A program made the position numbers and the translations under genes. A model generated the notes under the pieces. It was not told the DNA's origin. It made no database searches and saw only the letters and a program-made list of their open reading frames with translations. A stretch of 64,000 nt of DNA from Cytophagales bacterium. Its GTDB lineage: Bacteria > Bacteroidota > Bacteroidia > Cytophagales > 172606-1. Below, one piece after another: positions 1 to 64,000 of the stretch (position 1 is its first letter; each line of letters starts with the position of its first letter). The stretch covers positions 62,001 through 126,000 of the forward strand of contig JAUJMU010000008.1 of assembly GCA_030446715.1 (NCBI GenBank), read 5' to 3'.

Positions 1-764
1 ACCTCGCGGGCCGTAACGGAGCGGCTTTCCCATTCTGCCTGCTTGTCGCTTAAGCGAACCGGTGGCCGCAGCACCAAAACCGGCTGGCCGGTAACCCCGG
101 AAAAATCAGGTTTGAGTCCGACGCCGTATACCCAGCTCTCTTCAATCTCCTTAAACCAGCCTTTTTCCCGGGCTAAATCCGCTGCCTGGCTTTCCACCGG
201 ATGTTTGTAGGCCGCCCGGGAATAATACAGATAGGCTTTGCCGTCGGTATCAAAAAATACATTGGCATCAATGATGGGATATCCGGGATCAAAAAGGGGC
301 TTGCCGGCAATATCAATGAAAGGTCCCGCAGGCTTTTCGGCCACGGCCACCCCAATGCGGAAATTCTCCACTTCCCTGGTTGGGTTCTCCTTCCACTGGG
401 CGCTGTAAAACATGTAAAACCTGCCACGTACCTCATACACTTCAGGCGCCCAGTAGGCCCCGTCCCAGCTTGCCTCCGGATCGCTCCAGCCGTTTTTGTT
501 GTCGTGAAAATAAACCTGTCCTTCGGCTTTCCAGTTGACAAGGTCTTTGGATGAATAAGCCGCAAACCCCTTGTCCGCTCCTGCTCCCGTGCCGTACATG
601 TAATACATGCCCCCGGTATGCAACACGTAAGGGTCGCCCAGCTGTACTTTCAAAGGGTTGGAGAAAGTGGCTCCGGCCGCGGCAGTAGTTTGGGCAGTCT
701 GGGCAATTGCCGGACTCAGCGTCAGGCCGGCACATAACAAAAACAGGAGCAGCGATTTTTTCAT
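1..764 (-). CDS. GH43-like glycoside hydrolase (3' end cut by window edge)
   Basis: The frame opens at ATG 764-762 on the minus strand and stays open to the window edge, giving about 254 residues with no stop. Residues 1-22 form a Sec signal peptide ending AIAQ. A five-bladed propeller pattern of family GH43 follows: GDPYVL near residue 43 carries the likely catalytic base Asp, YWAPEV near 104 is a family signature, and IDANVFFDTDGK near 165 carries the likely pKa-modulating Asp. The acid Glu would lie at or beyond the truncated end, so it cannot be confirmed. Members hydrolyse arabinan, xylan or related side chains in the periplasm or outside the cell. Substrate cannot be assigned. The gene stands alone here, with a 700-base gap upstream. 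Confidence 0.85.
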   Translation of the reverse strand, partial: MKKSLLLFLLCAGLTLSPAIAQTAQTTAAAGATFSNPLKVQLGDPYVLHTGGMYYMYGTGAGADKGFAAYSSKDLVNWKAEGQVYFHDNKNGWSDPEASWDGAYWAPEVYEVRGRFYMFYSAQWKENPTREVENFRIGVAVAEKPAGPFIDIAGKPLFDPGYPIIDANVFFDTDGKAYLYYSRAAYKHPVESQAADLAREKGWFKEIEESWVYGVGLKPDFSGVTGQPVLVLRPPVRLSDKQAEWESRSVTARE

Positions 765-1469
765 TGTAACCTTCAGGTTTGGGTAAACTAAAATCAGGCA
801 GATTGTCTCTGGCAAAGCAGTTGAGTTTGCCCGGATGACACGCACCACGATTCACTGACCGGAAACAGAAGCAATCTGCAACGCTGGCATGGCGTAAAAG
901 AGGAGTTCCCGCCCGGAAGTAGTGGGTAGCAAGAGAGCAGGTCTTGTCTGCTGAAGTGTAATAATAAAGAATCCAAACGGACTATGAGGCTGGCCAGTGG
1001 CAGGTTTCTGTGAAGAAAAACGTTCGGCTATTGAGCGGGCCGGAAGGGGATAAAGTTCTGTTTTTCAGGCACTGGTCTGGCAGGTATGATAATTAAGGCG
1101 ATGAAAACAAGCTTCATAGCCCTGATGTGGTTGCGTTCTTTCCCGGAGAAGCAAGCTGTTTTTCTGATGCTTCTCCGGGTACCAAACCAGTGCTGCCCTG
1201 ACAACGAACACCTGATGACCAGTAACCGCTTAATCACCGGAAGGGTTTAATCTGAGCGCAGAATTTTTACCGGATTGCGCAATGTGGAGCCTCCTGCTTT
1301 GTAGGGGAACACCCGAAAGGCCGGCCGGGGCTTTCCGGATCAGGTTGCCGTATTGGGATTCTCCGGTAGGATATCCTGCTTGCTGTACGGGGTGTTTACG
1401 CTTGTTCAGGTCAGTCTGGTCATACTTTTGGGCTTGAATTCTTCACTATGGTTTCTCACTGAGGGCTAC
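765..1469. other. Intergenic stretch without a recognised gene
   Basis: This stretch lies between the start of the GH43-like gene and the stop of the PepSY gene. Short open frames exist on both strands (for example minus 1237-1028), but none has a recognisable domain, signal or codon pattern. Around 1135-1175 the words TTCTCCGG and CTTCTCCGGG recur, without a clear hairpin and T-run. No RNA gene was recognised. Confidence 0.5.
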
Positions 1470-2759
1470 TCAGGTGGAGCGGCCCGCAACCTGCCGGCCA
1501 ACTTTCTGTGTCCCTGGTGTGCGGCTGCTTCCGGCGTTTTTCTTCAGACGGTTCAGCCACAGAATTACTCCGGTGACCGGAAAGGTTACTCCCGCCACGC
1601 AGGCCAGGAACGCCGCAATCCGGCCGGGCAAGCCAGCAATGGAGCCCACGTGAACCGGGTAAAAGGTGGCCCTTACCCGCTGGCCTAAATTCTTTTCTGT
1701 GAACAGGTTTTTTCCGATCAGGTCACCTGTGTACTGGTCAAAAAACAGCTGGTCCGTAGCCCGTTCGTGCGCCGCATCCCGGGGCATCACCTGTACGGAA
1801 AACGCCCCTTCGGCATCTTTGGGTGCCTGAAGGTTGTAAAAGCCGGCGCCGGGTGCTTCCCGCCGGGCGGCCGCAAAAATCTGATCAAACGCAACGGCAG
1901 TTGCCCCCTCGCGGAAGGTAGATACCGGCGGCTCCGTCCGTACGTTTTCCGTGCCGGTGATCCGGTAGATGCCGTCATTGAACCACTGGAAAGACCAGGC
2001 AAGGCCCGTAAAGGCAAAGACGAACAAAAAAATGGCCGTGTAAAATCCGATCACGATGTGCAGGTCATGGTTGATGCGCTTCCAGCCCCCGTCGAGCTTC
2101 AGTCTGAGGCGCTGGCGAAGGATTTTTTTGTTCTGGGGCCACCAGAGGATAATCCCCGTGAGGAGAATAAACAAAAACACGAACGTACTGATGCCCACAA
2201 TCAACTTGCCGGTATCCCCGGCCAGCAGCCAGCGGTGCAGCGAAAACATGGTGAAAAAGAAAGGACTCCGCTGGCTTTGCAGGCCGGTTACCTCTCCCGT
2301 ATAGGGGTTTACAAATGCCTGACTGCTTCCCCCGTTACCACCTGGCTTTCCCGGCTGGGGTCCGCCTTTGCCCCCGCCGTGTGCTCCGGCAGCCTTCCCG
2401 GACCCTCCCCCGGGTGCCTTGCGTGCCTCGTGGTTTCCGGCGCTTTCCCGCTTTTCTCCCCGCCCTTCGCCGGGCTGGCCCTCTTCTTTCCGGTAGGCTA
2501 TTTCCACGGTGCGGGCCGGATCGTTGTATATTTTCACGGCCGACACTTTGGCTCCGGCTTCTTTTTCCTCCACTGCGGCTACCATCTGCCCGATCGGGGC
2601 CCGGCTCGTGCCGGTGTCAACGCGGTACCGTTCGGGGTAAAGCAGCATCTGGAATTCTTTTTCAAACACCAGGGTGGCCCCCGTAAAACAGACTATGGCA
2701 ATGACCAGCCCGCAGGCCAGACTCAGGTAGAGGTGGATGTTCCGGAAGAATACTTTCAT
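1470..2759 (-). CDS. PepSY-associated TM helix (PiuB-like) membrane protein
   Basis: This 429-residue inner-membrane protein has the layout of PepSY-associated TM proteins, which usually sit beside TonB-dependent siderophore receptors and are thought to help ferric-siderophore reduction or transport. The first membrane segment is at about residues 9-31, others near 185-210, 235-260 and 358-385. PepSY-like segments occur near 55-90 (VSAVKIYNDPARTVEIAYR) and 300-345. Conserved-looking His residues sit in SLHRWLL, NHDLHIV and YPVHVGS and may bind haem or metal. Residues about 93-147 are an unusual Gly/Lys/Pro-rich low-complexity insert. The next gene upstream on the same strand is a truncated TonB receptor, so the normal partner is gone. 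Start ATG 2759 leads directly into the membrane anchor. Confidence 0.85.
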   Translation of the reverse strand: MKVFFRNIHLYLSLACGLVIAIVCFTGATLVFEKEFQMLLYPERYRVDTGTSRAPIGQMVAAVEEKEAGAKVSAVKIYNDPARTVEIAYRKEEGQPGEGRGEKRESAGNHEARKAPGGGSGKAAGAHGGGKGGPQPGKPGGNGGSSQAFVNPYTGEVTGLQSQRSPFFFTMFSLHRWLLAGDTGKLIVGISTFVFLFILLTGIILWWPQNKKILRQRLRLKLDGGWKRINHDLHIVIGFYTAIFLFVFAFTGLAWSFQWFNDGIYRITGTENVRTEPPVSTFREGATAVAFDQIFAAARREAPGAGFYNLQAPKDAEGAFSVQVMPRDAAHERATDQLFFDQYTGDLIGKNLFTEKNLGQRVRATFYPVHVGSIAGLPGRIAAFLACVAGVTFPVTGVILWLNRLKKNAGSSRTPGTQKVGRQVAGRST

Positions 2760-2836
2760 GGGAAGAGCAGCTAAAATGGGTTCAAAAGGAAATTGGCAGG
2801 GCTTTAAATCTCAGCCCTGTGGCATGGGTACTGTGA

Positions 2837-3145
2837 TCATGGAGATTTTTTAAAGGTATTGTTGCTGCCAAAGGCAAAACCCCGTCCCGCAATCTCTTCC
2901 TGCGTGCCTCCGGTAGTGCCCATTACGTACACGACGCTGGTGTTGTGGAGTACGTCGCTCACCCGCAGGACTCGCTGCTGGTCCATGATAGCGCGGTCAA
3001 TCACGGTCAGACTTTGGGGGAGATCCAGCGGCCGGATGGCGGTTTTTCCGATGCTGACCTGGGCGCGGACGGACAGGACATTCACAATCAACACGAACAA
3101 GCTTCTATAAAGAGCGGTTGGGGGAAGAGCAGGCAGCCTGGACAT
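2837..3145 (-). pseudogene. Truncated TonB-dependent siderophore receptor (plug stub)
   Basis: The frame encodes a signal-like leader followed by DLPQSLTVIDRAIMDQQRV, VSDVLHNTSVVYV and GGTQEEIAGRGF, the N-terminal plug of TonB-dependent siderophore receptors. After GSNNTFK the reading frame runs to KSP and a stop where the family continues with a conserved segment and about 600 residues of barrel. The beta-barrel is absent, and the PepSY gene begins 78 bases downstream. This looks like a deletion that removed most of the receptor but kept its partner. The stub cannot form a channel. The alternative that it is a short functional gene is unlikely. Confidence 0.75.
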
Positions 3146-3358
3146 AAGGTTTTAAAATGGTTGGACTGGAAGGATCCCCTGGCGTATCCCGGGGCAAGAT
3201 TATCCACTATTTAGAATTAGTCCCAATAAATTAAAGGTAATATTTCCGGCTCTGTACCGGCAACGGCAGGCTGACCACGGCACTCTTGTTCCGCATGTCA
3301 ACTTTCTGTGGACATTAAAGGTATACATACCAATCCCCACAGACGGATTCCAAAAAAT

Positions 3359-4717
3359 ATGATGCCAGCGCAAGCGAGAATTGCCGATACGGAAAAACCA
3401 CGGATTTTGATCATAGGCGGAGGATTCGCCGGACTCGAACTGGCCAAGGCCTTACGCAGGGCAGATGCACAGGTGGTGCTCATTGACCGGACCAACTATC
3501 ATACCTTCCAGCCCCTGCTCTACCAGGTATCCACCGCCGGAATCGAGGACAGTTCCATCATCTATCCGTTCCGGAAAATTTTTGAGGATCAGCGAAACCT
3601 GTATTTCCGCCTGGCCGAAGTGCAGTCGGTGGATACAGAAAAGAGAATGGTGGAAACCTCCATCGGACTGCTGCACTACGACTACCTGGTGATTGCCACC
3701 GGGGCCGAGACCAACTACCACGGCAACGAACAGATTGGGCAGAAAGCCATTCCGATGAAGGACGTGGAAGACGCCATTGCCCTGCGCAATACCATTCTCA
3801 CGAATTTCGAAAAAGCCCTGCAGATCGAAGATGAAGAGCTGCTCAACAGCCTGATGGACTACGTAATCGTGGGCGGGGGGCCTACCGGCGTTGAACTGGC
3901 CGGCGCCCTGAGCGAACTCCGCAGGCACGTGTTTCCGAAAGACTACAAGGAGTTGGATTTCATCAAGATGGACATTCACCTCATTCAGAGCGGACCGCAG
4001 CTGCTGAAGGGCATGTCGGAGGAGGCTTCCCGTAAATCCCTGCAGTACCTCGAAGATTTTGGCGTGAAAGTCTGGCTGAACCGCCGGGTGAAGTCCTACG
4101 ACGGACACACCGTAACCCTCGACAGTGGCGAGACAATCATCAGCCGGACGGTGATCTGGGCGGCCGGGGTAGCAGGGGCCTTGCCCGAAGGCCTCCGGAA
4201 AGAGAGCATCGGCAAAGGCAACCGCCTGATGGTTGATGAGTATAACCGGGTGGCAGGTTATGAAAATGTGTTTGCCATCGGGGACATTGCGGCCATGATC
4301 ACGGAAGAATACCCGGAGGGGCATCCCATGATGGCGCAGCCAGCCATGCAGCAGGGCCGGCTGCTGGGCAAAAACCTGATGCGCCTGATGGCAGGAGCGG
4401 CACCGCAGCGGTTTGCCTACAACGACAAAGGTGCCATGGCTACCATCGGCCGGAACCACGCGGTGGCAGATCTGAAAATTGCCAGAAGGGAATACCGCAC
4501 GCAGGGCTTTCTGGCCTGGCTTATCTGGACGTTTATTCACCTGATTTCCATTGTGGGTTTCCGCAACCGGCTATGGGTATTTTTCAACTGGGCAGTGAAT
4601 TACTTCAGCTACAACAGTGCCATGCGTCTGATTGTGGGCAAAAAGAAGGAGAATATGCCGGCAGAAGCCGTTACTCCGAAAACCGAGGTCGGGATCGGCA
4701 GCGGGGACCGGCGCTGA
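3359..4717 (+). CDS. ndh: Type II NADH:quinone dehydrogenase (NDH-2)
   Basis: This FAD enzyme of about 452 residues oxidises NADH and reduces membrane quinone without pumping protons. The FAD-binding Rossmann motif is IIGGGFAGLELAKAL near the N-terminus, followed by NYHTFQPLLYQV. The NAD-binding motif VIVGGGPTGVELAGAL is near residue 175. VFAIGDIAAM is the second FAD-binding signature. The C-terminus (FLAWLIWTFIHLISIVGF and the next 25 residues) is hydrophobic and amphipathic and should anchor the enzyme to the cytoplasmic membrane. A GTG codon at 3308 extends the frame by 17 residues, but the paired ATGs at 3359 and 3362 fit the family start better. Stand-alone gene with an AT-rich upstream stretch. 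Confidence 0.92.
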   Translation: MMPAQARIADTEKPRILIIGGGFAGLELAKALRRADAQVVLIDRTNYHTFQPLLYQVSTAGIEDSSIIYPFRKIFEDQRNLYFRLAEVQSVDTEKRMVETSIGLLHYDYLVIATGAETNYHGNEQIGQKAIPMKDVEDAIALRNTILTNFEKALQIEDEELLNSLMDYVIVGGGPTGVELAGALSELRRHVFPKDYKELDFIKMDIHLIQSGPQLLKGMSEEASRKSLQYLEDFGVKVWLNRRVKSYDGHTVTLDSGETIISRTVIWAAGVAGALPEGLRKESIGKGNRLMVDEYNRVAGYENVFAIGDIAAMITEEYPEGHPMMAQPAMQQGRLLGKNLMRLMAGAAPQRFAYNDKGAMATIGRNHAVADLKIARREYRTQGFLAWLIWTFIHLISIVGFRNRLWVFFNWAVNYFSYNSAMRLIVGKKKENMPAEAVTPKTEVGIGSGDRR

Positions 4718-5001
4718 TGCCGGACCCTGCGGGCCTTTCCCGCGGACAGGGCGGCAATTTATTTCCAGCCGTATTTTCCTTTGCTGTCAGAGGCAGCGCT
4801 GTCCATGATAAACCGGTTGGGTACTAAACCCGTAAAGTTTTCATAAACCTTGCAGGGATGGGAGGATGCGTTGCGGCAAATGGGGTACATTCGCTGTAAT
4901 ACATCTCCGGATTGATCATTAGGAATCCGGTAACCAGACATATCATAAACCAAACCGGAGATGCACCAGCTTCTGACAAAAACATACTTATTCCTTCGGT
5001 C

Positions 5002-6168
5002 ATGCGGTCAAATAACCCTACCCTAATCGTATTGCTCTGCACCACGGCTTTACTGTTTTCTGCCGGTGCGGTATCTTCGCTGAAGACTCACCCTGCCCTG
5101 CGAACCAATGCCCCCGAACCGGGCCGGTACCTGTATGTGGCGGTGCCGGGCATCCGCAACTACCTTGGGTACGGCGGCCACGGCATACTGGTCTTTGACA
5201 TGAACAACGGGCATAAGTTTGTCAGACGGATCAAAACGCAGGGATTGCGGGCCGATGGAAAACCTTCCAATGTGAAAGGGATCGCAGTCAGTGTGCCGCT
5301 CAACAGCATTTATGTGAGCACCCTCGAGTCCCTGCAGCGGATTGACCTGACGACGGAGAAAGTGGTCTGGGAGAAAGCTTTTGACGGCGGGGCGGACCGG
5401 ATGGCCATTTCCCCGGACGGCATGACCATGTATCTGCCTTCCCTGGAGAAAAGCTTCTGGAATGTAGTGGATTGCCGGACGGGGGATATCATCAGGAAAA
5501 TTGAGGTGTTCAGAAGAGCCCACAATACTGTCTACGGCCCGTCCGGCAATCAGGTGTATTTAGCTGACATTGCCTCGCCCTTCCTCCACATAGCCGATCC
5601 CAAAACCCATACCATTGTCCGAAAGGCAGGTCCCTTCGGCAATGGCATCCGTCCGTTCACGATCAACAGTGCCGAAACGCTGGTGTACGCCACGGTAGAC
5701 AGCCTGCTGGGCTTTGAGGTGGCAGACCTGAAGAGTGGTAAACTGCTTGACCGCATTGTGGTGGAAGGATGGAATATGGGACCGGTCAGGCGGCACGGGA
5801 ACCCCAGCCACGGCATCGCCCTTACCCCGGATGAGCAGGAAGTCTGGGTAGCTGATGGACACAACATGCGCCTGCACGTGTTCAGCGCCACAAAACCTTA
5901 CCAGCAACTGACCACCATCCCCCTGCAGGACATGCCCGGGTGGATTACCTTCAGCATGGATGGAAAATACGCCTACCCCTCAAGTGGTGAGGTAATTGAG
6001 GGGAAAACCCGGAAAATCCTGCTCACCCTGCGGGATGAGTTTTACAACAGCGTAGCCAGCGAGAAAATGGTGGAAGTGCATATTGCCGGCAACAGAGTGG
6101 TAAAGGCGGGAGATCAGTTTGGTATTGGGCGGGTAGCCAGGACAGCCGCCGGAGCAGGCAAAAAGTAA
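5002..6168 (+). CDS. Secreted YncE/YVTN-like beta-propeller protein
   Basis: The 388-residue product has a hydrophobic leader (TLIVLLCTTALLFSAGAVSS) and repeated blades typical of seven-bladed YVTN/YncE propellers: YLYVAVPGI, GIAVSVPLNSIYVST, MAISPDGMTMYLPS, FTINSAETLVYAT, GIALTPDEQEVWVAD and ITFSMDGKYAYPS. Propellers of this kind bind ligands or partners in the periplasm; no catalytic role can be assigned. The frame extends 30 codons upstream to 4912, but ATG 5002 (MRSNNPT) sits directly before the signal peptide and is preferred. It seems to be monocistronic. A GC-rich hairpin with four T residues follows at 6234-6251. Confidence 0.8.
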   Translation: MRSNNPTLIVLLCTTALLFSAGAVSSLKTHPALRTNAPEPGRYLYVAVPGIRNYLGYGGHGILVFDMNNGHKFVRRIKTQGLRADGKPSNVKGIAVSVPLNSIYVSTLESLQRIDLTTEKVVWEKAFDGGADRMAISPDGMTMYLPSLEKSFWNVVDCRTGDIIRKIEVFRRAHNTVYGPSGNQVYLADIASPFLHIADPKTHTIVRKAGPFGNGIRPFTINSAETLVYATVDSLLGFEVADLKSGKLLDRIVVEGWNMGPVRRHGNPSHGIALTPDEQEVWVADGHNMRLHVFSATKPYQQLTTIPLQDMPGWITFSMDGKYAYPSSGEVIEGKTRKILLTLRDEFYNSVASEKMVEVHIAGNRVVKAGDQFGIGRVARTAAGAGKK

Positions 6169-6233
6169 GATGTACCCTTACAGTTAACTGCCTCTTCTGC
6201 CGGCAGCTGCCCGGGCGAACCGCCGGAGCCGGA

Positions 6234-6251
6234 CCCGCCGGGCGGGCTTTT
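6234..6251 (+). terminator. Possible weak intrinsic terminator
   Basis: CCCGCC and GGCGGG arms with a very short loop are followed by CTTTT, 65 bases after the propeller gene stop. The stem is short and the T-run minimal, so the call is tentative. Confidence 0.3.
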
Positions 6252-6759
6252 GTTTGCAGGGTGCGGCACCGCACGAATTCCCAAAGCCCGTCAGCAACAC
6301 TGGCAGACCGGGGTATTTCACCGTACCTGCAAGCAGGTCTGTAACATTGAGTACTTCTTTGTCAGGACCACTTCCCCGATTAAAACTCATCTGTTTGCTG
6401 CCCCGAGAGCTTTCATCCGACTCACGGCCCTGGTCAGGGACCAATTCCCGGATTCTTTTTATGCACTCCATCGTCAGCTCTTTTTACAGGCACAAAGGGA
6501 GTTCATCCTGAACTTTGCGTAACTCCTGTCCTTTATCATATTTAACTATCATCAGGTTGATTCCAAGTCAATATGCACTTCATTTTACAGACCTCAACCG
6601 TGCGTTCAAGGTCTGTAAAATGAAGAGAGCCTGCACAAAAAATACAGGTATGCCGGGTTGTATTCCGAACTTACCCCCATTTAACCCTTCTTGAACGACC
6701 TCCCTCAGACGGATATCACTTGTATTTTCCTTCGCTTTACCCTTACTTTTGAACACTGA
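6252..6759. other. Intergenic stretch with one perfect hairpin, no gene recognised
   Basis: No convincing gene lies between the propeller gene and the truncated kinase. Small open frames on both strands (for example plus 6250-6522 and minus 6471-6184) have no recognisable domain. The only clear structure is the inverted repeat at 6578-6625. Confidence 0.45.
6578..6625. repeat. Perfect 17-bp inverted repeat (hairpin)
   Basis: Arms 6578-6594 and 6609-6625 are exact reverse complements (left arm begins CTTCATTTTACAGACC), separated by a 14-base loop. There is no T-run after the right arm, so it is not a classical intrinsic terminator. It sits about 135 bases before the truncated kinase and may be a transposon end remnant, a cruciform or an RNA processing stem. 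Confidence 0.8.
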
Positions 6760-7542
6760 ATAAAATTCCCGGCATTACGGATTAATGAGCAGATTCAGAC
6801 TTCCAACGAGGAATTAGCCCTGACCAATGCCCAACTCACGCGCATCAATCAGGACCTGGACCGGACCAATAAGGATTTAGATACCTTCGTCTACGCGGCC
6901 TCCCATGATTTAAAAGCCCCCATCTTAAATATTGAGGGCTTACTGAAGGCGCTACAGGGCAAACTCAGTCCCCAGACCCGGCAAGAGCCTGCCGTCTGGC
7001 AGATTTACGAGCTGCTCTATAGTTCCGTAAACCGGTTTAAGTCAACCATCGGGGACCTGACTGAGGTGGCCCGCATCAGCAAGGAAAGTACCGAAGACGT
7101 GGCTTCTATTCCGGTGCAGGCAGTACTTGAGGAAGTGCTGGAGGACCTGGAGCCTCAGATTGGGCAAGCAGGCGCACAAATAGCAGTACAGCTGGACGGG
7201 GAGGCAGTACGGTTCTCCCGGAAAAACTTAAAAAGCATTCTCTACAACCTGCTCTCCAACGCCGTCAAGTACCGCTCCCCCAACCGGCAGTTGCGCGTAA
7301 GAATCGCTTGTCATAAGCAGGAGGACTACCTGGTGCTTGTGGTAGAAGACAACGGACTGGGCATGGACATGCGTCAGGAGGAGAAAATATTTGCCCTTTT
7401 CAAACGCTTGCATGCGCATGTAGAAGGGACCGGAATCGGGCTCTACATGGTCAAAAAGATGCTGGAGAATGACGCAGGAAAAATCAAAGTAGAAAGCCAG
7501 GTTGACGTGGGCTCTGCTTTCAAGGTCTATTTCAAGCGGTAA
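6760..7542 (+). pseudogene. Histidine kinase remnant: dimerisation and ATPase domains only
   Basis: The frame is open from just after a TGA at 6757 to the stop at 7540-7542, but has no start codon near its 5' end; the first in-frame ATG is at 7066, inside the dimerisation domain. It encodes a coiled coil (SNEELALTNAQL, NQDLDRTNKDLD), the H-box AASHDLKAPILN, the N-box LLSNAVKYRS, the G1 box DNGLGMDM and the G2 box GTGIGLYMVKKM. The kinase catalytic core is therefore intact while all sensor (PAS) domains are missing. It is a close relative of the PAS kinase remnant at 10005-11856, with near-identical wording over most of its length (for example RISKES, QEEKIFxLFKRLHAHVEGTG). It probably arose by duplication and 5' deletion. 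A functional short protein from an alternative start is possible but not likely. Confidence 0.75.
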
Positions 7543-7682
7543 AGTCCCGCAGGGATCATTCGGCGCCGGGCTGTCTGAGCCCGGACAATTTGAAAACAGA
7601 GGGCAGTACCGGATGGCTGCCGGGTCTTTTCTCAGCCTACACGAAAAAGGGGAAACCCAATGAATCGGAGGCTATTTGTAGA

Positions 7683-8930
7683 TTATGGCCCGGTGTGCAT
7701 CAATTCAATAGAAAAGGAAGTACCAACGTTCTCCTGGCTTTCTACCCGGATTGTTCCTCCGTGCATCTCCATAATCTGTTTGACGATGTAGAGGCCTAAG
7801 CCCGTAGTAGTTTCCCCCCGGGTGCCTTCCCGGCCGGCTTTGGTAAACATGTTGAAGAGGGTAGGCTGCAAATGGGCCGGAATACCAATCCCCGTATCAC
7901 TGATTTGCAGAATTACCCTCCGGCCTTCCTGCCTGAGTGATATGGTTACCTGGCCACCCGGCTCAGTAAACTTTACCGCGTTGGAGAGCAGATTTTCCAG
8001 CACCCGCATGAACTTATCCTTATTGATTGAAGCGTACAGGGGTGCCGTCGGCGAATCAAATCTGATGACTATTCCCTTTTGATGGGCATTCACGCCAAGA
8101 ACCGCCAGTTGGGATTCAAGATAGGGAGTCAGGTCAATTTTCTCAAAATCGCGGTCTGATTTAAGCTCTCCGATCAGGAGCAAATCCTTGATGATGGCAT
8201 AGGCTTTTTCACAGGTATCGGAGATCATCCGGAGGAAGAGGAGACTTTGCTCCTTCTTTTCAAAGCCTGGCTCGGGTGGCAGCTTTTGCAGGTTTCTTTT
8301 GAGAAAACCCGTCAGGGAGGTGATCGTATTGATGGGACTTTTCAGGTCATGCGCCACCATGTGGACCATCGTCTCCTGGTACTCGTAGAGCTTTTTCAGA
8401 TCCAGCTCCAAGGCTTTGCGCCTGGAGATGTCTTCCACAATGGTGTACCCCAAAGTTTCTCCGTTATCCCGGAAAATCATGGAAGTTACCTGGCACCACA
8501 GGATAGAACCGTCTCTCCTCACCAGGCAGGTCTCGATCTGGAAGGAAGGGATTTGCCGGGTCCACAGGTTTTCCTGCAACTCCTGCCAGTGATGGACAAA
8601 ATCCGGATGGGCAAAGGCAGTGATCCTGGTGCCGATGATTTCCTTTTCCGGGTAGCCCAACATCTGCCTGAAAACATCATTGATCTGGAGGATGCGTAAG
8701 TCAGGAGCAATGATCTTATTGCCCATTTTCGACTGGTAGAAGATGGTTTGGAAACGCGACTGGCTTTCCTCGTACCGTTTTTCAACGGCGGTCTGTGCTT
8801 CGAGTTTGAAGAGTGCCTTAGCGTAATCAGCACGTAACTGTCGGTTTTCCCCGCGCAAAACCTGATTTTCCGCTTCCAGTTGCAGGAGCTTGTCCTGGGG
8901 AGGATTTATGCTGCCATCGGGACTCTCCAT
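7683..8930 (-). CDS. PAS-domain sensor histidine kinase
   Basis: This intact 415-residue kinase has an N-terminal coiled coil (LLQLEAENQVLRGENRQLRA, residues about 15-55), one PAS domain (about 60-175) and the kinase core. The H-box is MVAHDLKSPINT, the N-box LLSNAVKFTE, the G1 box DTGIGIP and the G2 box TTGLGLYIVKQI. No membrane segment or signal peptide is visible, so it should be cytosolic and sense an internal cue through PAS. There is no adjacent response regulator, so its partner is elsewhere (an orphan kinase). It lies in opposite orientation between two kinase remnants of a different subfamily. Start ATG 8930 is supported by the coiled-coil leader. Confidence 0.9.
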   Translation of the reverse strand: MESPDGSINPPQDKLLQLEAENQVLRGENRQLRADYAKALFKLEAQTAVEKRYEESQSRFQTIFYQSKMGNKIIAPDLRILQINDVFRQMLGYPEKEIIGTRITAFAHPDFVHHWQELQENLWTRQIPSFQIETCLVRRDGSILWCQVTSMIFRDNGETLGYTIVEDISRRKALELDLKKLYEYQETMVHMVAHDLKSPINTITSLTGFLKRNLQKLPPEPGFEKKEQSLLFLRMISDTCEKAYAIIKDLLLIGELKSDRDFEKIDLTPYLESQLAVLGVNAHQKGIVIRFDSPTAPLYASINKDKFMRVLENLLSNAVKFTEPGGQVTISLRQEGRRVILQISDTGIGIPAHLQPTLFNMFTKAGREGTRGETTTGLGLYIVKQIMEMHGGTIRVESQENVGTSFSIELMHTGP

Positions 8931-8996
8931 ATTAATATAATGGGTTGGTTACAGGATTACGGTAAAGGTAAGGGACAATGGTGAAACATCAGACTC

Positions 8997-9497
8997 TTAC
9001 CGGAGGCGTAACTGCAAAAGGGAAGCATGGGCAACTGCATGAGTAATGTCGGGCACAAGCTTCAACTCGAGCACCTTCACGCCCCGGAGATCGACCTGGT
9101 AGGCTTCCACCTGACGCGTAGTGCCGGGCGGAGAGAAAGTATACTGCTGACGCACGATCTGCTTGCAGGCAGGTTCTTCCTCCGGGCACCAGCTCAGCAC
9201 GAATTCCTGGGTGCGGGCCTGCGCCAGCTCCTCGAAAAGCAGGTAAATACCGCTTAAAGTGATAGGGTTTTCAAAGCGGAGACGAATCACTTGCGGTCCT
9301 GGTGATCCGGCCCGCCACCCTGATCCGGCTTGGAGTGAGAGTGCCGCTTCAATGGGATAACCCTGCGCTTCCGAAGAGAGCTCCACCCGGGCCAGCTCCT
9401 CCGTGTTTATCCAGTCTCCGGTATGGGATACCTCCTCCGGGAAGGCTTGCTCAATGATCTGTTTGCGCATAAATCTTTTTTTCAATAACTTTTCCAT
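8997..9497 (-). CDS. Discoidin-like (F5/8 type C-like) domain protein
   Basis: From ATG 9497 (MEKLLKKRFMRKQIIEQ) the product is 166 residues. It carries a single jelly-roll-like domain: an acidic start (ELARVELSSEAQGYPIEAAL), VIRLRFENPITLSGIYLLFEE, RTQEFVLSW and a C-terminal strand YQVDLRGVKVLELKLVPD. The spacing of FENP, IYLLF and the late LELKLVPDI matches discoidin-type carbohydrate-binding domains. No signal peptide is seen, so it may act in the cytosol. The frame extends upstream to 9728, but that part has a compositionally odd, proline- and arginine-rich sequence and is probably not translated. It ends 67 bases before the kinase gene start and could be co-transcribed with it. Confidence 0.6.
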   Translation of the reverse strand: MEKLLKKRFMRKQIIEQAFPEEVSHTGDWINTEELARVELSSEAQGYPIEAALSLQAGSGWRAGSPGPQVIRLRFENPITLSGIYLLFEELAQARTQEFVLSWCPEEEPACKQIVRQQYTFSPPGTTRQVEAYQVDLRGVKVLELKLVPDITHAVAHASLLQLRLR

Positions 9498-10004
9498 AAA
9501 CGGAAGCAGCAGGGGTTCCGGTTGGATTTTACTTCCACTTACCTGAAAATCCCCACCCCAAATGTTCCTGCGTCTGTTCCGATTGCAGCACCGCTGATCT
9601 GGGTATTCCGCAGTCAATCTGGTACAATCTGGTACAAGGCCGGCACTAGACGAGGGGTAAGGCAGGGGATCAGCTATGGGTTGCTCAACGGTGAAGTAAG
9701 CCAGTAAGTTTACCGGACTGAGTGCCATGATCAGAAAGTCAACGCGCTGAACGCAGCAGGTTTGGTGGCGTTCAATTCACTGACCCTCTGTTATACGCTA
9801 TCAGTCTGCCTTTGGTTACTCCTACAGGGCCATTACCTTTTGATTGTGGCGAACCAATCGACCCGTACTGGATATCCATATTAACCGGATACCCGTATGA
9901 GCGGTTGTCTCTCACTTCAGGCCCCGGTTTAAGCCTAAGCCTTTCGTGACAGGAATCCGTATACTTTCCTCACTGACATAAAGAGCTACTCGATCTTTAC
10001 GGGC
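9498..10004. other. Intergenic stretch without a recognised gene
   Basis: Divergent promoter region between the discoidin-like gene (minus) and the degraded PAS kinase (plus). Around 9608-9640 the word CAATCTGGTA occurs twice in tandem. Nothing else was recognised; no RNA gene was seen. Confidence 0.4.
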
Positions 10005-11856
10005 ATGCAGCAAGAACGAATATACCACTGGCTGGTGGATACCATAGTAGACTATGCGATCCTGATGCTGGATTTGCAAGGCAACATTCTGAGCTGGAAT
10101 ACGGGGGCCCAACGCTTGATGGGCTACCTGGAAAAGAGGCAGTGGGTCAGCACTTTTCCCTTTATACCCCCGGACCTGGTGGAGAGTGGATTTCCTGTTT
10201 ACGAACTGGCCAAGGTAAACGAAGCCGGCCGGTTTGAACATGAAGGCTTGCGAAAACACAAAGATGGCTCCACCTGGTGGTGTCACGCGTGATCATCACC
10301 AGCGTCAAGGACCCGGCTGGCCAGCCAGTTGGTTACGCCAAGATCACCCGTGATTTAACCGAACGACGAAAACACCAACTGCAAATCCAGGAGAGTGAGG
10401 CCAGATACCGGATGCTGGTGGAAGGGGTCATGGACTACGCTATCTTCCTGCTGGACCCCTGGGGAATGGTGAGCAGCTGGAACCTGGGAGCGGAAAAAAT
10501 CAAAGGCTATAAAGCAGAGGAAATCATTGGCAAGCCTTTTTCCCTTTTGTATCCCGATCATGCCGTGCAGTCAGGGATGGCGACCTATAGCCTGGAAATT
10601 GCTAAAGCAGAGGGCCATTTTGAACAGGAGGGCTGGCGTAAACGGAAAGACGGTTCTTTTTTCTGGGCCAATACCAGTATCTCAACGCTCTATAATGATG
10701 CGCACCAGGAAATAGGCTATTCGGTCATCACCCGGGACCCGACCTCCCGGAAACTGATGGAAGAAGGCCTGCGGGAAAGTGAGGAGCGGTACCGCCTGCT
10801 GGTGGAGGGCGTGAAGGATTACGCCATTTTCCTGCTGGACCCTTCCGGACGGGTGAGTTCCTGGAACCTGGGGCGGAACGAATCAAGGGATATAAGATGA
10901 ATGAAATTCTTGGTAAGCATTTTTCCGTGTTTTATCCCTGCAGGCCATTGAGCAACAGTTTCCGGATTATGAGCTCAAAAAAGCCAGGCAGGAAGGCCGC
11001 TTCGAGCACGAAGGGTGGCGCATCCGCAAAGACGGCAGCAGTTTCTGGGCCAATGTGATCATCACCCCGCTGATCAATCCTACGGGCAGACTGCTTGGTT
11101 TTTCCAAAATCACCCGGATTTAACCAAGCGCAAACAACAGGAGGAGGAACTGACCCGCAGCAATGAAGATTTACATCACATAAACGAGGATCTGGATAAC
11201 TTCGTCTACACGGCTTCCCATGACTTGAAAGCTCCCATTCTAAACATTGAAGGCTTGCTTAAAGCTCTGGAGAAGCAGATCGGCACGGAAGTTTTACAGA
11301 AAGAGGCAGTTGGGCGGACTTACCAGTTACTCTACGGTTCGGTGAACCGGTTTAAGGCAACGGTCAGGGACTTAACCCAAGTAGCCCGCATCAGCAAAGA
11401 AAGCAGCGAAGACGTAGATAGAATCGCTATAGAGGACATGCTGGCAGAAGTGCAGGAGGACCCGCACCCCAGATCCGGCAAGCGCAGGCCCAGGTAGCCA
11501 TAAAACTGGATGGCGCCACCGTACTCTTTTCCCGGAAGAATCTAAAAAGTGTGCTCTATAACCTGCTCTCTAATGCCATCAAGTACCGTTCCCCGGAGCG
11601 GGAGCTCCAGGTCAGGATCACTTGCCGGCAGCAGGGAGACTACCACGTGCTCTCCGTGCAGGACAACGGACTAGGGATGGACATGCGCCAGGAAGAGAAG
11701 ATATTCGGCCTTTTCAAACGCTTGCATGCCCACGTGGAAGGCACCGGGATAGGACTTTACATTGTCAAAAGAATAATGGAGAACGCCGGCGGAAGAATCG
11801 AAGTAGAAAGTCAGGTAGACGTTGGCTCTACATTCCGGGTATATTTCAAAAGGTAA
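10005..11856 (+). pseudogene. Multi-PAS histidine kinase broken by many indels
   Basis: Three PAS domains followed by a HisKA/HATPase core can be read only by changing frame. PAS 1 starts at ATG 10005 (DYAILMLDLQGNILSWNTGA), PAS 2 at about 10410 (MDYAIFLLDPWGMVSSWN), PAS 3 at about 10810 (KDYAIFLLDPSGRVSSWN). Frame breaks are visible near 10125 and 10172 (a compensating pair around the PAS motif HFSLYPPD), near 10285, 10883, 10941, 11118 and 11463. The kinase end is readable from 11145: H-box TASHDLKAPILN, N-box LLSNAIKYRS, G1 DNGLGMDM, G2 GTGIGLYIVKRI. At least seven indels in 1.85 kb, with intact genes around, argue for real decay rather than random sequencing error, although several breaks are in G or C runs. 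The kinase core is nearly the same as that at 6760-7542. Confidence 0.85.
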
Positions 11857-12078
11857 GCAGGGATGATAAATGTAACACAAAACGTTCCAATACTGAGAGG
11901 GCAGGGAAGGAGCTACTTGCTTCCAGTCCTCAGATACCGGTGAGGGTTACCTGGGATACATATTCAGGCTATCACAACTCATACCGAGACTGTACAATGA
12001 ACTGTGTCAGAGAAGCTAACTAAAAGACTACCTTTCAAACAGACACAGGACAAATGAAAACCAAAGAACCCTTCGGTT

Positions 12079-13313
12079 TTGAGGCCTTCAGGCAGGAGGC
12101 TATCCCAGGCTTGTATGAAGGCAAGCCAGTCAACGGCGGATGGACCTCCGATGCCTAGGATGTGCAGGTCCGGGCATCTCCGCCCCTTTGTTAAAACAGC
12201 CACGTTTGCCGTACAGGAAACTGTTCCCAACTTCAGAAAGTCCGCCAACATTCCCATCGCCGCGGCGCCCGACGGCGAATGGCAAAAGTTTGACTTCGCC
12301 TTTGTCTCCCGGTACCGGCTGGAAACCATGCTGGCCTTTCACCTGGGTTACCATCCCCAAACCGTTGAGCTGGGGGAATTGTGATAGCCGATTACGGCAG
12401 TCTCACCCCGGAAGAAATCCGCCTGCTGCCCGTGACTACCTTCTCGTACCCGGGCCGTGAACCGGAGGCCCCTTGGCGGGCGGAGGCGCAGCAGCGGATT
12501 GATTCCTTCCGGCCGGCCGGTATCAACGTTCAGGTATTCAACGGAGCCGGAAGCCCCCTGAGCGGCGCTACCGTGGAAGTGAAAATGAAAAAGAACGCTT
12601 TCAAGTTCGGCACGGCCGTCACGGAAACCTACCTGAGCATCAATGCCGGGGACAACGAAGCCCTGAGGGCGAACAAAAGAAGATATATGGAAGAACTCCA
12701 GAAACTGGGCTTCAGCTACGTCTACCCGGCAAACAGCTACAAGTGGGGAGCCTGGGAGAGCCAGTGGAATCCGGAGGCGGCAACCGGGTGGTTGCGCAGC
12801 CGGGGATTCGACGTAGCGGCGCACACCCTCATCTGGCAGCGGGGCGACAATGTGTCAATAGCCCCCCCGGATGTGTTTGCGCCTTCCATCCTGAATGAGC
12901 CGGCATTGCTCAAGCGCCGGGTAAACGACCACATCCGGCAGATCATGTACCACAACCGGGGAAGCATGGAGTCATGGGACGTAGTGAACGAGATCATCAA
13001 CAACAATGTCATCACCAACCGGCTCGGCATCCGGGAGACGGCCAACTGGTTCAAGACCGTGCGTGCCTATGATCCTACCGCCAAAATCGTCATGAACGAG
13101 GCCGCCACCAATCCGGGCCCCGGGCAGGTGAGTCTTCAGCTCATCAATTCCACTGGCAGCGTAGTGAGGATATACCTGAATGATCGGGTGATGCAGACCG
13201 GCCACCACATGTTTGATTTCAATTCAGCGGGATTTAACTGCGGGTTGTATCTTTGTAAACTCGTTGTGGACAACCGCATTTACATCAGGAGAGTGATTGT
13301 CAGGGCGGATTAG
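12079..13313 (+). pseudogene. GH10 xylanase-like remnant with CBM part and T9SS tail
   Basis: The first readable part (about 12187-12380) ends a carbohydrate-binding module (AAPDGEWQKFDFAFVSRYRL, HLGYHPQTVELGE). One base appears lost in the A-run at 12377-12378, and the frame resumes at about 12379 as IADYGSLTPEEIR. A GH10 TIM-barrel start follows: FKFGTAVTE, GFSYVYPANSYKWG, GFDVAAHTLIWQ, and WDVVNEII with the acid/base Glu. At KIVMNEAATNPGPG (about 13120) the barrel breaks off and a T9SS type A sorting domain follows (QVSLQLINSTGSVVR to IYIRRVIVRAD). The region with the nucleophile Glu is missing, so it cannot be an active xylanase. Start and N-terminus are unclear: a short frame at 12054 (MKTKEPFGFEAF) ends at once and is not recognised. 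Confidence 0.75.
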
Positions 13314-13320
13314 CGCCGGC

Positions 13321-13393
13321 CCGCTGCCTTTCAGCCGGGAGGTCTGCCGGCGGGTGAACCTCCTGTTGAAGTTTGCCGGCTGAAAGGCAGCGG
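13321..13393. repeat. Large hairpin: 18-bp perfect arms with nested 6-bp stem
   Basis: Arms 13321-13338 and 13376-13393 are exact reverse complements (left arm CCGCTGCCTTTCAGCCGG). Inside, GGAGGT at 13338-13343 and ACCTCC at 13358-13363 form a second stem. It starts seven bases after the GH10 remnant stop and ends 72 bases before the next gene. It may end transcription or shield an mRNA 3' end, but there is no T-run. Confidence 0.8.
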
Positions 13394-13465
13394 ATACCGT
13401 CATATTCCCGTACCTTTCCTTTTTCGCAGGCCGTGCCTGTTTGCTTAAAAACAATAGCCCGATTC

Positions 13466-16381
13466 ATGAAATTTAAACTTATCCTTGCCGGGGCGCTGCT
13501 CACCGGCATCTCGGCGTACACTTTCAAAACGGAACTTGCGGCGCTGGTCGCCGGCAAACGCTACTCGGCGGAAACCGGGCTCTACCTGCCGGCCGGCCTG
13601 GAGGCCACCCTGTGGGCGGAGTCTCCCCGGTTTTACAACCCCACCAACATGGACGTAGACGCCCGGGGACGCGTGTGGGTGACGGAAGCCGTAAATTACC
13701 GCCTCTACAATAACAAGCCCGGAGAGCGGCTTACCCACCCGGAAGGCGACCGGGTGGTGATCCTGGAAGACAAGGACGGCGACGGGGTGGCCGAGACTTC
13801 CAAAGTGTTCGTGCAGGACAAAGACCTGACCGCCCCGCTGGGCATCGCCGTCATCGGCAACCGGGTAGTTGTTTCCTGCGCCCCGGCGGTCATCGTCTAT
13901 ACCGATGGGAACGGGGACGATAAACCCGACAAAAAGGAAGTGTTCCTGACCGGCTTCGGCGGCTTTGACCACGACCACAGCCTCCACGCCGTGCTGGCGG
14001 GGCCCGACGGCCGGTGGTACTTCAATACCGGCAACGCCGGTCCCCACCAGGTCACTGACAAGGCCGGCTGGAAACTCCGGTCGGGCAGCATGTACAACGG
14101 CGGCTCCCCCTACAACAAAAACAATAAACCGGGTCTGGTCAGCGACGACGGCAAGAAATGGGTGGGAGGCCTTGCCCTGCGCGTCAACCCGGACGGCACC
14201 GGCCTTGCGGTGCTGGGCCACAACTTCCGCAACTCCTACGAAATGACCGTGGACTCCTACGGCAACCTGTGGCAGAACGACAACGACGACGACGGCAACC
14301 GGGGCTGCCGGGTCACCTGGCTCATGGAGGGTGCCAACCAGGGCTACTTCAGCGAGGACGGGTCCCGGAGGTGGCAGGCCGACCGCCGCCCGGGTCAGGA
14401 GACGGTCACGGCCCACTGGCACCAGGAAGACCCCGGCGTACTGCCGATGGGCGATAACTCCGGGGCTGGCTCCCCCACCGGCATCGTACTGAACGAGAGC
14501 GACCTGCTGGGGGAAAGCTACCGCGGCCTGCTGCTGAGCTGCGAGTCAGGACGGAACGTGGTGCTGGGCTACCAGCCCCAGCCGGAAGGGGCCGGTTACC
14601 GCCTCAACCGGCTCAACTTCATCACTTCCCTGCCGGAAAACGAAATTGAGGCGGCCAGCAGCCGGGCCCCGGTCACCGACAAGACCAAGTGGTTCCGGCC
14701 CAGTGACGCAGCCATCGGCACGGACGGGGCCCTCTACATCGCCGACTGGTACGACCCGGTGGTCGGCGGGCACCGCATGCGCGACAGCACCGCCCACGGC
14801 CGCATCTACCGGATCACGCCCAAAGGCAGAAAACTTGCCAGTCCCAAACTCAATCTCGCTACTACCAAAGGCCAGATCGAAGCCCTGCTGAGCCCGGCCG
14901 TCAACGTGCGGCACTCGGGCTTCGGGCTGCTGGCGGCCCAGGGGCCGAAAGTGATCAGGGACGTGAAGAAAATCTTGTCGTCGTCCAACCCGTACCACCG
15001 GGCCCGGGCGGCCTGGCTGCTGGCGCAACTGGGGCCGAAGGGCCTGACGGAGGTAGAAAAGCTCCTCACCGATAATGACCCCAACCTGCGGATCACCGCC
15101 TTCCGCGCCCTGCGGCAGGTGAAGCCGGATATTCTGCCGTACGCCCGGCAGTTGAGCCGCGACCCCTCCCCGGCGGTCCGGCGGGAGGTGGCCGTGGCAC
15201 TCAGAGACCTGCCCTTTGAGCAGGTAAAAGACCTTGCCGTCGCGCTGGCCGCGCAGTACGACGGTCAGGACCGCTGGTACCTGGAAGCCCTCGGTACGGC
15301 GCTTTCCGGAAAAGAACAACAGATCTACCCGGTACTGGAAGCCGAGTCAGGCGGGGAACCGCTGCAGTGGAGCCCGCAGTTTGAAGGCCTCGCCTGGCGG
15401 CTGCATCCGGCAGCAGCGGTTGAGGCCTTCAGCGTCCGCGCTTCCTCAGCGCAACTGCCGGCGGAGCAACGCAAAAAGGCAATCGTGGCGCTGGGCTTTA
15501 CCAAAGACCAGCGGGCCGCCGACGCCATGACCGTGCTGGCCAAAAGCAACCTGCCCGACGTGCGGGAGCAGGCCCTCTGGTGGCTGCAGTACCGCAAAAG
15601 CAACGAATGGAGCGAATTCGGCATCGAACTGCCGGCGGAGGCTCTGGCCATGAGCCCGGAAGCGCAGAAGAAAATGCTGGAACTGCGGGCAAAGGTGCTG
15701 AACCCCGCCCTGCCGGTGCCGGAAAAAGCGGCCGCCGCTGCCGAAATGGCCAGAGACAAGACCGGCGGCGAAATGCTGATCGGACTGGCCGTTGAGAAAA
15801 AACTGCCCGAAGAAGTGATTGCTGAAGTCAGCAAGGTGATTTTCACCAACCCCGACCAGTCGGTGCGGGTGCTGGCCAGCGACTATTTTGTCCGGCCGGG
15901 CGGTGTGGCCGCTTTTTCCATTCCCAGAATCGCCAAAACGCCCGGTCAGGCAGTGAAGGGGAAAGCCGTCTTCCAGAGCAGGTGCTCTGCCTGCCATAAA
16001 GTTTCGGGCGAAGGAAATGACATCGGGCCGGAGTTGACGCTGATCGGCAAGAAGTTCGATAAGTCCGGCCTGCTCGACGCCATTGTGAACCCAAGCGCCG
16101 GGATGGCTTTCGGCTACGAATCATGGCTCATCACCCGCAAGGACGGCACCACTGCCTCCGGCTTTCTGCAGGCCGACGGCGAGACGGTAATCATCAAAGG
16201 GCTCGACGGGCAGCTCCACCGGATCAGGGCCGCCGACATTGCTTCCCGCAAGCAGTTTGCCACCAGCATCATGCCCGAACCCGGTGCGCTGGGGCTGAAC
16301 GGGCAGGACCTGGCGGATGTGGCCGAATACCTCCTCACGCTGAACGGCGGGAAGCAGAGCGGCGGTGGAAACGGGAAATAA
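13466..16381 (+). CDS. PVC-type membrane-bound dehydrogenase with HEAT repeats and cytochrome c
   Basis: From ATG 13466 (MKFKLILAGALLTG, a signal peptide) the product is about 971 residues. Residues about 40-470 form the six-bladed propeller of PVC-type membrane-bound dehydrogenases (PAGLEATLWAE, MDVDARGRVWVTEAVNYR, GFGGFDHDHSLHAVLAGPDG, IGTDGALYIADWYDPVVGG). HEAT-like helices follow at about 480-800 (NPYHRARAAWLLAQL, DNDPNLRITAFRAL, DPSPAVRREVAVAL). A C-terminal cytochrome c / haem-binding domain has CSACH near residue 845 and a likely Met ligand in TSIMPEPG. Such proteins are secreted and presumed to oxidise sugars or alcohols and pass electrons to c-type haem; the true substrate is unknown. 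The longer frame from 13373 lacks a signal peptide at its start. It lies next to glycan enzymes, in keeping with sugar oxidation. Confidence 0.85.
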   Translation: MKFKLILAGALLTGISAYTFKTELAALVAGKRYSAETGLYLPAGLEATLWAESPRFYNPTNMDVDARGRVWVTEAVNYRLYNNKPGERLTHPEGDRVVILEDKDGDGVAETSKVFVQDKDLTAPLGIAVIGNRVVVSCAPAVIVYTDGNGDDKPDKKEVFLTGFGGFDHDHSLHAVLAGPDGRWYFNTGNAGPHQVTDKAGWKLRSGSMYNGGSPYNKNNKPGLVSDDGKKWVGGLALRVNPDGTGLAVLGHNFRNSYEMTVDSYGNLWQNDNDDDGNRGCRVTWLMEGANQGYFSEDGSRRWQADRRPGQETVTAHWHQEDPGVLPMGDNSGAGSPTGIVLNESDLLGESYRGLLLSCESGRNVVLGYQPQPEGAGYRLNRLNFITSLPENEIEAASSRAPVTDKTKWFRPSDAAIGTDGALYIADWYDPVVGGHRMRDSTAHGRIYRITPKGRKLASPKLNLATTKGQIEALLSPAVNVRHSGFGLLAAQGPKVIRDVKKILSSSNPYHRARAAWLLAQLGPKGLTEVEKLLTDNDPNLRITAFRALRQVKPDILPYARQLSRDPSPAVRREVAVALRDLPFEQVKDLAVALAAQYDGQDRWYLEALGTALSGKEQQIYPVLEAESGGEPLQWSPQFEGLAWRLHPAAAVEAFSVRASSAQLPAEQRKKAIVALGFTKDQRAADAMTVLAKSNLPDVREQALWWLQYRKSNEWSEFGIELPAEALAMSPEAQKKMLELRAKVLNPALPVPEKAAAAAEMARDKTGGEMLIGLAVEKKLPEEVIAEVSKVIFTNPDQSVRVLASDYFVRPGGVAAFSIPRIAKTPGQAVKGKAVFQSRCSACHKVSGEGNDIGPELTLIGKKFDKSGLLDAIVNPSAGMAFGYESWLITRKDGTTASGFLQADGETVIIKGLDGQLHRIRAADIASRKQFATSIMPEPGALGLNGQDLADVAEYLLTLNGGKQSGGGNGK

Positions 16382-16396
16382 GCAGGAAGACAGAAG

Positions 16397-16535
16397 CTAG
16401 TACTGCGTAACCTTGAATTCTAGCTTTTGAATTATGAATTTTAAGTGAATGACCGCATCCCTTGGTTCATATGCGGTCTTTGGTTTATATTATTCAGATA
16501 ATTTGCTTATAATAATCAAGGTTACAAAGTACTAG
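16397..16535. repeat. 139-bp element bounded by 20-bp inverted repeats
   Basis: Arms 16397-16416 and 16516-16535 are reverse complements with two mismatches (left arm CTAGTACTGCGTAACCTTGA). The AT-rich interior holds the terminator hairpin at 16451-16482. The shape is that of a small non-autonomous element or a long processed 3' stem. No convincing target duplication was seen. Confidence 0.65.
16451..16482 (+). terminator. Intrinsic terminator after the PVC-type dehydrogenase
   Basis: GACCGCAT (16451-16458) and ATGCGGTC (16471-16478) form an 8-bp perfect stem with a 12-base loop, followed by TTTGGTTT. It lies 70 bases after the stop at 16381. Confidence 0.6.
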
Positions 16536-16569
16536 TGGCTGATTGTCCCAAATGAGGTTGTATTCCAAG

Positions 16570-16665
16570 GGCTGTATGGTTAAATTGTTTAACTGTTAAA
16601 CTGTTAGGTGGCTGTGAGGCCATAGTCAGATAACCGGCTGCATACAACCATTCAACCATTCAGCC
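16570..16665. repeat. Imperfect palindromic repeat with short tandem heptamers
   Basis: GGCTGTATGGTTAAATTG at the left and the reverse complement of CAACCATTCAACCATTCAGCC at the right are alike, and AACCATTC is repeated in tandem at about 16646-16660. Repeats with such words can act as slippage sites. It fills most of the gap before the next gene. Function is unknown. Confidence 0.4.
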
Positions 16666-16722
16666 ATATAACCTTTCCTGTCAATACAGCTGGCAGATTG
16701 TTGTTTGGTAATCGAAAACAGA

Positions 16723-17847
16723 ATGAAGGACGCATTTGATTTTCCGGGAAAAATTCCCCGGCGGGAGGCCGTCAGGCGGCTGCTGGCCGGCGGCGTAATG
16801 GGACTGGCTCCCGGCCGGCTGTACCCAGACGAGGCGAACCCGTTTTTCAGGCGGCTGCACCCTGCCCCGGTTGGCGGGGGCTTCTCGCTGCCGGGGTACT
16901 GGATCTGGTGCGGTTCAGTCATCCGGGGAGAAGACAACCGCTTCCACATGTTCGCCTCCCGGTGGCCCGGTTCGCTTTCGTTCTTTGGTCACTGGCTCCT
17001 CAATTCGGAGGTGGTGCGGGCATCGGCCGCCCGGCCGGAGGGGCCTTATCAGTTTGAGGAAGTGGTTCTGCCGGCCCGGGACGGTGGTTTCTGGGACGGC
17101 AGGATGACGCACAATCCCACCATTCACAAGCACAAAGACACCTATCTCCTGTTTTACACGGGCACCACCTATGACGGCCCCATGCCCACGCCGGAGAATC
17201 CGGAAGTCTGGGGTTCGCCCAAAAACCGGCAGGCCCGGCAGAACCAGCGCATCGGGCTGGCCACCGCCAGGTCGGTCAGAGGCCCCTGGATCAGGTCGGA
17301 TAAACCGGTTCTGGAGCCCCGCCCCGGCAAGTGGGACGGGCTGATGACCACCAACGCGGCCCCCTGCGTGCGGGCAGACGGCCGCATTCTGCTCGGTTAC
17401 AAATCGTCGGCCAACCAGAAAGACCTCCTGCGGATGGGTGTGGCCACGGCCCCCCATTTCAGCCAGCCCTTCCGGCGGCTCTCGGAACCCATTTTCAACT
17501 TCGACCAGACCGGCGACCACGTGGAAGACGGCTACATCTGGTGGGAGAACAACCGCTACAACATGGTCATGAAAGACATGAAGGGCGGCATCAGCGGCGA
17601 GAAAGGAGGCGGCATTCTGGCCTCTTCCCGGGATGGCGTACGCTGGGAAACTGCCCGCCCGGCCAAAGCCTACTCCCGCACCATCCGCTGGGACAACAGA
17701 GAGACCACGGTACAGGGGCAACTCGAACGCCCCCAACTGCTCATTCAGGACGGACGGCCCACCCATATTTTCTTTGCTACCGGCAACGGCGGGGGCGGGT
17801 ACGAACATATGACCAAGTCGTGGAGCATGGTCATTCCCCTGAAATAA
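16723..17847 (+). CDS. GH43-type five-bladed propeller glycoside hydrolase
   Basis: The product from ATG 16723 is about 374 residues. The N-terminus IPRREAVRRLLAGGVMGLA resembles a twin-arginine (Tat) signal, so export in a folded state is possible. Propeller signatures of sucrase/GH43-like proteins follow: GYWIWCGSVIRGEDNRFHMF, NSEVVRASAARPEGPYQFEE, FWDGRMTHNPTIHKHKDTYL, LLFYTGTTYDGP, KWDGLMTTNAAPCV and VEDGYIWWENNRYNM. The Asp and Glu residues in RGEDN, FWDGRMTHNP and HVEDGY are candidate catalytic residues. Substrate is not known; relatives are secreted enzymes of plant glycan degraders. A TTG at 16705 extends the frame by six residues, but ATG 16723 is preferred. It precedes a SusC stub, suggesting it once belonged to a PUL. 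Confidence 0.75.
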   Translation: MKDAFDFPGKIPRREAVRRLLAGGVMGLAPGRLYPDEANPFFRRLHPAPVGGGFSLPGYWIWCGSVIRGEDNRFHMFASRWPGSLSFFGHWLLNSEVVRASAARPEGPYQFEEVVLPARDGGFWDGRMTHNPTIHKHKDTYLLFYTGTTYDGPMPTPENPEVWGSPKNRQARQNQRIGLATARSVRGPWIRSDKPVLEPRPGKWDGLMTTNAAPCVRADGRILLGYKSSANQKDLLRMGVATAPHFSQPFRRLSEPIFNFDQTGDHVEDGYIWWENNRYNMVMKDMKGGISGEKGGGILASSRDGVRWETARPAKAYSRTIRWDNRETTVQGQLERPQLLIQDGRPTHIFFATGNGGGGYEHMTKSWSMVIPLK

Positions 17848-18019
17848 CCCGTCATAAAAAACAAAAATCAGATAATTACTTTAAGTATTCAGGTAGATTG
17901 CTTTATTTGGTCCACTTCATGCGGACCCGGACCATCTGTACTGAAACAGTATGGAGCCGGCACCTGCCTGCCTGTTTGTCTACCTCAAACTTTCCCGGAA
18001 GGGATCAAAAGATTACCGG

Positions 18020-18175
18020 ATGAAAAAACTACTTACGCTGATTATCCTGATGCTGCCGGCGTGGGCCCGTACGGTTACGGGCAGGATTACCTCACAGGCG
18101 GACGGGGCAGGTAGTCCAGGCGTGGACGCCTGGACCAGTACAACAGTACCTTCTTTTGAGAAAGTCCTGATATAG
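18020..18175 (+). pseudogene. SusC/TonB-dependent receptor stub (signal peptide and first strand)
   Basis: ATG 18020 starts MKKLLTLIILMLPAWA, a signal peptide, then RTVTGRITSQADGAGSPGV, the usual beginning of the carboxypeptidase-D-like domain of SusC proteins. After GVD the sequence departs from the family and ends at a TAG by 18175. A small hairpin (18115-18122 with 18127-18134) marks the point of departure, and a repeat shared with an IS630-like tail begins at 18170. The remaining 900 or more residues are missing. It is an inactive remnant. Confidence 0.65.
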
Positions 18176-18197
18176 AGCGCGACATAACTTGTCGGAA
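18170..18197. repeat. 28-base dispersed motif, copy A (likely IS end remnant)
   Basis: The motif begins ATATAGAGCGCG and ends CTTGTCGGAA. Two like copies lie at 21228-21255 and 23888-23915; the last is just after an IS630-type transposase tail, so all three are probably IS terminal remnants. This copy follows a truncated SusC gene. Confidence 0.55.
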
Positions 18198-18389
18198 ACC
18201 GGACCGCAAGGTGGTGACGCCTTCTATATGTGTCCTGATCGCAGGCCTCGCCGGCAGGGGCGGGTGCCGGCGCGAGGCAGAGACAGGCAGGTTTGTAAAG
18301 ATTGGTTTACTTTTGCACGGGTACTTAAAATGGCGCAGCCACTTACAGACTGTGTCGTATCTTTTCCGGCAAGTCATGTCGCCTTCCGT

Positions 18390-19355
18390 ATGTTACGTAA
18401 AAATGTAATCCATTGCCTGCTCCATGCTTTGGCCTTTGCCTGCCTGTATGCCTGTGCCCGCCCGGCCCGGCAGACAAAGCCGGAAACAAACGGCATCCAG
18501 ACCATTACATCTGATAAAGGCTTATATACCCTGTCTGTGCCGGGCATACGCCTGCAGGTTGATGCAAACCTTTCCGGCAGGATTACTTCCCTGCAACTAA
18601 ACGGGCAGGAGGTACTGGGGCAGCCCGATACCCACCCGGAAAACTATGGCTCCACCTTCTGGCCCTCGCCGCAGCGGGACTGGGGCTGGCCGCCATACCC
18701 GGCGCTGGATGGTGACCCTTACCAGGCCGTTATCAACCATGCCGGTCTGCAACTGCTCAGCGGGGAAGACAGCAAAAGCGGGTTGCAGTTCGGTAAAAAC
18801 ATCTCCCTGCGGGCAAAGGATACGCTGATCCGGATTACCTATACGATAAAAAATATATCCGCAACCGATAAACAGGTGGCACCCTGGGAAGTAACCAGGG
18901 TGCCTTCCGGTGGCCTGAGCTTTTTCCCGAAAGGAGATGCCCGGTCGTTGCGGTCAAACCTGGCCGTGCAGGATTCATCGGGAATCATCTGGTTTGCCTA
19001 TGACTTTGACAGGATCACTGACCGGCAGAAACTGTTCATGAACGGCCGGGAAGGTTGGCTGGCCCATGTCTGCAAGGGTATCCTGCTGGTCAAGCAGTTT
19101 CCTGACATAGCCTCCTCCCGGGCAGCCCCGCAGGAAGAAGAGGTGGAAATATTTGCCCACGAAAACAGGCAGTACATTGAGCTGGAAAACCAGGGCCCTT
19201 ACCAGACCCTGCACCCCGGGGAAACTTTACAGTATCAGGTGAACTGGTATGTGCGGACACTGCCTCCCGGCATGCAGGCAGCAGCAGGAAATAAAGCTTT
19301 GTCCGGCTATGTCAGGCAGTTGGTGAAGCCGGAAAAAGAAGCCCTCCGGAACTGA
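18390..19355 (+). CDS. DUF4380-like (mutarotase-fold) lipoprotein
   Basis: From ATG 18390 the product is about 321 residues with a lipoprotein signal (HALAFACLYAC, Cys near 22). The body has the beta-supersandwich wording of DUF4380/galactose-mutarotase-like proteins: GLYTLSVPGIRLQVDANLSGR, NYGSTFWPSPQRDWGWPPYP, VINHAGLQLLSGED, LIRITYTIKNIS, VAPWEVTRVPSGGLSFFP and WYVRTLPPG. The longer frame from 18189 adds 67 residues with poor composition and is not supported. A role in sugar binding or anomer interconversion at the cell surface is a guess from the fold. A mobile palindromic element begins two bases after its stop region. Confidence 0.75.
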   Translation: MLRKNVIHCLLHALAFACLYACARPARQTKPETNGIQTITSDKGLYTLSVPGIRLQVDANLSGRITSLQLNGQEVLGQPDTHPENYGSTFWPSPQRDWGWPPYPALDGDPYQAVINHAGLQLLSGEDSKSGLQFGKNISLRAKDTLIRITYTIKNISATDKQVAPWEVTRVPSGGLSFFPKGDARSLRSNLAVQDSSGIIWFAYDFDRITDRQKLFMNGREGWLAHVCKGILLVKQFPDIASSRAAPQEEEVEIFAHENRQYIELENQGPYQTLHPGETLQYQVNWYVRTLPPGMQAAAGNKALSGYVRQLVKPEKEALRN

Positions 19356-19356
19356 T

Positions 19357-19472
19357 GGTTCCCGGAGACATTCAGGGAATCATGTGAACAGAACCCCACC
19401 CCAATCCCCTGCCTGCCGGACAGGCAGGGGATTGGGGATTACTTAGTTTTTCCCTATAGGTCTACAGGAACC
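19357..19472. mobile_element. Palindromic MITE-like element with GGTTCY ends (copy 1)
   Basis: The left end reads GGTTCCCGGAGAC and continues to AGGGAA; the right end is its near reverse complement, ending CTACAGGAACC. Inside is a perfect 17-bp hairpin (19399-19415 with 19421-19437, CCCCAATCCCCTGCCTG). Flanks GAACTGAT (19349-19356) and GAACAGAT (19473-19480) look like an 8-base target duplication with one mismatch. It has no gene. The same ends occur at 50207-50684 and 50320-50544. It sits at the stop codon of the DUF4380-like gene and can serve as its terminator. Confidence 0.7.
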
Positions 19473-19488
19473 GAACAGATGAATGAAG

Positions 19489-19932
19489 TCACTGACTCTC
19501 AGAAGGATTGCCAAATTCATCCTCGTAGGCCAGTTTGTTTTCGCCGTCATACAGCCTCAGGTAGTCAACCGAACCGGTTCCTTTAAAGCCCAGGCTGATC
19601 CCCTTTATGGCTCCTATGTCCTTGTTATAGGAGAGTTGCCTGATCAGTTCGTCCTCAAAAAATATTTTAACCTTTTTACGCCTGACCTCAATGCGGATGC
19701 TGCGCCAGCCGGTCAGGTCCCTGCCGAACTTGCTCAGGTTATGAAACACCCCCTTCATGCCTACTTCCGCAAAGTTCAGCTTGACGTATTTGGTAGATCC
19801 CGGTTTTACGAATACTACGTTTGCCCTGGAATGCTTCCCGGTCACCTCGATCAAAGCATCAAAACAGGGAACACCCCCTTCTGAAGCGGGAACTTTGATT
19901 CTGGTTTCCAGCAGAAAATCATCGCACGGATA
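19489..19932 (-). pseudogene. C-terminal fragment of a concanavalin-like (LamG-like) domain protein
   Basis: The minus frame is open from just inside a TGA at 19935-19933 to the stop at 19489. It reads DFLLETRIKVPASEGGVP, ANVVFVKPGSTKYVKLNF, WRSIRIEVRRKKVKIFFED and GISLGFKGTGSVDYLRLYDG, the late strands of a jelly-roll fold related to DUF1080/LamG domains. There is no ATG and no signal peptide; the N-terminal half is missing. Its 5' end collides with the 5' end of another truncated gene on the other strand at about 19925. It is a leftover of a secreted glycan-related protein. Confidence 0.65.
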
Positions 19933-20981
19933 TCACCTGGAGCCCGGCCAGTCCGGCTACCGGCAATGCAGTTACTTTTTCAGCCGCCATCAAGAACCAG
20001 GGCGGTATGGCCACGCCGGCCGGCGTTATCCACGGGGTCGCTTTTTCGGTGAACGGTGCCTTTGTTTCCTGTTCGGATAATTCTACCGCCTCACTGGCTG
20101 CCGGGGCATCCCGTACGGTAACGGCCAATGCGTGTGGGATCAGCTGGACGGCTGGGGCAGCGGGCAATTACATGGTAGAAGCTGTTGTGGATGACATCAA
20201 CCGGATTGCCGAAAGCAACGAGACCAACAACCGGTTCTCAAAAACACTTACCGTATCTTCCTTCATATCGCTTGAAGCAGAATCAGGTACGATTACTGCC
20301 CCCATGCAGATCTACAGTAATGCCAATGCTTCCGGAGGCAGTTATATAGCCGTAGCACCAGGCAACAACAGTACATCCGCTGCTCCTTCTACCGGCAAGG
20401 CAAGTTACAGCTTTTCAGTGCCTTCGGCCGGCGCCTATAAAATATGGGGAAGAGTACTCACGCCTACCAATGCCGATGATTCTTTCTGGGTAAGAGTGGA
20501 CGGAGGCAACTGGATCAACTGGAATAACATTACCCTGTTTACAAGCTGGGGCTGGGATGATGTACACGATGCCAATAACGCCAACACAGCGGTGACATTC
20601 AGTTTAAGCGCCGGCACTCACAGTCTGGAAGTGGCCTACCGGGAAGACGGGACAATGCTGGACAAGCTGCTGATTACCGATAATCTGTCTTACACTCCGG
20701 GTAGTTCGGCCCGGGTAGGTTTTGAGGCAGCGGCAGAGAAAACAGCCTCCCCTGCCATACTTCTTTCTCCCAATCCGGCTACGGACAGAGTAACCCTGAA
20801 ACTGGATGGGGTGGGGGCAGTTGCAGTAAAAATAACTGACCTGCAGGGAAGGATACTGCTGAGTAAACAGCTAAGTGGGGAGCCGGTACTGAATGTAGCC
20901 CATCTGGCAGGCGGCCTGTACGTGGTACACCTGACTGTGGGGGGCAGAGCAGTTACGCAGAAACTGCTTATTCAGCGGTAA
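19926..20981 (+). pseudogene. N-truncated secreted protein: CARDB, CBM and T9SS sorting domain
   Basis: The readable part begins within a CARDB domain (TDITWSPASPATGNAVTFSA, about 19926) and lacks signal peptide and start; the first ATG (20007) is inside this domain. CARDB continues to ESNETNNRFSKTLTV. A carbohydrate-binding module follows (ISLEAESGTITAPMQ, KIWGRVLTPTNADDSFWVRV, WGWDDVHDANN, SLEVAYREDGTMLDKLLITD). The C-terminus is a T9SS type A sorting domain (ILLSPNPATDRVTLKL to AVTQKLLIQR). The CBM is the same type as in the proteins at 40968 and 42000. The catalytic or N-terminal part was lost, so this is a remnant, though an expressed short protein cannot be excluded. Confidence 0.7.
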
Positions 20982-20989
20982 TAACATAA

Positions 20990-21052
20990 AGAAATGATTG
21001 TGCCGGCAGGCTGGCCCCCTCATAAGGGCAGCCTGCCGGCACAATCATTTCT
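20990..21052. terminator. 24-bp perfect hairpin between convergent genes
   Basis: Arms 20990-21013 and 21029-21052 are exact reverse complements (core GATTGTGCCGGCAGGCTG) with a 15-base loop. It begins eight bases after the stop of the plus-strand gene; the minus-strand oxygenase gene ends further right at 21368. There is no long T-run, but a stem of this length should end or protect transcripts from both sides. Confidence 0.7.
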
Positions 21053-21227
21053 GATACCCTGTTAAGCGTAGTCCCGGACTATGCTTCTCTACGGACATAA
21101 ACCTGATTTTGCAACTCCCCGGCAGACCGGAGAACCGGCAGTTGGCCCCGTGGCTGCTCCATTTTTGGTAGTGGTAAAAATTAAAGACTTTTCCAATTCC
21201 ACACGCTAAACGCCGCCCAACGGTATA

Positions 21228-21255
21228 ATATAGCCGGCGTCTTAACTTGTCGGAA
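21228..21255. repeat. 28-base dispersed motif, copy B (likely IS end remnant)
   Basis: Begins ATATAGCCGGCG and ends CTTGTCGGAA. It matches copy A (18170-18197) and copy C (23888-23915) at about 22 of 28 positions each. It lies between the CARDB remnant and the oxygenase gene, near two terminator-like hairpins. Confidence 0.55.
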
Positions 21256-21270
21256 AAGAAAAGTGTCGTT

Positions 21271-21305
21271 AAACCTTTCGGATTACCCAAATCCGAAAGG
21301 TTTTT
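21271..21305 (+). terminator. Intrinsic terminator, 13-bp stem
   Basis: Arms 21271-21283 and 21291-21303 pair perfectly (AAACCTTTCGGAT) around a 7-base loop, and the right arm runs into TTTTT. The layout fits the plus strand, but the stem lies 63 bases past the stop of the minus-strand oxygenase gene and could serve both. Confidence 0.65.
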
Positions 21306-21367
21306 CCGAAAGGATACGACCCGGCCTATAGATCAATGAAAGAACGCTGCATTATTTCTAACCTAAG

Positions 21368-23626
21368 TTATTCATTAACAAACCGTTGGAAATCGTTCAC
21401 CTTTTTCAATAACATAACATCTGTTTTCCATTCGGCCAGGTCTCTTTCATAAGCGTCCTGGGTTTTAATGAGCCTGAGCGTATGGGGCGACCCTTTTCTG
21501 ATTGTCTCGGTCCTCAGATCAATGGTTACATTTTTAATTGCGCTTTCCATTTCGCTCCGCCCAGCCTGAGGTTTTCGATAATCAAAAACCTGTTGTACAG
21601 GCGACTGTAAAAAATCGGCTAAAAGAGCCCATACTTTTTTATAACTGCCGGAAGATTGGGGTAATGGCCTTGACCAGTCAGCCGGAGGCAGGGGTTTATT
21701 GTTAACCCGGACTGTCAGGTCTTTTTTGCAAACGGCGATGATCCGGGTAGCCAGGGCCGATTCTGTATCCCATTCCAGCGTTGCTCCCACCAAAACATCA
21801 TTCACATATTTTCTGGTTAATACTTTTGTGAAAGCTTCAGTGGTAACCTTTTGCCATGCATTATTCCCGGCCTTGAGTTTGCTCAGTTTAAACGCGTTTT
21901 GCAAAATATCTTTTGCCATGGCATGTTCTGATTCGTCAGAAAGCCTTAAAGCATGTAGGTATTCAGGGATTTGATCCGTTTGCTTCATTACAAACGCCTT
22001 GTATTTACCGGTATCCGGCAATTCGTTTAAGACAGAAAGGAGATGCTGAATGGTGAATGACTGCTCCTTCTTTCCGGCAGCGCTGAATATTTTTTCAAAG
22101 CAGCCAACCGGATAGGTTTCAGGCAATTTTTTCCAGTGTTCAATGGAAATCAGCCCGAAATAGTTTATCAGAAAAACTGAGCCTTCTTCACTGAGGTACT
22201 TTTCATCGTTCAGATTGATCAACCAATCTGCCAGCGGACTATAATCCAAATGTTTTCCTGGGTTATTTTCATCTAAACCTTCTTCAGCCAATCTTTTGAT
22301 CAATGCTTTTTCGGCTGGTTCAACAGCATTCCAATGTTTATTATAATAAGCTATCCATTCCAGTTTATTTTCCGGACTCAGACCGGCCAGCATTTCATAC
22401 TGGTATTTTTTAGGCCACAAAAAAACTGCTCCATAATGATACCAATACTGCATTTCCATACCGGCATTGCCTGTGTAGCCTTCCGCTTGCTTCTCAGCAG
22501 GCTCTCCCTCATTTAATTTGACTGCCGAAATGAGGTCTTCTGCGGCAAAACTGATATTTCTCAGGGCCGGTATACCTTCGGGCATCCAATGCTCTATCTC
22601 TATGCCCTCATCATATATTTCTCCCATCGTACCATATTCTTCCAAATCGGGGTCATCATAGTGGTCATAATCATAATACCTTTTTCTATTTCCCGATGAG
22701 GATGAACCCTTGCGGTAATCTATCTCCAGCTCGCCGGATTGATAGGACGTAACCAGGCCCAATTTGGCGTAAAACCCTGCTTTTTGCGCAGCCCGCAGGA
22801 GCGCTTCGGCTTTAGGGCGGTCATTCAGCTTGAGCGTTTCCATGGTAAAATTTGAAGGCGTGTATTGATGCCCCAACAGTACGGTTTTCGGAATATTCCG
22901 GTCTTCTTCACAAGTTTTCAGAATAGCAGTCAGCCTGTCGGCATAGCCACCCAATTGATGAAGCTGTATTTTTTCCCTGCCCTTATTTTGTACCAGGTTA
23001 TAAATCAGACATACCCGGTATCCGGAGGTAATGGGTGTGATTTCGTGTTCACAGTCGGCATAAAAGGCCGCAAATGGTATCTGGTATTGGTTTGCGGCTT
23101 CAGAAAAATCTATTGTTTCTGTTCTTCCGTCAAATTTTACAGTTAATTCTCCTCCGCTATGTTTAGAAGGCAGGCCAATAATCAGCGTACCAAACATCCC
23201 TTTTTCTTTTTCAGAATCTTTATGTGCTAAAAAGAAATCGCCTTTTTCATAGATCAGTAATTTGTAAAAACTGGCCGATACTGTATGTTCCCCAATGCCC
23301 AGACCGGGCTTAACAGAATGTTCGATAAGGTTTTCAATAAATTTATTCCAATCGCTGTTGTTAAAGGTTATTTGGCTTGCATCAATTTCCCAGGCACTCC
23401 TCACGTTTGTGTCAAGCACCGTCTTGCTGCCCTTGCCAAAAGGAGCTTTACGGGCAGTTTTTATCATCGCTTTTATTTCCAGAGGATTGATAGGGAAACC
23501 GATCTCACCAACTCCCTGAACCTCCAAACCAGGGAAAAGAAAGCGACTGCTGCCCGTACTCACAAAAGAACCGCTTGCTTTGATTTCGTTTAATACATGG
23601 AGCAATTGTTTTTTAAAATCTGGCAT
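21368..23626 (-). CDS. 2-oxoglutarate/Fe(II)-dependent oxygenase family protein (large)
   Basis: This 752-residue protein has a prolyl-4-hydroxylase-like 2OG-Fe(II) domain near its N-terminus: FYKLLIYEKGDFFLAHKDSE carries the H-x-D iron ligands, GMFGTLIIGLPSKHSGGEL follows, FYADCEHEI gives the distal His and SGYRVCLIYNL the 2-oxoglutarate-binding Arg. The remaining 500 residues are not recognised; they are charged and largely helical. No signal peptide, so cytosolic. The gene appears richer in A and T than its neighbours, and an IS630 transposase tail lies 15 bases upstream of its start, which suggests it arrived by transfer. Function beyond oxygenase chemistry is unknown. Confidence 0.75.
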   Translation of the reverse strand: MPDFKKQLLHVLNEIKASGSFVSTGSSRFLFPGLEVQGVGEIGFPINPLEIKAMIKTARKAPFGKGSKTVLDTNVRSAWEIDASQITFNNSDWNKFIENLIEHSVKPGLGIGEHTVSASFYKLLIYEKGDFFLAHKDSEKEKGMFGTLIIGLPSKHSGGELTVKFDGRTETIDFSEAANQYQIPFAAFYADCEHEITPITSGYRVCLIYNLVQNKGREKIQLHQLGGYADRLTAILKTCEEDRNIPKTVLLGHQYTPSNFTMETLKLNDRPKAEALLRAAQKAGFYAKLGLVTSYQSGELEIDYRKGSSSSGNRKRYYDYDHYDDPDLEEYGTMGEIYDEGIEIEHWMPEGIPALRNISFAAEDLISAVKLNEGEPAEKQAEGYTGNAGMEMQYWYHYGAVFLWPKKYQYEMLAGLSPENKLEWIAYYNKHWNAVEPAEKALIKRLAEEGLDENNPGKHLDYSPLADWLINLNDEKYLSEEGSVFLINYFGLISIEHWKKLPETYPVGCFEKIFSAAGKKEQSFTIQHLLSVLNELPDTGKYKAFVMKQTDQIPEYLHALRLSDESEHAMAKDILQNAFKLSKLKAGNNAWQKVTTEAFTKVLTRKYVNDVLVGATLEWDTESALATRIIAVCKKDLTVRVNNKPLPPADWSRPLPQSSGSYKKVWALLADFLQSPVQQVFDYRKPQAGRSEMESAIKNVTIDLRTETIRKGSPHTLRLIKTQDAYERDLAEWKTDVMLLKKVNDFQRFVNE

Positions 23627-23643
23627 CAGATTATTTTTAAGAA

Positions 23644-23832
23644 AGACAGAAACAACTTTGGGGGTTTATGAAACAAAAAGTCATCGGCCTTACTTTCTAT
23701 CCCTCTTTCAAAGAATTCAAGCAGGCCATCTTCCATTTCTTTGACCATTTGGACGAGTATGAGTACGAACTCAAAAACCTGCTCAGCTTACAATTCCAGA
23801 TCCTTGAGTGTCCTCTCTCAAAAGTTACCTGA
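23644..23832 (+). pseudogene. IS630-type transposase C-terminal remnant
   Basis: The frame reads RQKQLWGFMKQKVIGLTFYP, SFKEFKQAIFHFFDHLDEYE and ELKNLLSLQFQIL, matching the C-terminal end of IS630-family DDE transposases after the last catalytic Glu (the usual ERLWxFMKKKV motif). Everything upstream is missing; a stop lies at 23638 and the oxygenase gene begins at 23626 on the other strand. The tail ends at TGA 23830. Copy C of the 28-base motif follows 56 bases later, as expected for the IS right end. Confidence 0.65.
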
Positions 23833-23887
23833 GTGAGGCCGATAACTTCTGCCCTCTTTTTTCCGAAAACCACTTTGTGGTGAGTAT

Positions 23888-23915
23888 ATATAGACCGCGT
23901 CTTCACTTCCCGGAA
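23888..23915. repeat. 28-base dispersed motif, copy C (likely IS630-type right end)
   Basis: Begins ATATAGACCGCG and ends CTTCCCGGAA, 56 bases after the transposase tail stop. It resembles copies A and B. Its position beside a transposase tail is the reason to call the family an IS end. Confidence 0.55.
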
Positions 23916-23928
23916 TAAAACAGAACAA

Positions 23929-23960
23929 AACCTTTACAGGTTTGAAACCTGGTAAAGGTT
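23929..23960 (-). terminator. Terminator after the sulfatase (minus strand)
   Basis: AACCTTTACAGGTTT (23929-23943) and AAACCTGGTAAAGGTT (23945-23960) pair with one bulged base. Read on the minus strand the stem is followed by a T-rich stretch (TTTTGTTCTGTTTT). It lies 24 bases past the sulfatase stop and closes the minus-strand operon. Confidence 0.6.
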
Positions 23961-23983
23961 CTTCCGACGAGCCCTTCCGACAA

Positions 23984-25372
23984 TTATTTTTCGCTGATAA
24001 CGGCTTCCAGCTGCGAAGGAACTGGCGCTATTCCAGCGCGGTGCCGCTCCACTTCCCCCATCAGATCGGCAATGATGTTGGCATGACCGGCAGCCACGTT
24101 GTACTTTTCCGACGGGTCGTTTTCCAGTTGAAACAGCAGCGGCGGATCGTGGTTCACCGGCGGCTCTTTGGAGTACGAAGGCCGGGTGGTCAGGTGCATT
24201 TTCCAGGCGCCTTTCCGGATGGCGTATAGCTCCCGGCCGTTGTAGTAAAACACCTTGTCCTGCACCCCCGGTTTTTCGCCGCGGAGTACCGGGCTCTGGT
24301 CTACTCCGTCCAGTTGGCGGTCCTTGGGCAGCGGTACGCCCGCCAGGGTGAGCAGGGTTGGCAGCAGGTCCATGGTGGTGGCAATGGCATTGGTTACCTG
24401 TCCGGGTTGAATGACGCCGGGCCACCGGGCAATGGCCGGTACCCGCATCCCGCCTTCGTAGGTGGAGCCTTTGCCCTCAAACAACAGCCCGGCCGAACCG
24501 CCTTCTTCTTTCTGGGGCAGCCAGGGACCATTGTCACTGGTAAAAATAACGAGTGTATTCTCATCAATGCCCAGTTCCTTTACGGTTTGCAGAATTTGCC
24601 CCACGCTCCAGTCGAGCTCCGTTACCACGTCGCCGTACAGGCCCCGGGCGCTTTTGCCCTGGTAGTCAGCAGAGGCAAACAGCGGTATGTGCGGAAAGTT
24701 GTTGGGATAGTAGAGAAAAAACGGCTGATCCCGGTTTTTCCTGATGAACGCAACGGCTTCCTGCGTATACCGCCTGGTGAGCTGGCGCTGATCGGGCTCG
24801 GTTTCCAGCACCGTCGTGTTCCGGAGCAACGGCATGGGCGGATAGCTGGCATTTTTTGCCTGAATCATGTCGTTGGAATAGGGAATGCCGAAGTAGAAGT
24901 CAAATCCGTGCCGGTTGGGCGAGTACGCCGGCAAATGCCCCAGGTGCCACTTGCCAATGCAAGCCGTGGCGTATTGTTTCGCCTTGAGGGCTTTGGCAAT
25001 GGTGATTTCGCTTTCGGGCAAGCCCCCGGCGGAATTGGGAAACAGGACGGCCCGCTTGCCGCACATGCCATTGCGAATGGGCAAGCGTCCGGTGAGCAAT
25101 GCAGCCCGGCTGGGCGTGCACACGGGCGCGGCTACGTAGAACTGCGTAAACCGCATGCCTTCCCGGGCCATCCGGTCCAGGTGAGGCGTGCGGATGGTCG
25201 GATGCCCGTAGCAGCCCAGGTCACCGTAGCCTAAATCGTCGGCAAAGATGACAATGAAGTTGGGCGGCCGCGGGGTACCCGCCCGGCTTTTGCCTGGCGT
25301 ACCGGTGGTTTGCCCCCAGGCCGTCCCCAGCATCACCAGCACAAACAAGGGTATGTGTAAATATCTTCTCAT
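23984..25372 (-). CDS. Secreted type I sulfatase (arylsulfatase family)
   Basis: This 462-residue sulfatase has a signal peptide ([15 protein letters not shown]), the metal-site Asp pair in [12 protein letters not shown], and the formylglycine motif [12 protein letters not shown] with Cys near residue 85, which the maturation enzyme converts to formylglycine. GKWHLGH, TSDNGP and [19 protein letters not shown] are further active-site signatures. It removes sulfate esters from a glycan or small molecule in the periplasm. It is the last gene of the minus-strand operon with kinase, regulator, transporter and racemase-like gene (43-base gap to the latter), so it likely serves the same substrate. 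The sulfatase subfamily was not determined. Confidence 0.9.
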
Positions 25373-25415
25373 ACGAGAACAATGGATTTAAAGCAAGTTA
25401 ATCAATTCTTCGTTG

Positions 25416-26228
25416 TTACCTGGCCCGCAGGATGACTCCCGCGTGGCGAAAACCCGTTTCGCCGCTGTTTAATACCTTGACGCCGAATTCGGCTACCGGA
25501 TCGGGGTACGAAAAAGCAAACACGCTCATGGAGAGCTGGGCCAGCACCACAATATCAATCTGTTCTTTTTTTTGAACGTTGCGGATGGTGTCGGCAATGG
25601 CCTGGTTGTGTTCCGCAATCCGACCCGCTCCCAGATCATGAAACGCATCCTCGATGGTAGCACCGGTAAATTGCACCGTTTTGCCTAACCGCTGCGCCGT
25701 TTCATGCAATAATTGCTGGGTGCTTTGCACGGTAGGACCGTGGGTGGCAATCACCAGGATTTTTCCTTCCGACCGGACGGCTTCTTCCATCATGGCTTCG
25801 TCAATCTGGATGACCGGTACGCCTACCGGCGCCATTCGTTGGCTCACCTGGCGGAAGGCCCGGTTCATGGTGGAGCAGGAAATCAGCAGGGCATCCACCT
25901 GCACCAGATCAAACAAGTCTTTGGCGTATTGCGTGAACAAGTCGATGTTAATCTGCGGTGGCCCTTCCGCTCCGCGGCTGTGCGCCTGCATAAAGTTAAG
26001 TTGCACGGCTTCGTTGCCCACGTTGATGATTTTTACGCCCGGCAGCAAATGTTTGCCAAAGTAAGTAGACCACAGACTGACCCAGGAAGAGCCGTTAATT
26101 ACCCCCAGCTTTTTTCCGTTCAGTTGCGGGTCCGGACCGGGCTCCTCGGTGAGGGTCGGAACCCCCGTTACCTGCATGTACGCCTCAAATAAGGGAATGG
26201 GATTTATGGCATCAGGGTTGACTTTCAT
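25416..26228 (-). CDS. Aspartate/glutamate racemase-family protein, second Cys replaced
   Basis: This 270-residue cytosolic protein has the two-domain fold of the Asp/Glu racemase superfamily: KLGVINGSSWVSLWSTYFG, VDALLISCSTMNRAFRQV with the first active-site Cys, KILVIATHGPTVQSTQQLL and IDIVVLAQLSMSVFAF. The second catalytic Cys of true racemases would be in the last motif, where Gln-Leu-Ser stands instead. One-Cys members include decarboxylases and isomerases, so plain amino-acid racemisation is doubtful. Its neighbours handle acid sugars, so a role on a hydroxy- or keto-acid intermediate is inferred. It lies in the operon between MFS carrier and sulfatase; a repeat-bearing gap of 297 bases separates it from the carrier. 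Confidence 0.75.
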   Translation of the reverse strand: MKVNPDAINPIPLFEAYMQVTGVPTLTEEPGPDPQLNGKKLGVINGSSWVSLWSTYFGKHLLPGVKIINVGNEAVQLNFMQAHSRGAEGPPQINIDLFTQYAKDLFDLVQVDALLISCSTMNRAFRQVSQRMAPVGVPVIQIDEAMMEEAVRSEGKILVIATHGPTVQSTQQLLHETAQRLGKTVQFTGATIEDAFHDLGAGRIAEHNQAIADTIRNVQKKEQIDIVVLAQLSMSVFAFSYPDPVAEFGVKVLNSGETGFRHAGVILRAR

Positions 26229-26334
26229 AGCAGTTTTGTTATTCTCGTTCTGTAATACGGTTTCCGGTTGCTTGCTTCACAGTGAATGCTTGATGCTATT
26301 CTACGGTACATTAATCAGTTTTTGCGTTTTGGGG

Positions 26335-26428
26335 AACCTCACCCCCGGCCCCACTCCCCCGGAGAGGGGAGAAAAACCGCATTTTTGCTCCCCCCACTCA
26401 TGAGGAGAGGGGGGTGGGGGGTGTGGTC
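26335..26428. repeat. C/G-rich palindromic repeat inside the operon
   Basis: ACCTCACCCCCGGCCCC at the left and GGGGGGTGGGGGGTGTGGT at the right can pair around an A/T-rich centre; CCCC/GGGG runs inside form further stems. The word CCTCACCCCC also begins the inner part of the elements at 50.2-50.7 kb. It lies between MFS and racemase genes and could weaken or process the operon mRNA there. Confidence 0.55.
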
Positions 26429-26525
26429 CACCAGAACAATGTAACGTAGTATAAATTTATGCTTCATTCAAATTAGTAATGGGGAATGCGTCGTTTAGAA
26501 ACCGCACCCCGGCAAAAAAAGTGGT

Positions 26526-27821
26526 TTACTTAATTTCCAGCCATTTAGGCCGGAGCAGGAAAAACAGCGCCGCCAGCGACACGGTGAAGAAAACGGCTAA
26601 CAACCCAAATATGGCATTGTAACCACCGCTTTCCTGGGTCATCTCTCCCACTTTCTGCACGAGGAAGGCGCTAAAACCCGTTTCGGCGAAACCTACCAGT
26701 GCCGCTACCGTGGCTACCCGCCGGGCGGCTATATCCTGTTTAAATGCCTGCTGGTTAGCCTGCCAGGCCGCCAGCCCGAACACGTACGCACACAGTAAGA
26801 CCAGGCCGGAGGTAATTGACGTAATTTGCGGCAGAAACAAAATAGACATCATCAGCAGGTAACTGCCCACAATGACTATTTTCCGGCTGCGCAGAATAGA
26901 TACCCCTTTTTTTGCCAGCCACCATACCAGGGCACCGCTTACCCAAAGCCCCAGGTCCTGCGCCAAATAGATAATTGTTAGTTTATTGCCCAGCGTCTGG
27001 TCGTACGGCATTTGCCAGGCCTGGGTCAGGTACGAGGGCAACCATTGCGAGATGAAGTACCACCCGGGGATGATGCCTACGCCGATGAGGGTAACCCCCC
27101 AGAAAGCCGGCGACCGGAATATATCGGCCAGGCTAACCCGTTCTCCGGTAACGGAAGCAGTCTCGGGGGCGCGGGATGCGGGCCAGTGCAATGCCCGCCG
27201 TTCGGGATGCCGGAAAATCAGCAACCAAGGCACGAGCCACAGCAGGCCCAGCAAACCGGTGGCAAAAAAGCTGTAACGCCAGTTGTAGTACGTCGAGAAA
27301 AAAATAACGAGTTTGGGGGCCGCCAGCGTAGCCAGTACCGCGCCGCTGTTGAAAATACCCGCCGCCAGGCTGCGTTCGTTGGCCGGAAAAATACGGGCAA
27401 TCAGCAGGAGGCAAATGGGAAAATTTACGGCTTCGAACACCCCCAACAGGTAGCGTAGCCACAGAACGTCGGAATAGGAAGTAGCCAGCCCTACCAACAT
27501 GGTGCTGATCGTCCAGCCGGTGACCATCAGGGGAAAAAACAGGCGGATATTGCGCACCCGGTCCAGCAGAATCCCGATAAACAGGTGGGAAAAGGCGTAC
27601 GAGTACACAAACGCCGCCAGCAATTTGCCGCGCCCGGCATTGTCCAGCCCGAATTCTTCACTGATGGGTTCAATCGCCACGCTTAAGGTCTGGCGGTCGA
27701 AATAGTTGATGAAGGTAGCCAAAAACAAGGTACCCAGCACCCACCAGCGCCAGGTGCGTTCGTACCAGTTACGGGGTGGCGTGGAGAGGGCTTTTTCCGG
27801 CGTTTGCGTGGGATGAATCAT
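26526..27821 (-). CDS. MFS transporter, anion:cation symporter (hexuronate-type) family
   Basis: This 431-residue protein has twelve predicted membrane helices and the entry motif FINYFDRQTLSVAIEPISEE followed by FGLDNAGRGKLLAAFVYSYA, typical of the ACS family of the major facilitator superfamily, whose members import hexuronates, aldonates, tartrate and similar organic anions with protons or sodium. GILLDRVRNIR is the loop 2-3 motif. It sits 22 bases after the GntR gene in the same operon as an acid-sugar kinase, so its substrate is probably the sugar acid that the kinase phosphorylates. The C-terminus ends FLLRPKWLEIK. Confidence 0.88.
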   Translation of the reverse strand: MIHPTQTPEKALSTPPRNWYERTWRWWVLGTLFLATFINYFDRQTLSVAIEPISEEFGLDNAGRGKLLAAFVYSYAFSHLFIGILLDRVRNIRLFFPLMVTGWTISTMLVGLATSYSDVLWLRYLLGVFEAVNFPICLLLIARIFPANERSLAAGIFNSGAVLATLAAPKLVIFFSTYYNWRYSFFATGLLGLLWLVPWLLIFRHPERRALHWPASRAPETASVTGERVSLADIFRSPAFWGVTLIGVGIIPGWYFISQWLPSYLTQAWQMPYDQTLGNKLTIIYLAQDLGLWVSGALVWWLAKKGVSILRSRKIVIVGSYLLMMSILFLPQITSITSGLVLLCAYVFGLAAWQANQQAFKQDIAARRVATVAALVGFAETGFSAFLVQKVGEMTQESGGYNAIFGLLAVFFTVSLAALFFLLRPKWLEIK

Positions 27822-27843
27822 GGCTGGGATCAGGTTACCGGCT

Positions 27844-28557
27844 TTAGGCAGAGGGGTAATGGAAGACTTTCATCAGCTTGATCAGTTCCCTTTTTACGTT
27901 TTTCATGTGCTCCTGCATGGCTTGTTCGGCTTTCTCCGGATTTTTCTCTAAAATAGCCTGGACAAATGCTTCGTGTTCCGCTACCGTTTTTTCAATCCGT
28001 CCCTCTAAGGCCAGCATTCCCACTTTCAGGCGGTGCCATTGAATGTTCATATTCTTGATAATGTTCTCACTCTTTTGGTTTTTAGCCATTTTAAATACCA
28101 CACCATGAAGTTTGCGGTCAATGGCCAGCCAGTTTTTGAGTCGAAGGGCTTCGCTTTCCTCGTTCTGCGGTTTTTCGGCGGTAAAAGCTTTCATTTCAGC
28201 CATAATTTTCCGGAGTTCCTTAAATTCCGCCTCCTCGCCGCGCAAAGCAGCCCATTTGGCTACGGCTCCCTCTAAATATATTTTTATATCAAAGATCTCT
28301 TCGATTTCTTTGATCGTGAGAATGTAAACTTTTTTCCGGCCGTTTTTGGTTACGATTAATCCTTTCTCTTCCAGTTTCTTAATGGCCTCCCGGATGGGGG
28401 TCCGGCTGATGTTCAGTCTTTCGGAAAGCGCCATTTCAGTGATTACCTCCCCCGGTTCCATCTGCATCGTGAGAATGAGGTGTTCAATGGTCTCGTACGC
28501 TTCTTCCCAGGCTTTTTTGTTAATTTGCCCTATTTTTTCAGTTATTGTTTTGATCAT
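27844..28557 (-). CDS. GntR-family (FCD) transcriptional regulator
   Basis: The 237-residue protein has an N-terminal winged helix (EVITEMALSERLNISRTPIR, EAIKKLEEKGLIVTKNGRKK) and an all-helical FCD ligand-binding domain (EEIFDIKIYLEGAVAKWAAL, TVAEHEAFVQAILEKNPEKA, MQEHMKNVKRELIKLM). FCD members sense acidic metabolites, often uronate or aldonate intermediates. Its ATG overlaps the kinase TGA as ATGA (28557-28554), pointing to coupled translation. Likely binding sites are palindromes with core TTGTATACAA at 29970, 30110, 50808 and 51034; the form resembles the UxuR/ExuR operators known from enterobacteria. It most likely represses its own operon, the split transketolase, the PL8 gene and PUL 2 until an inducer appears. 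Confidence 0.88.
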   Translation of the reverse strand: MIKTITEKIGQINKKAWEEAYETIEHLILTMQMEPGEVITEMALSERLNISRTPIREAIKKLEEKGLIVTKNGRKKVYILTIKEIEEIFDIKIYLEGAVAKWAALRGEEAEFKELRKIMAEMKAFTAEKPQNEESEALRLKNWLAIDRKLHGVVFKMAKNQKSENIIKNMNIQWHRLKVGMLALEGRIEKTVAEHEAFVQAILEKNPEKAEQAMQEHMKNVKRELIKLMKVFHYPSA

Positions 28558-29942
28558 TTTCCAGTCAGTTTAGTGTATACACTTTTTAGCGATTGGGCAT
28601 TTCCCACGTTTCCGGGAAAAACCACGTACAACATACCCGGATGTTTACTGCCTTTGCCCAACTGCCATACGGGTACGCCCGGTTCGATTTGTCCCACTAC
28701 CACCCCTTCGGTCAGGTGAAGTCCTTTCCGGGCGACGTCCAGGGAAGTAATTCCGCCCTTGGCAATGATGAAATCAGGGGCCACCGTTAACTGGTTCACC
28801 AGGGTTGACAGAAAGTCCGAGATGATTTCCCCCGCCTTGAGGCGACTTTCGTAATCACCCTGTAAGGCATATTCCCTCTCGGTATACACCACTACTGACT
28901 GACCGGCGCTTAGCCAACGGTCTACCTGCCGCGTTAATTCACCCAGGTACCGGGCACATGCGTCCGAAAAAATGGTTGCCAGTTGCACGGCTACCCGTTC
29001 CAGGTTATCTTCCTGCAGAAGGCATTGCAACTGCTCAGTCGTTTTTTGAACGTGTGACCCCACCACGATTAATCCTTTGGTCGCTACCGGCAGGGGCTCA
29101 AATAATGCCTTATCCTCAATGCCGGCCCTGATTTTTACGAAAGAAGCCGCGGTCCGGTACAAAAAACGCTTTCCTTCTTGTTCGGACCGGCACAGGGCCA
29201 GGGCAACCACCTCCAAATCTTCATCACGCATCGCATCGACCGTGACCGGAACCGTTCCCTCTACCTTTTTCAAAATCTGATGGACCTGCTCCACGCCGCC
29301 CTCCCGAATGTCACTGAGGGTAATTTTTACTACTGCTTCCTGCGTCCAAAATCCTTTCGATTGTTCTGCTACCCAGGCGGGCAGGTAGGAATGGGCGTAC
29401 CCGAAGACCGGGTCCCGGGCAAACTCAGTCCGGTGCACTTCCACCAAGGCATCCTGCTGCTCCAGGTAATGGGTTCCGTCAATGGTATACCGGCCTCCCT
29501 CTCCAAAAAAGGGAATGATCAGAACCCCGTCGAAGGGTCCGCACGTTTGCAGTAAAGTCATTACCTCCGCCCCAAAATGCCCCCTGAGCGTAGAATCACT
29601 CCGGCTGATGATGCGTAAAGCATGGGCAGGAATGCACCCGGTCAGTACGGTGGCAATCTGCCGGGTAAGGGCAGCCGCTTTTTCGGCGCCGTACGCCCGG
29701 GTATTGGTCAGAATAAAAAAGATATCGTGGTGAGCGGCGGTTTCAGCTACGGTTTCCCGGTCCCAGGTGGTGAGAATCTTCACGTCGTGTACCGTCTGAC
29801 AACCGGTAGGATCGTCATCGAGCACCACCAGCTTGATCCCCCCGGATTGATTAAGACCCCGGATCGTTTCCCGGGCGCCGGGCAACGTCCGTACGGCCGG
29901 AACGGGATGGAATAAGCCGGCAGGTTCCCTTGGGTGGCTCAC
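28554..29942 (-). CDS. Four-carbon acid sugar kinase family protein (DUF1537)
   Basis: The product has the N-terminal signature IKLVVLDDDPTGCQTVHDV, the sugar-binding parts FILTNTRAYGAEKA and RIISRSDSTLRGHFGAE, and the C-terminal nucleotide-binding parts FIIAKGGITSLDVARKGL and GMLYVVFPGNVG. Known members phosphorylate 3-oxo-tetronates and related acid sugars with ATP in the cytosol. No ATG exists near the 5' end. A TTG at 30002 would place the operator inside the gene; GTG 29942-29940 is preferred, leaving the operator core 28 bases upstream. It is the first gene of the minus-strand operon, overlaps the GntR gene by four bases, and is divergent from the split transketolase. Exact substrate unknown. 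Confidence 0.85.
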   Translation of the reverse strand: MSHPREPAGLFHPVPAVRTLPGARETIRGLNQSGGIKLVVLDDDPTGCQTVHDVKILTTWDRETVAETAAHHDIFFILTNTRAYGAEKAAALTRQIATVLTGCIPAHALRIISRSDSTLRGHFGAEVMTLLQTCGPFDGVLIIPFFGEGGRYTIDGTHYLEQQDALVEVHRTEFARDPVFGYAHSYLPAWVAEQSKGFWTQEAVVKITLSDIREGGVEQVHQILKKVEGTVPVTVDAMRDEDLEVVALALCRSEQEGKRFLYRTAASFVKIRAGIEDKALFEPLPVATKGLIVVGSHVQKTTEQLQCLLQEDNLERVAVQLATIFSDACARYLGELTRQVDRWLSAGQSVVVYTEREYALQGDYESRLKAGEIISDFLSTLVNQLTVAPDFIIAKGGITSLDVARKGLHLTEGVVVGQIEPGVPVWQLGKGSKHPGMLYVVFPGNVGNAQSLKSVYTKLTGK

Positions 29943-29967
29943 TGGTGTTAAGTTTTGTTTTGGAAGC

Positions 29968-29981
29968 AATTGTATACAAAT
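29968..29981. promoter_or_regulatory. GntR operator site 1 (kinase promoter)
   Basis: Palindromic core TTGTATACAA at 29970-29979 in the context CAATTGTATACAAATA. The 16-base context is the same as site 3 (50805-50820), and similarity continues to the right for about 20 more bases. It lies 26-28 bases before the preferred kinase start, where a bound repressor would block transcription. Confidence 0.75.
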
Positions 29982-30107
29982 ATTTGGTAATTTAAAATAC
30001 AATAAGTTTTTTATTTTACCCGCCCCTTAACGGCTACCAATCAAAAAATAGGGGTATGCTGAGCGATTAAAAATTTATTTTCTTAATAGCATTGCCAAGT
30101 AGCTAAT

Positions 30108-30121
30108 AATTGTATACAATT
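30108..30121. promoter_or_regulatory. GntR operator site 2 (transketolase promoter)
   Basis: Perfect 14-base palindrome AATTGTATACAATT, 19 bases before ATG 30140. The context AATAATTGTATACAATT is identical to that of site 4 (51030-51046), and both are preceded by ATTGCC 10-20 bases upstream. Spacing to the start suggests repression. Confidence 0.75.
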
Positions 30122-30139
30122 GTAAGCGTAAATGTACTT

Positions 30140-31051
30140 ATGATGCAACTTACAACGGACGAATTACGACACTTGCAGGAGAGGGCCTACCAGATCCGCC
30201 GGCTGTCGGTTGAAATGATTGCTTACAGCCAGTGGGGACACATTGGCGGCTCGTTCTCAATGGCCGAACTGCTGGCCGTCTTGTACTTCAAGGACATGAA
30301 GCTGGACCCGGAGCAACCGTCTTTGGAAAACCGGGACCGGCTTATTTTGTCCAAAGCCCACGGTTCCCCCGCCCTGTACGCCGTGCTGGCCCTTAGAGGA
30401 TTTATGCCCGAGGAGAAAATTTACCAATACTGTGAACTAGGGGGTTTGGAAGGGCATACGCACATAGAAAGCGCCCCCGGCATTGAAGCGACCGGTGGCC
30501 CGCTGGGGATGGGGCTCTCGGTGGCCGTGGGCATGGCCATGGGACTGCGCCGGAAAGAAAATCCCCGCTCCCGGGTCATTTGCATTTTAGGTGACGGAGA
30601 GTGCAACGAAGGCAACGTGTGGGAAGCGGCCATGTCGGCGGCGCATTACCACTTAGACAACCTGATTGCGATAGTAGATTATAACAAGGCAATGGCGAAA
30701 GGATTTGTCTGGGATTTGATGGGCATTGAGCCGTTTGCCGATAAATGGAAAGCCTTCGGCTGGAACGTGCTCGAGATTGACGGCCACGATTTGCAGGAGG
30801 TAGCCCGTGCTTTGTACACGGCCCGGTGGGTCAAAGCCAACGGGTCACCCGTCGTGATCATTGCCCATACCGTAAAAGGAAAAGGAATCGAGCAGGCGGA
30901 GTTTAATTACAAATGGCACACCCACGCCCCGGACCCGGAAACGGCTGATGCCATGCTGCGGGAAGTAGCCCGCAACTACGGTTATCCGGAAGAAGGGTAC
31001 AGTAAACTGGAAAAAGCAGTAGAAAAAGAAACATTTTATGGCGGAGAATAA
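30140..31051 (+). CDS. Transketolase, N-terminal (TPP-binding) subunit
   Basis: From ATG 30140 (or 30143) the product is about 303 residues and covers the pyrophosphate-binding half of transketolase: HIGGSFSMAELLAVLYF, SKAHGSPALYAVLALRGF, GPLGMGLSVAVGMAMGLR, the thiamine diphosphate motif GDGECNEGNVWEAAM, then VDYNKAMAKG, and IAHTVKGKGIEQAEFNYKWH. It pairs with the next gene to make a whole enzyme that moves two-carbon ketol units between sugar phosphates. The frame runs upstream to 30110 through the operator, which is therefore not coding. Split transketolases of this kind occur in dedicated sugar pathways, including (recalled, not checked) D-apulose phosphate cleavage. The gene overlaps the next by 14 bases. 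Confidence 0.9.
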   Translation: MMQLTTDELRHLQERAYQIRRLSVEMIAYSQWGHIGGSFSMAELLAVLYFKDMKLDPEQPSLENRDRLILSKAHGSPALYAVLALRGFMPEEKIYQYCELGGLEGHTHIESAPGIEATGGPLGMGLSVAVGMAMGLRRKENPRSRVICILGDGECNEGNVWEAAMSAAHYHLDNLIAIVDYNKAMAKGFVWDLMGIEPFADKWKAFGWNVLEIDGHDLQEVARALYTARWVKANGSPVVIIAHTVKGKGIEQAEFNYKWHTHAPDPETADAMLREVARNYGYPEEGYSKLEKAVEKETFYGGE

Positions 31052-32012
31052 GACAAATACCGAGGAATTCCGGGACGCATTCGGCAAAACACTCATCGAG
31101 TTGGGAAAAGAAAATCCCAAAATTGTTTTTCTCGACGCAGATTTACACACTTCCACGAAAGCCACCGGATTCAAGCAGACCTTCCCGGACCGGTTCGTGC
31201 AGGTAGGGATTGCCGAGCAGAATTTGTTTGGCATCGCGGCCGGTCTGGCGTTCGAAGGCTTTGTGCCCTTCCCTTCCACTTTTGCCGCTTTTGCCTCCCG
31301 AAGGGCGCTGGATCAGATTGCCATTTCCATCTGCTTTCCCAATATCAACGTCAAAATTCCCGGTTCCTACTGCGGGGTTCCCACCAGCCGGGCGGGCGGA
31401 TCGCACAATTGCATTGAGGATCTGGCGGTGATGCGGGCCTTGCCGAACATGAAAGTGGCCGATCCCGGCAGCAACGAAGACCTGCGCCAGATTATGAAAA
31501 CCGCCGTGGCCACGCCCGGCCCGGTATACTTCCGGGTTACCCGCTACGCCGTGCCCGAACTGTTCGGCCCGGAGCACCGCTTCGAGTGGGGCAAAGGCGT
31601 GGTGCTCCGTCCGGGGAGTGATGTTACCTTGTTCGGAACGGGCGTGATGACACACTTTTGCCTGGAGGCAGCCGGCATCCTGGCCGAGCAAGCCATCCAG
31701 GCGGAAGTCGTGCACCTGGCTTCGGTAAAGCCCATTGACAATAAGTTGATTGTAGAATCTGCGCTTCGGACCGGCTGCGCCGTTACGGCTGAAAATGCAA
31801 CCATTTATGGCGGCCTGGGCGACGCGGTGAGCCAGGTACTGGCCGAAGCACACCCCGTACCGGTTCACCGGATTGGGGTGCGGGACCAATTTGTCGAAAG
31901 CGGCGGCATTGAGGAGCTATTTGCCCTGCACCAAATGACACCCCAGGATATTGCCAACGCCGCCCTCCAGGTAATTCGCAAAAAAGCAAAGAGTGAACAG
32001 GAAGCGATATGA
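31038..32012 (+). CDS. Transketolase, C-terminal (pyrimidine-binding) subunit
   Basis: This 324-residue protein completes the split transketolase. It has the pyrimidine-binding domain (IVFLDADLHTSTKATGFKQT, FVQVGIAEQNLFGIAAGLAF with the catalytic Glu, GSYCGVPTSRAGGSHNCIED) and the C-terminal transketolase domain (GSDVTLFGTGVMTHFCLEAA, LASVKPIDNKLIVESA, IGVRDQFVESGGIEELF). ATG 31038 lies 14 bases before the stop of the N-terminal subunit, so the two are translationally coupled. Its promoter carries the same operator as the divergent acid-sugar kinase, so kinase and transketolase act in one inducible pathway. Ending at 32012, it is followed by a 400-base gap. Confidence 0.9.
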   Translation: MAENKTNTEEFRDAFGKTLIELGKENPKIVFLDADLHTSTKATGFKQTFPDRFVQVGIAEQNLFGIAAGLAFEGFVPFPSTFAAFASRRALDQIAISICFPNINVKIPGSYCGVPTSRAGGSHNCIEDLAVMRALPNMKVADPGSNEDLRQIMKTAVATPGPVYFRVTRYAVPELFGPEHRFEWGKGVVLRPGSDVTLFGTGVMTHFCLEAAGILAEQAIQAEVVHLASVKPIDNKLIVESALRTGCAVTAENATIYGGLGDAVSQVLAEAHPVPVHRIGVRDQFVESGGIEELFALHQMTPQDIANAALQVIRKKAKSEQEAI

Positions 32013-32409
32013 AGCTACGGGTTGGGCGCTGCTACGGCCAGCTAATGCTTTTATCAGAATAATAAAGGATTAACGCACAGACCAGACCAGGCTTGCTACC
32101 CGGTGACCTTCGTACGCCCTTTTAAAAATAGAACCTTTCTAACAAAAAACTTCATTTAAATTGTAATGTATCCGGTAGCAGGATAAGGAAGGCTACCTGA
32201 GTGCGGTAATCTGTAAGAATTGTGGTGATAACCATTATGGTAATAACCAAAGTGTACTTCGATGCTTGGCCAGTTGCCGATGAAAAACCAGTTGGGGAAG
32301 TTTCTCGCTGGTTTTATACTTTTCCCTTATTCTGCGAGTTCAGAGTTTCCTATTGAATTAGTCTAATTAATTCCTAACCCTTAATTCGCATTTTAAACCA
32401 GACCTGACT
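32013..32409. other. Intergenic region with one small hairpin
   Basis: Nothing coding was recognised between the transketolase and the GH5-like gene. AAAACCAG (32284-32291) and CTGGTTTT (32308-32315) form an 8-bp stem ending in T residues, a weak terminator candidate. An AT-rich stretch at 32345-32400 may hold the promoter of the next gene. Confidence 0.45.
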
Positions 32410-33411
32410 ATGAGGATTGCTGCATCCTGTTGTTTGCTGACACTTGGCCTTTTGGTAGCCGTTCTGCCTCCCGCTGCCGCACAGGGAAATGAACTGACTA
32501 TCCAGGGAACTCGGTTCCTGCTGAACAATGAACCATTTCCGTTCACGGGTATCAGCTTTTTTAATGCCATTTATAACCCGGCTTTCAATAAAAGTTCTGC
32601 TGACCGCAAAAAATGGCTGGAAAAATTCGGGCGCTACGGCATTAATGTGCTGCGGGTATGGGGGCAGTGGGACAATAAAAACGGCTTTGTGGATAGTGGT
32701 CCAAACAGCACTTTGTACCATCCTGACGGTAGCCTGCGAATGGAGCACGTAAACCGGCTAAAGGAAATTATTCGCGATGCGGACGCACTGGGCATGGTTA
32801 TCGAGGTAGCTCTTTTTTCACAGGAGAGTTACCACAACGACATCCGGCTGACACCTGCCGCTTCCGACCAGGCAGTGGCCGCCATTACCAAAGAACTGCT
32901 GCCCTATCGTAACGTGGTGATTCAGATTTGGAATGAATTATCAGACCGGGTACTGGATCATGTTAAGACGGTAAAATCAGTAGATGCTAAGCGGCTGGTA
33001 ACCAACTCGCCGGGCGTAGCAGGAATTTTGGGCGACCGGGTACAGAACGAAACGTTGGATTTTTTGACTCCTCATACCAGCCGCCAGTCCGTGGGCAATC
33101 ACTGGGAAATTGCACCTCATGAGATTGCCTACCTGTTGAAACGATACCAGAAGCCGGTTGTTGATGATGAACCGGCCAGAAACGGTACGCCTAAATTTGG
33201 TGGACCCAAAGATGCCGCCTACCCGCACGAGCACATCCTGCACATTTATCAAGTCTGGCAGCAGAATGCTTATTTCGTTTATCACCACGATATGTTTCAA
33301 ACCGGCTATAATACGCCTGCCATACCGCCGTCAGGCATTCTCCCGATCCCGAATTCAATCCGTATCATAAAACAGTACTTGAATTCATTTCACACCGGCA
33401 GAGGTACATGA
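32410..33411 (+). CDS. Secreted GH5-like (cellulase-fold) glycoside hydrolase
   Basis: The 333-residue product has a signal peptide (LLTLGLLVAVLPPAAAQ) and a TIM-barrel layout: FLLNNEPFPFTGISFFNAIY, YGINVLRVWGQWDN, DADALGMVIEVALFSQESYH, VVIQIWNELSD with the likely acid/base Glu after Asn, and KPVVDDEPARNG with the likely nucleophile Glu. The fold resembles GH5 and related clan GH-A enzymes. At 333 residues it is a single-domain enzyme. It precedes the sigma factor of PUL 1 by 66 bases and probably contributes to its substrate range. Exact family and substrate are not certain. Confidence 0.75.
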   Translation: MRIAASCCLLTLGLLVAVLPPAAAQGNELTIQGTRFLLNNEPFPFTGISFFNAIYNPAFNKSSADRKKWLEKFGRYGINVLRVWGQWDNKNGFVDSGPNSTLYHPDGSLRMEHVNRLKEIIRDADALGMVIEVALFSQESYHNDIRLTPAASDQAVAAITKELLPYRNVVIQIWNELSDRVLDHVKTVKSVDAKRLVTNSPGVAGILGDRVQNETLDFLTPHTSRQSVGNHWEIAPHEIAYLLKRYQKPVVDDEPARNGTPKFGGPKDAAYPHEHILHIYQVWQQNAYFVYHHDMFQTGYNTPAIPPSGILPIPNSIRIIKQYLNSFHTGRGT

Positions 33412-33477
33412 AATAATAAAAGGCCAACGTTAAAAGTTTTGTCAGCTTGTGTAAGTATTAGGAAACAGTCGTAATCC

Positions 33478-34089
33478 ATGTACAAAGCGTATACTCACTG
33501 CTCTGACCGGGAGATTTGGGCGGCATTCCGGAGCGGAAGTGAGGAAGCGTATTCGTACATGTACAGTCATTTTGTAAGCATTCTTTTCCGGTACGGTACC
33601 AAACTCAGTTCGGACCGGGAGCTGGTAAAAGATGCCATTCAGGATATGTTTGTGTATTTGTGGGCCAGTAAACACAAACTCTCCCCGACGGATTCCATTA
33701 AGTACTATCTTTTCCGCGTGCTCCGACGCGGCATCCTGGCCCAAAAACAATTGGCTATTCAAGCCTCCTCCGCCTTCTGGGTAGAGATTCTGCTTGCGGA
33801 GTCGAATCCTTCCGTTGAGCAGGAATTAATTGAGCAGCAGCAGGATCAGGCAAAAAAGCAACGATTGGCGGATGGGATCGGGCAACTGCCCCTGCGGCAG
33901 AAAGAAGCCGTATTCCTCCGCTTCTACGAGAATTTAGCGTACGCCCAGATTGCCGAAATAATGTCCATCAGCCCGCGTGCGGTGTATAAGCTGATCTACA
34001 AGGCCATTGACGCCCTGCAAAAAAACATGCTTCCCGCCCTTGCCGGCCTTTTGCTGCGGTGCGCTTTCCTGGAACTGCCGATGGCCTGA
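33478..34089 (+). CDS. ECF-type RNA polymerase sigma factor (PUL-associated)
   Basis: This 203-residue sigma factor has region 2 (RSGSEEAYSYMYSHFVSILF, DAIQDMFVYLWASKHKL) and region 4 (LPLRQKEAVFLRFYENLAYA, QIAEIMSISPRAVYKLIYKA). In Bacteroidota such factors pair with a FecR anti-sigma and an STN-bearing SusC, exactly the genes that follow. When the SusC meets its glycan, the signal passes through STN to FecR and frees the sigma factor, which transcribes the PUL. The gap to the FecR gene is 165 bases. Confidence 0.92.
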   Translation: MYKAYTHCSDREIWAAFRSGSEEAYSYMYSHFVSILFRYGTKLSSDRELVKDAIQDMFVYLWASKHKLSPTDSIKYYLFRVLRRGILAQKQLAIQASSAFWVEILLAESNPSVEQELIEQQQDQAKKQRLADGIGQLPLRQKEAVFLRFYENLAYAQIAEIMSISPRAVYKLIYKAIDALQKNMLPALAGLLLRCAFLELPMA

Positions 34090-34254
34090 CCACCCTTTTA
34101 TTCAATCACGCCTTCGGGTATTCCCCCTTCGCTACGCAAAAAAATTTTTATCCCGAAGGGTCACTTCACATCTTTTCTCCTATTTGGTACTATAAGCCAA
34201 TGCATTTGGATTATAGTACCAGATCAATCGGGCTATTACTGCTATTATCCAATT

Positions 34255-35262
34255 ATGGAGAGCTACGAGAATTTTACCGTGCGTGAATTTGTACTGGACG
34301 AGCATTTCCAGCGGTGGGTGCAGTTCGGGGAGAACCCCGCCTTTTGGGAACAATGGGTAAGTGAGCATCCCCAATGCCGGGAAACAGTAGCGGAAGCCCG
34401 GGAAACGGTACTCCTGCTGTACCAGGATGAGGATGAACTGGATCCGGTCGAAATTAACGCAATGTGGCAGCTCATTAAATTCCGCAGGCAGTCAGAAACC
34501 GCGCCGGTGTACGCCCCCGGGTGGAGAAACTGGCAGCGGGCAGCCGCCGTCATCACGTTGCTGCTGGCAGCAGCCGGCAGTTTCTACTTCTTCCAGGTAT
34601 TCCGGCCCCAGCCCCTGGTTTATCAGGCCACTCATCAGCCGCGGACGCTTACGCTACCCGATGGCTCATCGGTCGTTTTAAACGCCCATTCCCGGCTTAC
34701 GCTGACTCCCGGTTGGAATGAGCAGCAAAGCCGGGAGGTGTGGCTGGAGGGAGAAGCTTATTTTGAGGTAAGCCGCGCCAAAAATGCCCGAAACACTTTT
34801 GTAGTACACGCTTCCGGTTTAAACGTCCGGGTGCTGGGAACCACCTTTAACGTGTGGCAGCGGCAGCGACAAACCAAAATTGTACTCAGTTCGGGCAAAA
34901 TCCGGCTGGATGGGGAAACGATTACCCAACCCGTAGTCATGACGCCGGGGGAAATCGTGGAATTAACCGGGCAGCCATCCCGGCCGGTACCCCGCAGGGT
35001 GGATGCGCGGGTGTATACCTCCTGGAAGGATAACCGCCTGATTTTCGTCGAAACGCCCCTGAGTGAGGTGGCCAGGGTGATCCAGACGCGTTACGGCTAC
35101 AACGTTCAGGTTACGGACAGTACGGTATTGACGGAACAGATCACCTTCAAGCCGCTTACCGATGATTTTCAGGTACTGCTGCGGATGCTTTCGGAGTCTT
35201 TCCAGGTGGAGGTAGACCCGGCAGCCCGGCAGATTACGATCAGAGGCAATTCTCCGAAGTAG
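34255..35262 (+). CDS. FecR-family anti-sigma factor
   Basis: The 335-residue protein has a cytosolic N-terminal anti-sigma part (VREFVLDEHFQRWVQFGENP), one membrane helix at about residues 93-112 (AAAVITLLLAAAGSFYFFQ), a periplasmic FecR domain (RTLTLPDGSSVVLNAHSRLT, REVWLEGEAYFEVSR, FVVHASGLNVRVLGTTFNVW) and a C-terminal DUF4974 domain (NRLIFVETPLSEVARVIQTR, ITFKPLTDDFQVLLRMLSES) that contacts the STN of the partner SusC. It lies between sigma factor and SusC, 21 bases before the latter, in the usual order. Confidence 0.93.
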   Translation: MESYENFTVREFVLDEHFQRWVQFGENPAFWEQWVSEHPQCRETVAEARETVLLLYQDEDELDPVEINAMWQLIKFRRQSETAPVYAPGWRNWQRAAAVITLLLAAAGSFYFFQVFRPQPLVYQATHQPRTLTLPDGSSVVLNAHSRLTLTPGWNEQQSREVWLEGEAYFEVSRAKNARNTFVVHASGLNVRVLGTTFNVWQRQRQTKIVLSSGKIRLDGETITQPVVMTPGEIVELTGQPSRPVPRRVDARVYTSWKDNRLIFVETPLSEVARVIQTRYGYNVQVTDSTVLTEQITFKPLTDDFQVLLRMLSESFQVEVDPAARQITIRGNSPK

Positions 35263-35283
35263 TCATTCTATACCCTTACCCTT

Positions 35284-38200
35284 ATGACGCACCACTTACG
35301 CCCGTCGCTGCTGAGGCAAGCTCTCCGCAAAAAGCTATTCCTGCTGTTGTTCATGGGTTCCACCGGGTTTCCGGCCCTTGCCCAATCCTTTGCCTACCAC
35401 GCCCCGGAAGTAAATTCCCTCCAGGAAAAAGGGCAACTTTCGCTGAAAGACGCCTTGTTAAACCTGGAGAACCGTTTTCGGGTGGTGCTCGGCTACAAGA
35501 AAAACCTGGTCCATAACCAAACCGTGGCGGCTGGCGCCTGGCAGCGGGAAAAGGATGTTGAGCTGGCCCTGAAGGAACTGCTGGCGCCCCTGAACCTGGT
35601 GTATAAGCAGATTGGCGACAAGACTTACGTCATCAAAGCTAAACCTAAAGAAACGTCCCTCCCCAAAAGTACGTCCTGGTCGCAGCCCTCGGAAGGTTTG
35701 CCCGCGGCGGAAGGGTCTTCCACTCCTACTGCCTCCGTTGACCAGTCACCCCCCGCAGATATTGCGGTTACGGGCCGGGTTACGGCCCAGGCAACGGGAG
35801 AGGGCTTACCCGGCGTGAGTATACTCGCCCGGGGCTCCACCAACGGTACCACCACGGATGCCGATGGCGCCTATTCCATCCGGGTAGCTGACGCGAAAAC
35901 GGTACTTTCCTTTTCCTACATCGGTTACGTAACGGAGGAAGTAACAGTGGGCGCGCAAACCACCATTCACGTGAGCCTGGTAGCCGATATCAAAGCCCTG
36001 AGTGAAGTAGTAGTGGTAGGTTACGGCACCCAGAAAAGAAGTGACCTGACCGGATCGGTGGGCTCCGTCTCAGAAAAGGATCTGAAAAAAGTTTCGATGG
36101 CCTCCCTCGACCAGGGCCTGCAAGGGCGGGTGGCCGGCGTGCAGGTGAGTCAGACCGGGCAACCCGGTGGTGGGGTGAATATTCTGATCCGGGGCCAAAA
36201 CTCCATCTCCAGCGGCAATGCGCCCCTGTACGTAGTGGACGGCTTTCCCATCACCAACGACCAGATTGCCGACAGCAAAGATGTAAGCGATTTCCGGGCT
36301 TCCGGCTCCCAGAATCCATTGGCCGGCATCAATCCCAATGACATCGAATCCATCGAAATTCTCAAAGACGCTTCGGCCACGGCCATCTACGGTTCCCGGG
36401 GCGCCAACGGGGTGATTCTGATCACCACCAAACGGGGCAAACCGGGAAAAGCCAGCGTTGAGTACCAGGGTTACTACGGCGTTCAGCAGGCAGACCAGAC
36501 CTTAGACCTGATGACTTCGGCCGAATACGCAAACCTGTACAATGAGGCGGCCGAAGCGGATGGGAAAACAAAACTATTCGGGGACGGAGAACTGCCGGCG
36601 CCGGATGCCCTCACCACCCATACCGATTGGCAGGACGAAGTATTCCGGTTAGCACCTATTCAGGACCATCAGCTTTCGGTAACGGGCGGGAACGAGTTCG
36701 GGCGGTACCTGGTGTCGGGCAACTATTACGATCAGCAGGGCATTCTGTTGGGATCGGGATTGAAAAGAGGATCGCTGCGCAGCAATATTGACTTTGAATT
36801 TTTAAACCGGGTAAAAGCAGGCACCAGTCTGATGATTACGCGCAGCGCAAAAGACGTGGCCCAGATCGGCGGCAACCGGTTGGATGGACACGTTTCTACT
36901 ACCGCTTCTGCCCTTACGGTACCCTCGTATTTGCCCGTCAGACTGGAGGACGGTTCGTACGCACAGTTCAACATCAGCGGGATTTCGAATCTTCCCCGGG
37001 ACAACCCGGTGGCTATTTCGAATGAGCTAACGGATGATCAGCGTGATACGCGCATTCTGGCGAGTGCCTACGCAAGCGTGGAAATTCTGAAAGGGCTTAC
37101 GTTTAAAGTAAGTCTGGGCGGTGACCTCACCCATTCGGAAAGAAATTTTTACGTTCCCCGGACCCTGGTGGAAGGAGCCAATAAAAGCGGTTACGCAACC
37201 GTTACGATGCGCAGAAACCAATCCTGGTTAAACGAAAACATACTGAGTTACGACCGGGTGCTGAATAAGCACACCATCAATCTGGTGGGCGGCTATACGG
37301 TCCAAAAAGCCCAGAACAACTTAACCTCGATAGAAACTTCTAAATTTGGAACGGACCGGTTCGGGACCCATAACCTTTCGGCGGGAGAATTGCCCGGCAT
37401 TCCCGCAACCAATTTTTCGGAATGGTCCCTCCTTTCGTACCTGGGCAGGTTAAACTATACCTTCAACGGCAAGTACCTGCTTACGTTAACGGCGCGGACC
37501 GACGGCTCCTCCACCTTCGGTGAAAACAACAAATGGTCCTTTTTTCCGTCCGCGGCGGTAGCCTGGAAGTTGGGCAATGAACCCTTTATCCAAAACCTGG
37601 GCGTATTTGAACAACTAAAGCTCCGGGCCAGCTACGGCATCACCGGCAACAGCGGCGGACCTTACAAATCAATTGCCTTACTGGAAAATACGAACTACGT
37701 GTACGGCGGGCAGTTGGTGATCGGCTATTATCCCGGCGGGATCACCAACCCGGATTTGCGGTGGGAGACGGTTTCGGTACTGGATCTTGGCTTGGATATG
37801 TCTTTCTTAAGGGACAGAATTTCGGTTACGGCCGACTACTACCATAAAATCTCAAAGGACCTTTTATTAGCGGTTGCCGTTCCGTCCGTTTCCGGCTACT
37901 CCACGGCCTTGTTGAACGCCGGCAGTCTGGAAAACCGGGGCGTAGAAATTTCCGCGAATGCCGTAGCGGTAGAATCGCCGCTGAAGTGGGTAATTGGCGG
38001 CAACTTTTCGATCAACCGGAATAAACTGCTGTCGCTGGGAGATGCCAGAGAAGTAATCGGTACCCGCGTGATCGGTCAACCGCTGGGTTTGCTGCTGGGT
38101 TACCAGTACGACGGCGTGTTTCAAAATGAAGAGCAGCTGAGGGCCGGCCCCGTCCAAAAAGGCGACGTGCCGGGTAATGCCCGCTACGTGGACCAGAACG

Positions 38201-38712
38201 GGGACGGCACCATCAACGCCGAGGACCGGGTGATTACCGGCAACACCAATCCCGATTTCATCTACGGCCTTAACAATACCCTAACCTACAAAAACCTTGA
38301 GCTTTCGCTGTTTTTGCAGGGCATGTACGGGCACGACGTGGAGAACTTGACTTACAACGTGCTCTCCCGCATGGACCCCAACACCAACCAGCTCCGGGCA
38401 GTGGCCCAGCGGCGGTGGACGCCCGAAAATCCGGATACGGATATCCCGCGGGCCGCTTTCGGCACCAGCAACCGGGCCCATTTAAACTCTACCCGCAACA
38501 TTGAAAAAGGTTCTTACTTACGGGTAAGAAGCGTCCGGTTAACCTATAATCTCAATCTGGCCAGGTTCTTCAAAACATCCCGAATTTACCTGAGCGGGCA
38601 GAATGTGTACACTTTTACCCGGTACAGCGGGGTCAATCCGGAGCTTGACCGTGAAGAATACGCTTACCCCCTGGCCAGACTCTATACGGTCGGACTGGAA
38701 CTGGGATTCTGA
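35284..38712 (+). CDS. susC: SusC-family TonB-dependent glycan transporter with STN domain
   Basis: This 1142-residue outer-membrane protein imports oligosaccharides with its SusD partner, using TonB energy. Signal peptide to about residue 33 (STGFPALAQ). The STN signalling domain is at about 45-118 (LSLKDALLNLENRFRVVLGY, VELALKELLAPLNLVYKQIG), which marks it as a sensor for the upstream FecR/sigma pair. A carboxypeptidase-D-like domain follows (VTGRVTAQATGEGLPGVSIL), then the SusC box VVVVGYGTQKRSDLTGSV, the plug (ILIRGQNSISSGNAPLYVVD, YGSRGANGVILITTKRG) and a C-terminal barrel ending YPLARLYTVGLELGF. A Pro/Ser-rich linker of about 35 residues separates STN and the next domain. The frame is intact. 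SusD follows after 128 bases. Confidence 0.95.
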   Translation: MTHHLRPSLLRQALRKKLFLLLFMGSTGFPALAQSFAYHAPEVNSLQEKGQLSLKDALLNLENRFRVVLGYKKNLVHNQTVAAGAWQREKDVELALKELLAPLNLVYKQIGDKTYVIKAKPKETSLPKSTSWSQPSEGLPAAEGSSTPTASVDQSPPADIAVTGRVTAQATGEGLPGVSILARGSTNGTTTDADGAYSIRVADAKTVLSFSYIGYVTEEVTVGAQTTIHVSLVADIKALSEVVVVGYGTQKRSDLTGSVGSVSEKDLKKVSMASLDQGLQGRVAGVQVSQTGQPGGGVNILIRGQNSISSGNAPLYVVDGFPITNDQIADSKDVSDFRASGSQNPLAGINPNDIESIEILKDASATAIYGSRGANGVILITTKRGKPGKASVEYQGYYGVQQADQTLDLMTSAEYANLYNEAAEADGKTKLFGDGELPAPDALTTHTDWQDEVFRLAPIQDHQLSVTGGNEFGRYLVSGNYYDQQGILLGSGLKRGSLRSNIDFEFLNRVKAGTSLMITRSAKDVAQIGGNRLDGHVSTTASALTVPSYLPVRLEDGSYAQFNISGISNLPRDNPVAISNELTDDQRDTRILASAYASVEILKGLTFKVSLGGDLTHSERNFYVPRTLVEGANKSGYATVTMRRNQSWLNENILSYDRVLNKHTINLVGGYTVQKAQNNLTSIETSKFGTDRFGTHNLSAGELPGIPATNFSEWSLLSYLGRLNYTFNGKYLLTLTARTDGSSTFGENNKWSFFPSAAVAWKLGNEPFIQNLGVFEQLKLRASYGITGNSGGPYKSIALLENTNYVYGGQLVIGYYPGGITNPDLRWETVSVLDLGLDMSFLRDRISVTADYYHKISKDLLLAVAVPSVSGYSTALLNAGSLENRGVEISANAVAVESPLKWVIGGNFSINRNKLLSLGDAREVIGTRVIGQPLGLLLGYQYDGVFQNEEQLRAGPVQKGDVPGNARYVDQNGDGTINAEDRVITGNTNPDFIYGLNNTLTYKNLELSLFLQGMYGHDVENLTYNVLSRMDPNTNQLRAVAQRRWTPENPDTDIPRAAFGTSNRAHLNSTRNIEKGSYLRVRSVRLTYNLNLARFFKTSRIYLSGQNVYTFTRYSGVNPELDREEYAYPLARLYTVGLELGF

Positions 38713-38840
38713 TCCGCAAGGAGACACCAGATTTTAGTATCGAGACATAAGACATAAGAATGGTATTGATCCTGTTTTCAGCTAACCGCTAAAAGCCAAT
38801 GACTCTCTACTTACCCGGTATTTCTACTAAACGTAAAAAA

Positions 38841-40355
38841 ATGAGCACAATCCACCGATTCCACAGATACTTCCTTGCGGGACTGCTACTCGTGCTGGGC
38901 ACCGGGTGCGGGAAAGATTTTCTGGAAGAAAAGCCCCGCTCCAACATCCGGCTTGAAAATTTCTACGCCAACGAAAGCGAAGCCTTTGCCGGCGTGGTGG
39001 CCGCCTACGATGTAATCGGCAAGAACGACTACTATATCAATATTTTAAGGCTGGCCGATCTTCCTACTGACCTGGCCCGCAACAACGCCTTTGACCCGCT
39101 GAATGAATTTTCGTGGGATGCCAACAACGGCACAATTGGAGAGTTCTGGACCGCGTCCTACAGCGGGATCGGCCGGTGCAACGTGGCCATCAACCGCATC
39201 AGCAAGGCTGCGTTCGATGAAGGGGCCAGAAACCGCCTGATCGCCGAAGCCCGGTTTCTGCGGGCCTGGTTTTATTTCACGCTGGTTAAGTTTTTCGGCA
39301 ACGTCCCCCTCATTGATTTTGAAATAAACACCCTCGAAGCCCTCGATAAGGTTTTTACTACCTCCAACGTGAACACCCACGAGCAGGTATGGAATCTGAT
39401 TTTCGCGGATTTGTACTTTGCCGAGCAATACCTGCCCGACACGCCCCCTCAGCCCGGCCGGGTAACCAAACTGGCGCCCAAGGCGCTGCTGGTGAAAGTT
39501 TTTCTGCAGCGCGCCGGACTGGCCACCCACAACAAAGCCAACGCTGCCTTGTGGGGCGTGGAAAACGTAAGTCCGCAGGAATGGGATTCAGCTTATTACC
39601 GGGCAAAGGCAATCATCGATAACAAAGCGGCCTTCGGGGTTGACCTGTTTGCTGATTTTACCCACAACTTTATATACAGCCAGAAGAACGGCAGGGAGCA
39701 TATTTTTTCCATCCAGAAAGAAACCGTCGGCTTTGAAGCCATCGGTTCCTGGGTCAATGCCATTACCTCTCCGGATTACATGCAGGGCCGGTATCAATTC
39801 GCGGGAGAACTTGCCCTGAACCAGTTGTGGATCAGAGAAGGCGATACCGCGAAAGACGTCCGGTACCAGCATTCGCTGATTGTGAGCTATACGAAGGGGA
39901 GAACGACGGTGAAGCTCGGCGATTCAAAATTAAGGTACCCGCTGGCCGGCAAATACCTGATCGGCACGACTGCCGAAACGGAACGGATTACCCACGCGAA
40001 CCTGAACATACCTATCCTGCGGTACGCCGATGTACTGCTGTCTTTTTCCGAAGCTGCCAACGAGATGGGCGCCGCGGATCGCTACCGGGGGATCAATGAG
40101 GTAAGAAACCGGGCGAAACTTCCTCCTTTAGCCGGTTTAGGCCAAGAAAGCTTCCGGCAGGCGATTATTAATGAGCGAATCTTTGAGCTGTGCTTTGAAG
40201 GGCACGGCCACAGCGATTATACCCGGCACGGAATTTTAGTGGAGCGGAATCAGAAAGCCGGCTATAAAGTAGAAAGTTTCCAGCATGTTTTCCCGATTCC
40301 GCTCAGTGATATTCAGCTGTACCCGTCCGTGCTCAGGCAGAATACGGGCTATTGA
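38841..40355 (+). CDS. susD: SusD/RagB-family glycan-binding lipoprotein
   Basis: From ATG 38841 (MSTIHRFHRYFLAG) the product is about 504 residues with a lipobox ending TGC near residue 23, followed by GKDFLEEKPRSN. SusD signatures are NAFDPLNEFSWDANN, ARFLRAWFYFTLVKFFGNVP, the TPR-like middle and the C-terminal block LRYADVLLSFSEAANEMG and VFPIPLSDIQLYPSVLRQNTGY. It caps the SusC barrel at the cell surface and captures glycan. The frame opens 14 codons earlier, but no signal is there. Pairs with the SusC at 35284. Confidence 0.93.
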   Translation: MSTIHRFHRYFLAGLLLVLGTGCGKDFLEEKPRSNIRLENFYANESEAFAGVVAAYDVIGKNDYYINILRLADLPTDLARNNAFDPLNEFSWDANNGTIGEFWTASYSGIGRCNVAINRISKAAFDEGARNRLIAEARFLRAWFYFTLVKFFGNVPLIDFEINTLEALDKVFTTSNVNTHEQVWNLIFADLYFAEQYLPDTPPQPGRVTKLAPKALLVKVFLQRAGLATHNKANAALWGVENVSPQEWDSAYYRAKAIIDNKAAFGVDLFADFTHNFIYSQKNGREHIFSIQKETVGFEAIGSWVNAITSPDYMQGRYQFAGELALNQLWIREGDTAKDVRYQHSLIVSYTKGRTTVKLGDSKLRYPLAGKYLIGTTAETERITHANLNIPILRYADVLLSFSEAANEMGAADRYRGINEVRNRAKLPPLAGLGQESFRQAIINERIFELCFEGHGHSDYTRHGILVERNQKAGYKVESFQHVFPIPLSDIQLYPSVLRQNTGY

Positions 40356-40467
40356 TTTGGGACTGTTATCCGGCTTTGCACTGACGGTGATTGCCCGTCA
40401 GCCGTAAAGATTGCCCGCCCGACCCCTAAAATGTAGTTTCCCGATTGCGCTTAACCAAACAGAAACC

Positions 40468-40917
40468 ATGAAGACTACCTACGTGCTATTGACCTTCCTC
40501 CCGGTATTGCTTACCGGGGGCTTACTCACGGGCTGCCAGGAGGAAGCAGCGGTGGACAGCCCACGGGCTTGTTTTGATATTTTCGTCGAAAGTGCGCCCG
40601 GTGAACGTCAGCCCGCTGAGACGGCTAAAGTGGGCAACAACGTCATCTTCGTGTTATGCAGCCCGGCCAGGAGATATACCCTCTGGACGGGCGACCAGGG
40701 GCATGATATCAACGGTTCCAAAGTAGCTTATGATGAGAAAAAAAAGACGGCTGATCCGCTGAATACCGGCTTAAACATCAACGTAGCAGACGGAGAAATT
40801 GCCTACAAATACCGCCAACCCGGTACGTATGCGGTTGCCCTGATCGCTACCAACGTGGTGTACGCCGGGGAAGTGAAAACCGATACCCTCTTTAAAACCA
40901 TTACCATTACCAAGTAA
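40468..40917 (+). CDS. Small PKD-like lipoprotein of PUL 1
   Basis: From ATG 40468 the product is 149 residues: lipoprotein signal with lipobox LLTGC near residue 23, then one immunoglobulin/PKD-like domain (NNVIFVLCSPARRYTLWTGD, INVADGEIAYKYRQPGTYAV, VKTDTLFKTITITK). Such small surface lipoproteins often take the SusE place in a PUL and may help bind glycan. The longer frame from 40411 begins before the signal peptide and is not supported. It lies 112 bases after SusD and 50 before the first CBM protein. A specific role cannot be given. Confidence 0.75.
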   Translation: MKTTYVLLTFLPVLLTGGLLTGCQEEAAVDSPRACFDIFVESAPGERQPAETAKVGNNVIFVLCSPARRYTLWTGDQGHDINGSKVAYDEKKKTADPLNTGLNINVADGEIAYKYRQPGTYAVALIATNVVYAGEVKTDTLFKTITITK

Positions 40918-40967
40918 TCCGGTCAGCAATCCAGATCAGGTACCTGACCTGGCTTAAGTATAATTAT

Positions 40968-41984
40968 ATGAAGCACATTCACCGTTCGCCCTTTATCAAC
41001 GTATTGCTGGCTGCTACGCTGTGCCTGGGCCCACTGCCCGTTTGCCAGGGCCAGCAAACCGCCGCTACCGGGGCTTCTTCCAAAAGCCAGGTCAGGAGCC
41101 ATCCCCCGAAGACTGAGCAGCTATGGCTGGAGGCCGAAAGCGGAAAGATCAGCCTGCCGCTCCGGTTGGGAAAAGACGAAGCGGCCTCGGGCGGGCAACA
41201 CATTTACATGCCGGCCGGCAAAGCTACTTACGCCTTTACCATTGCCAAACCGGGCACTTACAGAGTATGGGGGCGGGTACTGGCTACGGGCGGCGCCGAT
41301 AATTCGTTTTTCATCAGCATGGATGGAGGCGAGAAGTTTAAGTGGAACCACAACGCACTCAAAAGCACCTGGCAGTGGGAGGCCGTGAAAAATGACAAAC
41401 TCAAAGAAGTGGCTCAATTCAAATTGGCGGCCGGCAACCATACGTTGACCGTGGGGTATCACGAAGACGGCTCCAGGTTTGATCAGTTATTGATCACCGA
41501 TGACTTGCAACTGAACCCGGCTGCCCAGGCCACGAGTGCGGCCACCACCCTCTACCTGGAGGCCGAAAACGGCAACGTAACCCCGCCGATGCAGGTTGAA
41601 GAACAGGCGGCGGCTTCCGGCGGAAAATACGTGTGGATTCCCGATCAGTTCAGCACGTACGAATTCGAGGTAGCCGAGCCGGGCACGTACAAAGTATGGG
41701 GGCGGGTGCTGGCGGCGGATGGACACGCCGATTCTTTTCTGGTAAGTATCGATGAGGGCCAATGGGTGAAATGGAATGATCTTCCGCGGGGCAATGCCTG
41801 GGTGTGGGACGATGTACACGCTAAAACCAATACGCCCGAAAACACCGTCACCTTCAACCTGACTGCGGGCAAGCACACTTTAAAGATCAAGCAACGGGAA
41901 CCGGGTACCCAGCTTGACCGGCTTCTGATCACCAATGATCTGTCTTTTAAACCCTCCGGCGCCGGCCGCCTCGCCGGCAATTGA
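40968..41984 (+). CDS. Secreted protein of two tandem carbohydrate-binding modules (no catalytic domain)
   Basis: The 338-residue product has a signal peptide (VLLAATLCLGPLPVCQGQ) and two copies of one beta-sandwich module of about 130 residues: LWLEAESGKISLPLRLGKDE at about 47 and LYLEAENGNVTPPMQVEEQA at about 190. Each copy has TYRVWGRVLA or TYKVWGRVLA, a SF(F/L)VSID-type strand, WQWEAVKND or WVWDDVHAK, and a closing LDRLLITNDLSF. No catalytic pocket motif is seen. The module recurs in the next gene and in the remnant at 19926. It probably binds glycan at the surface or outside the cell. It ends 16 bases before the next gene of the same type, so the pair may have arisen by duplication. Confidence 0.8.
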   Translation: MKHIHRSPFINVLLAATLCLGPLPVCQGQQTAATGASSKSQVRSHPPKTEQLWLEAESGKISLPLRLGKDEAASGGQHIYMPAGKATYAFTIAKPGTYRVWGRVLATGGADNSFFISMDGGEKFKWNHNALKSTWQWEAVKNDKLKEVAQFKLAAGNHTLTVGYHEDGSRFDQLLITDDLQLNPAAQATSAATTLYLEAENGNVTPPMQVEEQAAASGGKYVWIPDQFSTYEFEVAEPGTYKVWGRVLAADGHADSFLVSIDEGQWVKWNDLPRGNAWVWDDVHAKTNTPENTVTFNLTAGKHTLKIKQREPGTQLDRLLITNDLSFKPSGAGRLAGN

Positions 41985-41999
41985 TAAAACCGCATTCTC

Positions 42000-43598
42000 A
42001 TGAAACCAATCCTGTCTTTTTGGATAAGCTGTTTGTTAGCTACCCAGGTTGCTTCAACGCAAGCGCAAAACGCAGCGGATGCAAAGCCCGGAGAACAAGA
42101 CCATGTGTATCTGAGCCTGGAAGCGGAAAACGCCGATTTAGCTGCTCCGATGGAAAAAGTAACCGACGCCGGCGCATCCGGTGGCGCTTACATCTGGGTT
42201 CCCGACGGGTATGCCCGTTTGGATTTTGAGGTGCCGGAAGCCGGCAGCTACCAACTGTACAGCCGGGCTCTGATTCAAAAAGAGGGCGATGCTTTCTATT
42301 TCCGGATCGACAAGGGTCCCTGGACCAAATGGAAGGGCTTGAAAGCAGGCGATGCCTGGCAATGGAACCTGATGCGTGACGACCAGACGAAGCAGGCCTT
42401 GCGCACAACCCTTGCGGCCGGTCCGCATTCCCTGGACGTAACCTATCACGAAAACGGGGCCAAATTAGATGGGATCTTGCTTACGGCGGATGGGCAGTTC
42501 AACCCGGCCAGGGCAGTTTCGTTCAATGCGAAAGCAAAAGACGGGAAGCATATCCGGCTGGAAGCGGAAAAGGCGGCTTTAAATGCGCCCATTGCCGTGG
42601 CGGCCCATCCCAAAGCTTCCGGGGACCGGTACATCGAGGTGCCCAACGGCATTACTCGCTTGACTTTTTCCATTCCCAAAGCCGCAACCTACACCCTCTG
42701 GGGAAGGGTACTCGCGCCTAAAGGCAATGACGATTCGTTTTGGGTGCGGGTAGACAACGGCAACTGGATTGAATGGAACGGCATTCCCCCGAGTCCCGCC
42801 TGGCAATGGGCGCCGGTACATGATAAAAAACCAGCGCAGATTGTTCGCCTTCCCCTCCCGGCCGGAACCCATACGCTGACGTTCCGGCAACGGGAAGACG
42901 GCTGCAAACTGGACAAACTGCTGCTGACGGATGACCTTTCTTTTAAGCCTGCGGAAAAAGCGCCTTTGGTGCTCCGGGAAGAAATCAGCCTCACGGGTGA
43001 AAAGACTGCGGCTGGCTATGCCATCAAAGCCCGCAGCGGAAAGTTTGTGCCAAACGGCTGGCAATCCACCGATACGCTGAGCCAACTGAAAGTAAGTTTA
43101 ACGGACGGATTCAAGCCGGGCCAGGCGGGAGCCATTGAACTGGAAGTAACCAACTTTGATATTATTTCCCAGGCCAATGGACGCAAGAATCACTTCTTCA
43201 ACGTATACGGCATCGGGTCCGGTAATTCGTTTGAGGCTAATTCCGGAGAGCCCTTTATCAATTTCAGGGCCGGAAAGCAAAAGTACGGCAACGAAAGAGG
43301 CCAGGGAATAAAACTCTTATGGGCGGCCCGCGGGAAAGATTCCCGGGAGGAAAAAGCGCCTTTCGCGGTAAGAAAGAGTTGGGACCCCAGGGCTACCTAT
43401 ACCTGGCGGGCCGAATGGACTGATTCGGAACTGACCTGTTACCTGGAAGGAGAAAAGATCTTTGGCCCGGTAGAATTTGGGCAGCGTACCGGTGAGCTGA
43501 AATACGTTTTTCTCTCCACCGATGGTATCGGGAAAATCTGGTTTGCCTTTCCGGGTCCGATTTATAAAAAACTAAAGGTCTACCGGGCCCTTCCGTAA
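42000..43598 (+). CDS. Secreted two-CBM protein with C-terminal concanavalin-like domain
   Basis: The 532-residue product has a signal peptide (LSFWISCLLATQVASTQAQ), two modules of the same type as the preceding gene (VYLSLEAENADLAAPMEKV and IRLEAEKAALNAPIAVAAHP, with TYTLWGRVLAPKGNDDSFWV) and a 190-residue C-terminal jelly roll (SQLKVSLTDGFKPGQAGAIE, NHFFNVYGIGSGNSFEANSG, YTWRAEWTDSELTCYLEGEK, LSTDGIGKIWFAFPGPIYKK). The jelly roll resembles lectin-like or lyase-like sandwich domains; catalytic residues could not be assigned, so a cryptic lyase or hydrolase is possible. It lies between the first CBM protein and a DUF5060 glycosidase in the PUL 1 operon. Confidence 0.75.
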   Translation: MKPILSFWISCLLATQVASTQAQNAADAKPGEQDHVYLSLEAENADLAAPMEKVTDAGASGGAYIWVPDGYARLDFEVPEAGSYQLYSRALIQKEGDAFYFRIDKGPWTKWKGLKAGDAWQWNLMRDDQTKQALRTTLAAGPHSLDVTYHENGAKLDGILLTADGQFNPARAVSFNAKAKDGKHIRLEAEKAALNAPIAVAAHPKASGDRYIEVPNGITRLTFSIPKAATYTLWGRVLAPKGNDDSFWVRVDNGNWIEWNGIPPSPAWQWAPVHDKKPAQIVRLPLPAGTHTLTFRQREDGCKLDKLLLTDDLSFKPAEKAPLVLREEISLTGEKTAAGYAIKARSGKFVPNGWQSTDTLSQLKVSLTDGFKPGQAGAIELEVTNFDIISQANGRKNHFFNVYGIGSGNSFEANSGEPFINFRAGKQKYGNERGQGIKLLWAARGKDSREEKAPFAVRKSWDPRATYTWRAEWTDSELTCYLEGEKIFGPVEFGQRTGELKYVFLSTDGIGKIWFAFPGPIYKKLKVYRALP

Positions 43599-43652
43599 GG
43601 ACAGACCGATATTTACCCGGAAAAAATTCTCCAACTTATCTAATTTTTATAC

Positions 43653-45326
43653 ATGACCTTAGTCCATTCCGCGTTGACCATTCCCGCTTATTCCTTCCGT
43701 TACTTCATCAACCCTGCACTCATTCGCCTGGCAGCAGCAATACTGGTATGGGCTTATGGGCATAATCCGGCTGTAGGCCAAACCCGTACCGTGCCCAAAT
43801 GGTCGGTGCACGAAATTGTGCTGGCTGCCCAGCAATCTTATGCTGATGCCTACCGGGAGGCCAGTGTTAAGGCTACCATTACGGGACCGGGCGGCATTCA
43901 AAAAGAAGTAAACGGCTTTTGGGACGGAGAAAACCGGTTTGTAATCCGTTTTACGCCTACCCTGGAAGGAACGTGGAAATATACTACCCATTCGGCTGAT
44001 GCGGGCTTAAACCGTAAGAGCGGCTCCATTACCTGTACGGCAAACCGTCCGGGGACGCATGGTTTTCTGCGCCGCGATGAACAATACCGCTACCATTTCA
44101 AATACGACGACGGTACCCGTTACTTCATGTTCGGACAAACGTATTACGGCCTTCTTTCTTATGCCAAATCAGGCGGCAACTGGCGGACATCCATTGACAG
44201 TACGCTGATCCAGGGGATGAATAAGGTCAGAATGCACATCAACGGCGGATTAAGTGAAGCGTCTACTCCTGAATTTGTCAGCACGGGAATGAGTGATAGT
44301 GGCAACGCCTTGAATCTGGCGCATTTCCGGAAAGCCGACGAAGTAATCGGATACATGAACGACCGGGGGATGATCGCCGACCTGATTGTGTTTCCCCGCA
44401 AAATACTGGGTACGCAGCAGGACGAAGAAAGGTATTTACGTTACATCATTGCCCGCTACGCGGCGTATCCGAACGTGATCTGGTGCCTGATCAACGAGTG
44501 GAATTATTCTACCCGTCCGAAAGAGTTCTGGAATATCATGGGCCGCCTCACCAAAAAAGAGGATCCCTGGGCCGTGGAAGGAAAAACCGTCCGCTTGCTT
44601 TCCGTGCATCAACGTACCCGCATTGATTTTGAGTTCTTCGGCCAGCCGTGGCTCTCGCACGCCATTATTCAATACGGGGTACGCAACAAGCAACAAACCA
44701 ATGACGACAGCGAATGGATTAAAACCGGTAAGACCAAATACCGCAACGGCGACGAATGGGGCAACGCCAGCATTGTCTATAACCTGGGCCACAACCTGCC
44801 GGTCGTAAACGATGAATACGGTTACATTGGCGAACACCGCGATGTCAGCGTAGGAGGGAAGGATACTGTGGCCATGACCCGCGAAAAACACCGGCAGATT
44901 ATGTGGGGCATTTATGCGGCGGGTGGTTATGCCGCCGCCGGTGATAAATACTTATACCCGGATGGCGGCAGACCTTACATGACGGGTAAGTGGCAAAACC
45001 CTGAAGAATATACGGACATAAGAAACCTGGTTGATTTCTTTACCAAAAAGAAGTTTGCCTACTGGCAGATGAAAAGTCACAATGCGTTTGTTAAGTCCGG
45101 AAACCGGACCTATGTGTTGGCACAGCCCGGTAAGCAGTACATTATTTATGCAGCCACCGGCGGAACGTTTTCGATAGACCTGCCGGAGGGTACCTACGAA
45201 GCGGGGCGTTTTAATCCTGCCACCGGGGAAGATACGCCCCTGAAAGACGTAAAAGGCGGGAAAACAACCTCATTCAGCTTGCCGGATACCCAGGATTGGG
45301 TCGTGTATTTACGCACTACCGGATAG
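43653..45326 (+). CDS. DUF5060-containing clan GH-A glycoside hydrolase
   Basis: The 557-residue product has a leader with a hydrophobic segment (ALIRLAAAILVWAYGHNP), an N-terminal DUF5060 sandwich (VPKWSVHEIVLAAQQSYADA, VNGFWDGENRFVIRFTPTLE), a TIM barrel with WCLINEWNYS (likely acid/base Glu) and PVVNDEYGYIG (likely nucleophile Glu), and a C-terminal sandwich that resembles the putative collagen-binding domain of apiosidase-like proteins (FSIDLPEGTYEAGRFNPATG). The family includes enzymes on plant cell wall and algal glycans. Substrate unknown. It follows the CBM proteins by 54 bases and precedes the sulfatase by 66. Confidence 0.8.
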   Translation: MTLVHSALTIPAYSFRYFINPALIRLAAAILVWAYGHNPAVGQTRTVPKWSVHEIVLAAQQSYADAYREASVKATITGPGGIQKEVNGFWDGENRFVIRFTPTLEGTWKYTTHSADAGLNRKSGSITCTANRPGTHGFLRRDEQYRYHFKYDDGTRYFMFGQTYYGLLSYAKSGGNWRTSIDSTLIQGMNKVRMHINGGLSEASTPEFVSTGMSDSGNALNLAHFRKADEVIGYMNDRGMIADLIVFPRKILGTQQDEERYLRYIIARYAAYPNVIWCLINEWNYSTRPKEFWNIMGRLTKKEDPWAVEGKTVRLLSVHQRTRIDFEFFGQPWLSHAIIQYGVRNKQQTNDDSEWIKTGKTKYRNGDEWGNASIVYNLGHNLPVVNDEYGYIGEHRDVSVGGKDTVAMTREKHRQIMWGIYAAGGYAAAGDKYLYPDGGRPYMTGKWQNPEEYTDIRNLVDFFTKKKFAYWQMKSHNAFVKSGNRTYVLAQPGKQYIIYAATGGTFSIDLPEGTYEAGRFNPATGEDTPLKDVKGGKTTSFSLPDTQDWVVYLRTTG

Positions 45327-45392
45327 TTTACCTGAAGAAGCGAATGGACTGCTACTCCGGATTGATTGGCTGAAGAAAAACAATGTTTCATA

Positions 45393-47162
45393 ATGAAAGA
45401 GAAAATAGTGATGAAATTGCTAAGACTGCCCTTATTGTTCTTAACCCTGTTTCTCGTATTGGCAGGGATGGTTATGAAGCCGGCTCAGCCCAATATCCTG
45501 CTTATTCTTACGGATGATCAGGGCTGGGGCGATTTCAGCGGTAACGGCAACCCCATTCTCAAGACGCCCCATATTGACCGGCTAGCCAGGGAAGGGGTTC
45601 GTTTCGATAAGTTTTACGTGTCTCCCGTCTGTTCGCCAACCCGGGCCAGTTTGCTTACCGGGCGCTACCACATCCGCACCGGAACCTCGGGGGTAAGTCA
45701 AGGCAAGGAAACCATGCGGGCTACCGAAGTTACCCTGGCCGAAGCCTTGCAGCAAGCGGGCTACCGTACGGGTGCTTTTGGTAAATGGCACAATGGCGAA
45801 CATTATCCAGAAGATCCCAATGGTCAGGGGTTTGACCATTTCTTTGGGTTTTTAGGCGGGTATTTTAATTTTTATTTTGATCCCGAACTAAACCGGAATG
45901 GGGAGCAGGTTAAAACGAAGGGATATATTACCGATATCCTCACGGACTCGGCCATGTCATTTATGAAAGAAAGCCGGCAACAGCCTTTCTTTTGTTATTT
46001 GCCGTACAATGCCCCCCATTCGCCTTTTCAGGTGCCCGATAAGTATTTCAAAAATTATCAGCATAAGGGCCTCGATACGAAAGACGCCAGCATTTATGCC
46101 ATGTGCGAAAGCATAGATGACAACGTGGGCCGCCTGATGGCCTTCCTGGAAACGGAAAAGCTGGCCGCCAATACCATTGTTGTATTTATGACGGATAATG
46201 GGCCGGCTACTGCCCGCTATAACGGAAACCTGAAAGGGAAGAAGTCTTCCATGGATGAGGGCGGAACCCGGGTGCCGCTATATATCCGGTGGCCCGGGAA
46301 GCTTAAGGCCGGTCTGCAGGTGTCGCGGCTAAGCGCCCATATTGATGTTTTTCCTACTTTATTAGAATTGTGCGGCCTGTCTTTGCCCAAAGGGCCTGCC
46401 CTGGATGGTAAGAGCCTAGTGCCGCTGCTGGAAAACGCGCAAGCAGCCTGGCCTGACCGCATGTTGTTTACCAACGTGGGTAATGAAGTGCCCAGCGCCG
46501 TTCGTACCGAAACCCACCGGCTGGTGCGCGGAAAAGAGGGGCAAGTGGCGCTTTACGATATTTCAAAAGACCCTTTCCAGCAGCAAGACATCGCCAAACA
46601 AAACCCGGCTTTGGTGCAGCAACTAACGGCTGCCTATACAAAATGGTACCAGGAGGCAGCAAAAGGCACCAAAAAAAGCGCACCCATTGCGGTAGGCTAT
46701 GATCAGGCAACAACGGTCATACTACCGGCTACGGAGGCACGTTTTACCGGCAAAATTCATTATAAAGGCAAAAAAGGTTATTCGCACGACTGGCTTACCG
46801 GCTGGCAGTCAGTTGAGGATACTATTTCCTGGAAAATAAAAGCCGTCAAGCCCGGCCGGTACCAGGTAAGCATGCGGTATACTTCCTGCCCGGCACAAAA
46901 TATTGGTACCAGCATTCAGGTACAAGTGTTGGATAAAGCTATTACCACTACCATCAGCCAGCCTTTTGACCCGGAAGCCTATCAGATTCCCAACCGGGTG
47001 CCACCTACCGCCGGAGTGGAAGAAAAACCTTTTACCACGGTTGACTTTCAGGAAACCATTTTCATACCGGCCGGAGCGCATACGCTGCTTTTACAGGCAA
47101 GCAAGATCCCGGGTTCGGAAGTGGCAGACATGAAAAGCATAGAGCTGACCAAAGTGGAGTAA
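45393..47162 (+). CDS. Secreted sulfatase with extra C-terminal sandwich domain
   Basis: From ATG 45393 the product is about 589 residues; ATG 45411 is an alternative, and both keep the signal helix (LPLLFLTLFLVLAGM). The sulfatase core shows NILLILTDDQGWGDFSG, the formylglycine motif CSPTRASLLTGR (Cys near 80), GKWHNGEHYPED, MTDNGP and SSMDEGGTRVPLYIRWPG. About 140 further residues form a C-terminal sandwich (WKIKAVKPGRYQVSMRYTSC, IFIPAGAHTLLLQASKIPGS), as in sulfatases that have an added binding module. It removes sulfate from the PUL 1 glycan. Last gene of the PUL 1 operon, convergent with the PL8 lyase gene. Confidence 0.9.
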   Translation: MKEKIVMKLLRLPLLFLTLFLVLAGMVMKPAQPNILLILTDDQGWGDFSGNGNPILKTPHIDRLAREGVRFDKFYVSPVCSPTRASLLTGRYHIRTGTSGVSQGKETMRATEVTLAEALQQAGYRTGAFGKWHNGEHYPEDPNGQGFDHFFGFLGGYFNFYFDPELNRNGEQVKTKGYITDILTDSAMSFMKESRQQPFFCYLPYNAPHSPFQVPDKYFKNYQHKGLDTKDASIYAMCESIDDNVGRLMAFLETEKLAANTIVVFMTDNGPATARYNGNLKGKKSSMDEGGTRVPLYIRWPGKLKAGLQVSRLSAHIDVFPTLLELCGLSLPKGPALDGKSLVPLLENAQAAWPDRMLFTNVGNEVPSAVRTETHRLVRGKEGQVALYDISKDPFQQQDIAKQNPALVQQLTAAYTKWYQEAAKGTKKSAPIAVGYDQATTVILPATEARFTGKIHYKGKKGYSHDWLTGWQSVEDTISWKIKAVKPGRYQVSMRYTSCPAQNIGTSIQVQVLDKAITTTISQPFDPEAYQIPNRVPPTAGVEEKPFTTVDFQETIFIPAGAHTLLLQASKIPGSEVADMKSIELTKVE

Positions 47163-47310
47163 GTGGCTGGGCGAAAGTTATTCGGTATTTATTGCCAAAG
47201 GAAGCGAGTAGATTTTTCAAGGCATTATCAAGGTTGGCTTTGGAAAGAAAGTCTTTAGGCTCGATCCAGTGATACTTAAGGTGGAGCGTACTTAATTTGT
47301 ACTTATTCAC
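47163..47310 (-). pseudogene. Possible transposase C-terminal remnant
   Basis: The minus frame from about 47310 reads KYKLSTLHLKYHWIEPKDFL, SKANLDNALKNLLASFGNKY and RITFA, a pattern like the C-terminal tails of IS630-type transposases (ELNxIExLWxxLKYxWI). It has no start and runs into the 3' end of the sulfatase gene on the other strand. The wording is imperfect and the fragment short, so the call is uncertain; another helical protein tail is possible. Confidence 0.4.
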
Positions 47311-47383
47311 CCCAATGCCCAGCTAAATTTTTGATCCATTCAAAAGCTAATCAATGAGGGGTTACCGGTTTGCTATTGGTTGA

Positions 47384-50116
47384 TTATTTCTGAATGATTA
47401 CTTTCCTGCTAATTGTGCCTTCGGGCAAGGTAATGTGAATGACATACAGGCCGCTGCTCCAATCGGAAGCATTTACTTTCAGGTGATTAATGCCTTTAGT
47501 TACGGGTACAACAGTTATTTGTTTTACCACATCCCCTTGACTATCAACGATTCTTAGCTTGGCGGGTTGAATGGAAGTGGCCGGAAACGTGAGGGTAAAC
47601 TCTCCTTTGACCGGGTTGGGCGATATAGTTACCGCATTGTCTGCTTCACCGGAAAGGGAGTCATCAAGGCTTTGACGGACCGGCGAAGTCAGACTAAATT
47701 TAGCCCGGTACGTTTTCCCGCCCGAGGCATTCACATTAACGGATAGCTTAATGGTAGGACTTAACTGAAGAACAGTAATCCGGGCATTTTTAGAGATTGT
47801 ACTATAAGCCTGCTTGTTTACTTCTATTTCGATGGTTCCGGTATTTTGTTGGGTGGGGTCGGCCACGGCAATTTCAATGTCTTCGCTATTCTCATCTACC
47901 ATCATGGAAGCACGTTTGTTACACGTAATAAAGGCCGGGTAGTTGGTTCCAACATCCACCGTTGCTACTGCATCCTGCCAGAAATTAGCCGCGATCAGGT
48001 TAAGTGTATTCTCCTTGACGGCTTGTACCTCACTGGTATTTTTTAGAATACTTACGTGCGGGGCTGCCGCGTAACTGCTCACCTGGCTGCTGGATTTGCC
48101 CGGCAAGAGTACATAGCCGTAAGTCTGATTGGTTGGTGTAATGCCGTGGTCCAGCCATAACGTCAGATAATTTCTGGTATAACTCGTCGCGTCAACGCCA
48201 CTGTTTTGATTAATGTCCAACCATTTGCCCGTGCGGGCTTCCCGTACCGCTTTTACGGTAGTTGCCACCGGAAAGAAGTATCCAATGTCGGCGCCGGCTA
48301 CGGTACCCGCAAGATGTGCCCATTTTACCTCGGTCATGGTTTCTGACCATCCTATGCTTGTGGATTTTGCCGTGCCGTTCACAGTCAAGGTATTATTGCC
48401 GCTGCTGTTAATTTTGCGGTTCTCTACTACTGTTTCTACTACTTTAGCGTCAACGGTGGAAATACCGGCCCCTAAAGCTACTACCTCATCGTCAAACATA
48501 AACCAGGATTTCCGGGCATACAGATTGCCCACGTGCAGCCGCATACCGGTTACGCCATAAATGCCGCCGATAGCTACTCCCCCAACCCAGGGATCATCGC
48601 TGGTACGGCCAGGACTCGCGGTAGTGGATTGCAGGACGGTGGTACCCGGCAGACGGTACGCATCTACTGTCGGCCAGTAATTGTCACTGAACTGCCCCAA
48701 GTCATTGTTGTACAGGTAAGTCATGCCATCGCCGGTGTGCCATCCGCGGGTATTTTCATTGTTAATACTTTCGTAATTATAAATCCGGCTTGAATGCAGG
48801 CTCAGCCCCAGGCCGAATCCCGGACGCAAATGCACTACCCGGTCCATGGCGTAAAATCGCTTGTGTTTTACCAATTCTCCCCTGGGAGTAATACTGGCGT
48901 CGGCCATAATGGCTTTGTACCGGACCAACTTATAGATGGTGCTTGGAGTATACGTACGGAAATTATCTGCTTGCACCCAGTACTTAACCATTCGTTTCAG
49001 GGCTAACGCCGGGTTTGCAGGATAGCCCGAGCCAATACTGGTAGTGGGAGCGGATTGTGATAAAAAGACAACTGCATCAATAACATTATGCCCCTTTTTG
49101 TGTTCTTCAGCCCCGGACCGGGCAATTTCTCGCCCCTCCAGCATTGCCATCAGGCCACCTTTGTACAAAACGGATTCAAATGAATCAAACACCCATTTGT
49201 ACACATTATTATTCGTTACCTGCCAGGGCGATCCTTTTAATACTTCCATTATTTCCGGAAGCGTACTGATCATGGTGGTACCATACCCGCCGGTATAGGC
49301 ATACTTTCCGTGCTGCACAAAAGAGCCGTCCGCATAAAATCCGTCTCCGGAAGTTACGTAGTCAAATACAGGACTAAGGGCCGTTTGGGCACTTTCTACC
49401 TTGCACTGACTTTTGCCTACTACCCCCCGCAGCAGCACTACTTTGCACTTCCAAACCCGGTTGGCTCCCGTGGAAGTTCCTGCATTATAACTGTATCTGG
49501 TTGGATCAGGGCTAGACCGGTCAATAGCTTTTACGTAGTTGTTAATCTGGGTTGCCGTAAGGTCACCGTACATCAGCACCATCAGATCGTTGAGGGAAAA
49601 CGGAATAGATAACTCCCATTCGTACCAGTTACCCGTGTAGGGCCTGGTCTCGTTGTACCAATTGGCGTACAGCCAGTCCATGGCCTGTACAATGTCGGTC
49701 TTTAACGTTGCATTTCCCTCTAGAGAGGAACCAGTAGTAGCATAAGCTACCGCCATTTCCCGTAATCGGTTGTAGGTTTCATTTACATTCGACCCGCTGT
49801 TTTTATCGGTATACCCACTCCACAAATAGGCCCTCTCGCTGCTTTTATCCATACTGTTCCACAGCGAGTTAGCCCGGTTTTCAATAAAATCAATTTTAGC
49901 TGCTATATCGGGGTCACCAATGTTAATAGATGCGCCTCCGGTTAAAAGCGTGTAGTGCTTCTCCCGCATCAGATCATAGTCATCCGCTAATACTGCTGGT
50001 ACAGGTATGACCCAGGCCAATAGTAAAAAAGCAAGCCGGTAGAAACTGCTGCCGGCCCTTTCATTTTTCAAAGCAAGACCATTAGCGATAGATGCGGAGA
50101 GTAAATAGTTTTTCAT
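47384..50116 (-). CDS. PL8-family polysaccharide lyase with T9SS sorting domain
   Basis: From ATG 50116 (MKNYLLSASIANG) the product is about 910 residues. After the signal (FLLLAWVIPVPAVLAD) comes an alpha/alpha toroid (LREMAVAYATTGSSLEGNAT, WYEWELSIPFSLNDLMVLMY) and the PL8 catalytic region GDGFYADGSFVQHGKYAYTG with the His and Tyr, then NNENTRGWHTGDGMTYLYNN with the Asn/Arg/Glu set. A large beta-sandwich part follows, and the C-terminus is a T9SS type A domain (VTISPNPVKGEFTLTFPATS to SRKVIIQK). The family includes hyaluronate, chondroitin AC and xanthan lyases, which cut next to uronic acid by beta-elimination. It is secreted by T9SS. Base composition looks lower in GC than its neighbours. 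Operator site 3 faces it across 690 bases that hold nested mobile elements. Confidence 0.9.
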   Translation of the reverse strand: MKNYLLSASIANGLALKNERAGSSFYRLAFLLLAWVIPVPAVLADDYDLMREKHYTLLTGGASINIGDPDIAAKIDFIENRANSLWNSMDKSSERAYLWSGYTDKNSGSNVNETYNRLREMAVAYATTGSSLEGNATLKTDIVQAMDWLYANWYNETRPYTGNWYEWELSIPFSLNDLMVLMYGDLTATQINNYVKAIDRSSPDPTRYSYNAGTSTGANRVWKCKVVLLRGVVGKSQCKVESAQTALSPVFDYVTSGDGFYADGSFVQHGKYAYTGGYGTTMISTLPEIMEVLKGSPWQVTNNNVYKWVFDSFESVLYKGGLMAMLEGREIARSGAEEHKKGHNVIDAVVFLSQSAPTTSIGSGYPANPALALKRMVKYWVQADNFRTYTPSTIYKLVRYKAIMADASITPRGELVKHKRFYAMDRVVHLRPGFGLGLSLHSSRIYNYESINNENTRGWHTGDGMTYLYNNDLGQFSDNYWPTVDAYRLPGTTVLQSTTASPGRTSDDPWVGGVAIGGIYGVTGMRLHVGNLYARKSWFMFDDEVVALGAGISTVDAKVVETVVENRKINSSGNNTLTVNGTAKSTSIGWSETMTEVKWAHLAGTVAGADIGYFFPVATTVKAVREARTGKWLDINQNSGVDATSYTRNYLTLWLDHGITPTNQTYGYVLLPGKSSSQVSSYAAAPHVSILKNTSEVQAVKENTLNLIAANFWQDAVATVDVGTNYPAFITCNKRASMMVDENSEDIEIAVADPTQQNTGTIEIEVNKQAYSTISKNARITVLQLSPTIKLSVNVNASGGKTYRAKFSLTSPVRQSLDDSLSGEADNAVTISPNPVKGEFTLTFPATSIQPAKLRIVDSQGDVVKQITVVPVTKGINHLKVNASDWSSGLYVIHITLPEGTISRKVIIQK

Positions 50117-50206
50117 GGAGCAGAAGAGTTGAAGCTGATCAGGGTAAGGGTACACGACAGCATATTGGTAAACGTAGGTGTATATTAGGAGTTACGCACA
50201 TTAGGA

Positions 50207-50684
50207 GGTTCCTGGAGACTTATAGGGAATTACCGGTTGCAGGACCTCACCCCCAACCCCTCTCCTCGGGAGAGTGTATTTGTAACATATTAACAGACAG
50301 GTACTTATGAAGTGTGTCCGGTTCTTGGAGACATTTAGGGAAAAGTCTTTAAGAAGCCTCATCCCCCGGCCCGTTAGCTTCGCTGATCCCTTCGGGATTC
50401 TTCCTGGGAGAAGGGGGGCAGAAGCGTCGCAGTCAAGTCCCTCTCCCTGACTCCTGAGCACGGGAGTGCGAAAGGAGCGGACGTCAGTCCCGGGATTTAG
50501 GGTGAGGCTTCAATGGAATCTTTCCCTAAATGTCTCCAGGAACCATGTGTCCTAATCGTAGCTCCTGGGGAGAGGGACTTTAAAAACAGGGTTTTTCCAA
50601 GCGGTTTTTTCTCCCCTCGCCTCGGGAGAGGGGGCCGGGGGGTGAGGTTTTATACCAGCCTTTCCCTACCTGTCTCCAAGAACC
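50207..50684. mobile_element. Palindromic MITE-like element, outer copy (interrupted)
   Basis: The left end begins GGTTCCTGGAGAC at 50207 and the right end is its near reverse complement, ending CTCCAAGAACC at 50684. Inner C-rich arms (CCTCACCCCC at about 50246; GGGGGGTGAGG at about 50637) also pair. A second copy (50320-50544) is inserted inside it. No clear target duplication for the outer copy was found. The element lies between the PL8 start and operator site 3. Confidence 0.65.
50320..50544. mobile_element. Palindromic MITE-like element, inner copy with target duplication
   Basis: The 24-base ends 50320-50343 and 50521-50544 are reverse complements with one mismatch (GGTTCYTGGAGACATTTAGG and on). 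Flanks GTGTGTCC (50312-50319) and ATGTGTCC (50545-50552) look like an 8-base target duplication with one mismatch. The inside is G/C-rich, forms several small stems and has no gene. Copies also occur at 19357-19472 and around it as the outer element. Confidence 0.7.
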
Positions 50685-50805
50685 ATCCCCGTAAGGCAAA
50701 GTATTGCCAGTCTTCCACTACTAAGATCCTCATGCAGGATGACCACGCGGGGGTTGGCAATAAAGCTTTTCCCGGCAGGGTAGCAGGCTCTTACTTCTGA
50801 AATAC

Positions 50806-50819
50806 AATTGTATACAAAT
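50806..50819. promoter_or_regulatory. GntR operator site 3 (facing the PL8 gene)
   Basis: Core TTGTATACAA at 50808-50817 in the 16-base context CAATTGTATACAAATA, identical to site 1, with further similarity to the right (GTAATT, AATACA, TTTTTATTTT). By analogy with site 1 it should control a minus-strand promoter, that of the PL8 gene. Confidence 0.7.
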
Positions 50820-51030
50820 ACTACGTAATTCTTAATACATCTTTTGTTTTTATTTTGAATTGTTACCCCACTACCAGTGCTACGGGTAAAAAAGCAATGG
50901 GGACTGGGCAGTGCGCACTGGAAGTTGCCTATCCTTATTTCGGTACGCAATCATCCGGTTGGCAAGTAAAAAAAGGAGAAAGTTTAAAAAATCCACAATT
51001 ATTTACCATATTGCCTTGACTTACATCCAA

Positions 51031-51046
51031 TAATTGTATACAATTA
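51031..51046. promoter_or_regulatory. GntR operator site 4 (facing PUL 2)
   Basis: Perfect 16-base palindrome TAATTGTATACAATTA. The context AATAATTGTATACAATT matches site 2 exactly over 17 bases, and ATTGCC lies about 20 bases upstream in both. It should control the plus-strand SusC operon. Confidence 0.75.
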
Positions 51047-51293
51047 CTTAATTATTGTGTATTGTTAAATGTGGATTAATATGTATTTTAAGGGAATAGA
51101 CTGCTGAGGGAAGCAGGATCAGCCGTTCCCTTTTTATGCAGTGGATGGTCTGTTACTAAGTAGTTCCCCGGATTTATTTAGACGGGAAGTGGATGGGGCT
51201 GCCGGTCAGGATTTATAACCATGTAAATAATAAATATAATTATTGTGCCCGGTTCTCAGAAAGTACTCATTCTCCTTTTCAACCACTACCCCC

Positions 51294-54200
51294 ATGAAGG
51301 CACTTTTCCTTTCGCATGCTCTTTACAAAGCACTGACCTTAATTGCAGTGATGGGACTATCAACCAGTGTGCTAGCCCAGGTGCCCGTCTCGGGGAAGGT
51401 AACCGCCCAGGAAAGCGGCAGCGGACTGCCGGGAGTGAACGTGCTGCTGAAAGGAACTACTTTGGGCACTACCACTAACGCGGATGGGCAGTACACGCTC
51501 AGCATTCCCGGTGGCGGAGGGACCCTGGTATTCTCCTTTATCAGCTACGTCACCGAAGAGGTGCCCGTTAACAACCGCAGCGTGATTGACATCAGTCTCG
51601 TTCCGGATATCAAAGCCCTGAACGAAGTAGTCGTGGTGGGTTACGGTACGCAGAAGCGCGGCGACGTAACCGGCTCGGTGGCCTCCGTATCCGCCGAGAA
51701 AATCAGGAATATCCCGGCAGCGGGCCTGGACCAGAAGCTGGCCGGCCAGTTGGCCGGGGTACAGGTTTCGCAGACGAACGGCGCGCCGGGAGCCGGCGTG
51801 ACGGTCCGGGTGAGGGGAACGGGCTCCATTGGCGCCGGCAACGAACCGCTCTACGTCATTGACGGCTTCCCGATAGAGCAAAGTTATGATCATGACTTCA
51901 ATCCTCTTAATACCATCAACCCCGGTGACATCGAATCCATCGAAGTGTTGAAGGACGCCTCCGCAACGGCCATTTACGGGTCCCGGGGCGCCAATGGGGT
52001 AGTATTGATCACCACCAAAACCGGAAAGGCGGGCGCCGCAAAAATAGAACTGGACGTTTATACCGGTTTGCAGGAAGTAATCAACAAAATTGACCTGATG
52101 AATGCCCGCGAATACGCCGAAATGTCGGTAGAAGCCCGCAACCGGGCGCACGTGCAAGGGGGTGGCTCCGCCACCGACCCCAACGAAGTACGGGACGTCG
52201 GCAACCGGATTCCGCCGGCCTTTCAGGACCTGTCCGGCATCGGCGAGGGGACCGACTGGCAGGATGCCATATTCCGGGTGGCGCCCACCCAAAATTACAT
52301 GCTCACGGCTTCGGGGGGAACCGAAAAACCCGGTACCTGATCTCGGGCAGCTATTTCAACCAGGAGGGCATTGTAATGGCAACGGGTTTTGACCGGTTTA
52401 CGGCAAGGGTAAACCTGGATGCGGACCTGACCCGAAAGCTGCGCGCGGGAATTAACCTGACGCCCAGTCTGACCCGGGGCAACGGCATTAACACCGAGGG
52501 AGCTACGCAGAACGACGGGATCATCAACCTGACCCTGAATATGTTCCCCAACTTGCCGGTCCAGTACGAAGACGGCACTTATTCCAACGGGCAGAACACG
52601 GACTTTGGGGTTAACCTCGAAAATCCGGTCTGGATACTGAAAAATTACCACGAGAAACGCCGGCAGTTGCGGTTGCTGGGAACGGTGTTCGCCGAGTACG
52701 CCATCCTTGAAGGTCTCAGCGTAAGATCCAGTTTTGGCGTTGACCTGGGCAACCGAAGCACCCACATCTTCCGGCCGAACGTGCTGGGCGCCGGCGCGCA
52801 ACTGAGGGGCTCTGCCCCCGCCCGGGGTTCCCTTGCCGGTATCCAAAGCTACAACTGGTTGAACGAAAATACCTTAACGTACACCCGGACGTTCAACAAC
52901 GCGCACAGCATCACCGCGCTGGCGGGTTTTACGGCGCAGCGCCAGTACAATGAGGAGCACCTGATGAATGCCCAGAACTTTCCGAATAATTTTGTGCCGA
53001 CCCTGGGCGCCGGGCAGATCAACGGCGGCGACCACGCCATCACCGAATGGACCCTCTTGTCTTACTTAGCCCGGGTCAATTATGCCTTCAAAAGCAAATA
53101 TTTGTTCACCGGCACCATCCGGCGGGATGGCTCTTCCCGGTTCGGGCCGGGTGTGCGGTGGGGGGCTTTTCCTTCCGTTTCGGCGGGGTGGCGCCTCTCG
53201 GAAGAAGCCTTTATGCGGGGCCTCTCACCGGTGGTGAACGACCTGAAACTCCGGGGAAGTTACGGGCTGACGGGCAATAACCGGATTCCCGTGTACGGCC
53301 ACCTGGGCTTGCTCCAGGCGAGCAATTACGTGCGGGGTACGGCCATCACGCCCGGTCTGGCACCGGCTACATTGACCAACCGGAACCTGAGCTGGGAAAA
53401 AAACCGCCAGCTGGACATTGGCCTGGAAGCAGAACTTTTCAAAGGGAGAGTCGCCATTACGGGGGATTACTACCGCAAAATAACGTACGACTTGCTGCTC
53501 AACGTGCAATTGCCCTCCGCCTCCGGGTACGAAGTCCTGTTGCAGAACCTGGGCAAGATTAAGAACGAAGGGTGGGAATTTGTGCTGAACACGAAAAATC
53601 TGACCCGGGCTTTCCGGTGGAGTACCGACTTCAATATCTCTTTTAATACCAACAAAGTGCTTGCCCTGGGCCCGGAAGGAGACCCGATCCGGGCCAGCAG
53701 CGGCCAGCCCAACACGCACATTACCGCCATCGGGCACCCGGCGGGCAGCTATTTCGGATTTCAGCAGGAAGGCATTTTCCTCAATGAAGAAGAGCTTACC
53801 CGGTATCCGGTTGTTCCGGGCCGCAATGGGTCCCGGGCCGGTGATATCCGCTACAAAGACGTGAACGGAGACGGTGTGATTACCCCCGACGACCGGACGA
53901 TCATCGGGAATGCCCTGCCCGATTTTATTTACGGAATGACCCATACGTTTTCGTTCAAAAATTTTGACCTCAGCGTACTCCTGCAGGGCGTACAGGGAAT
54001 GGACGTGTTTAACCTGACCCTAACCGGCCTGGGACATCTGCAAAGCACCAGAAACAACCGGGGCGACTACGCAGACCGGTGGCGGTCTGCCGAACAGCCG
54101 GGCAAATACTTCCGGGCAAACCGGGCCCCTACCGGATTCAATACGGAAGTTTCTTCCCGGATGGTAGAAGACGGCTCTTACCTGAACATCCGGACCGTCA

Positions 54201-54418
54201 GCTTCGGTTACTCCCTGCCCGCAGCGGCCGCTAAAAAAATATTCCTTGGCCGCCTCCGGGTGTACGCCAATGTTCAGAATGCCTGGATTTTCACCAGGTA
54301 TCTGAATTACAACCCGGAAGCCAGCTTCGGACAGGATAATCCCCTGACGCCGGGCGTGGATTTAGGCGGTTACCCGCTCAACCGGATGTATACTTTAGGA
54401 ATTACCGTAGGCATTTAA
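51294..54418 (+). pseudogene. susC: SusC-family transporter of PUL 2, split by one frameshift
   Basis: ATG 51294 starts a SusC without STN: signal (LTLIAVMGLSTSVLAQ), carboxypeptidase-D-like domain (VSGKVTAQESGSGLPGVNVL), SusC box EVVVVGYGTQKRGDVTGSVA and plug (RVRGTGSIGAGNEPLYVIDG). The frame ends at TGA 52338 after GGTEKPGT, where the family reads GGTEKTRYLISGSYFNQEG. Restoring one A to the A-run at 52324-52328 joins this to the barrel, open to 54418 (ending YPLNRMYTLGITVGI). All the rest is conserved and the SusD next to it is intact. The break may be a sequencing error in a homopolymer, a recent mutation or a slippage switch. If real and fixed, PUL 2 import would be lost. Confidence 0.85.
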
Positions 54419-54428
54419 CGCGCTGGTC

Positions 54429-55898
54429 ATGAAAACATTACTAAAATATGCCCTCCTCCTCGCGGGTTGTACGGGCCTGATTTCGTGCAACAACTTTCTG
54501 GACCTTTCGCCGGTATCCCAGGTGCCGGTAAGGGACTTTTACCGGACGGGTGAAGACATCAAAATTGCGCTTGAATCGGCGTACGCCGCCCTGGCGTCCG
54601 ACGGGCAATACAACAGCCAGTTCTACCTGGCGGAAGTTCCCTCGGATAACACCACGGCCACCGGCACCAGCACCCTTAATTTTGACAACTTTACCGTTGA
54701 CCCGCTTAACGCCGTCATTGAGCGCACCTGGACGGCCACCTACCAGGGAATTGCCCGGTGCAATGCAGTGCTTGACCGGATAGATCCCATCCCGATGGAT
54801 GCGACCCTCAAGGAACAATACAAGGGTGAGGCGAGATTTTTAAGGGCACTCCAATATTTTAACCTGGTGCGCTTCTTTGGGGATGTTCCTTTGGTGCTTC
54901 ACGAAGTGACCAACCAGCAGGAAGCCTTTGCATCCGGCCGGGAACCCGCTGCGGCCGTGTACGAAGCAATCATCGCCGATCTGCTGGCGGCAGAAGCCAG
55001 CCTGCCGACATTTTATACTGCGTCCACAGACATTGGCAGAGCCACCAAAGGAGCAGCGATGACGCTCCTGGGCAAAGTATACCTGACGCGTAAGCAGTAC
55101 GAAGCCGCCGCCCAGAAACTAAAGGAAGTAATTGACCTCAATACCTATATATTATTGCCCAACTACGCCAGCAATTTCGGGCCAAGTAACAAAAACAACC
55201 GGGAGTCCATCTTTGAAATTCAGTACAGAACCGGGGGATTCGACCTGGGGAGTCCGTTTGCCAGTTTATTCGGACGCCGGGGCGATTTTATAGTCGTCTT
55301 CGGCGTACTTGCCGGCAACGACCAGAATGTGCCCACCCAGGAATTTCTGAATACCTACGAACGGGACCAAGCGGGTAGAATTATTGACCGGAGGTTTACG
55401 GCCTCGATGGATTCCCAATACGTGGATACCAAGGGAAACATCGTCCGGCAAACCTTCGTGAAGAAGTATCTGTTCCCGCAGGCCCTGGCTTTTGACGGCG
55501 ACTCCAACTGGCCCGTCCTGCGCTACGCCGACGTGCTGCTCATGTACGCGGAAGCCTTGAACGAAGCCGGCGGCCCCACCGCGGACGCTTTTCAAGCCAT
55601 CAATGCCGTGAGGACCCGGGCCGGTTTGGCTCCGCTCGCCGGGCTGAATTACGCGGGCCTGAAACTAGCCATTGAAAAAGAAAGAAGAATCGAGCTGGCC
55701 TTCGAAAATCACCGGTGGTTTGATCTGGTGCGCTGGGGCAAGGCCGTGGCCGTGATGAATGCCCACTTCAGGGCCATCAACTCCCGGAGCGTGATGCAGC
55801 CCCACCAGGTGCTTCTACCCGTGCCGCAAAGTCAGATAGACGTAAATCCCTCCCGGATGTGTCAGAACCCGGGATACACGGGTAATACTTGTCAGTAA
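54429..55898 (+). CDS. susD: SusD/RagB-family glycan-binding lipoprotein of PUL 2
   Basis: The 489-residue product has a lipobox ending LISC near residue 20 and then NNFLDLSPVSQV. SusD signatures are STLNFDNFTVDPLNAVIERT, GEARFLRALQYFNLVRFFGD, LLAAEASLPTFY, LRYADVLLMYAEALNEAGGP, AFENHRWFDLVRWGKA and VLLPVPQSQIDVNPSRMCQN. It binds oligosaccharide on the cell surface with the SusC 10 bases upstream. The DUF4038 gene starts three bases after its stop, so the three genes are one operon. Confidence 0.94.
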   Translation: MKTLLKYALLLAGCTGLISCNNFLDLSPVSQVPVRDFYRTGEDIKIALESAYAALASDGQYNSQFYLAEVPSDNTTATGTSTLNFDNFTVDPLNAVIERTWTATYQGIARCNAVLDRIDPIPMDATLKEQYKGEARFLRALQYFNLVRFFGDVPLVLHEVTNQQEAFASGREPAAAVYEAIIADLLAAEASLPTFYTASTDIGRATKGAAMTLLGKVYLTRKQYEAAAQKLKEVIDLNTYILLPNYASNFGPSNKNNRESIFEIQYRTGGFDLGSPFASLFGRRGDFIVVFGVLAGNDQNVPTQEFLNTYERDQAGRIIDRRFTASMDSQYVDTKGNIVRQTFVKKYLFPQALAFDGDSNWPVLRYADVLLMYAEALNEAGGPTADAFQAINAVRTRAGLAPLAGLNYAGLKLAIEKERRIELAFENHRWFDLVRWGKAVAVMNAHFRAINSRSVMQPHQVLLPVPQSQIDVNPSRMCQNPGYTGNTCQ

Positions 55899-55901
55899 AA
55901 A

Positions 55902-57404
55902 ATGATGCAGAAGTACCTGGTTTTAATGGGTTTTGCGCTTACCCTGCGGTGTGCGTACGCGCAGCGTGACAACAAGGACAACAACTCGGGCGGCAACGTT
56001 AAGCAGTTGGCCGCGCTCAGGATCAGCGGCAACGGCCGGTATCTGATCACGGAAGACGGCCGGCCTTTTTTCTGGCTTGGCGATACGGCGTGGGGTCTTA
56101 TTTCGGGTGCCTGCCGGGAAGAAACCAGGGAGCAGCCTTCCGTCACGAAGTATTTGAAAAGCCGGTCGGAAAAAGGGTTCAATGTGATTCAGACGGTCAT
56201 CACCGACCACGGGAATAAGAATTTCTACGGACACGAGCCTTTTCAGCAGGGTGATTATACCAAGCCTTTGATTAAGAAAGGACCGGACAATGACTACTGG
56301 GACATGGTAGATTTTATCGTCAGCCAGGCCGCCGGATACGGGTTTTACCTGGCCTTACTCCCCGTTTGGAACAACAGCGTACCCAGTGATCACCCGCTGG
56401 AAAAAGACCCCGCCAACGCCTACCAATACGGCTATTTTTTAGGGAACCGGTACAAAGATAAAAACCATATTTTCTGGATCTTGGGCGGCGACCCCGGCCA
56501 GGCGGGCCGGTACGTAGATACCCCTTCCCGATTAAAGATGGTACAGGCGATGGCCGAAGGCATAGCGGACGGCGTGAATGGAAAAAGCGGGTACGACGGA
56601 AAGGCTGACTTCAGCACTACCCTCATGTCTTATCATCCCAAAGGCTGGGGCACGTCTTCCTCGGAATACCTGCATGGGGAACCCTGGCTGGATTTTAACC
56701 TGATCCAGACGGGAACGCGGTTTGATTTTACCAATTACGTAGCCATTGACAGTGATTACGCGAAAACGCCGCCTAAACCGACCCTGGACTCGGAAGTGGC
56801 CTATGAATACTCCATGTCGCTGAAGGCCAATGTACACGAAAGGGAAAAATACAAAGAAAGAAGGATCAGCGACTGGGATGTGCGGCGGGCCGCGTACTGG
56901 TCGGTATTTTCCGGGGCGTTTGGGTTCACCTACGGCCACCGGAGTTTTGTTTCCTGGGTGCAGAAAGGAGAACGGCAGGAAAACGGGAAAGATTTGCCCT
57001 GGTACAAAGCCTTGCATTCACCGGCCTCTTTCCAAATGGTACTCCTGCGTGATCTGATGCTGTCCCGCCCTTACCTGGACCGGATTCCTGATCAGAACCT
57101 GATCAACCGAAGGTCGCAAGGCCTGGGCGTAGAACAAGTGAAAGCTACCCGGGATACGGCGGGCACGTATGCCTTTGTGTACCTGCCGGTGGGCACTGCG
57201 GTGATGATGGAGCTCTCCGGATTGTCGGCCGCCAAAGTAAAAGCCCACTGGTTTGACCCGAGGGTCGGGGTAGTGCACCCCATCGGCGAGTTTGATGGAA
57301 AGAAAAGTCAGCTGTTTGTTCCACCTTCCAATGGTATTGGCCAGGACTGGGTATTGCTGCTCGACGATGCGTCTAAGAACTATCCGTTGCCGGTTGAAGA
57401 GTAA
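55902..57404 (+). CDS. Apiosidase-like (DUF4038/GH140-type) glycoside hydrolase
   Basis: The 500-residue product has a short signal (LVLMGFALTLRCAYAQ), then the family opening GRYLITEDGRPFFWLGDTAW, the barrel parts GFNVIQTVITDHGNKNFYGH, YGFYLALLPVWNNS and HIFWILGGDPGQAGRYVDTP with the likely catalytic Asp, PTLDSEVAYEYS with a likely Glu, and the C-terminal putative collagen-binding domain (GTYAFVYLPVGTAVMMELSG, VKAHWFDPRVGVVHPIGEFD). Family GH140 includes an apiosidase acting on rhamnogalacturonan II, but many members are not characterised. Context with a split transketolase under the same operator makes apiose a candidate product; this is inference. SusD ends three bases upstream. Confidence 0.8.
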   Translation: MMQKYLVLMGFALTLRCAYAQRDNKDNNSGGNVKQLAALRISGNGRYLITEDGRPFFWLGDTAWGLISGACREETREQPSVTKYLKSRSEKGFNVIQTVITDHGNKNFYGHEPFQQGDYTKPLIKKGPDNDYWDMVDFIVSQAAGYGFYLALLPVWNNSVPSDHPLEKDPANAYQYGYFLGNRYKDKNHIFWILGGDPGQAGRYVDTPSRLKMVQAMAEGIADGVNGKSGYDGKADFSTTLMSYHPKGWGTSSSEYLHGEPWLDFNLIQTGTRFDFTNYVAIDSDYAKTPPKPTLDSEVAYEYSMSLKANVHEREKYKERRISDWDVRRAAYWSVFSGAFGFTYGHRSFVSWVQKGERQENGKDLPWYKALHSPASFQMVLLRDLMLSRPYLDRIPDQNLINRRSQGLGVEQVKATRDTAGTYAFVYLPVGTAVMMELSGLSAAKVKAHWFDPRVGVVHPIGEFDGKKSQLFVPPSNGIGQDWVLLLDDASKNYPLPVEE

Positions 57405-57458
57405 ACGGCGGGATACGAAACCGGCGCCGGTAAATTTCAGATAACCTTTCCCTGATGT

Positions 57459-59339
57459 ATGAAACAGACAGGCAAAAGCAGGTGGTTGGCGCTTTTATGT
57501 ATTCTTTTAAGTAAAAGTATTTCGGCGCAGTCATTCATCCATCCTGGATTAATCAATAACCGGGACGAACTGGCCTTTATCCGGCAGAAAGTAACGGCAG
57601 GCGAAGCGCCCTGGGCGGCCGCTTACGAAACACTGCGGCAATACCCCGGCGGTTTCATCCGGTCGGGAGATATGCGCCGGCTGAGCCGCCTGGATTACCA
57701 GGCCCGCCCGTACGAAAAAATTGTAACGGATAAAGGCTCCGGCAAAACGGGCCCCACCGAAAGCCCGGAAATGATCCAGTTGGGCAACGACATGCAGGCG
57801 GCGTATAGCCACGCCTGGCAGTGGTACATTGAACAGGACCGGAATCCTTCCGGGGCAGTTCGCCACGCCGAAAAGTCTATTGAGATTCTGGATGCCTGGG
57901 CGTCCACGCTGACGTCCTGGACGGGCACGAGTCTGTTCCGGGCCGGTTCCGGTCCCTTGCCGGGCCTGTTCGCGGCGGAAATACTCCGATACACCTACAA
58001 AGGCTGGGCGCCGGAGAAAATCACCCGGTTTGAGCAGTTGATTGAAAAGGTGTTCTGGCCGGTCATTGCCCGCGGCTACCCGGAAAACAGCAACCAGTCC
58101 AACAACAACCAGGAAGCCTGGACCGTTGCCGGGCGGATGGCGATGGGAATCTTCCTGAGCGACCGGACGAAGTTTGAGAACGGCGTGGCCGCCTGGCGGA
58201 AACTGCTGCCCAGAAACATTGCGCCCGACGGATTCAACTACGAAACCTGCCGGGACCTGTCGCACGCACAAATTGCGCTGGCCGCCCTCGCCCTGGGCGC
58301 GGAAATGGCCTGGAAACAGGGCATTGACCTGTACGGGGAACTCGATAACCGGCTTTTGAAAGGAGCCGAATACCATATTCCCTGGATGCTGGGGGAGCCG
58401 GGCCTGCCCGACGACCGGGAACTCTGCCGGAATGCCGCTAACCCGGTAAACAGCGGCCGGGTAATTGTCCGCGACCCCAAACCCTTCTATGAACTGGTGT
58501 ATAACCATTACCACCACCGGAAGGGGTTGCCCGCCGAAGCCACCTGGCGCCTGATCTCCTCGGCTACGGCTTATCCGGCCGATGCCCCGCGCCGGAGCTA
58601 CCGTCCGGAATTTCTGGTGGGTTCGTACGGCGGGCATACCCTCACCCACGCCCGGCTTCCCGCGTACCCGGCCGGGCACCGGTCCGTCCAGCCCGCCGAT
58701 ACGTTCCGGGTGGCCGGCGAAAGTTACCCGGTGGCGTGGCTGTTCAGGGAAGATTTTAGTAATCAGCAATCTTTCGGGGAAAACTGGCTGGCGGAAAACG
58801 GCAACGCGACCACCACCGACGTTTCCGGCGGCAGACTGCGGGTGGTTGACGCCAAAGGGGCCACGATCTGGTTCAGACCGGACCTTCCCGCCAATGTAAT
58901 TGTACGCTTCAAAGTCCGGGCGGAAAGCAGCCGTCCGGACAACAAAAACAACTTTAACCTGATCAGTCACGCCCGGGCCACTGACAGCTCCCCGCTGGTA
59001 ACCGGTCCGGCGAGTGGCCGAAGCGGCGCGTACAAAGAGTACCACACCTTTCCCAATTACATTGCCACCTTCACCTGCGACCACACCCGGATCAGAAAAA
59101 ACCCGGGCTTCCGGATGCTGAGCGGCCACGCGGAAAAGGCCGTGGCGGACCGTACGTACGAGGTGGTGTATGCGGTGCTGAACGGCCGTATCCGCTATTA
59201 CGTGGATGGGCGCAGGGTTCACGACGTAAAAGACGCCGCGCCGCTGCCCGGTGGCAAATTCGGCATCCGGACCTGGAATACGGCGGCCTGGTGGGACGAC
59301 GTCCAAATCGGCGAAATTATCACCGGACAAAACCACTAA
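57459..59339 (+). CDS. Alginate-lyase-fold polysaccharide lyase fused to DUF6250
   Basis: The 626-residue product has a signal (WLALLCILLSKSISAQ). Residues about 25-400 form the alpha-toroid of the alginate lyase family PF05426 (HPGLINNRDELAFIRQKVTA, NSNQSNNNQEAWTVAGRMAM, ETCRDLSHAQIALAALALGA, where Asn, His and Tyr residues may be catalytic). The C-terminal 210 residues are a DUF6250 jelly roll (WLFREDFSNQQSFGENWLAE, KEYHTFPNYIATFTCDHTRI, VYAVLNGRIRYYVDGRRVHD, FGIRTWNTAAWWDDVQIGEI). Lyases of this fold cut uronic-acid glycans; the DUF6250 part probably binds substrate. The pairing in one chain is uncommon in my recollection. Substrate unassigned. It lies 54 bases after the GH140-type gene. 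Confidence 0.78.
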   Translation: MKQTGKSRWLALLCILLSKSISAQSFIHPGLINNRDELAFIRQKVTAGEAPWAAAYETLRQYPGGFIRSGDMRRLSRLDYQARPYEKIVTDKGSGKTGPTESPEMIQLGNDMQAAYSHAWQWYIEQDRNPSGAVRHAEKSIEILDAWASTLTSWTGTSLFRAGSGPLPGLFAAEILRYTYKGWAPEKITRFEQLIEKVFWPVIARGYPENSNQSNNNQEAWTVAGRMAMGIFLSDRTKFENGVAAWRKLLPRNIAPDGFNYETCRDLSHAQIALAALALGAEMAWKQGIDLYGELDNRLLKGAEYHIPWMLGEPGLPDDRELCRNAANPVNSGRVIVRDPKPFYELVYNHYHHRKGLPAEATWRLISSATAYPADAPRRSYRPEFLVGSYGGHTLTHARLPAYPAGHRSVQPADTFRVAGESYPVAWLFREDFSNQQSFGENWLAENGNATTTDVSGGRLRVVDAKGATIWFRPDLPANVIVRFKVRAESSRPDNKNNFNLISHARATDSSPLVTGPASGRSGAYKEYHTFPNYIATFTCDHTRIRKNPGFRMLSGHAEKAVADRTYEVVYAVLNGRIRYYVDGRRVHDVKDAAPLPGGKFGIRTWNTAAWWDDVQIGEIITGQNH

Positions 59340-59414
59340 CCACCGCCCCATGAACCCGATGTCCCTCTCTTCCCGCCGTGATTTTATTACTGAAATAATA
59401 AAAACCTTACTGCC

Positions 59415-61007
59415 ATGAAAGCATCCCGCCTGTATCCATTGGTTCTCAGTGGTTTCCTGCTGGGTTGCCAGCCCAAGCTGACCAAAGAGCAAACCCGTTT
59501 TCAATCCCGCTACGTGGCGCATACCACGGTCGGGGCGGGCAGTCCGGTGGTAGCAACGGTCGTAGCCGATAGTCTGGATGTACCCTGGGAGATTACATGG
59601 GGGGCCGACGGGTGGTTGTGGTTCACGGAACAGCGGGGAACGGTCAACCGGCTCAATCCCCAAACCGGCGAACGGCGCGTACTGCTGCAACTGACCGACG
59701 TTTTGTACCAGAAATCGCAGGGATTGCTGGGCATGGCGCTGCACCCCGATTTTGAAAAGCACCCTTCCGTGTACCTGGACTATACATACCTGCGGCCCGA
59801 TTCTGCCATGTCGTCCAAACTGGTGCGCTACACCTACGAAAAAAATACGTTAATCCATCCGCAGATTCTGCTGCAGGACATTCCGGGCCGGAAGTTTCAC
59901 AACGGCGCCCGCCTGGTGATTACCCCCGACGAGAAGCTTTTTCTTTCAACCGGTGAGGCCGGCAACCCGAAAGCCGCGCAGGACATCCGCTCGTTGTCGG
60001 GGAAAATACTCAGGATGAACCTGGACGGCACCGTACCCGGTGATAATCCGGTCCGCGGCAGTCTGGTGTGGTCGTGGGGACACCGGAATCCGCAGGGACT
60101 CGCCCTCTCCCCTGGCGGTAAGCTCTACGAATCAGAGCACGGCCCGGACAATGACGATGAGGTCAATCTGATCCGCAAGGGGCGCAACTACGGCTGGCCC
60201 GACGTCATGGGCTTCTGCGACCTGGAATCCGAAAAACGGTACTGCGCCGATTCTGCCGTTGCCGAACCGCTGCTGGCGTGGAGTTCGATTATTGCCCCTT
60301 CCGGTATGGTCTTTTACAATCACGAGGCAATACCTGAGTGGAAGAACAGCCTGATTATGGGCAGTTTAAAGAATCAGAGTTTGCGGGTATTGCAGTTAAA
60401 CGGGAGCGGCGACCGCATTCTGACGGAGAAAATCTACTTTCCCAAAGTTTTCGGACGCATCCGGGACGTGTGCGTGTCGCCGGCCGGCGATGTGTACCTG
60501 GTCACCAGCAACCGGGACTGGCATCCCCGCTTTTTTCCGGTACTGTACGACCAGTTTCCCCGCCCGTCCGACGACCGGATCATCAGATTGTCCCCCGTAA
60601 CTCCCCAACAGGTGGCCTGGCTCCAGCCCCTGGCGGCTCCTTACCGGGAAGAAAAACCGGCGGTTCAGCTGACAGCGGCTACCGCTCCGGAAACCGGCCT
60701 TGCCGTGTATGGGCAGTACTGCGCCGGCTGTCATCAACCCGAAGGCACCGGCGTGGCGGGCTTGTACCCGCCGCTGGCCCGGACCGGGTGGGTGAACGGC
60801 GACAAGCATACGCTGATCCGGACGGTGCTGTACGGGCTCTCCAAACCGATTGAAGTAAACGGCAAGCCCTACCACGAGCAGATGCCGCCCTATAAATTTC
60901 TGTCCGACCGGCAGGTGGCCGCCGTACTGACGTTTATCCGCAGCAGTTTCGGCAACCAGAGCGCCGCCGTAGCCCCCGAAGAAGTGGCCGCCGCCCGGAA
61001 TCAATAG
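59415..61007 (+). CDS. PQQ-dependent sugar dehydrogenase fused to cytochrome c
   Basis: The 530-residue lipoprotein (lipobox LLGC, Cys near 18) has a six-bladed glucose/sorbosone-dehydrogenase propeller: SLDVPWEITWGADGWLWFTE, GLLGMALHPDFEKHPSVYLD, KFHNGARLVITPDEKLFLST with the likely catalytic His, SWGHRNPQGLALSPGGKLYE, EHGPDNDDEVNLIRKGRNYG and VFGRIRDVCVSPAGDVYLVT. A C-terminal cytochrome c domain has CAGCHQPEGTGVAGLYPPL near 440 and a Met ligand in EQMPPYKF. It should oxidise a sugar in the periplasm and pass electrons to haem c, making a lactone or sugar acid. That product could feed the acid-sugar kinase coded at 28554, controlled by the same operator. Confidence 0.87.
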   Translation: MKASRLYPLVLSGFLLGCQPKLTKEQTRFQSRYVAHTTVGAGSPVVATVVADSLDVPWEITWGADGWLWFTEQRGTVNRLNPQTGERRVLLQLTDVLYQKSQGLLGMALHPDFEKHPSVYLDYTYLRPDSAMSSKLVRYTYEKNTLIHPQILLQDIPGRKFHNGARLVITPDEKLFLSTGEAGNPKAAQDIRSLSGKILRMNLDGTVPGDNPVRGSLVWSWGHRNPQGLALSPGGKLYESEHGPDNDDEVNLIRKGRNYGWPDVMGFCDLESEKRYCADSAVAEPLLAWSSIIAPSGMVFYNHEAIPEWKNSLIMGSLKNQSLRVLQLNGSGDRILTEKIYFPKVFGRIRDVCVSPAGDVYLVTSNRDWHPRFFPVLYDQFPRPSDDRIIRLSPVTPQQVAWLQPLAAPYREEKPAVQLTAATAPETGLAVYGQYCAGCHQPEGTGVAGLYPPLARTGWVNGDKHTLIRTVLYGLSKPIEVNGKPYHEQMPPYKFLSDRQVAAVLTFIRSSFGNQSAAVAPEEVAAARNQ

Positions 61008-61055
61008 TTTATCATTTTACGCACCGCATTGCCTTCATTGATTATCCAATACGCC

Positions 61056-63008
61056 ATGAAACTACTGGGAACGCTGTTTTGCCTGCTCGCTTGCTCCTTC
61101 TCCCGGGCGGAGGTCCGGCCGGCCCGCGTGTTTGGCAGCCACATGGTGCTGCAACGCGATCAACGGGTTCCGGTATGGGGATGGGCGGACGCCGGCGAAC
61201 AGGTCACGGTCCGGTTTGCCGTTCAGGAAGTACGCGCTACCGCCGATTCATCGGGTTACTGGCGGGCAGTGCTGGCTCCGCTGCCCGCCGGCGGCCCTCA
61301 TTCGATGGTGATTCGCGGCAAGAATACGGTTGTCCTGCAAGATATCCTGGTGGGCGACGTATGGATCTGTTCGGGGCAATCCAACATGGAATGGCCGGTA
61401 AAGGAGAGCAATCACGCCGGGCGGGAAATAGCGGCCGCAACGGATCCACAAATCCGCCTGTTCACCGTGCCGCAAACGATGAGCACTACCCCCCAACGTG
61501 ATCTGGCCGGCGGCGCGTGGCAGGTGGGTAGCCCGGAAACGGTGGGCGACTTTTCGGCCGTGGGGTATTTTTTCGGCCGGGAACTCCGCCGGCAATTGCG
61601 CGTTCCCATCGGCTTGATTCACGCTTCCTGGGGCGGCACCAGAATCGAACCGTGGATCAGCCCGGCAACCATGGCTACCCTGCCGGAATACCGGGCGGAG
61701 GTAGCCGGTCTGCCGGATTTTGAACTGGAAAAACTACAAAAGAGCGGCGAACAAGATTTTGCAGCCTGGAAAAAAAACCTTTCCTCATTCGACCGGGGTA
61801 CGCAGCAGGGACGTCCGCAGTGGGCCGCTGCGGACTGGAATGCGTCGGACTGGGATACAGTGGCAGTGCCCCGGTTGTGGCAGGACGCGGGCCTGGCGGT
61901 CTCGCACGGCGCCGTATGGTTCCGCACCGGGTTCGATCTGCCGGAAAAGCTGTCCGGCCGGCGCGTGGTGCTGCACCTGGGTCCCGTCGACGATTCGGAC
62001 ATCGCCTGGGTGAATGGCCGGAAAGTAGGTGAAACGTTTGACGACCGGCGGGCCTACCGGGTATACCCCGTAGATGCTAACCTGGTAAAAACGGGCCGGA
62101 ATACGCTGGTGGTCCGCATCGAAAATTACGGCAGCCGGGGAGGCATGTGGGGAAAGCCCGAAGAAGTATACCTCCAGGCGGGGGATGAGCAAATTTCCCT
62201 GGCCGGAATCTGGAAATACAAAATCGGCACGGAAGACCTGCCTCCCCCACCGGAACGGGTCGGGCCAAACAGTAAACCAACGCTGTTGTTCAATGCCATG
62301 ATTCACCCGCTGATTCCCGGTGCCATCAAAGGCGTAAGCTGGTACCAGGGAGAGAGTAACACCAAGCAAGCCTACCGGTACCGCACCCTTTTCCCGCGCC
62401 TGATCGAAGACTGGCGGCGGCAGTGGGCCCAGGGAGATTTTCCGTTTCTGTTTGTTCAACTCGCTAATTTTTATGCCCCTAAAGCGATGCCGGCCGAGAG
62501 CAGTTGGGCCGAATTGCGGGAAGCCCAGCAAATGGCGCTAACCGTTCCCCGCACCGGCATGGCCGTCGCCGTTGACATTGGCGAAGCCAATGATATTCAT
62601 CCGCGCAACAAACAGGAAGTAGCCCGGCGATTGGCACTGGCCGCCCGAAAGATTGCTTACGGCGAAGCGCTTGTTCATTCCGGCCCCGTGTACCAATCCA
62701 TCCGGACGGAAGGAAATAAAATCCGGCTCACCTTCGACCTCATTGGCGCGGGCCTGACGGTAAAAGACGGCGGGAAATTAACCGGCTTTGCCATTGCGGC
62801 CGCCGGTCAGCCGTTTGTATGGGCGGAGGCGACCATTGAAGGCAATACGGTCGTGGTGTGGAATGATAAGGTTGCCAATCCCGTAGCCGTGCGGTACGCG
62901 TGGGCGGATAACCCGGCGGGGGCTAATTTGTATAACCGGGAAGGCTTGCCCGCGGCGCCTTTCCGGACGGACCAGCGGCCGGGCCTGACCATCTCATCAA
63001 CCAAATAA
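61056..63008 (+). CDS. Sialate O-acetylesterase-like (SGNH) protein
   Basis: From ATG 61056 the product is about 650 residues with a signal (LLGTLFCLLACSFSRA). The esterase domain shows VWICSGQSNMEWPVKESN with the nucleophile Ser, the block WYQGESNTKQAYRYRTLFPR, and DIGEANDIHPRNKQEVARRL with the Asp-His pair. A galactose-binding-like jelly roll is inserted at about 270-400 (WFRTGFDLPEKLSGRRVVLH, GPVDDSDIAWVNGRKVGETF). Family members remove acetyl groups from sialic acids or from plant glycans; in a PUL of this type, deacetylation of an acidic glycan is more likely than sialic acid use. The frame before 61056 has no signal. It is 48 bases after the dehydrogenase gene. Confidence 0.87.
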   Translation: MKLLGTLFCLLACSFSRAEVRPARVFGSHMVLQRDQRVPVWGWADAGEQVTVRFAVQEVRATADSSGYWRAVLAPLPAGGPHSMVIRGKNTVVLQDILVGDVWICSGQSNMEWPVKESNHAGREIAAATDPQIRLFTVPQTMSTTPQRDLAGGAWQVGSPETVGDFSAVGYFFGRELRRQLRVPIGLIHASWGGTRIEPWISPATMATLPEYRAEVAGLPDFELEKLQKSGEQDFAAWKKNLSSFDRGTQQGRPQWAAADWNASDWDTVAVPRLWQDAGLAVSHGAVWFRTGFDLPEKLSGRRVVLHLGPVDDSDIAWVNGRKVGETFDDRRAYRVYPVDANLVKTGRNTLVVRIENYGSRGGMWGKPEEVYLQAGDEQISLAGIWKYKIGTEDLPPPPERVGPNSKPTLLFNAMIHPLIPGAIKGVSWYQGESNTKQAYRYRTLFPRLIEDWRRQWAQGDFPFLFVQLANFYAPKAMPAESSWAELREAQQMALTVPRTGMAVAVDIGEANDIHPRNKQEVARRLALAARKIAYGEALVHSGPVYQSIRTEGNKIRLTFDLIGAGLTVKDGGKLTGFAIAAAGQPFVWAEATIEGNTVVVWNDKVANPVAVRYAWADNPAGANLYNREGLPAAPFRTDQRPGLTISSTK

Positions 63009-63092
63009 GCAGCATTGGCCGAGCCAAGCCTCTGCTATTGCATTTTCAGTTCGACTTAAAACAATACTATCTAAAATTCAAATTGCCTCACC

Positions 63093-64000
63093 ATGAACAG
63101 TTTTATTCTGAAAAATCTGCGCTTACCGGGTGCCCTATTGCTCACGTTGGCGCTTGCCGGATGTAATCCAAAAGGGCGCCCGGCGACGGAAAGCACAGAA
63201 CGAGAACGAAAGTTTAACGTGCTGTTTATTGCCGTGGATGACCTGAACACCGCCATCGGCTGTTACGGGCATCCTTTGGTGCAAACGCCGAACATTGACC
63301 GCCTGGCCAGCCGGGGCGTGCGGTTTGAACGGGCCTACTGCCAGTCGCCGATCTGCATTCCCAGCCGGGCTTCCCTGCTCACGGGACGGCGTCCGCAAAC
63401 AACCCAGACGTTCCGGGCAAAGGACGCTTTCCGCAAGGTCCTGCCGGACGTAGTGACCTTGCCCCAGCATTTTCGCCAACACGGGTATTACGCGGCGCGG
63501 GTGGGCAAAATCTTTCACATGGGCGTACCCAACGACATCGGCACCAGCGGCAAGGACGATCCGCAATCCTGGGCGGAAGTGGTTAATCCAAAAGGGAGAG
63601 ACGTACTGGAAGAAGACCGGCTCACCAACCTGACGCCCAAGGAAGGATTAGGCGGTGCCCTGGCTTACCTGGCCGCTGACGGAACTGACGAAGAACAGAC
63701 CGACGGGATGGTAGCCACGGAAACCATCCGGCTCCTGCAAACGCACCGGGACACCTCTTTTTTCATCGGCGCGGGTTTTTTCCGGCCGCACCCTCCTTTC
63801 GTGGCGCCCAAGAAGTACTTTGACCTCTACCCGCTGGATAAGATTGTGCTGCCGCAGGACGCAGCCCACGACCGGAAGGACATTCCGGCGATGGCACTCA
63901 CCATCAACCCGCCCAACTTTGGATTGGACCAACAGGCGCAGAAGAGGGCCATTCAGGCGTATTACGCTTCGGTGAGTTTCGTGGATGCGCAGGTCGGACG
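63093..64000 (+). CDS. Sulfatase lipoprotein, iduronate-2-sulfatase-like (3' end cut)
   Basis: ATG 63093 opens a frame with no stop before the window end (about 302 residues). Residues 1-24 are a lipoprotein signal (LLLTLALAGC). The core shows FNVLFIAVDDLNTAIGCYGH, the formylglycine motif CIPSRASLLTGRRPQ with Cys near 88, GYYAARVGKIFHMG and FFIGAGFFRPHPPFVAPKKY. VDDLN, CIPSR and GFFRPHPPF are typical of the iduronate-2-sulfatase-like group. It is the third sulfatase of the window and the last visible gene of PUL 2, 84 bases after the esterase gene. It would remove sulfate from a uronic-acid-bearing glycan. Confidence 0.88.
   Translation, partial: MNSFILKNLRLPGALLLTLALAGCNPKGRPATESTERERKFNVLFIAVDDLNTAIGCYGHPLVQTPNIDRLASRGVRFERAYCQSPICIPSRASLLTGRRPQTTQTFRAKDAFRKVLPDVVTLPQHFRQHGYYAARVGKIFHMGVPNDIGTSGKDDPQSWAEVVNPKGRDVLEEDRLTNLTPKEGLGGALAYLAADGTDEEQTDGMVATETIRLLQTHRDTSFFIGAGFFRPHPPFVAPKKYFDLYPLDKIVLPQDAAHDRKDIPAMALTINPPNFGLDQQAQKRAIQAYYASVSFVDAQVG

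Follow-up and report, generated by a model that had tools for sequence, protein, structure and literature searches.

In Sus-type loci, non-catalytic glycan binding is usually the task of cell-surface lipoproteins. The locus described here carries, downstream of a SusC-SusD pair, two consecutive genes whose products (p1 and p2) are built around CBM35-like modules, and it raises the question of whether these proteins are a surface set standing in for SusE and SusF, as a sequence-only reading had proposed, or parts of another kind. The locus lies in a window of 64,000 nucleotides, the whole stretch of DNA analyzed, which belongs to contig 14 of a Cytophagales genome of 6.4 Mb. The genes concerned are:

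33478-34089, + strand: ECF-type sigma factor (Pfam Sigma70_r4_2, 7.3e-13)
34255-35262, + strand: FecR-type anti-sigma factor (Pfam FecR, 1.6e-15; FecR_C, 3.2e-7)
35284-38712, + strand: SusC-type TonB-dependent transporter (TIGR04056, 3.5e-265)
38799-40355, + strand: SusD-like lipoprotein (SusD_RagB, 8.9e-23; SusD-like_3, 7.1e-22)
40411-40917, + strand: small lipoprotein in the SusE position, weakly PKD-like (lipobox LTGC, then QEEAA)
40968-41984, + strand: p1, 338 aa, signal-like N-terminus and two CBM35-like modules
42000-43598, + strand: p2, 532 aa, signal-like N-terminus, two CBM35-like modules and an orphan C-terminal region
43653-45326, + strand: putative glycoside hydrolase (Pfam DUF5060, Collagen_bind_2; PDB 4n0r, 2.3e-25)
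45366-47162, + strand: sulfatase with C-terminal extension (Sulfatase, 3.2e-68)
47384-50155, - strand: PL8 lyase, xanthan-lyase-like, with T9SS tail (Lyase_8 domains, Por_Secre_tail)

The + strand genes follow one another in the order ECF sigma factor, FecR, SusC, SusD, 40411, p1, p2, hydrolase and sulfatase, with 165 bp between sigma factor and FecR; onward to the sulfatase, the ORFs in their listed extents lie 15-86 bp apart. The search turned up no orthologous locus, so that conservation cannot back this operon logic; at E ≤ 1e-70, SusD matched one of 390 genomes, its own, in a search that scored at most three candidates per genome and may miss weaker orthologues. A weak match to STN (1.1e-4, below the Pfam cut-off) suggests that the SusC protein may be a signaling transporter. 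The 40411 protein matches PKD domains at 0.05-0.06, below the cut-offs, and its gene likely starts with the ATG at 40468. Hints to the substrate disagree: the top PDB match of the PL8 enzyme, which lies on the opposite strand beyond the sulfatase, is a xanthan lyase (6f2p, 1.4e-249), while that of the sulfatase is a kappa-carrageenan sulfatase of the S1_16 type (2.4e-72). We therefore limit the substrate call to a glycan that is probably acidic.

Several other features surround these genes. The extension of the sulfatase (approximately residues 445-598) shows weak Golvesin_C and DUF5077 matches, below cut-offs. A second SusC gene (51243-54418) occupies two frames, split near 52.3 kb either by a genuine frameshift or through an error in sequencing. 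Further genes, many of them sugar-related, lie at 12381-17847 and 55902-63008, including GH10-like, DUF7133/HEAT/cytochrome c, weakly GH43-like, apiosidase-like and alginate-lyase-like (with DUF6250) proteins, a glucose/sorbosone dehydrogenase with cytochrome c and a SASA esterase.

The window holds five copies of one module, two each in p1 and p2 and one in a remnant near 19.9 kb, as the sequence-only reading had it:

41112-41522, + strand: module p1a (p1 residues 49-185)
41544-41957, + strand: module p1b (p1 residues 193-330)
42102-42509, + strand: module p2a (p2 residues 35-170)
42543-42953, + strand: module p2b (p2 residues 182-318)
19899-20981, + strand: remnant, 5'-truncated, with CARDB, module m3 (20256-20702, residues 120-268) and T9SS tail

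The five modules share 36-46% pairwise identity. With profiles built from the module pair of one protein, the other two scored 139-268 bits, compared to at most 10.1 bits across 3000 residue-shuffled proteins, and a 59-row profile detected exactly five copies in the whole 6.4-Mb genome at E ≤ 0.01, with all 33 candidates scored. The motifs by which the module had been recognized, among them VWGRVL and a terminal LLIT(D/N)DLS, hold as a consensus but not to the letter, p2a reading LYSRAL and ILLTADGQ and p1a LLITDDLQ. The description of p1 as two modules and nothing else is right as to the modules, which cover 275 of its 338 residues; the remainder comprises an N-terminal segment, which is signal-like, and a linker and tail that are both short. 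In the remnant, the single copy sits between CARDB and the T9SS tail. Two 5'-cut genes meet at about 19.9 kb (19489-20981), this remnant and an ORF on the - strand, of which the genome contains five further relatives (frames of 285-476 aa); a deletion across a divergent gene pair would explain both cuts.

The idea that the modules are CBM-like is supported by the predicted fold of p1b and by calcium-type residues in all five copies. The structure prediction that had been suggested as a check, run for p1b on the 59-row alignment of modules from the window and from the named loci described below, yielded a model with a mean pLDDT of 93, folded as a two-sheet β-sandwich of the CBM35/CBM6/CBM36 kind (Foldseek, VIA), the fold also of 3zm8, 2cdp, 2wz8, 4qb2, 1w0n and 7zvo. 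Foldseek matched it to CBM35 and CBM6 chains at a probability of 1.00. The best VIA match was the CBM35 3zm8 (Z 17.0, 2.0 Å over 121 residues); 2cdp (Z 15.5, 1.9 Å over 116), 4qb2, a CBM35 with glucuronic acid (Z 15.0, 1.9 Å over 118), and the GH115 chain 5by3 (Z 13.6, 2.4 Å over 120) were matched as well. The CBM35, CBM6 and CBM36 chains named above span Z 13.0-17.0 at 12-22% identity. Insecticidal-toxin chains also occur among the VIA rows, and we took these to reflect a common fold and drew no relationship from them. The fold assignment is that of p1b; p2a and p2b are mostly modeled at pLDDT 57-82 within whole p2, for which the model from seven alignment rows reached a mean pLDDT of 48.

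Calcium-type residues are nearly invariant in the alignment (E6 in 58 of 59 rows, E8 and D125 in all 59) and recur when the set is loosened to 251 rows, with overlapping loci kept (E6 in 242, E8 in 241, D125 in 247). The resulting E-x-E...D pattern resembles the structural calcium site of BT0996-C (7zvo), for which the available text of the paper names Glu, Glu and Asp as calcium ligands (PMC9843283); the likeness is one of sequence pattern, without superposition. At other positions, the first modules deviate more from the common residues (K74 and H118 in p1a; A64, K78 and H118 in p2a) than the second modules, which retain W74, W77, N78, W88 and R118, with p1b deviating at position 66 (Leu, vs. 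Trp in 55 of 59 rows). The second modules may therefore be the better binders, although this is a guess.

Despite the predicted fold of p1b, the modules differ from the structurally matched CBMs in their profile matches. Neither Pfam CBM_35 (PF16990) nor CBM_6 matched any of the three proteins (p1, p2, remnant) at E ≤ 1. The only Pfam family above cut-off in p1 is GH115_C (PF17829; cut-off 24.1 bits), the C-terminal domain of GH115 glucuronidases, at 45 bits (1.4e-11); the remnant reaches 30.5 bits (3.9e-7), while p2 remains below the cut-off at 17.1 bits, and the GH115 catalytic family is absent from the Pfam matches of all three proteins. Searched singly against PDB sequences, p1 and p2 returned nothing below E 0.27, whereas module profiles reached 0.0012 for a xanthan lyase and 0.0023 for a Saccharophagus polysaccharide-binding protein. 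The modules are of a known kind, and what is unusual is the build of p1, a CBM-only protein.

Where do p1 and p2 reside? Both have a signal-like stretch at their N-termini. Neither shows a lipobox by pattern or by eye, with the proviso that the pattern is incomplete and missed that of SusD, recognized by eye as LGTGC-GKDFLEE; the cysteines at positions 19 and 26 of p1 and 11 of p2 were judged by eye not to belong to lipoboxes. A T9SS tail was matched in the remnant but in neither p1 nor p2 at E ≤ 1. Given the signal-like N-termini and the lack of both lipobox and T9SS tail, we read p1 and p2 as probable soluble envelope proteins. The hydrolase and the sulfatase likewise carry no T9SS tail, and no lipobox according to the pattern.

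A role of p1 and p2 in glycan binding at the surface, in place of SusE and SusF, is therefore unlikely in our view. They do lie downstream of SusCD, and their two-module build resembles that of CHU_1279 of Cytophaga hutchinsonii, an SGBP-B-like bimodular protein from a PUL-like cluster with a signal peptide and two CBM-like domains (PMC12016534), a likeness drawn from descriptions. However, by pattern and by eye neither p1 nor p2 has the lipoprotein signal with surface export signal expected of SusE/SusF, and p1 does not directly follow SusD, from which it is separated by the lipoprotein 40411. The latter is the better candidate for the lipoprotein of the SusE position and likely the surface partner, since it directly follows SusD and its LTGC-QEEAA roughly matches the acidic signals that direct Bacteroidota lipoproteins to the surface, as outlined in the available text of PMC5080379. 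Both the surface location and the replacement of SusE/SusF, as claimed earlier, are thus left unsupported, and a periplasmic pair is the more likely, if unproven, alternative. An unanchored appearance is, nonetheless, no proof of a periplasmic location, as CHU_1279 was reported to bind cellulose and to occur in the outer-membrane fraction, while the available text of that paper mentions a predicted signal peptide and does not contain the word lipoprotein (PMC12016534).

A second possibility, which we consider rather improbable, is that p2 is an enzyme with a catalytic C-terminal region, such as a jelly-roll lyase, its two modules being ordinary CBMs, and that p1 is a free extra copy of this CBM pair. 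The region in question is:

42972-43595, + strand: p2 C-terminal region, 208 aa, no recognizable relative

The jelly roll assigned to p2 next to its two modules could not be substantiated. The region matched nothing in Pfam at E ≤ 1 and nothing at E ≤ 1e-5 in 395 genomes except its own; a plasmid search gave no relative, and the region was modeled at pLDDT 21-35; a suspected relationship to the DUF6250 protein at 57459 was rejected, as there is no real match. Nothing in the region thus points to catalysis. What speaks for an enzyme is the company the module keeps elsewhere. A scan of genome contigs with two short peptide patterns yielded 69 named loci from Bacteroidota, Actinomycetota, Myxococcota, Chromatiaceae, Planctomycetota, Verrucomicrobiota and others, with 95 module-bearing stop-to-stop ORFs, 72 of which are uncut by the locus end. 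In these loci, the module forms part of larger proteins: among the 33 of 95 ORFs run against Pfam, picked among the shorter ones, 14 matched a T9SS tail, seven GH115_C, five GH28, two GH10 and one a glucuronyl esterase. The highest module share among the uncut ORFs, 51% (L138:8813-12034, 1074 aa; 64% among cut ORFs), equals that of p2 on the same stop-to-stop measure, while p1 reaches 76%.

Genome searches gave a similar picture. With up to 10 candidates scored per genome, the module was detected at E ≤ 1e-12 in 15 of 395 sampled Bacteroidota genomes, counting that of the window, and outside the own genome all module-bearing frames measure at least 314 aa. The 314-aa frame contains PKD-like sequence, one module and, by eye, a T9SS-like tail, and the other frames read also exceed a module pair. 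Searches with p1 matched one of eight genomes of the family, the window's own, and seven of 390 of the order, own included (at most five candidates scored per genome), with the other matches in frames of at least 647 aa; p2 matched three of 395 genomes of the class, own included (at most three candidates scored per genome). The family, order and class samples share genomes with one another, and each covers part of a larger group. A single-protein scan of genome contigs for close p1 homologues confirmed none of eight candidates, the only plasmid record matched by p1 encodes a Catenovulum protein annotated as GH115, and phages searched with p2b gave no match. The module family spans several phyla, where its hosts are larger proteins that are often secreted by T9SS. 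In T9SS proteins of Bacteroidota such as that of L075 (Chryseosolibacter histidini), and in contrast to p1, the module is combined with other parts into a longer protein bearing a T9SS tail. A CBM-only build like that of p1 was found neither among the 72 uncut ORFs of the named loci nor in the 395 sampled Bacteroidota genomes.

The fold as such shows no function, since the C-terminal domain of the GH115 enzyme BoAgu115A combines a role in dimerization with one in the substrate cleft (available text of PMC3879575). Quite improbable, however, is that the modules serve protein contact or structure and make p1 and p2 non-covalent subunits of the hydrolase or sulfatase rather than glycan binders, as would fit the GH115_C match of p1 and the inter-chain contacts of that BoAgu115A domain, whose removal abolished activity (same text), because several CBM35 and CBM6 chains (Z 15-17) outrank 5by3, the one GH115 chain among 50 VIA rows, and the hosts of the module elsewhere are varied.

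The relationship between p1 and p2 left a trace in their modules. His118 occurs in two of 59 rows, p1a and p2a, and in the same two of the looser 251, suggesting that p1 and p2 arose by duplication of a two-module gene. Gln117, tried as a corresponding mark of the second modules (two of 59 rows, p1b and p2b), proved weak, with five of the 251 looser rows carrying it, three of them in other organisms. A module tree with long branches does not group p1a with p2a or p1b with p2b, yet neither grouping is rejected (p-AU 0.193 and 0.157); the same holds for a group of all four p1/p2 modules (p-AU 0.176). A single local expansion giving rise to all five window modules was weakly rejected (single clade, p-AU 0.0318); the remnant module m3 groups with Chryseosolibacter and actinobacterial modules from enzymes or long proteins (98/64, not starred).

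In the same tree, p2a, p2b and p1b fall beside the C-terminal modules of M56 proteases (88/83, moderate, not starred), with p1a outside. Two BlaR1-like M56 proteases carry such modules C-terminally, two in L067:9452-11884 (- strand; Pfam 6.7e-33) and three in L068:8219-10447 (+ strand; Pfam 4.1e-28), and each adjoins a gene that by eye resembles a BlaI-type repressor; these could possibly represent a glycan-sensing version of BlaR1/BlaI. BlaR1 with CBM modules is not described in the titles and abstract openings of the literature searched. As three of the four p1/p2 modules stand beside those of M56 proteases near BlaI-like genes, there is a hint that this module branch may sense glycans in the envelope.

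Taken together, we see about an even chance that p1 and p2 are paralogous, exported tandem CBM35-like proteins that are unanchored in the periplasm and hold imported oligosaccharides for the hydrolase and sulfatase. SusCD would import oligosaccharides that are probably acidic, a property guessed from the likeness to CBM35 and the neighboring lyase; p1 and p2 would hold these or present them to the two co-encoded enzymes, and the ECF sigma factor would regulate the set. In the titles and abstract openings searched, a periplasmic tandem CBM35 pair is not described. That p1 and p2 constitute a new working part of SusCD loci, a soluble periplasmic pair born of duplication that retains imported oligosaccharides or reports to ECF/FecR, is a long shot. 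If the two proteins are another secreted or surface CBM pair, the finding is an ordinary one; if they act as proposed, this unanchored pair of CBM-only proteins would introduce a step within the envelope at which sugars are held.
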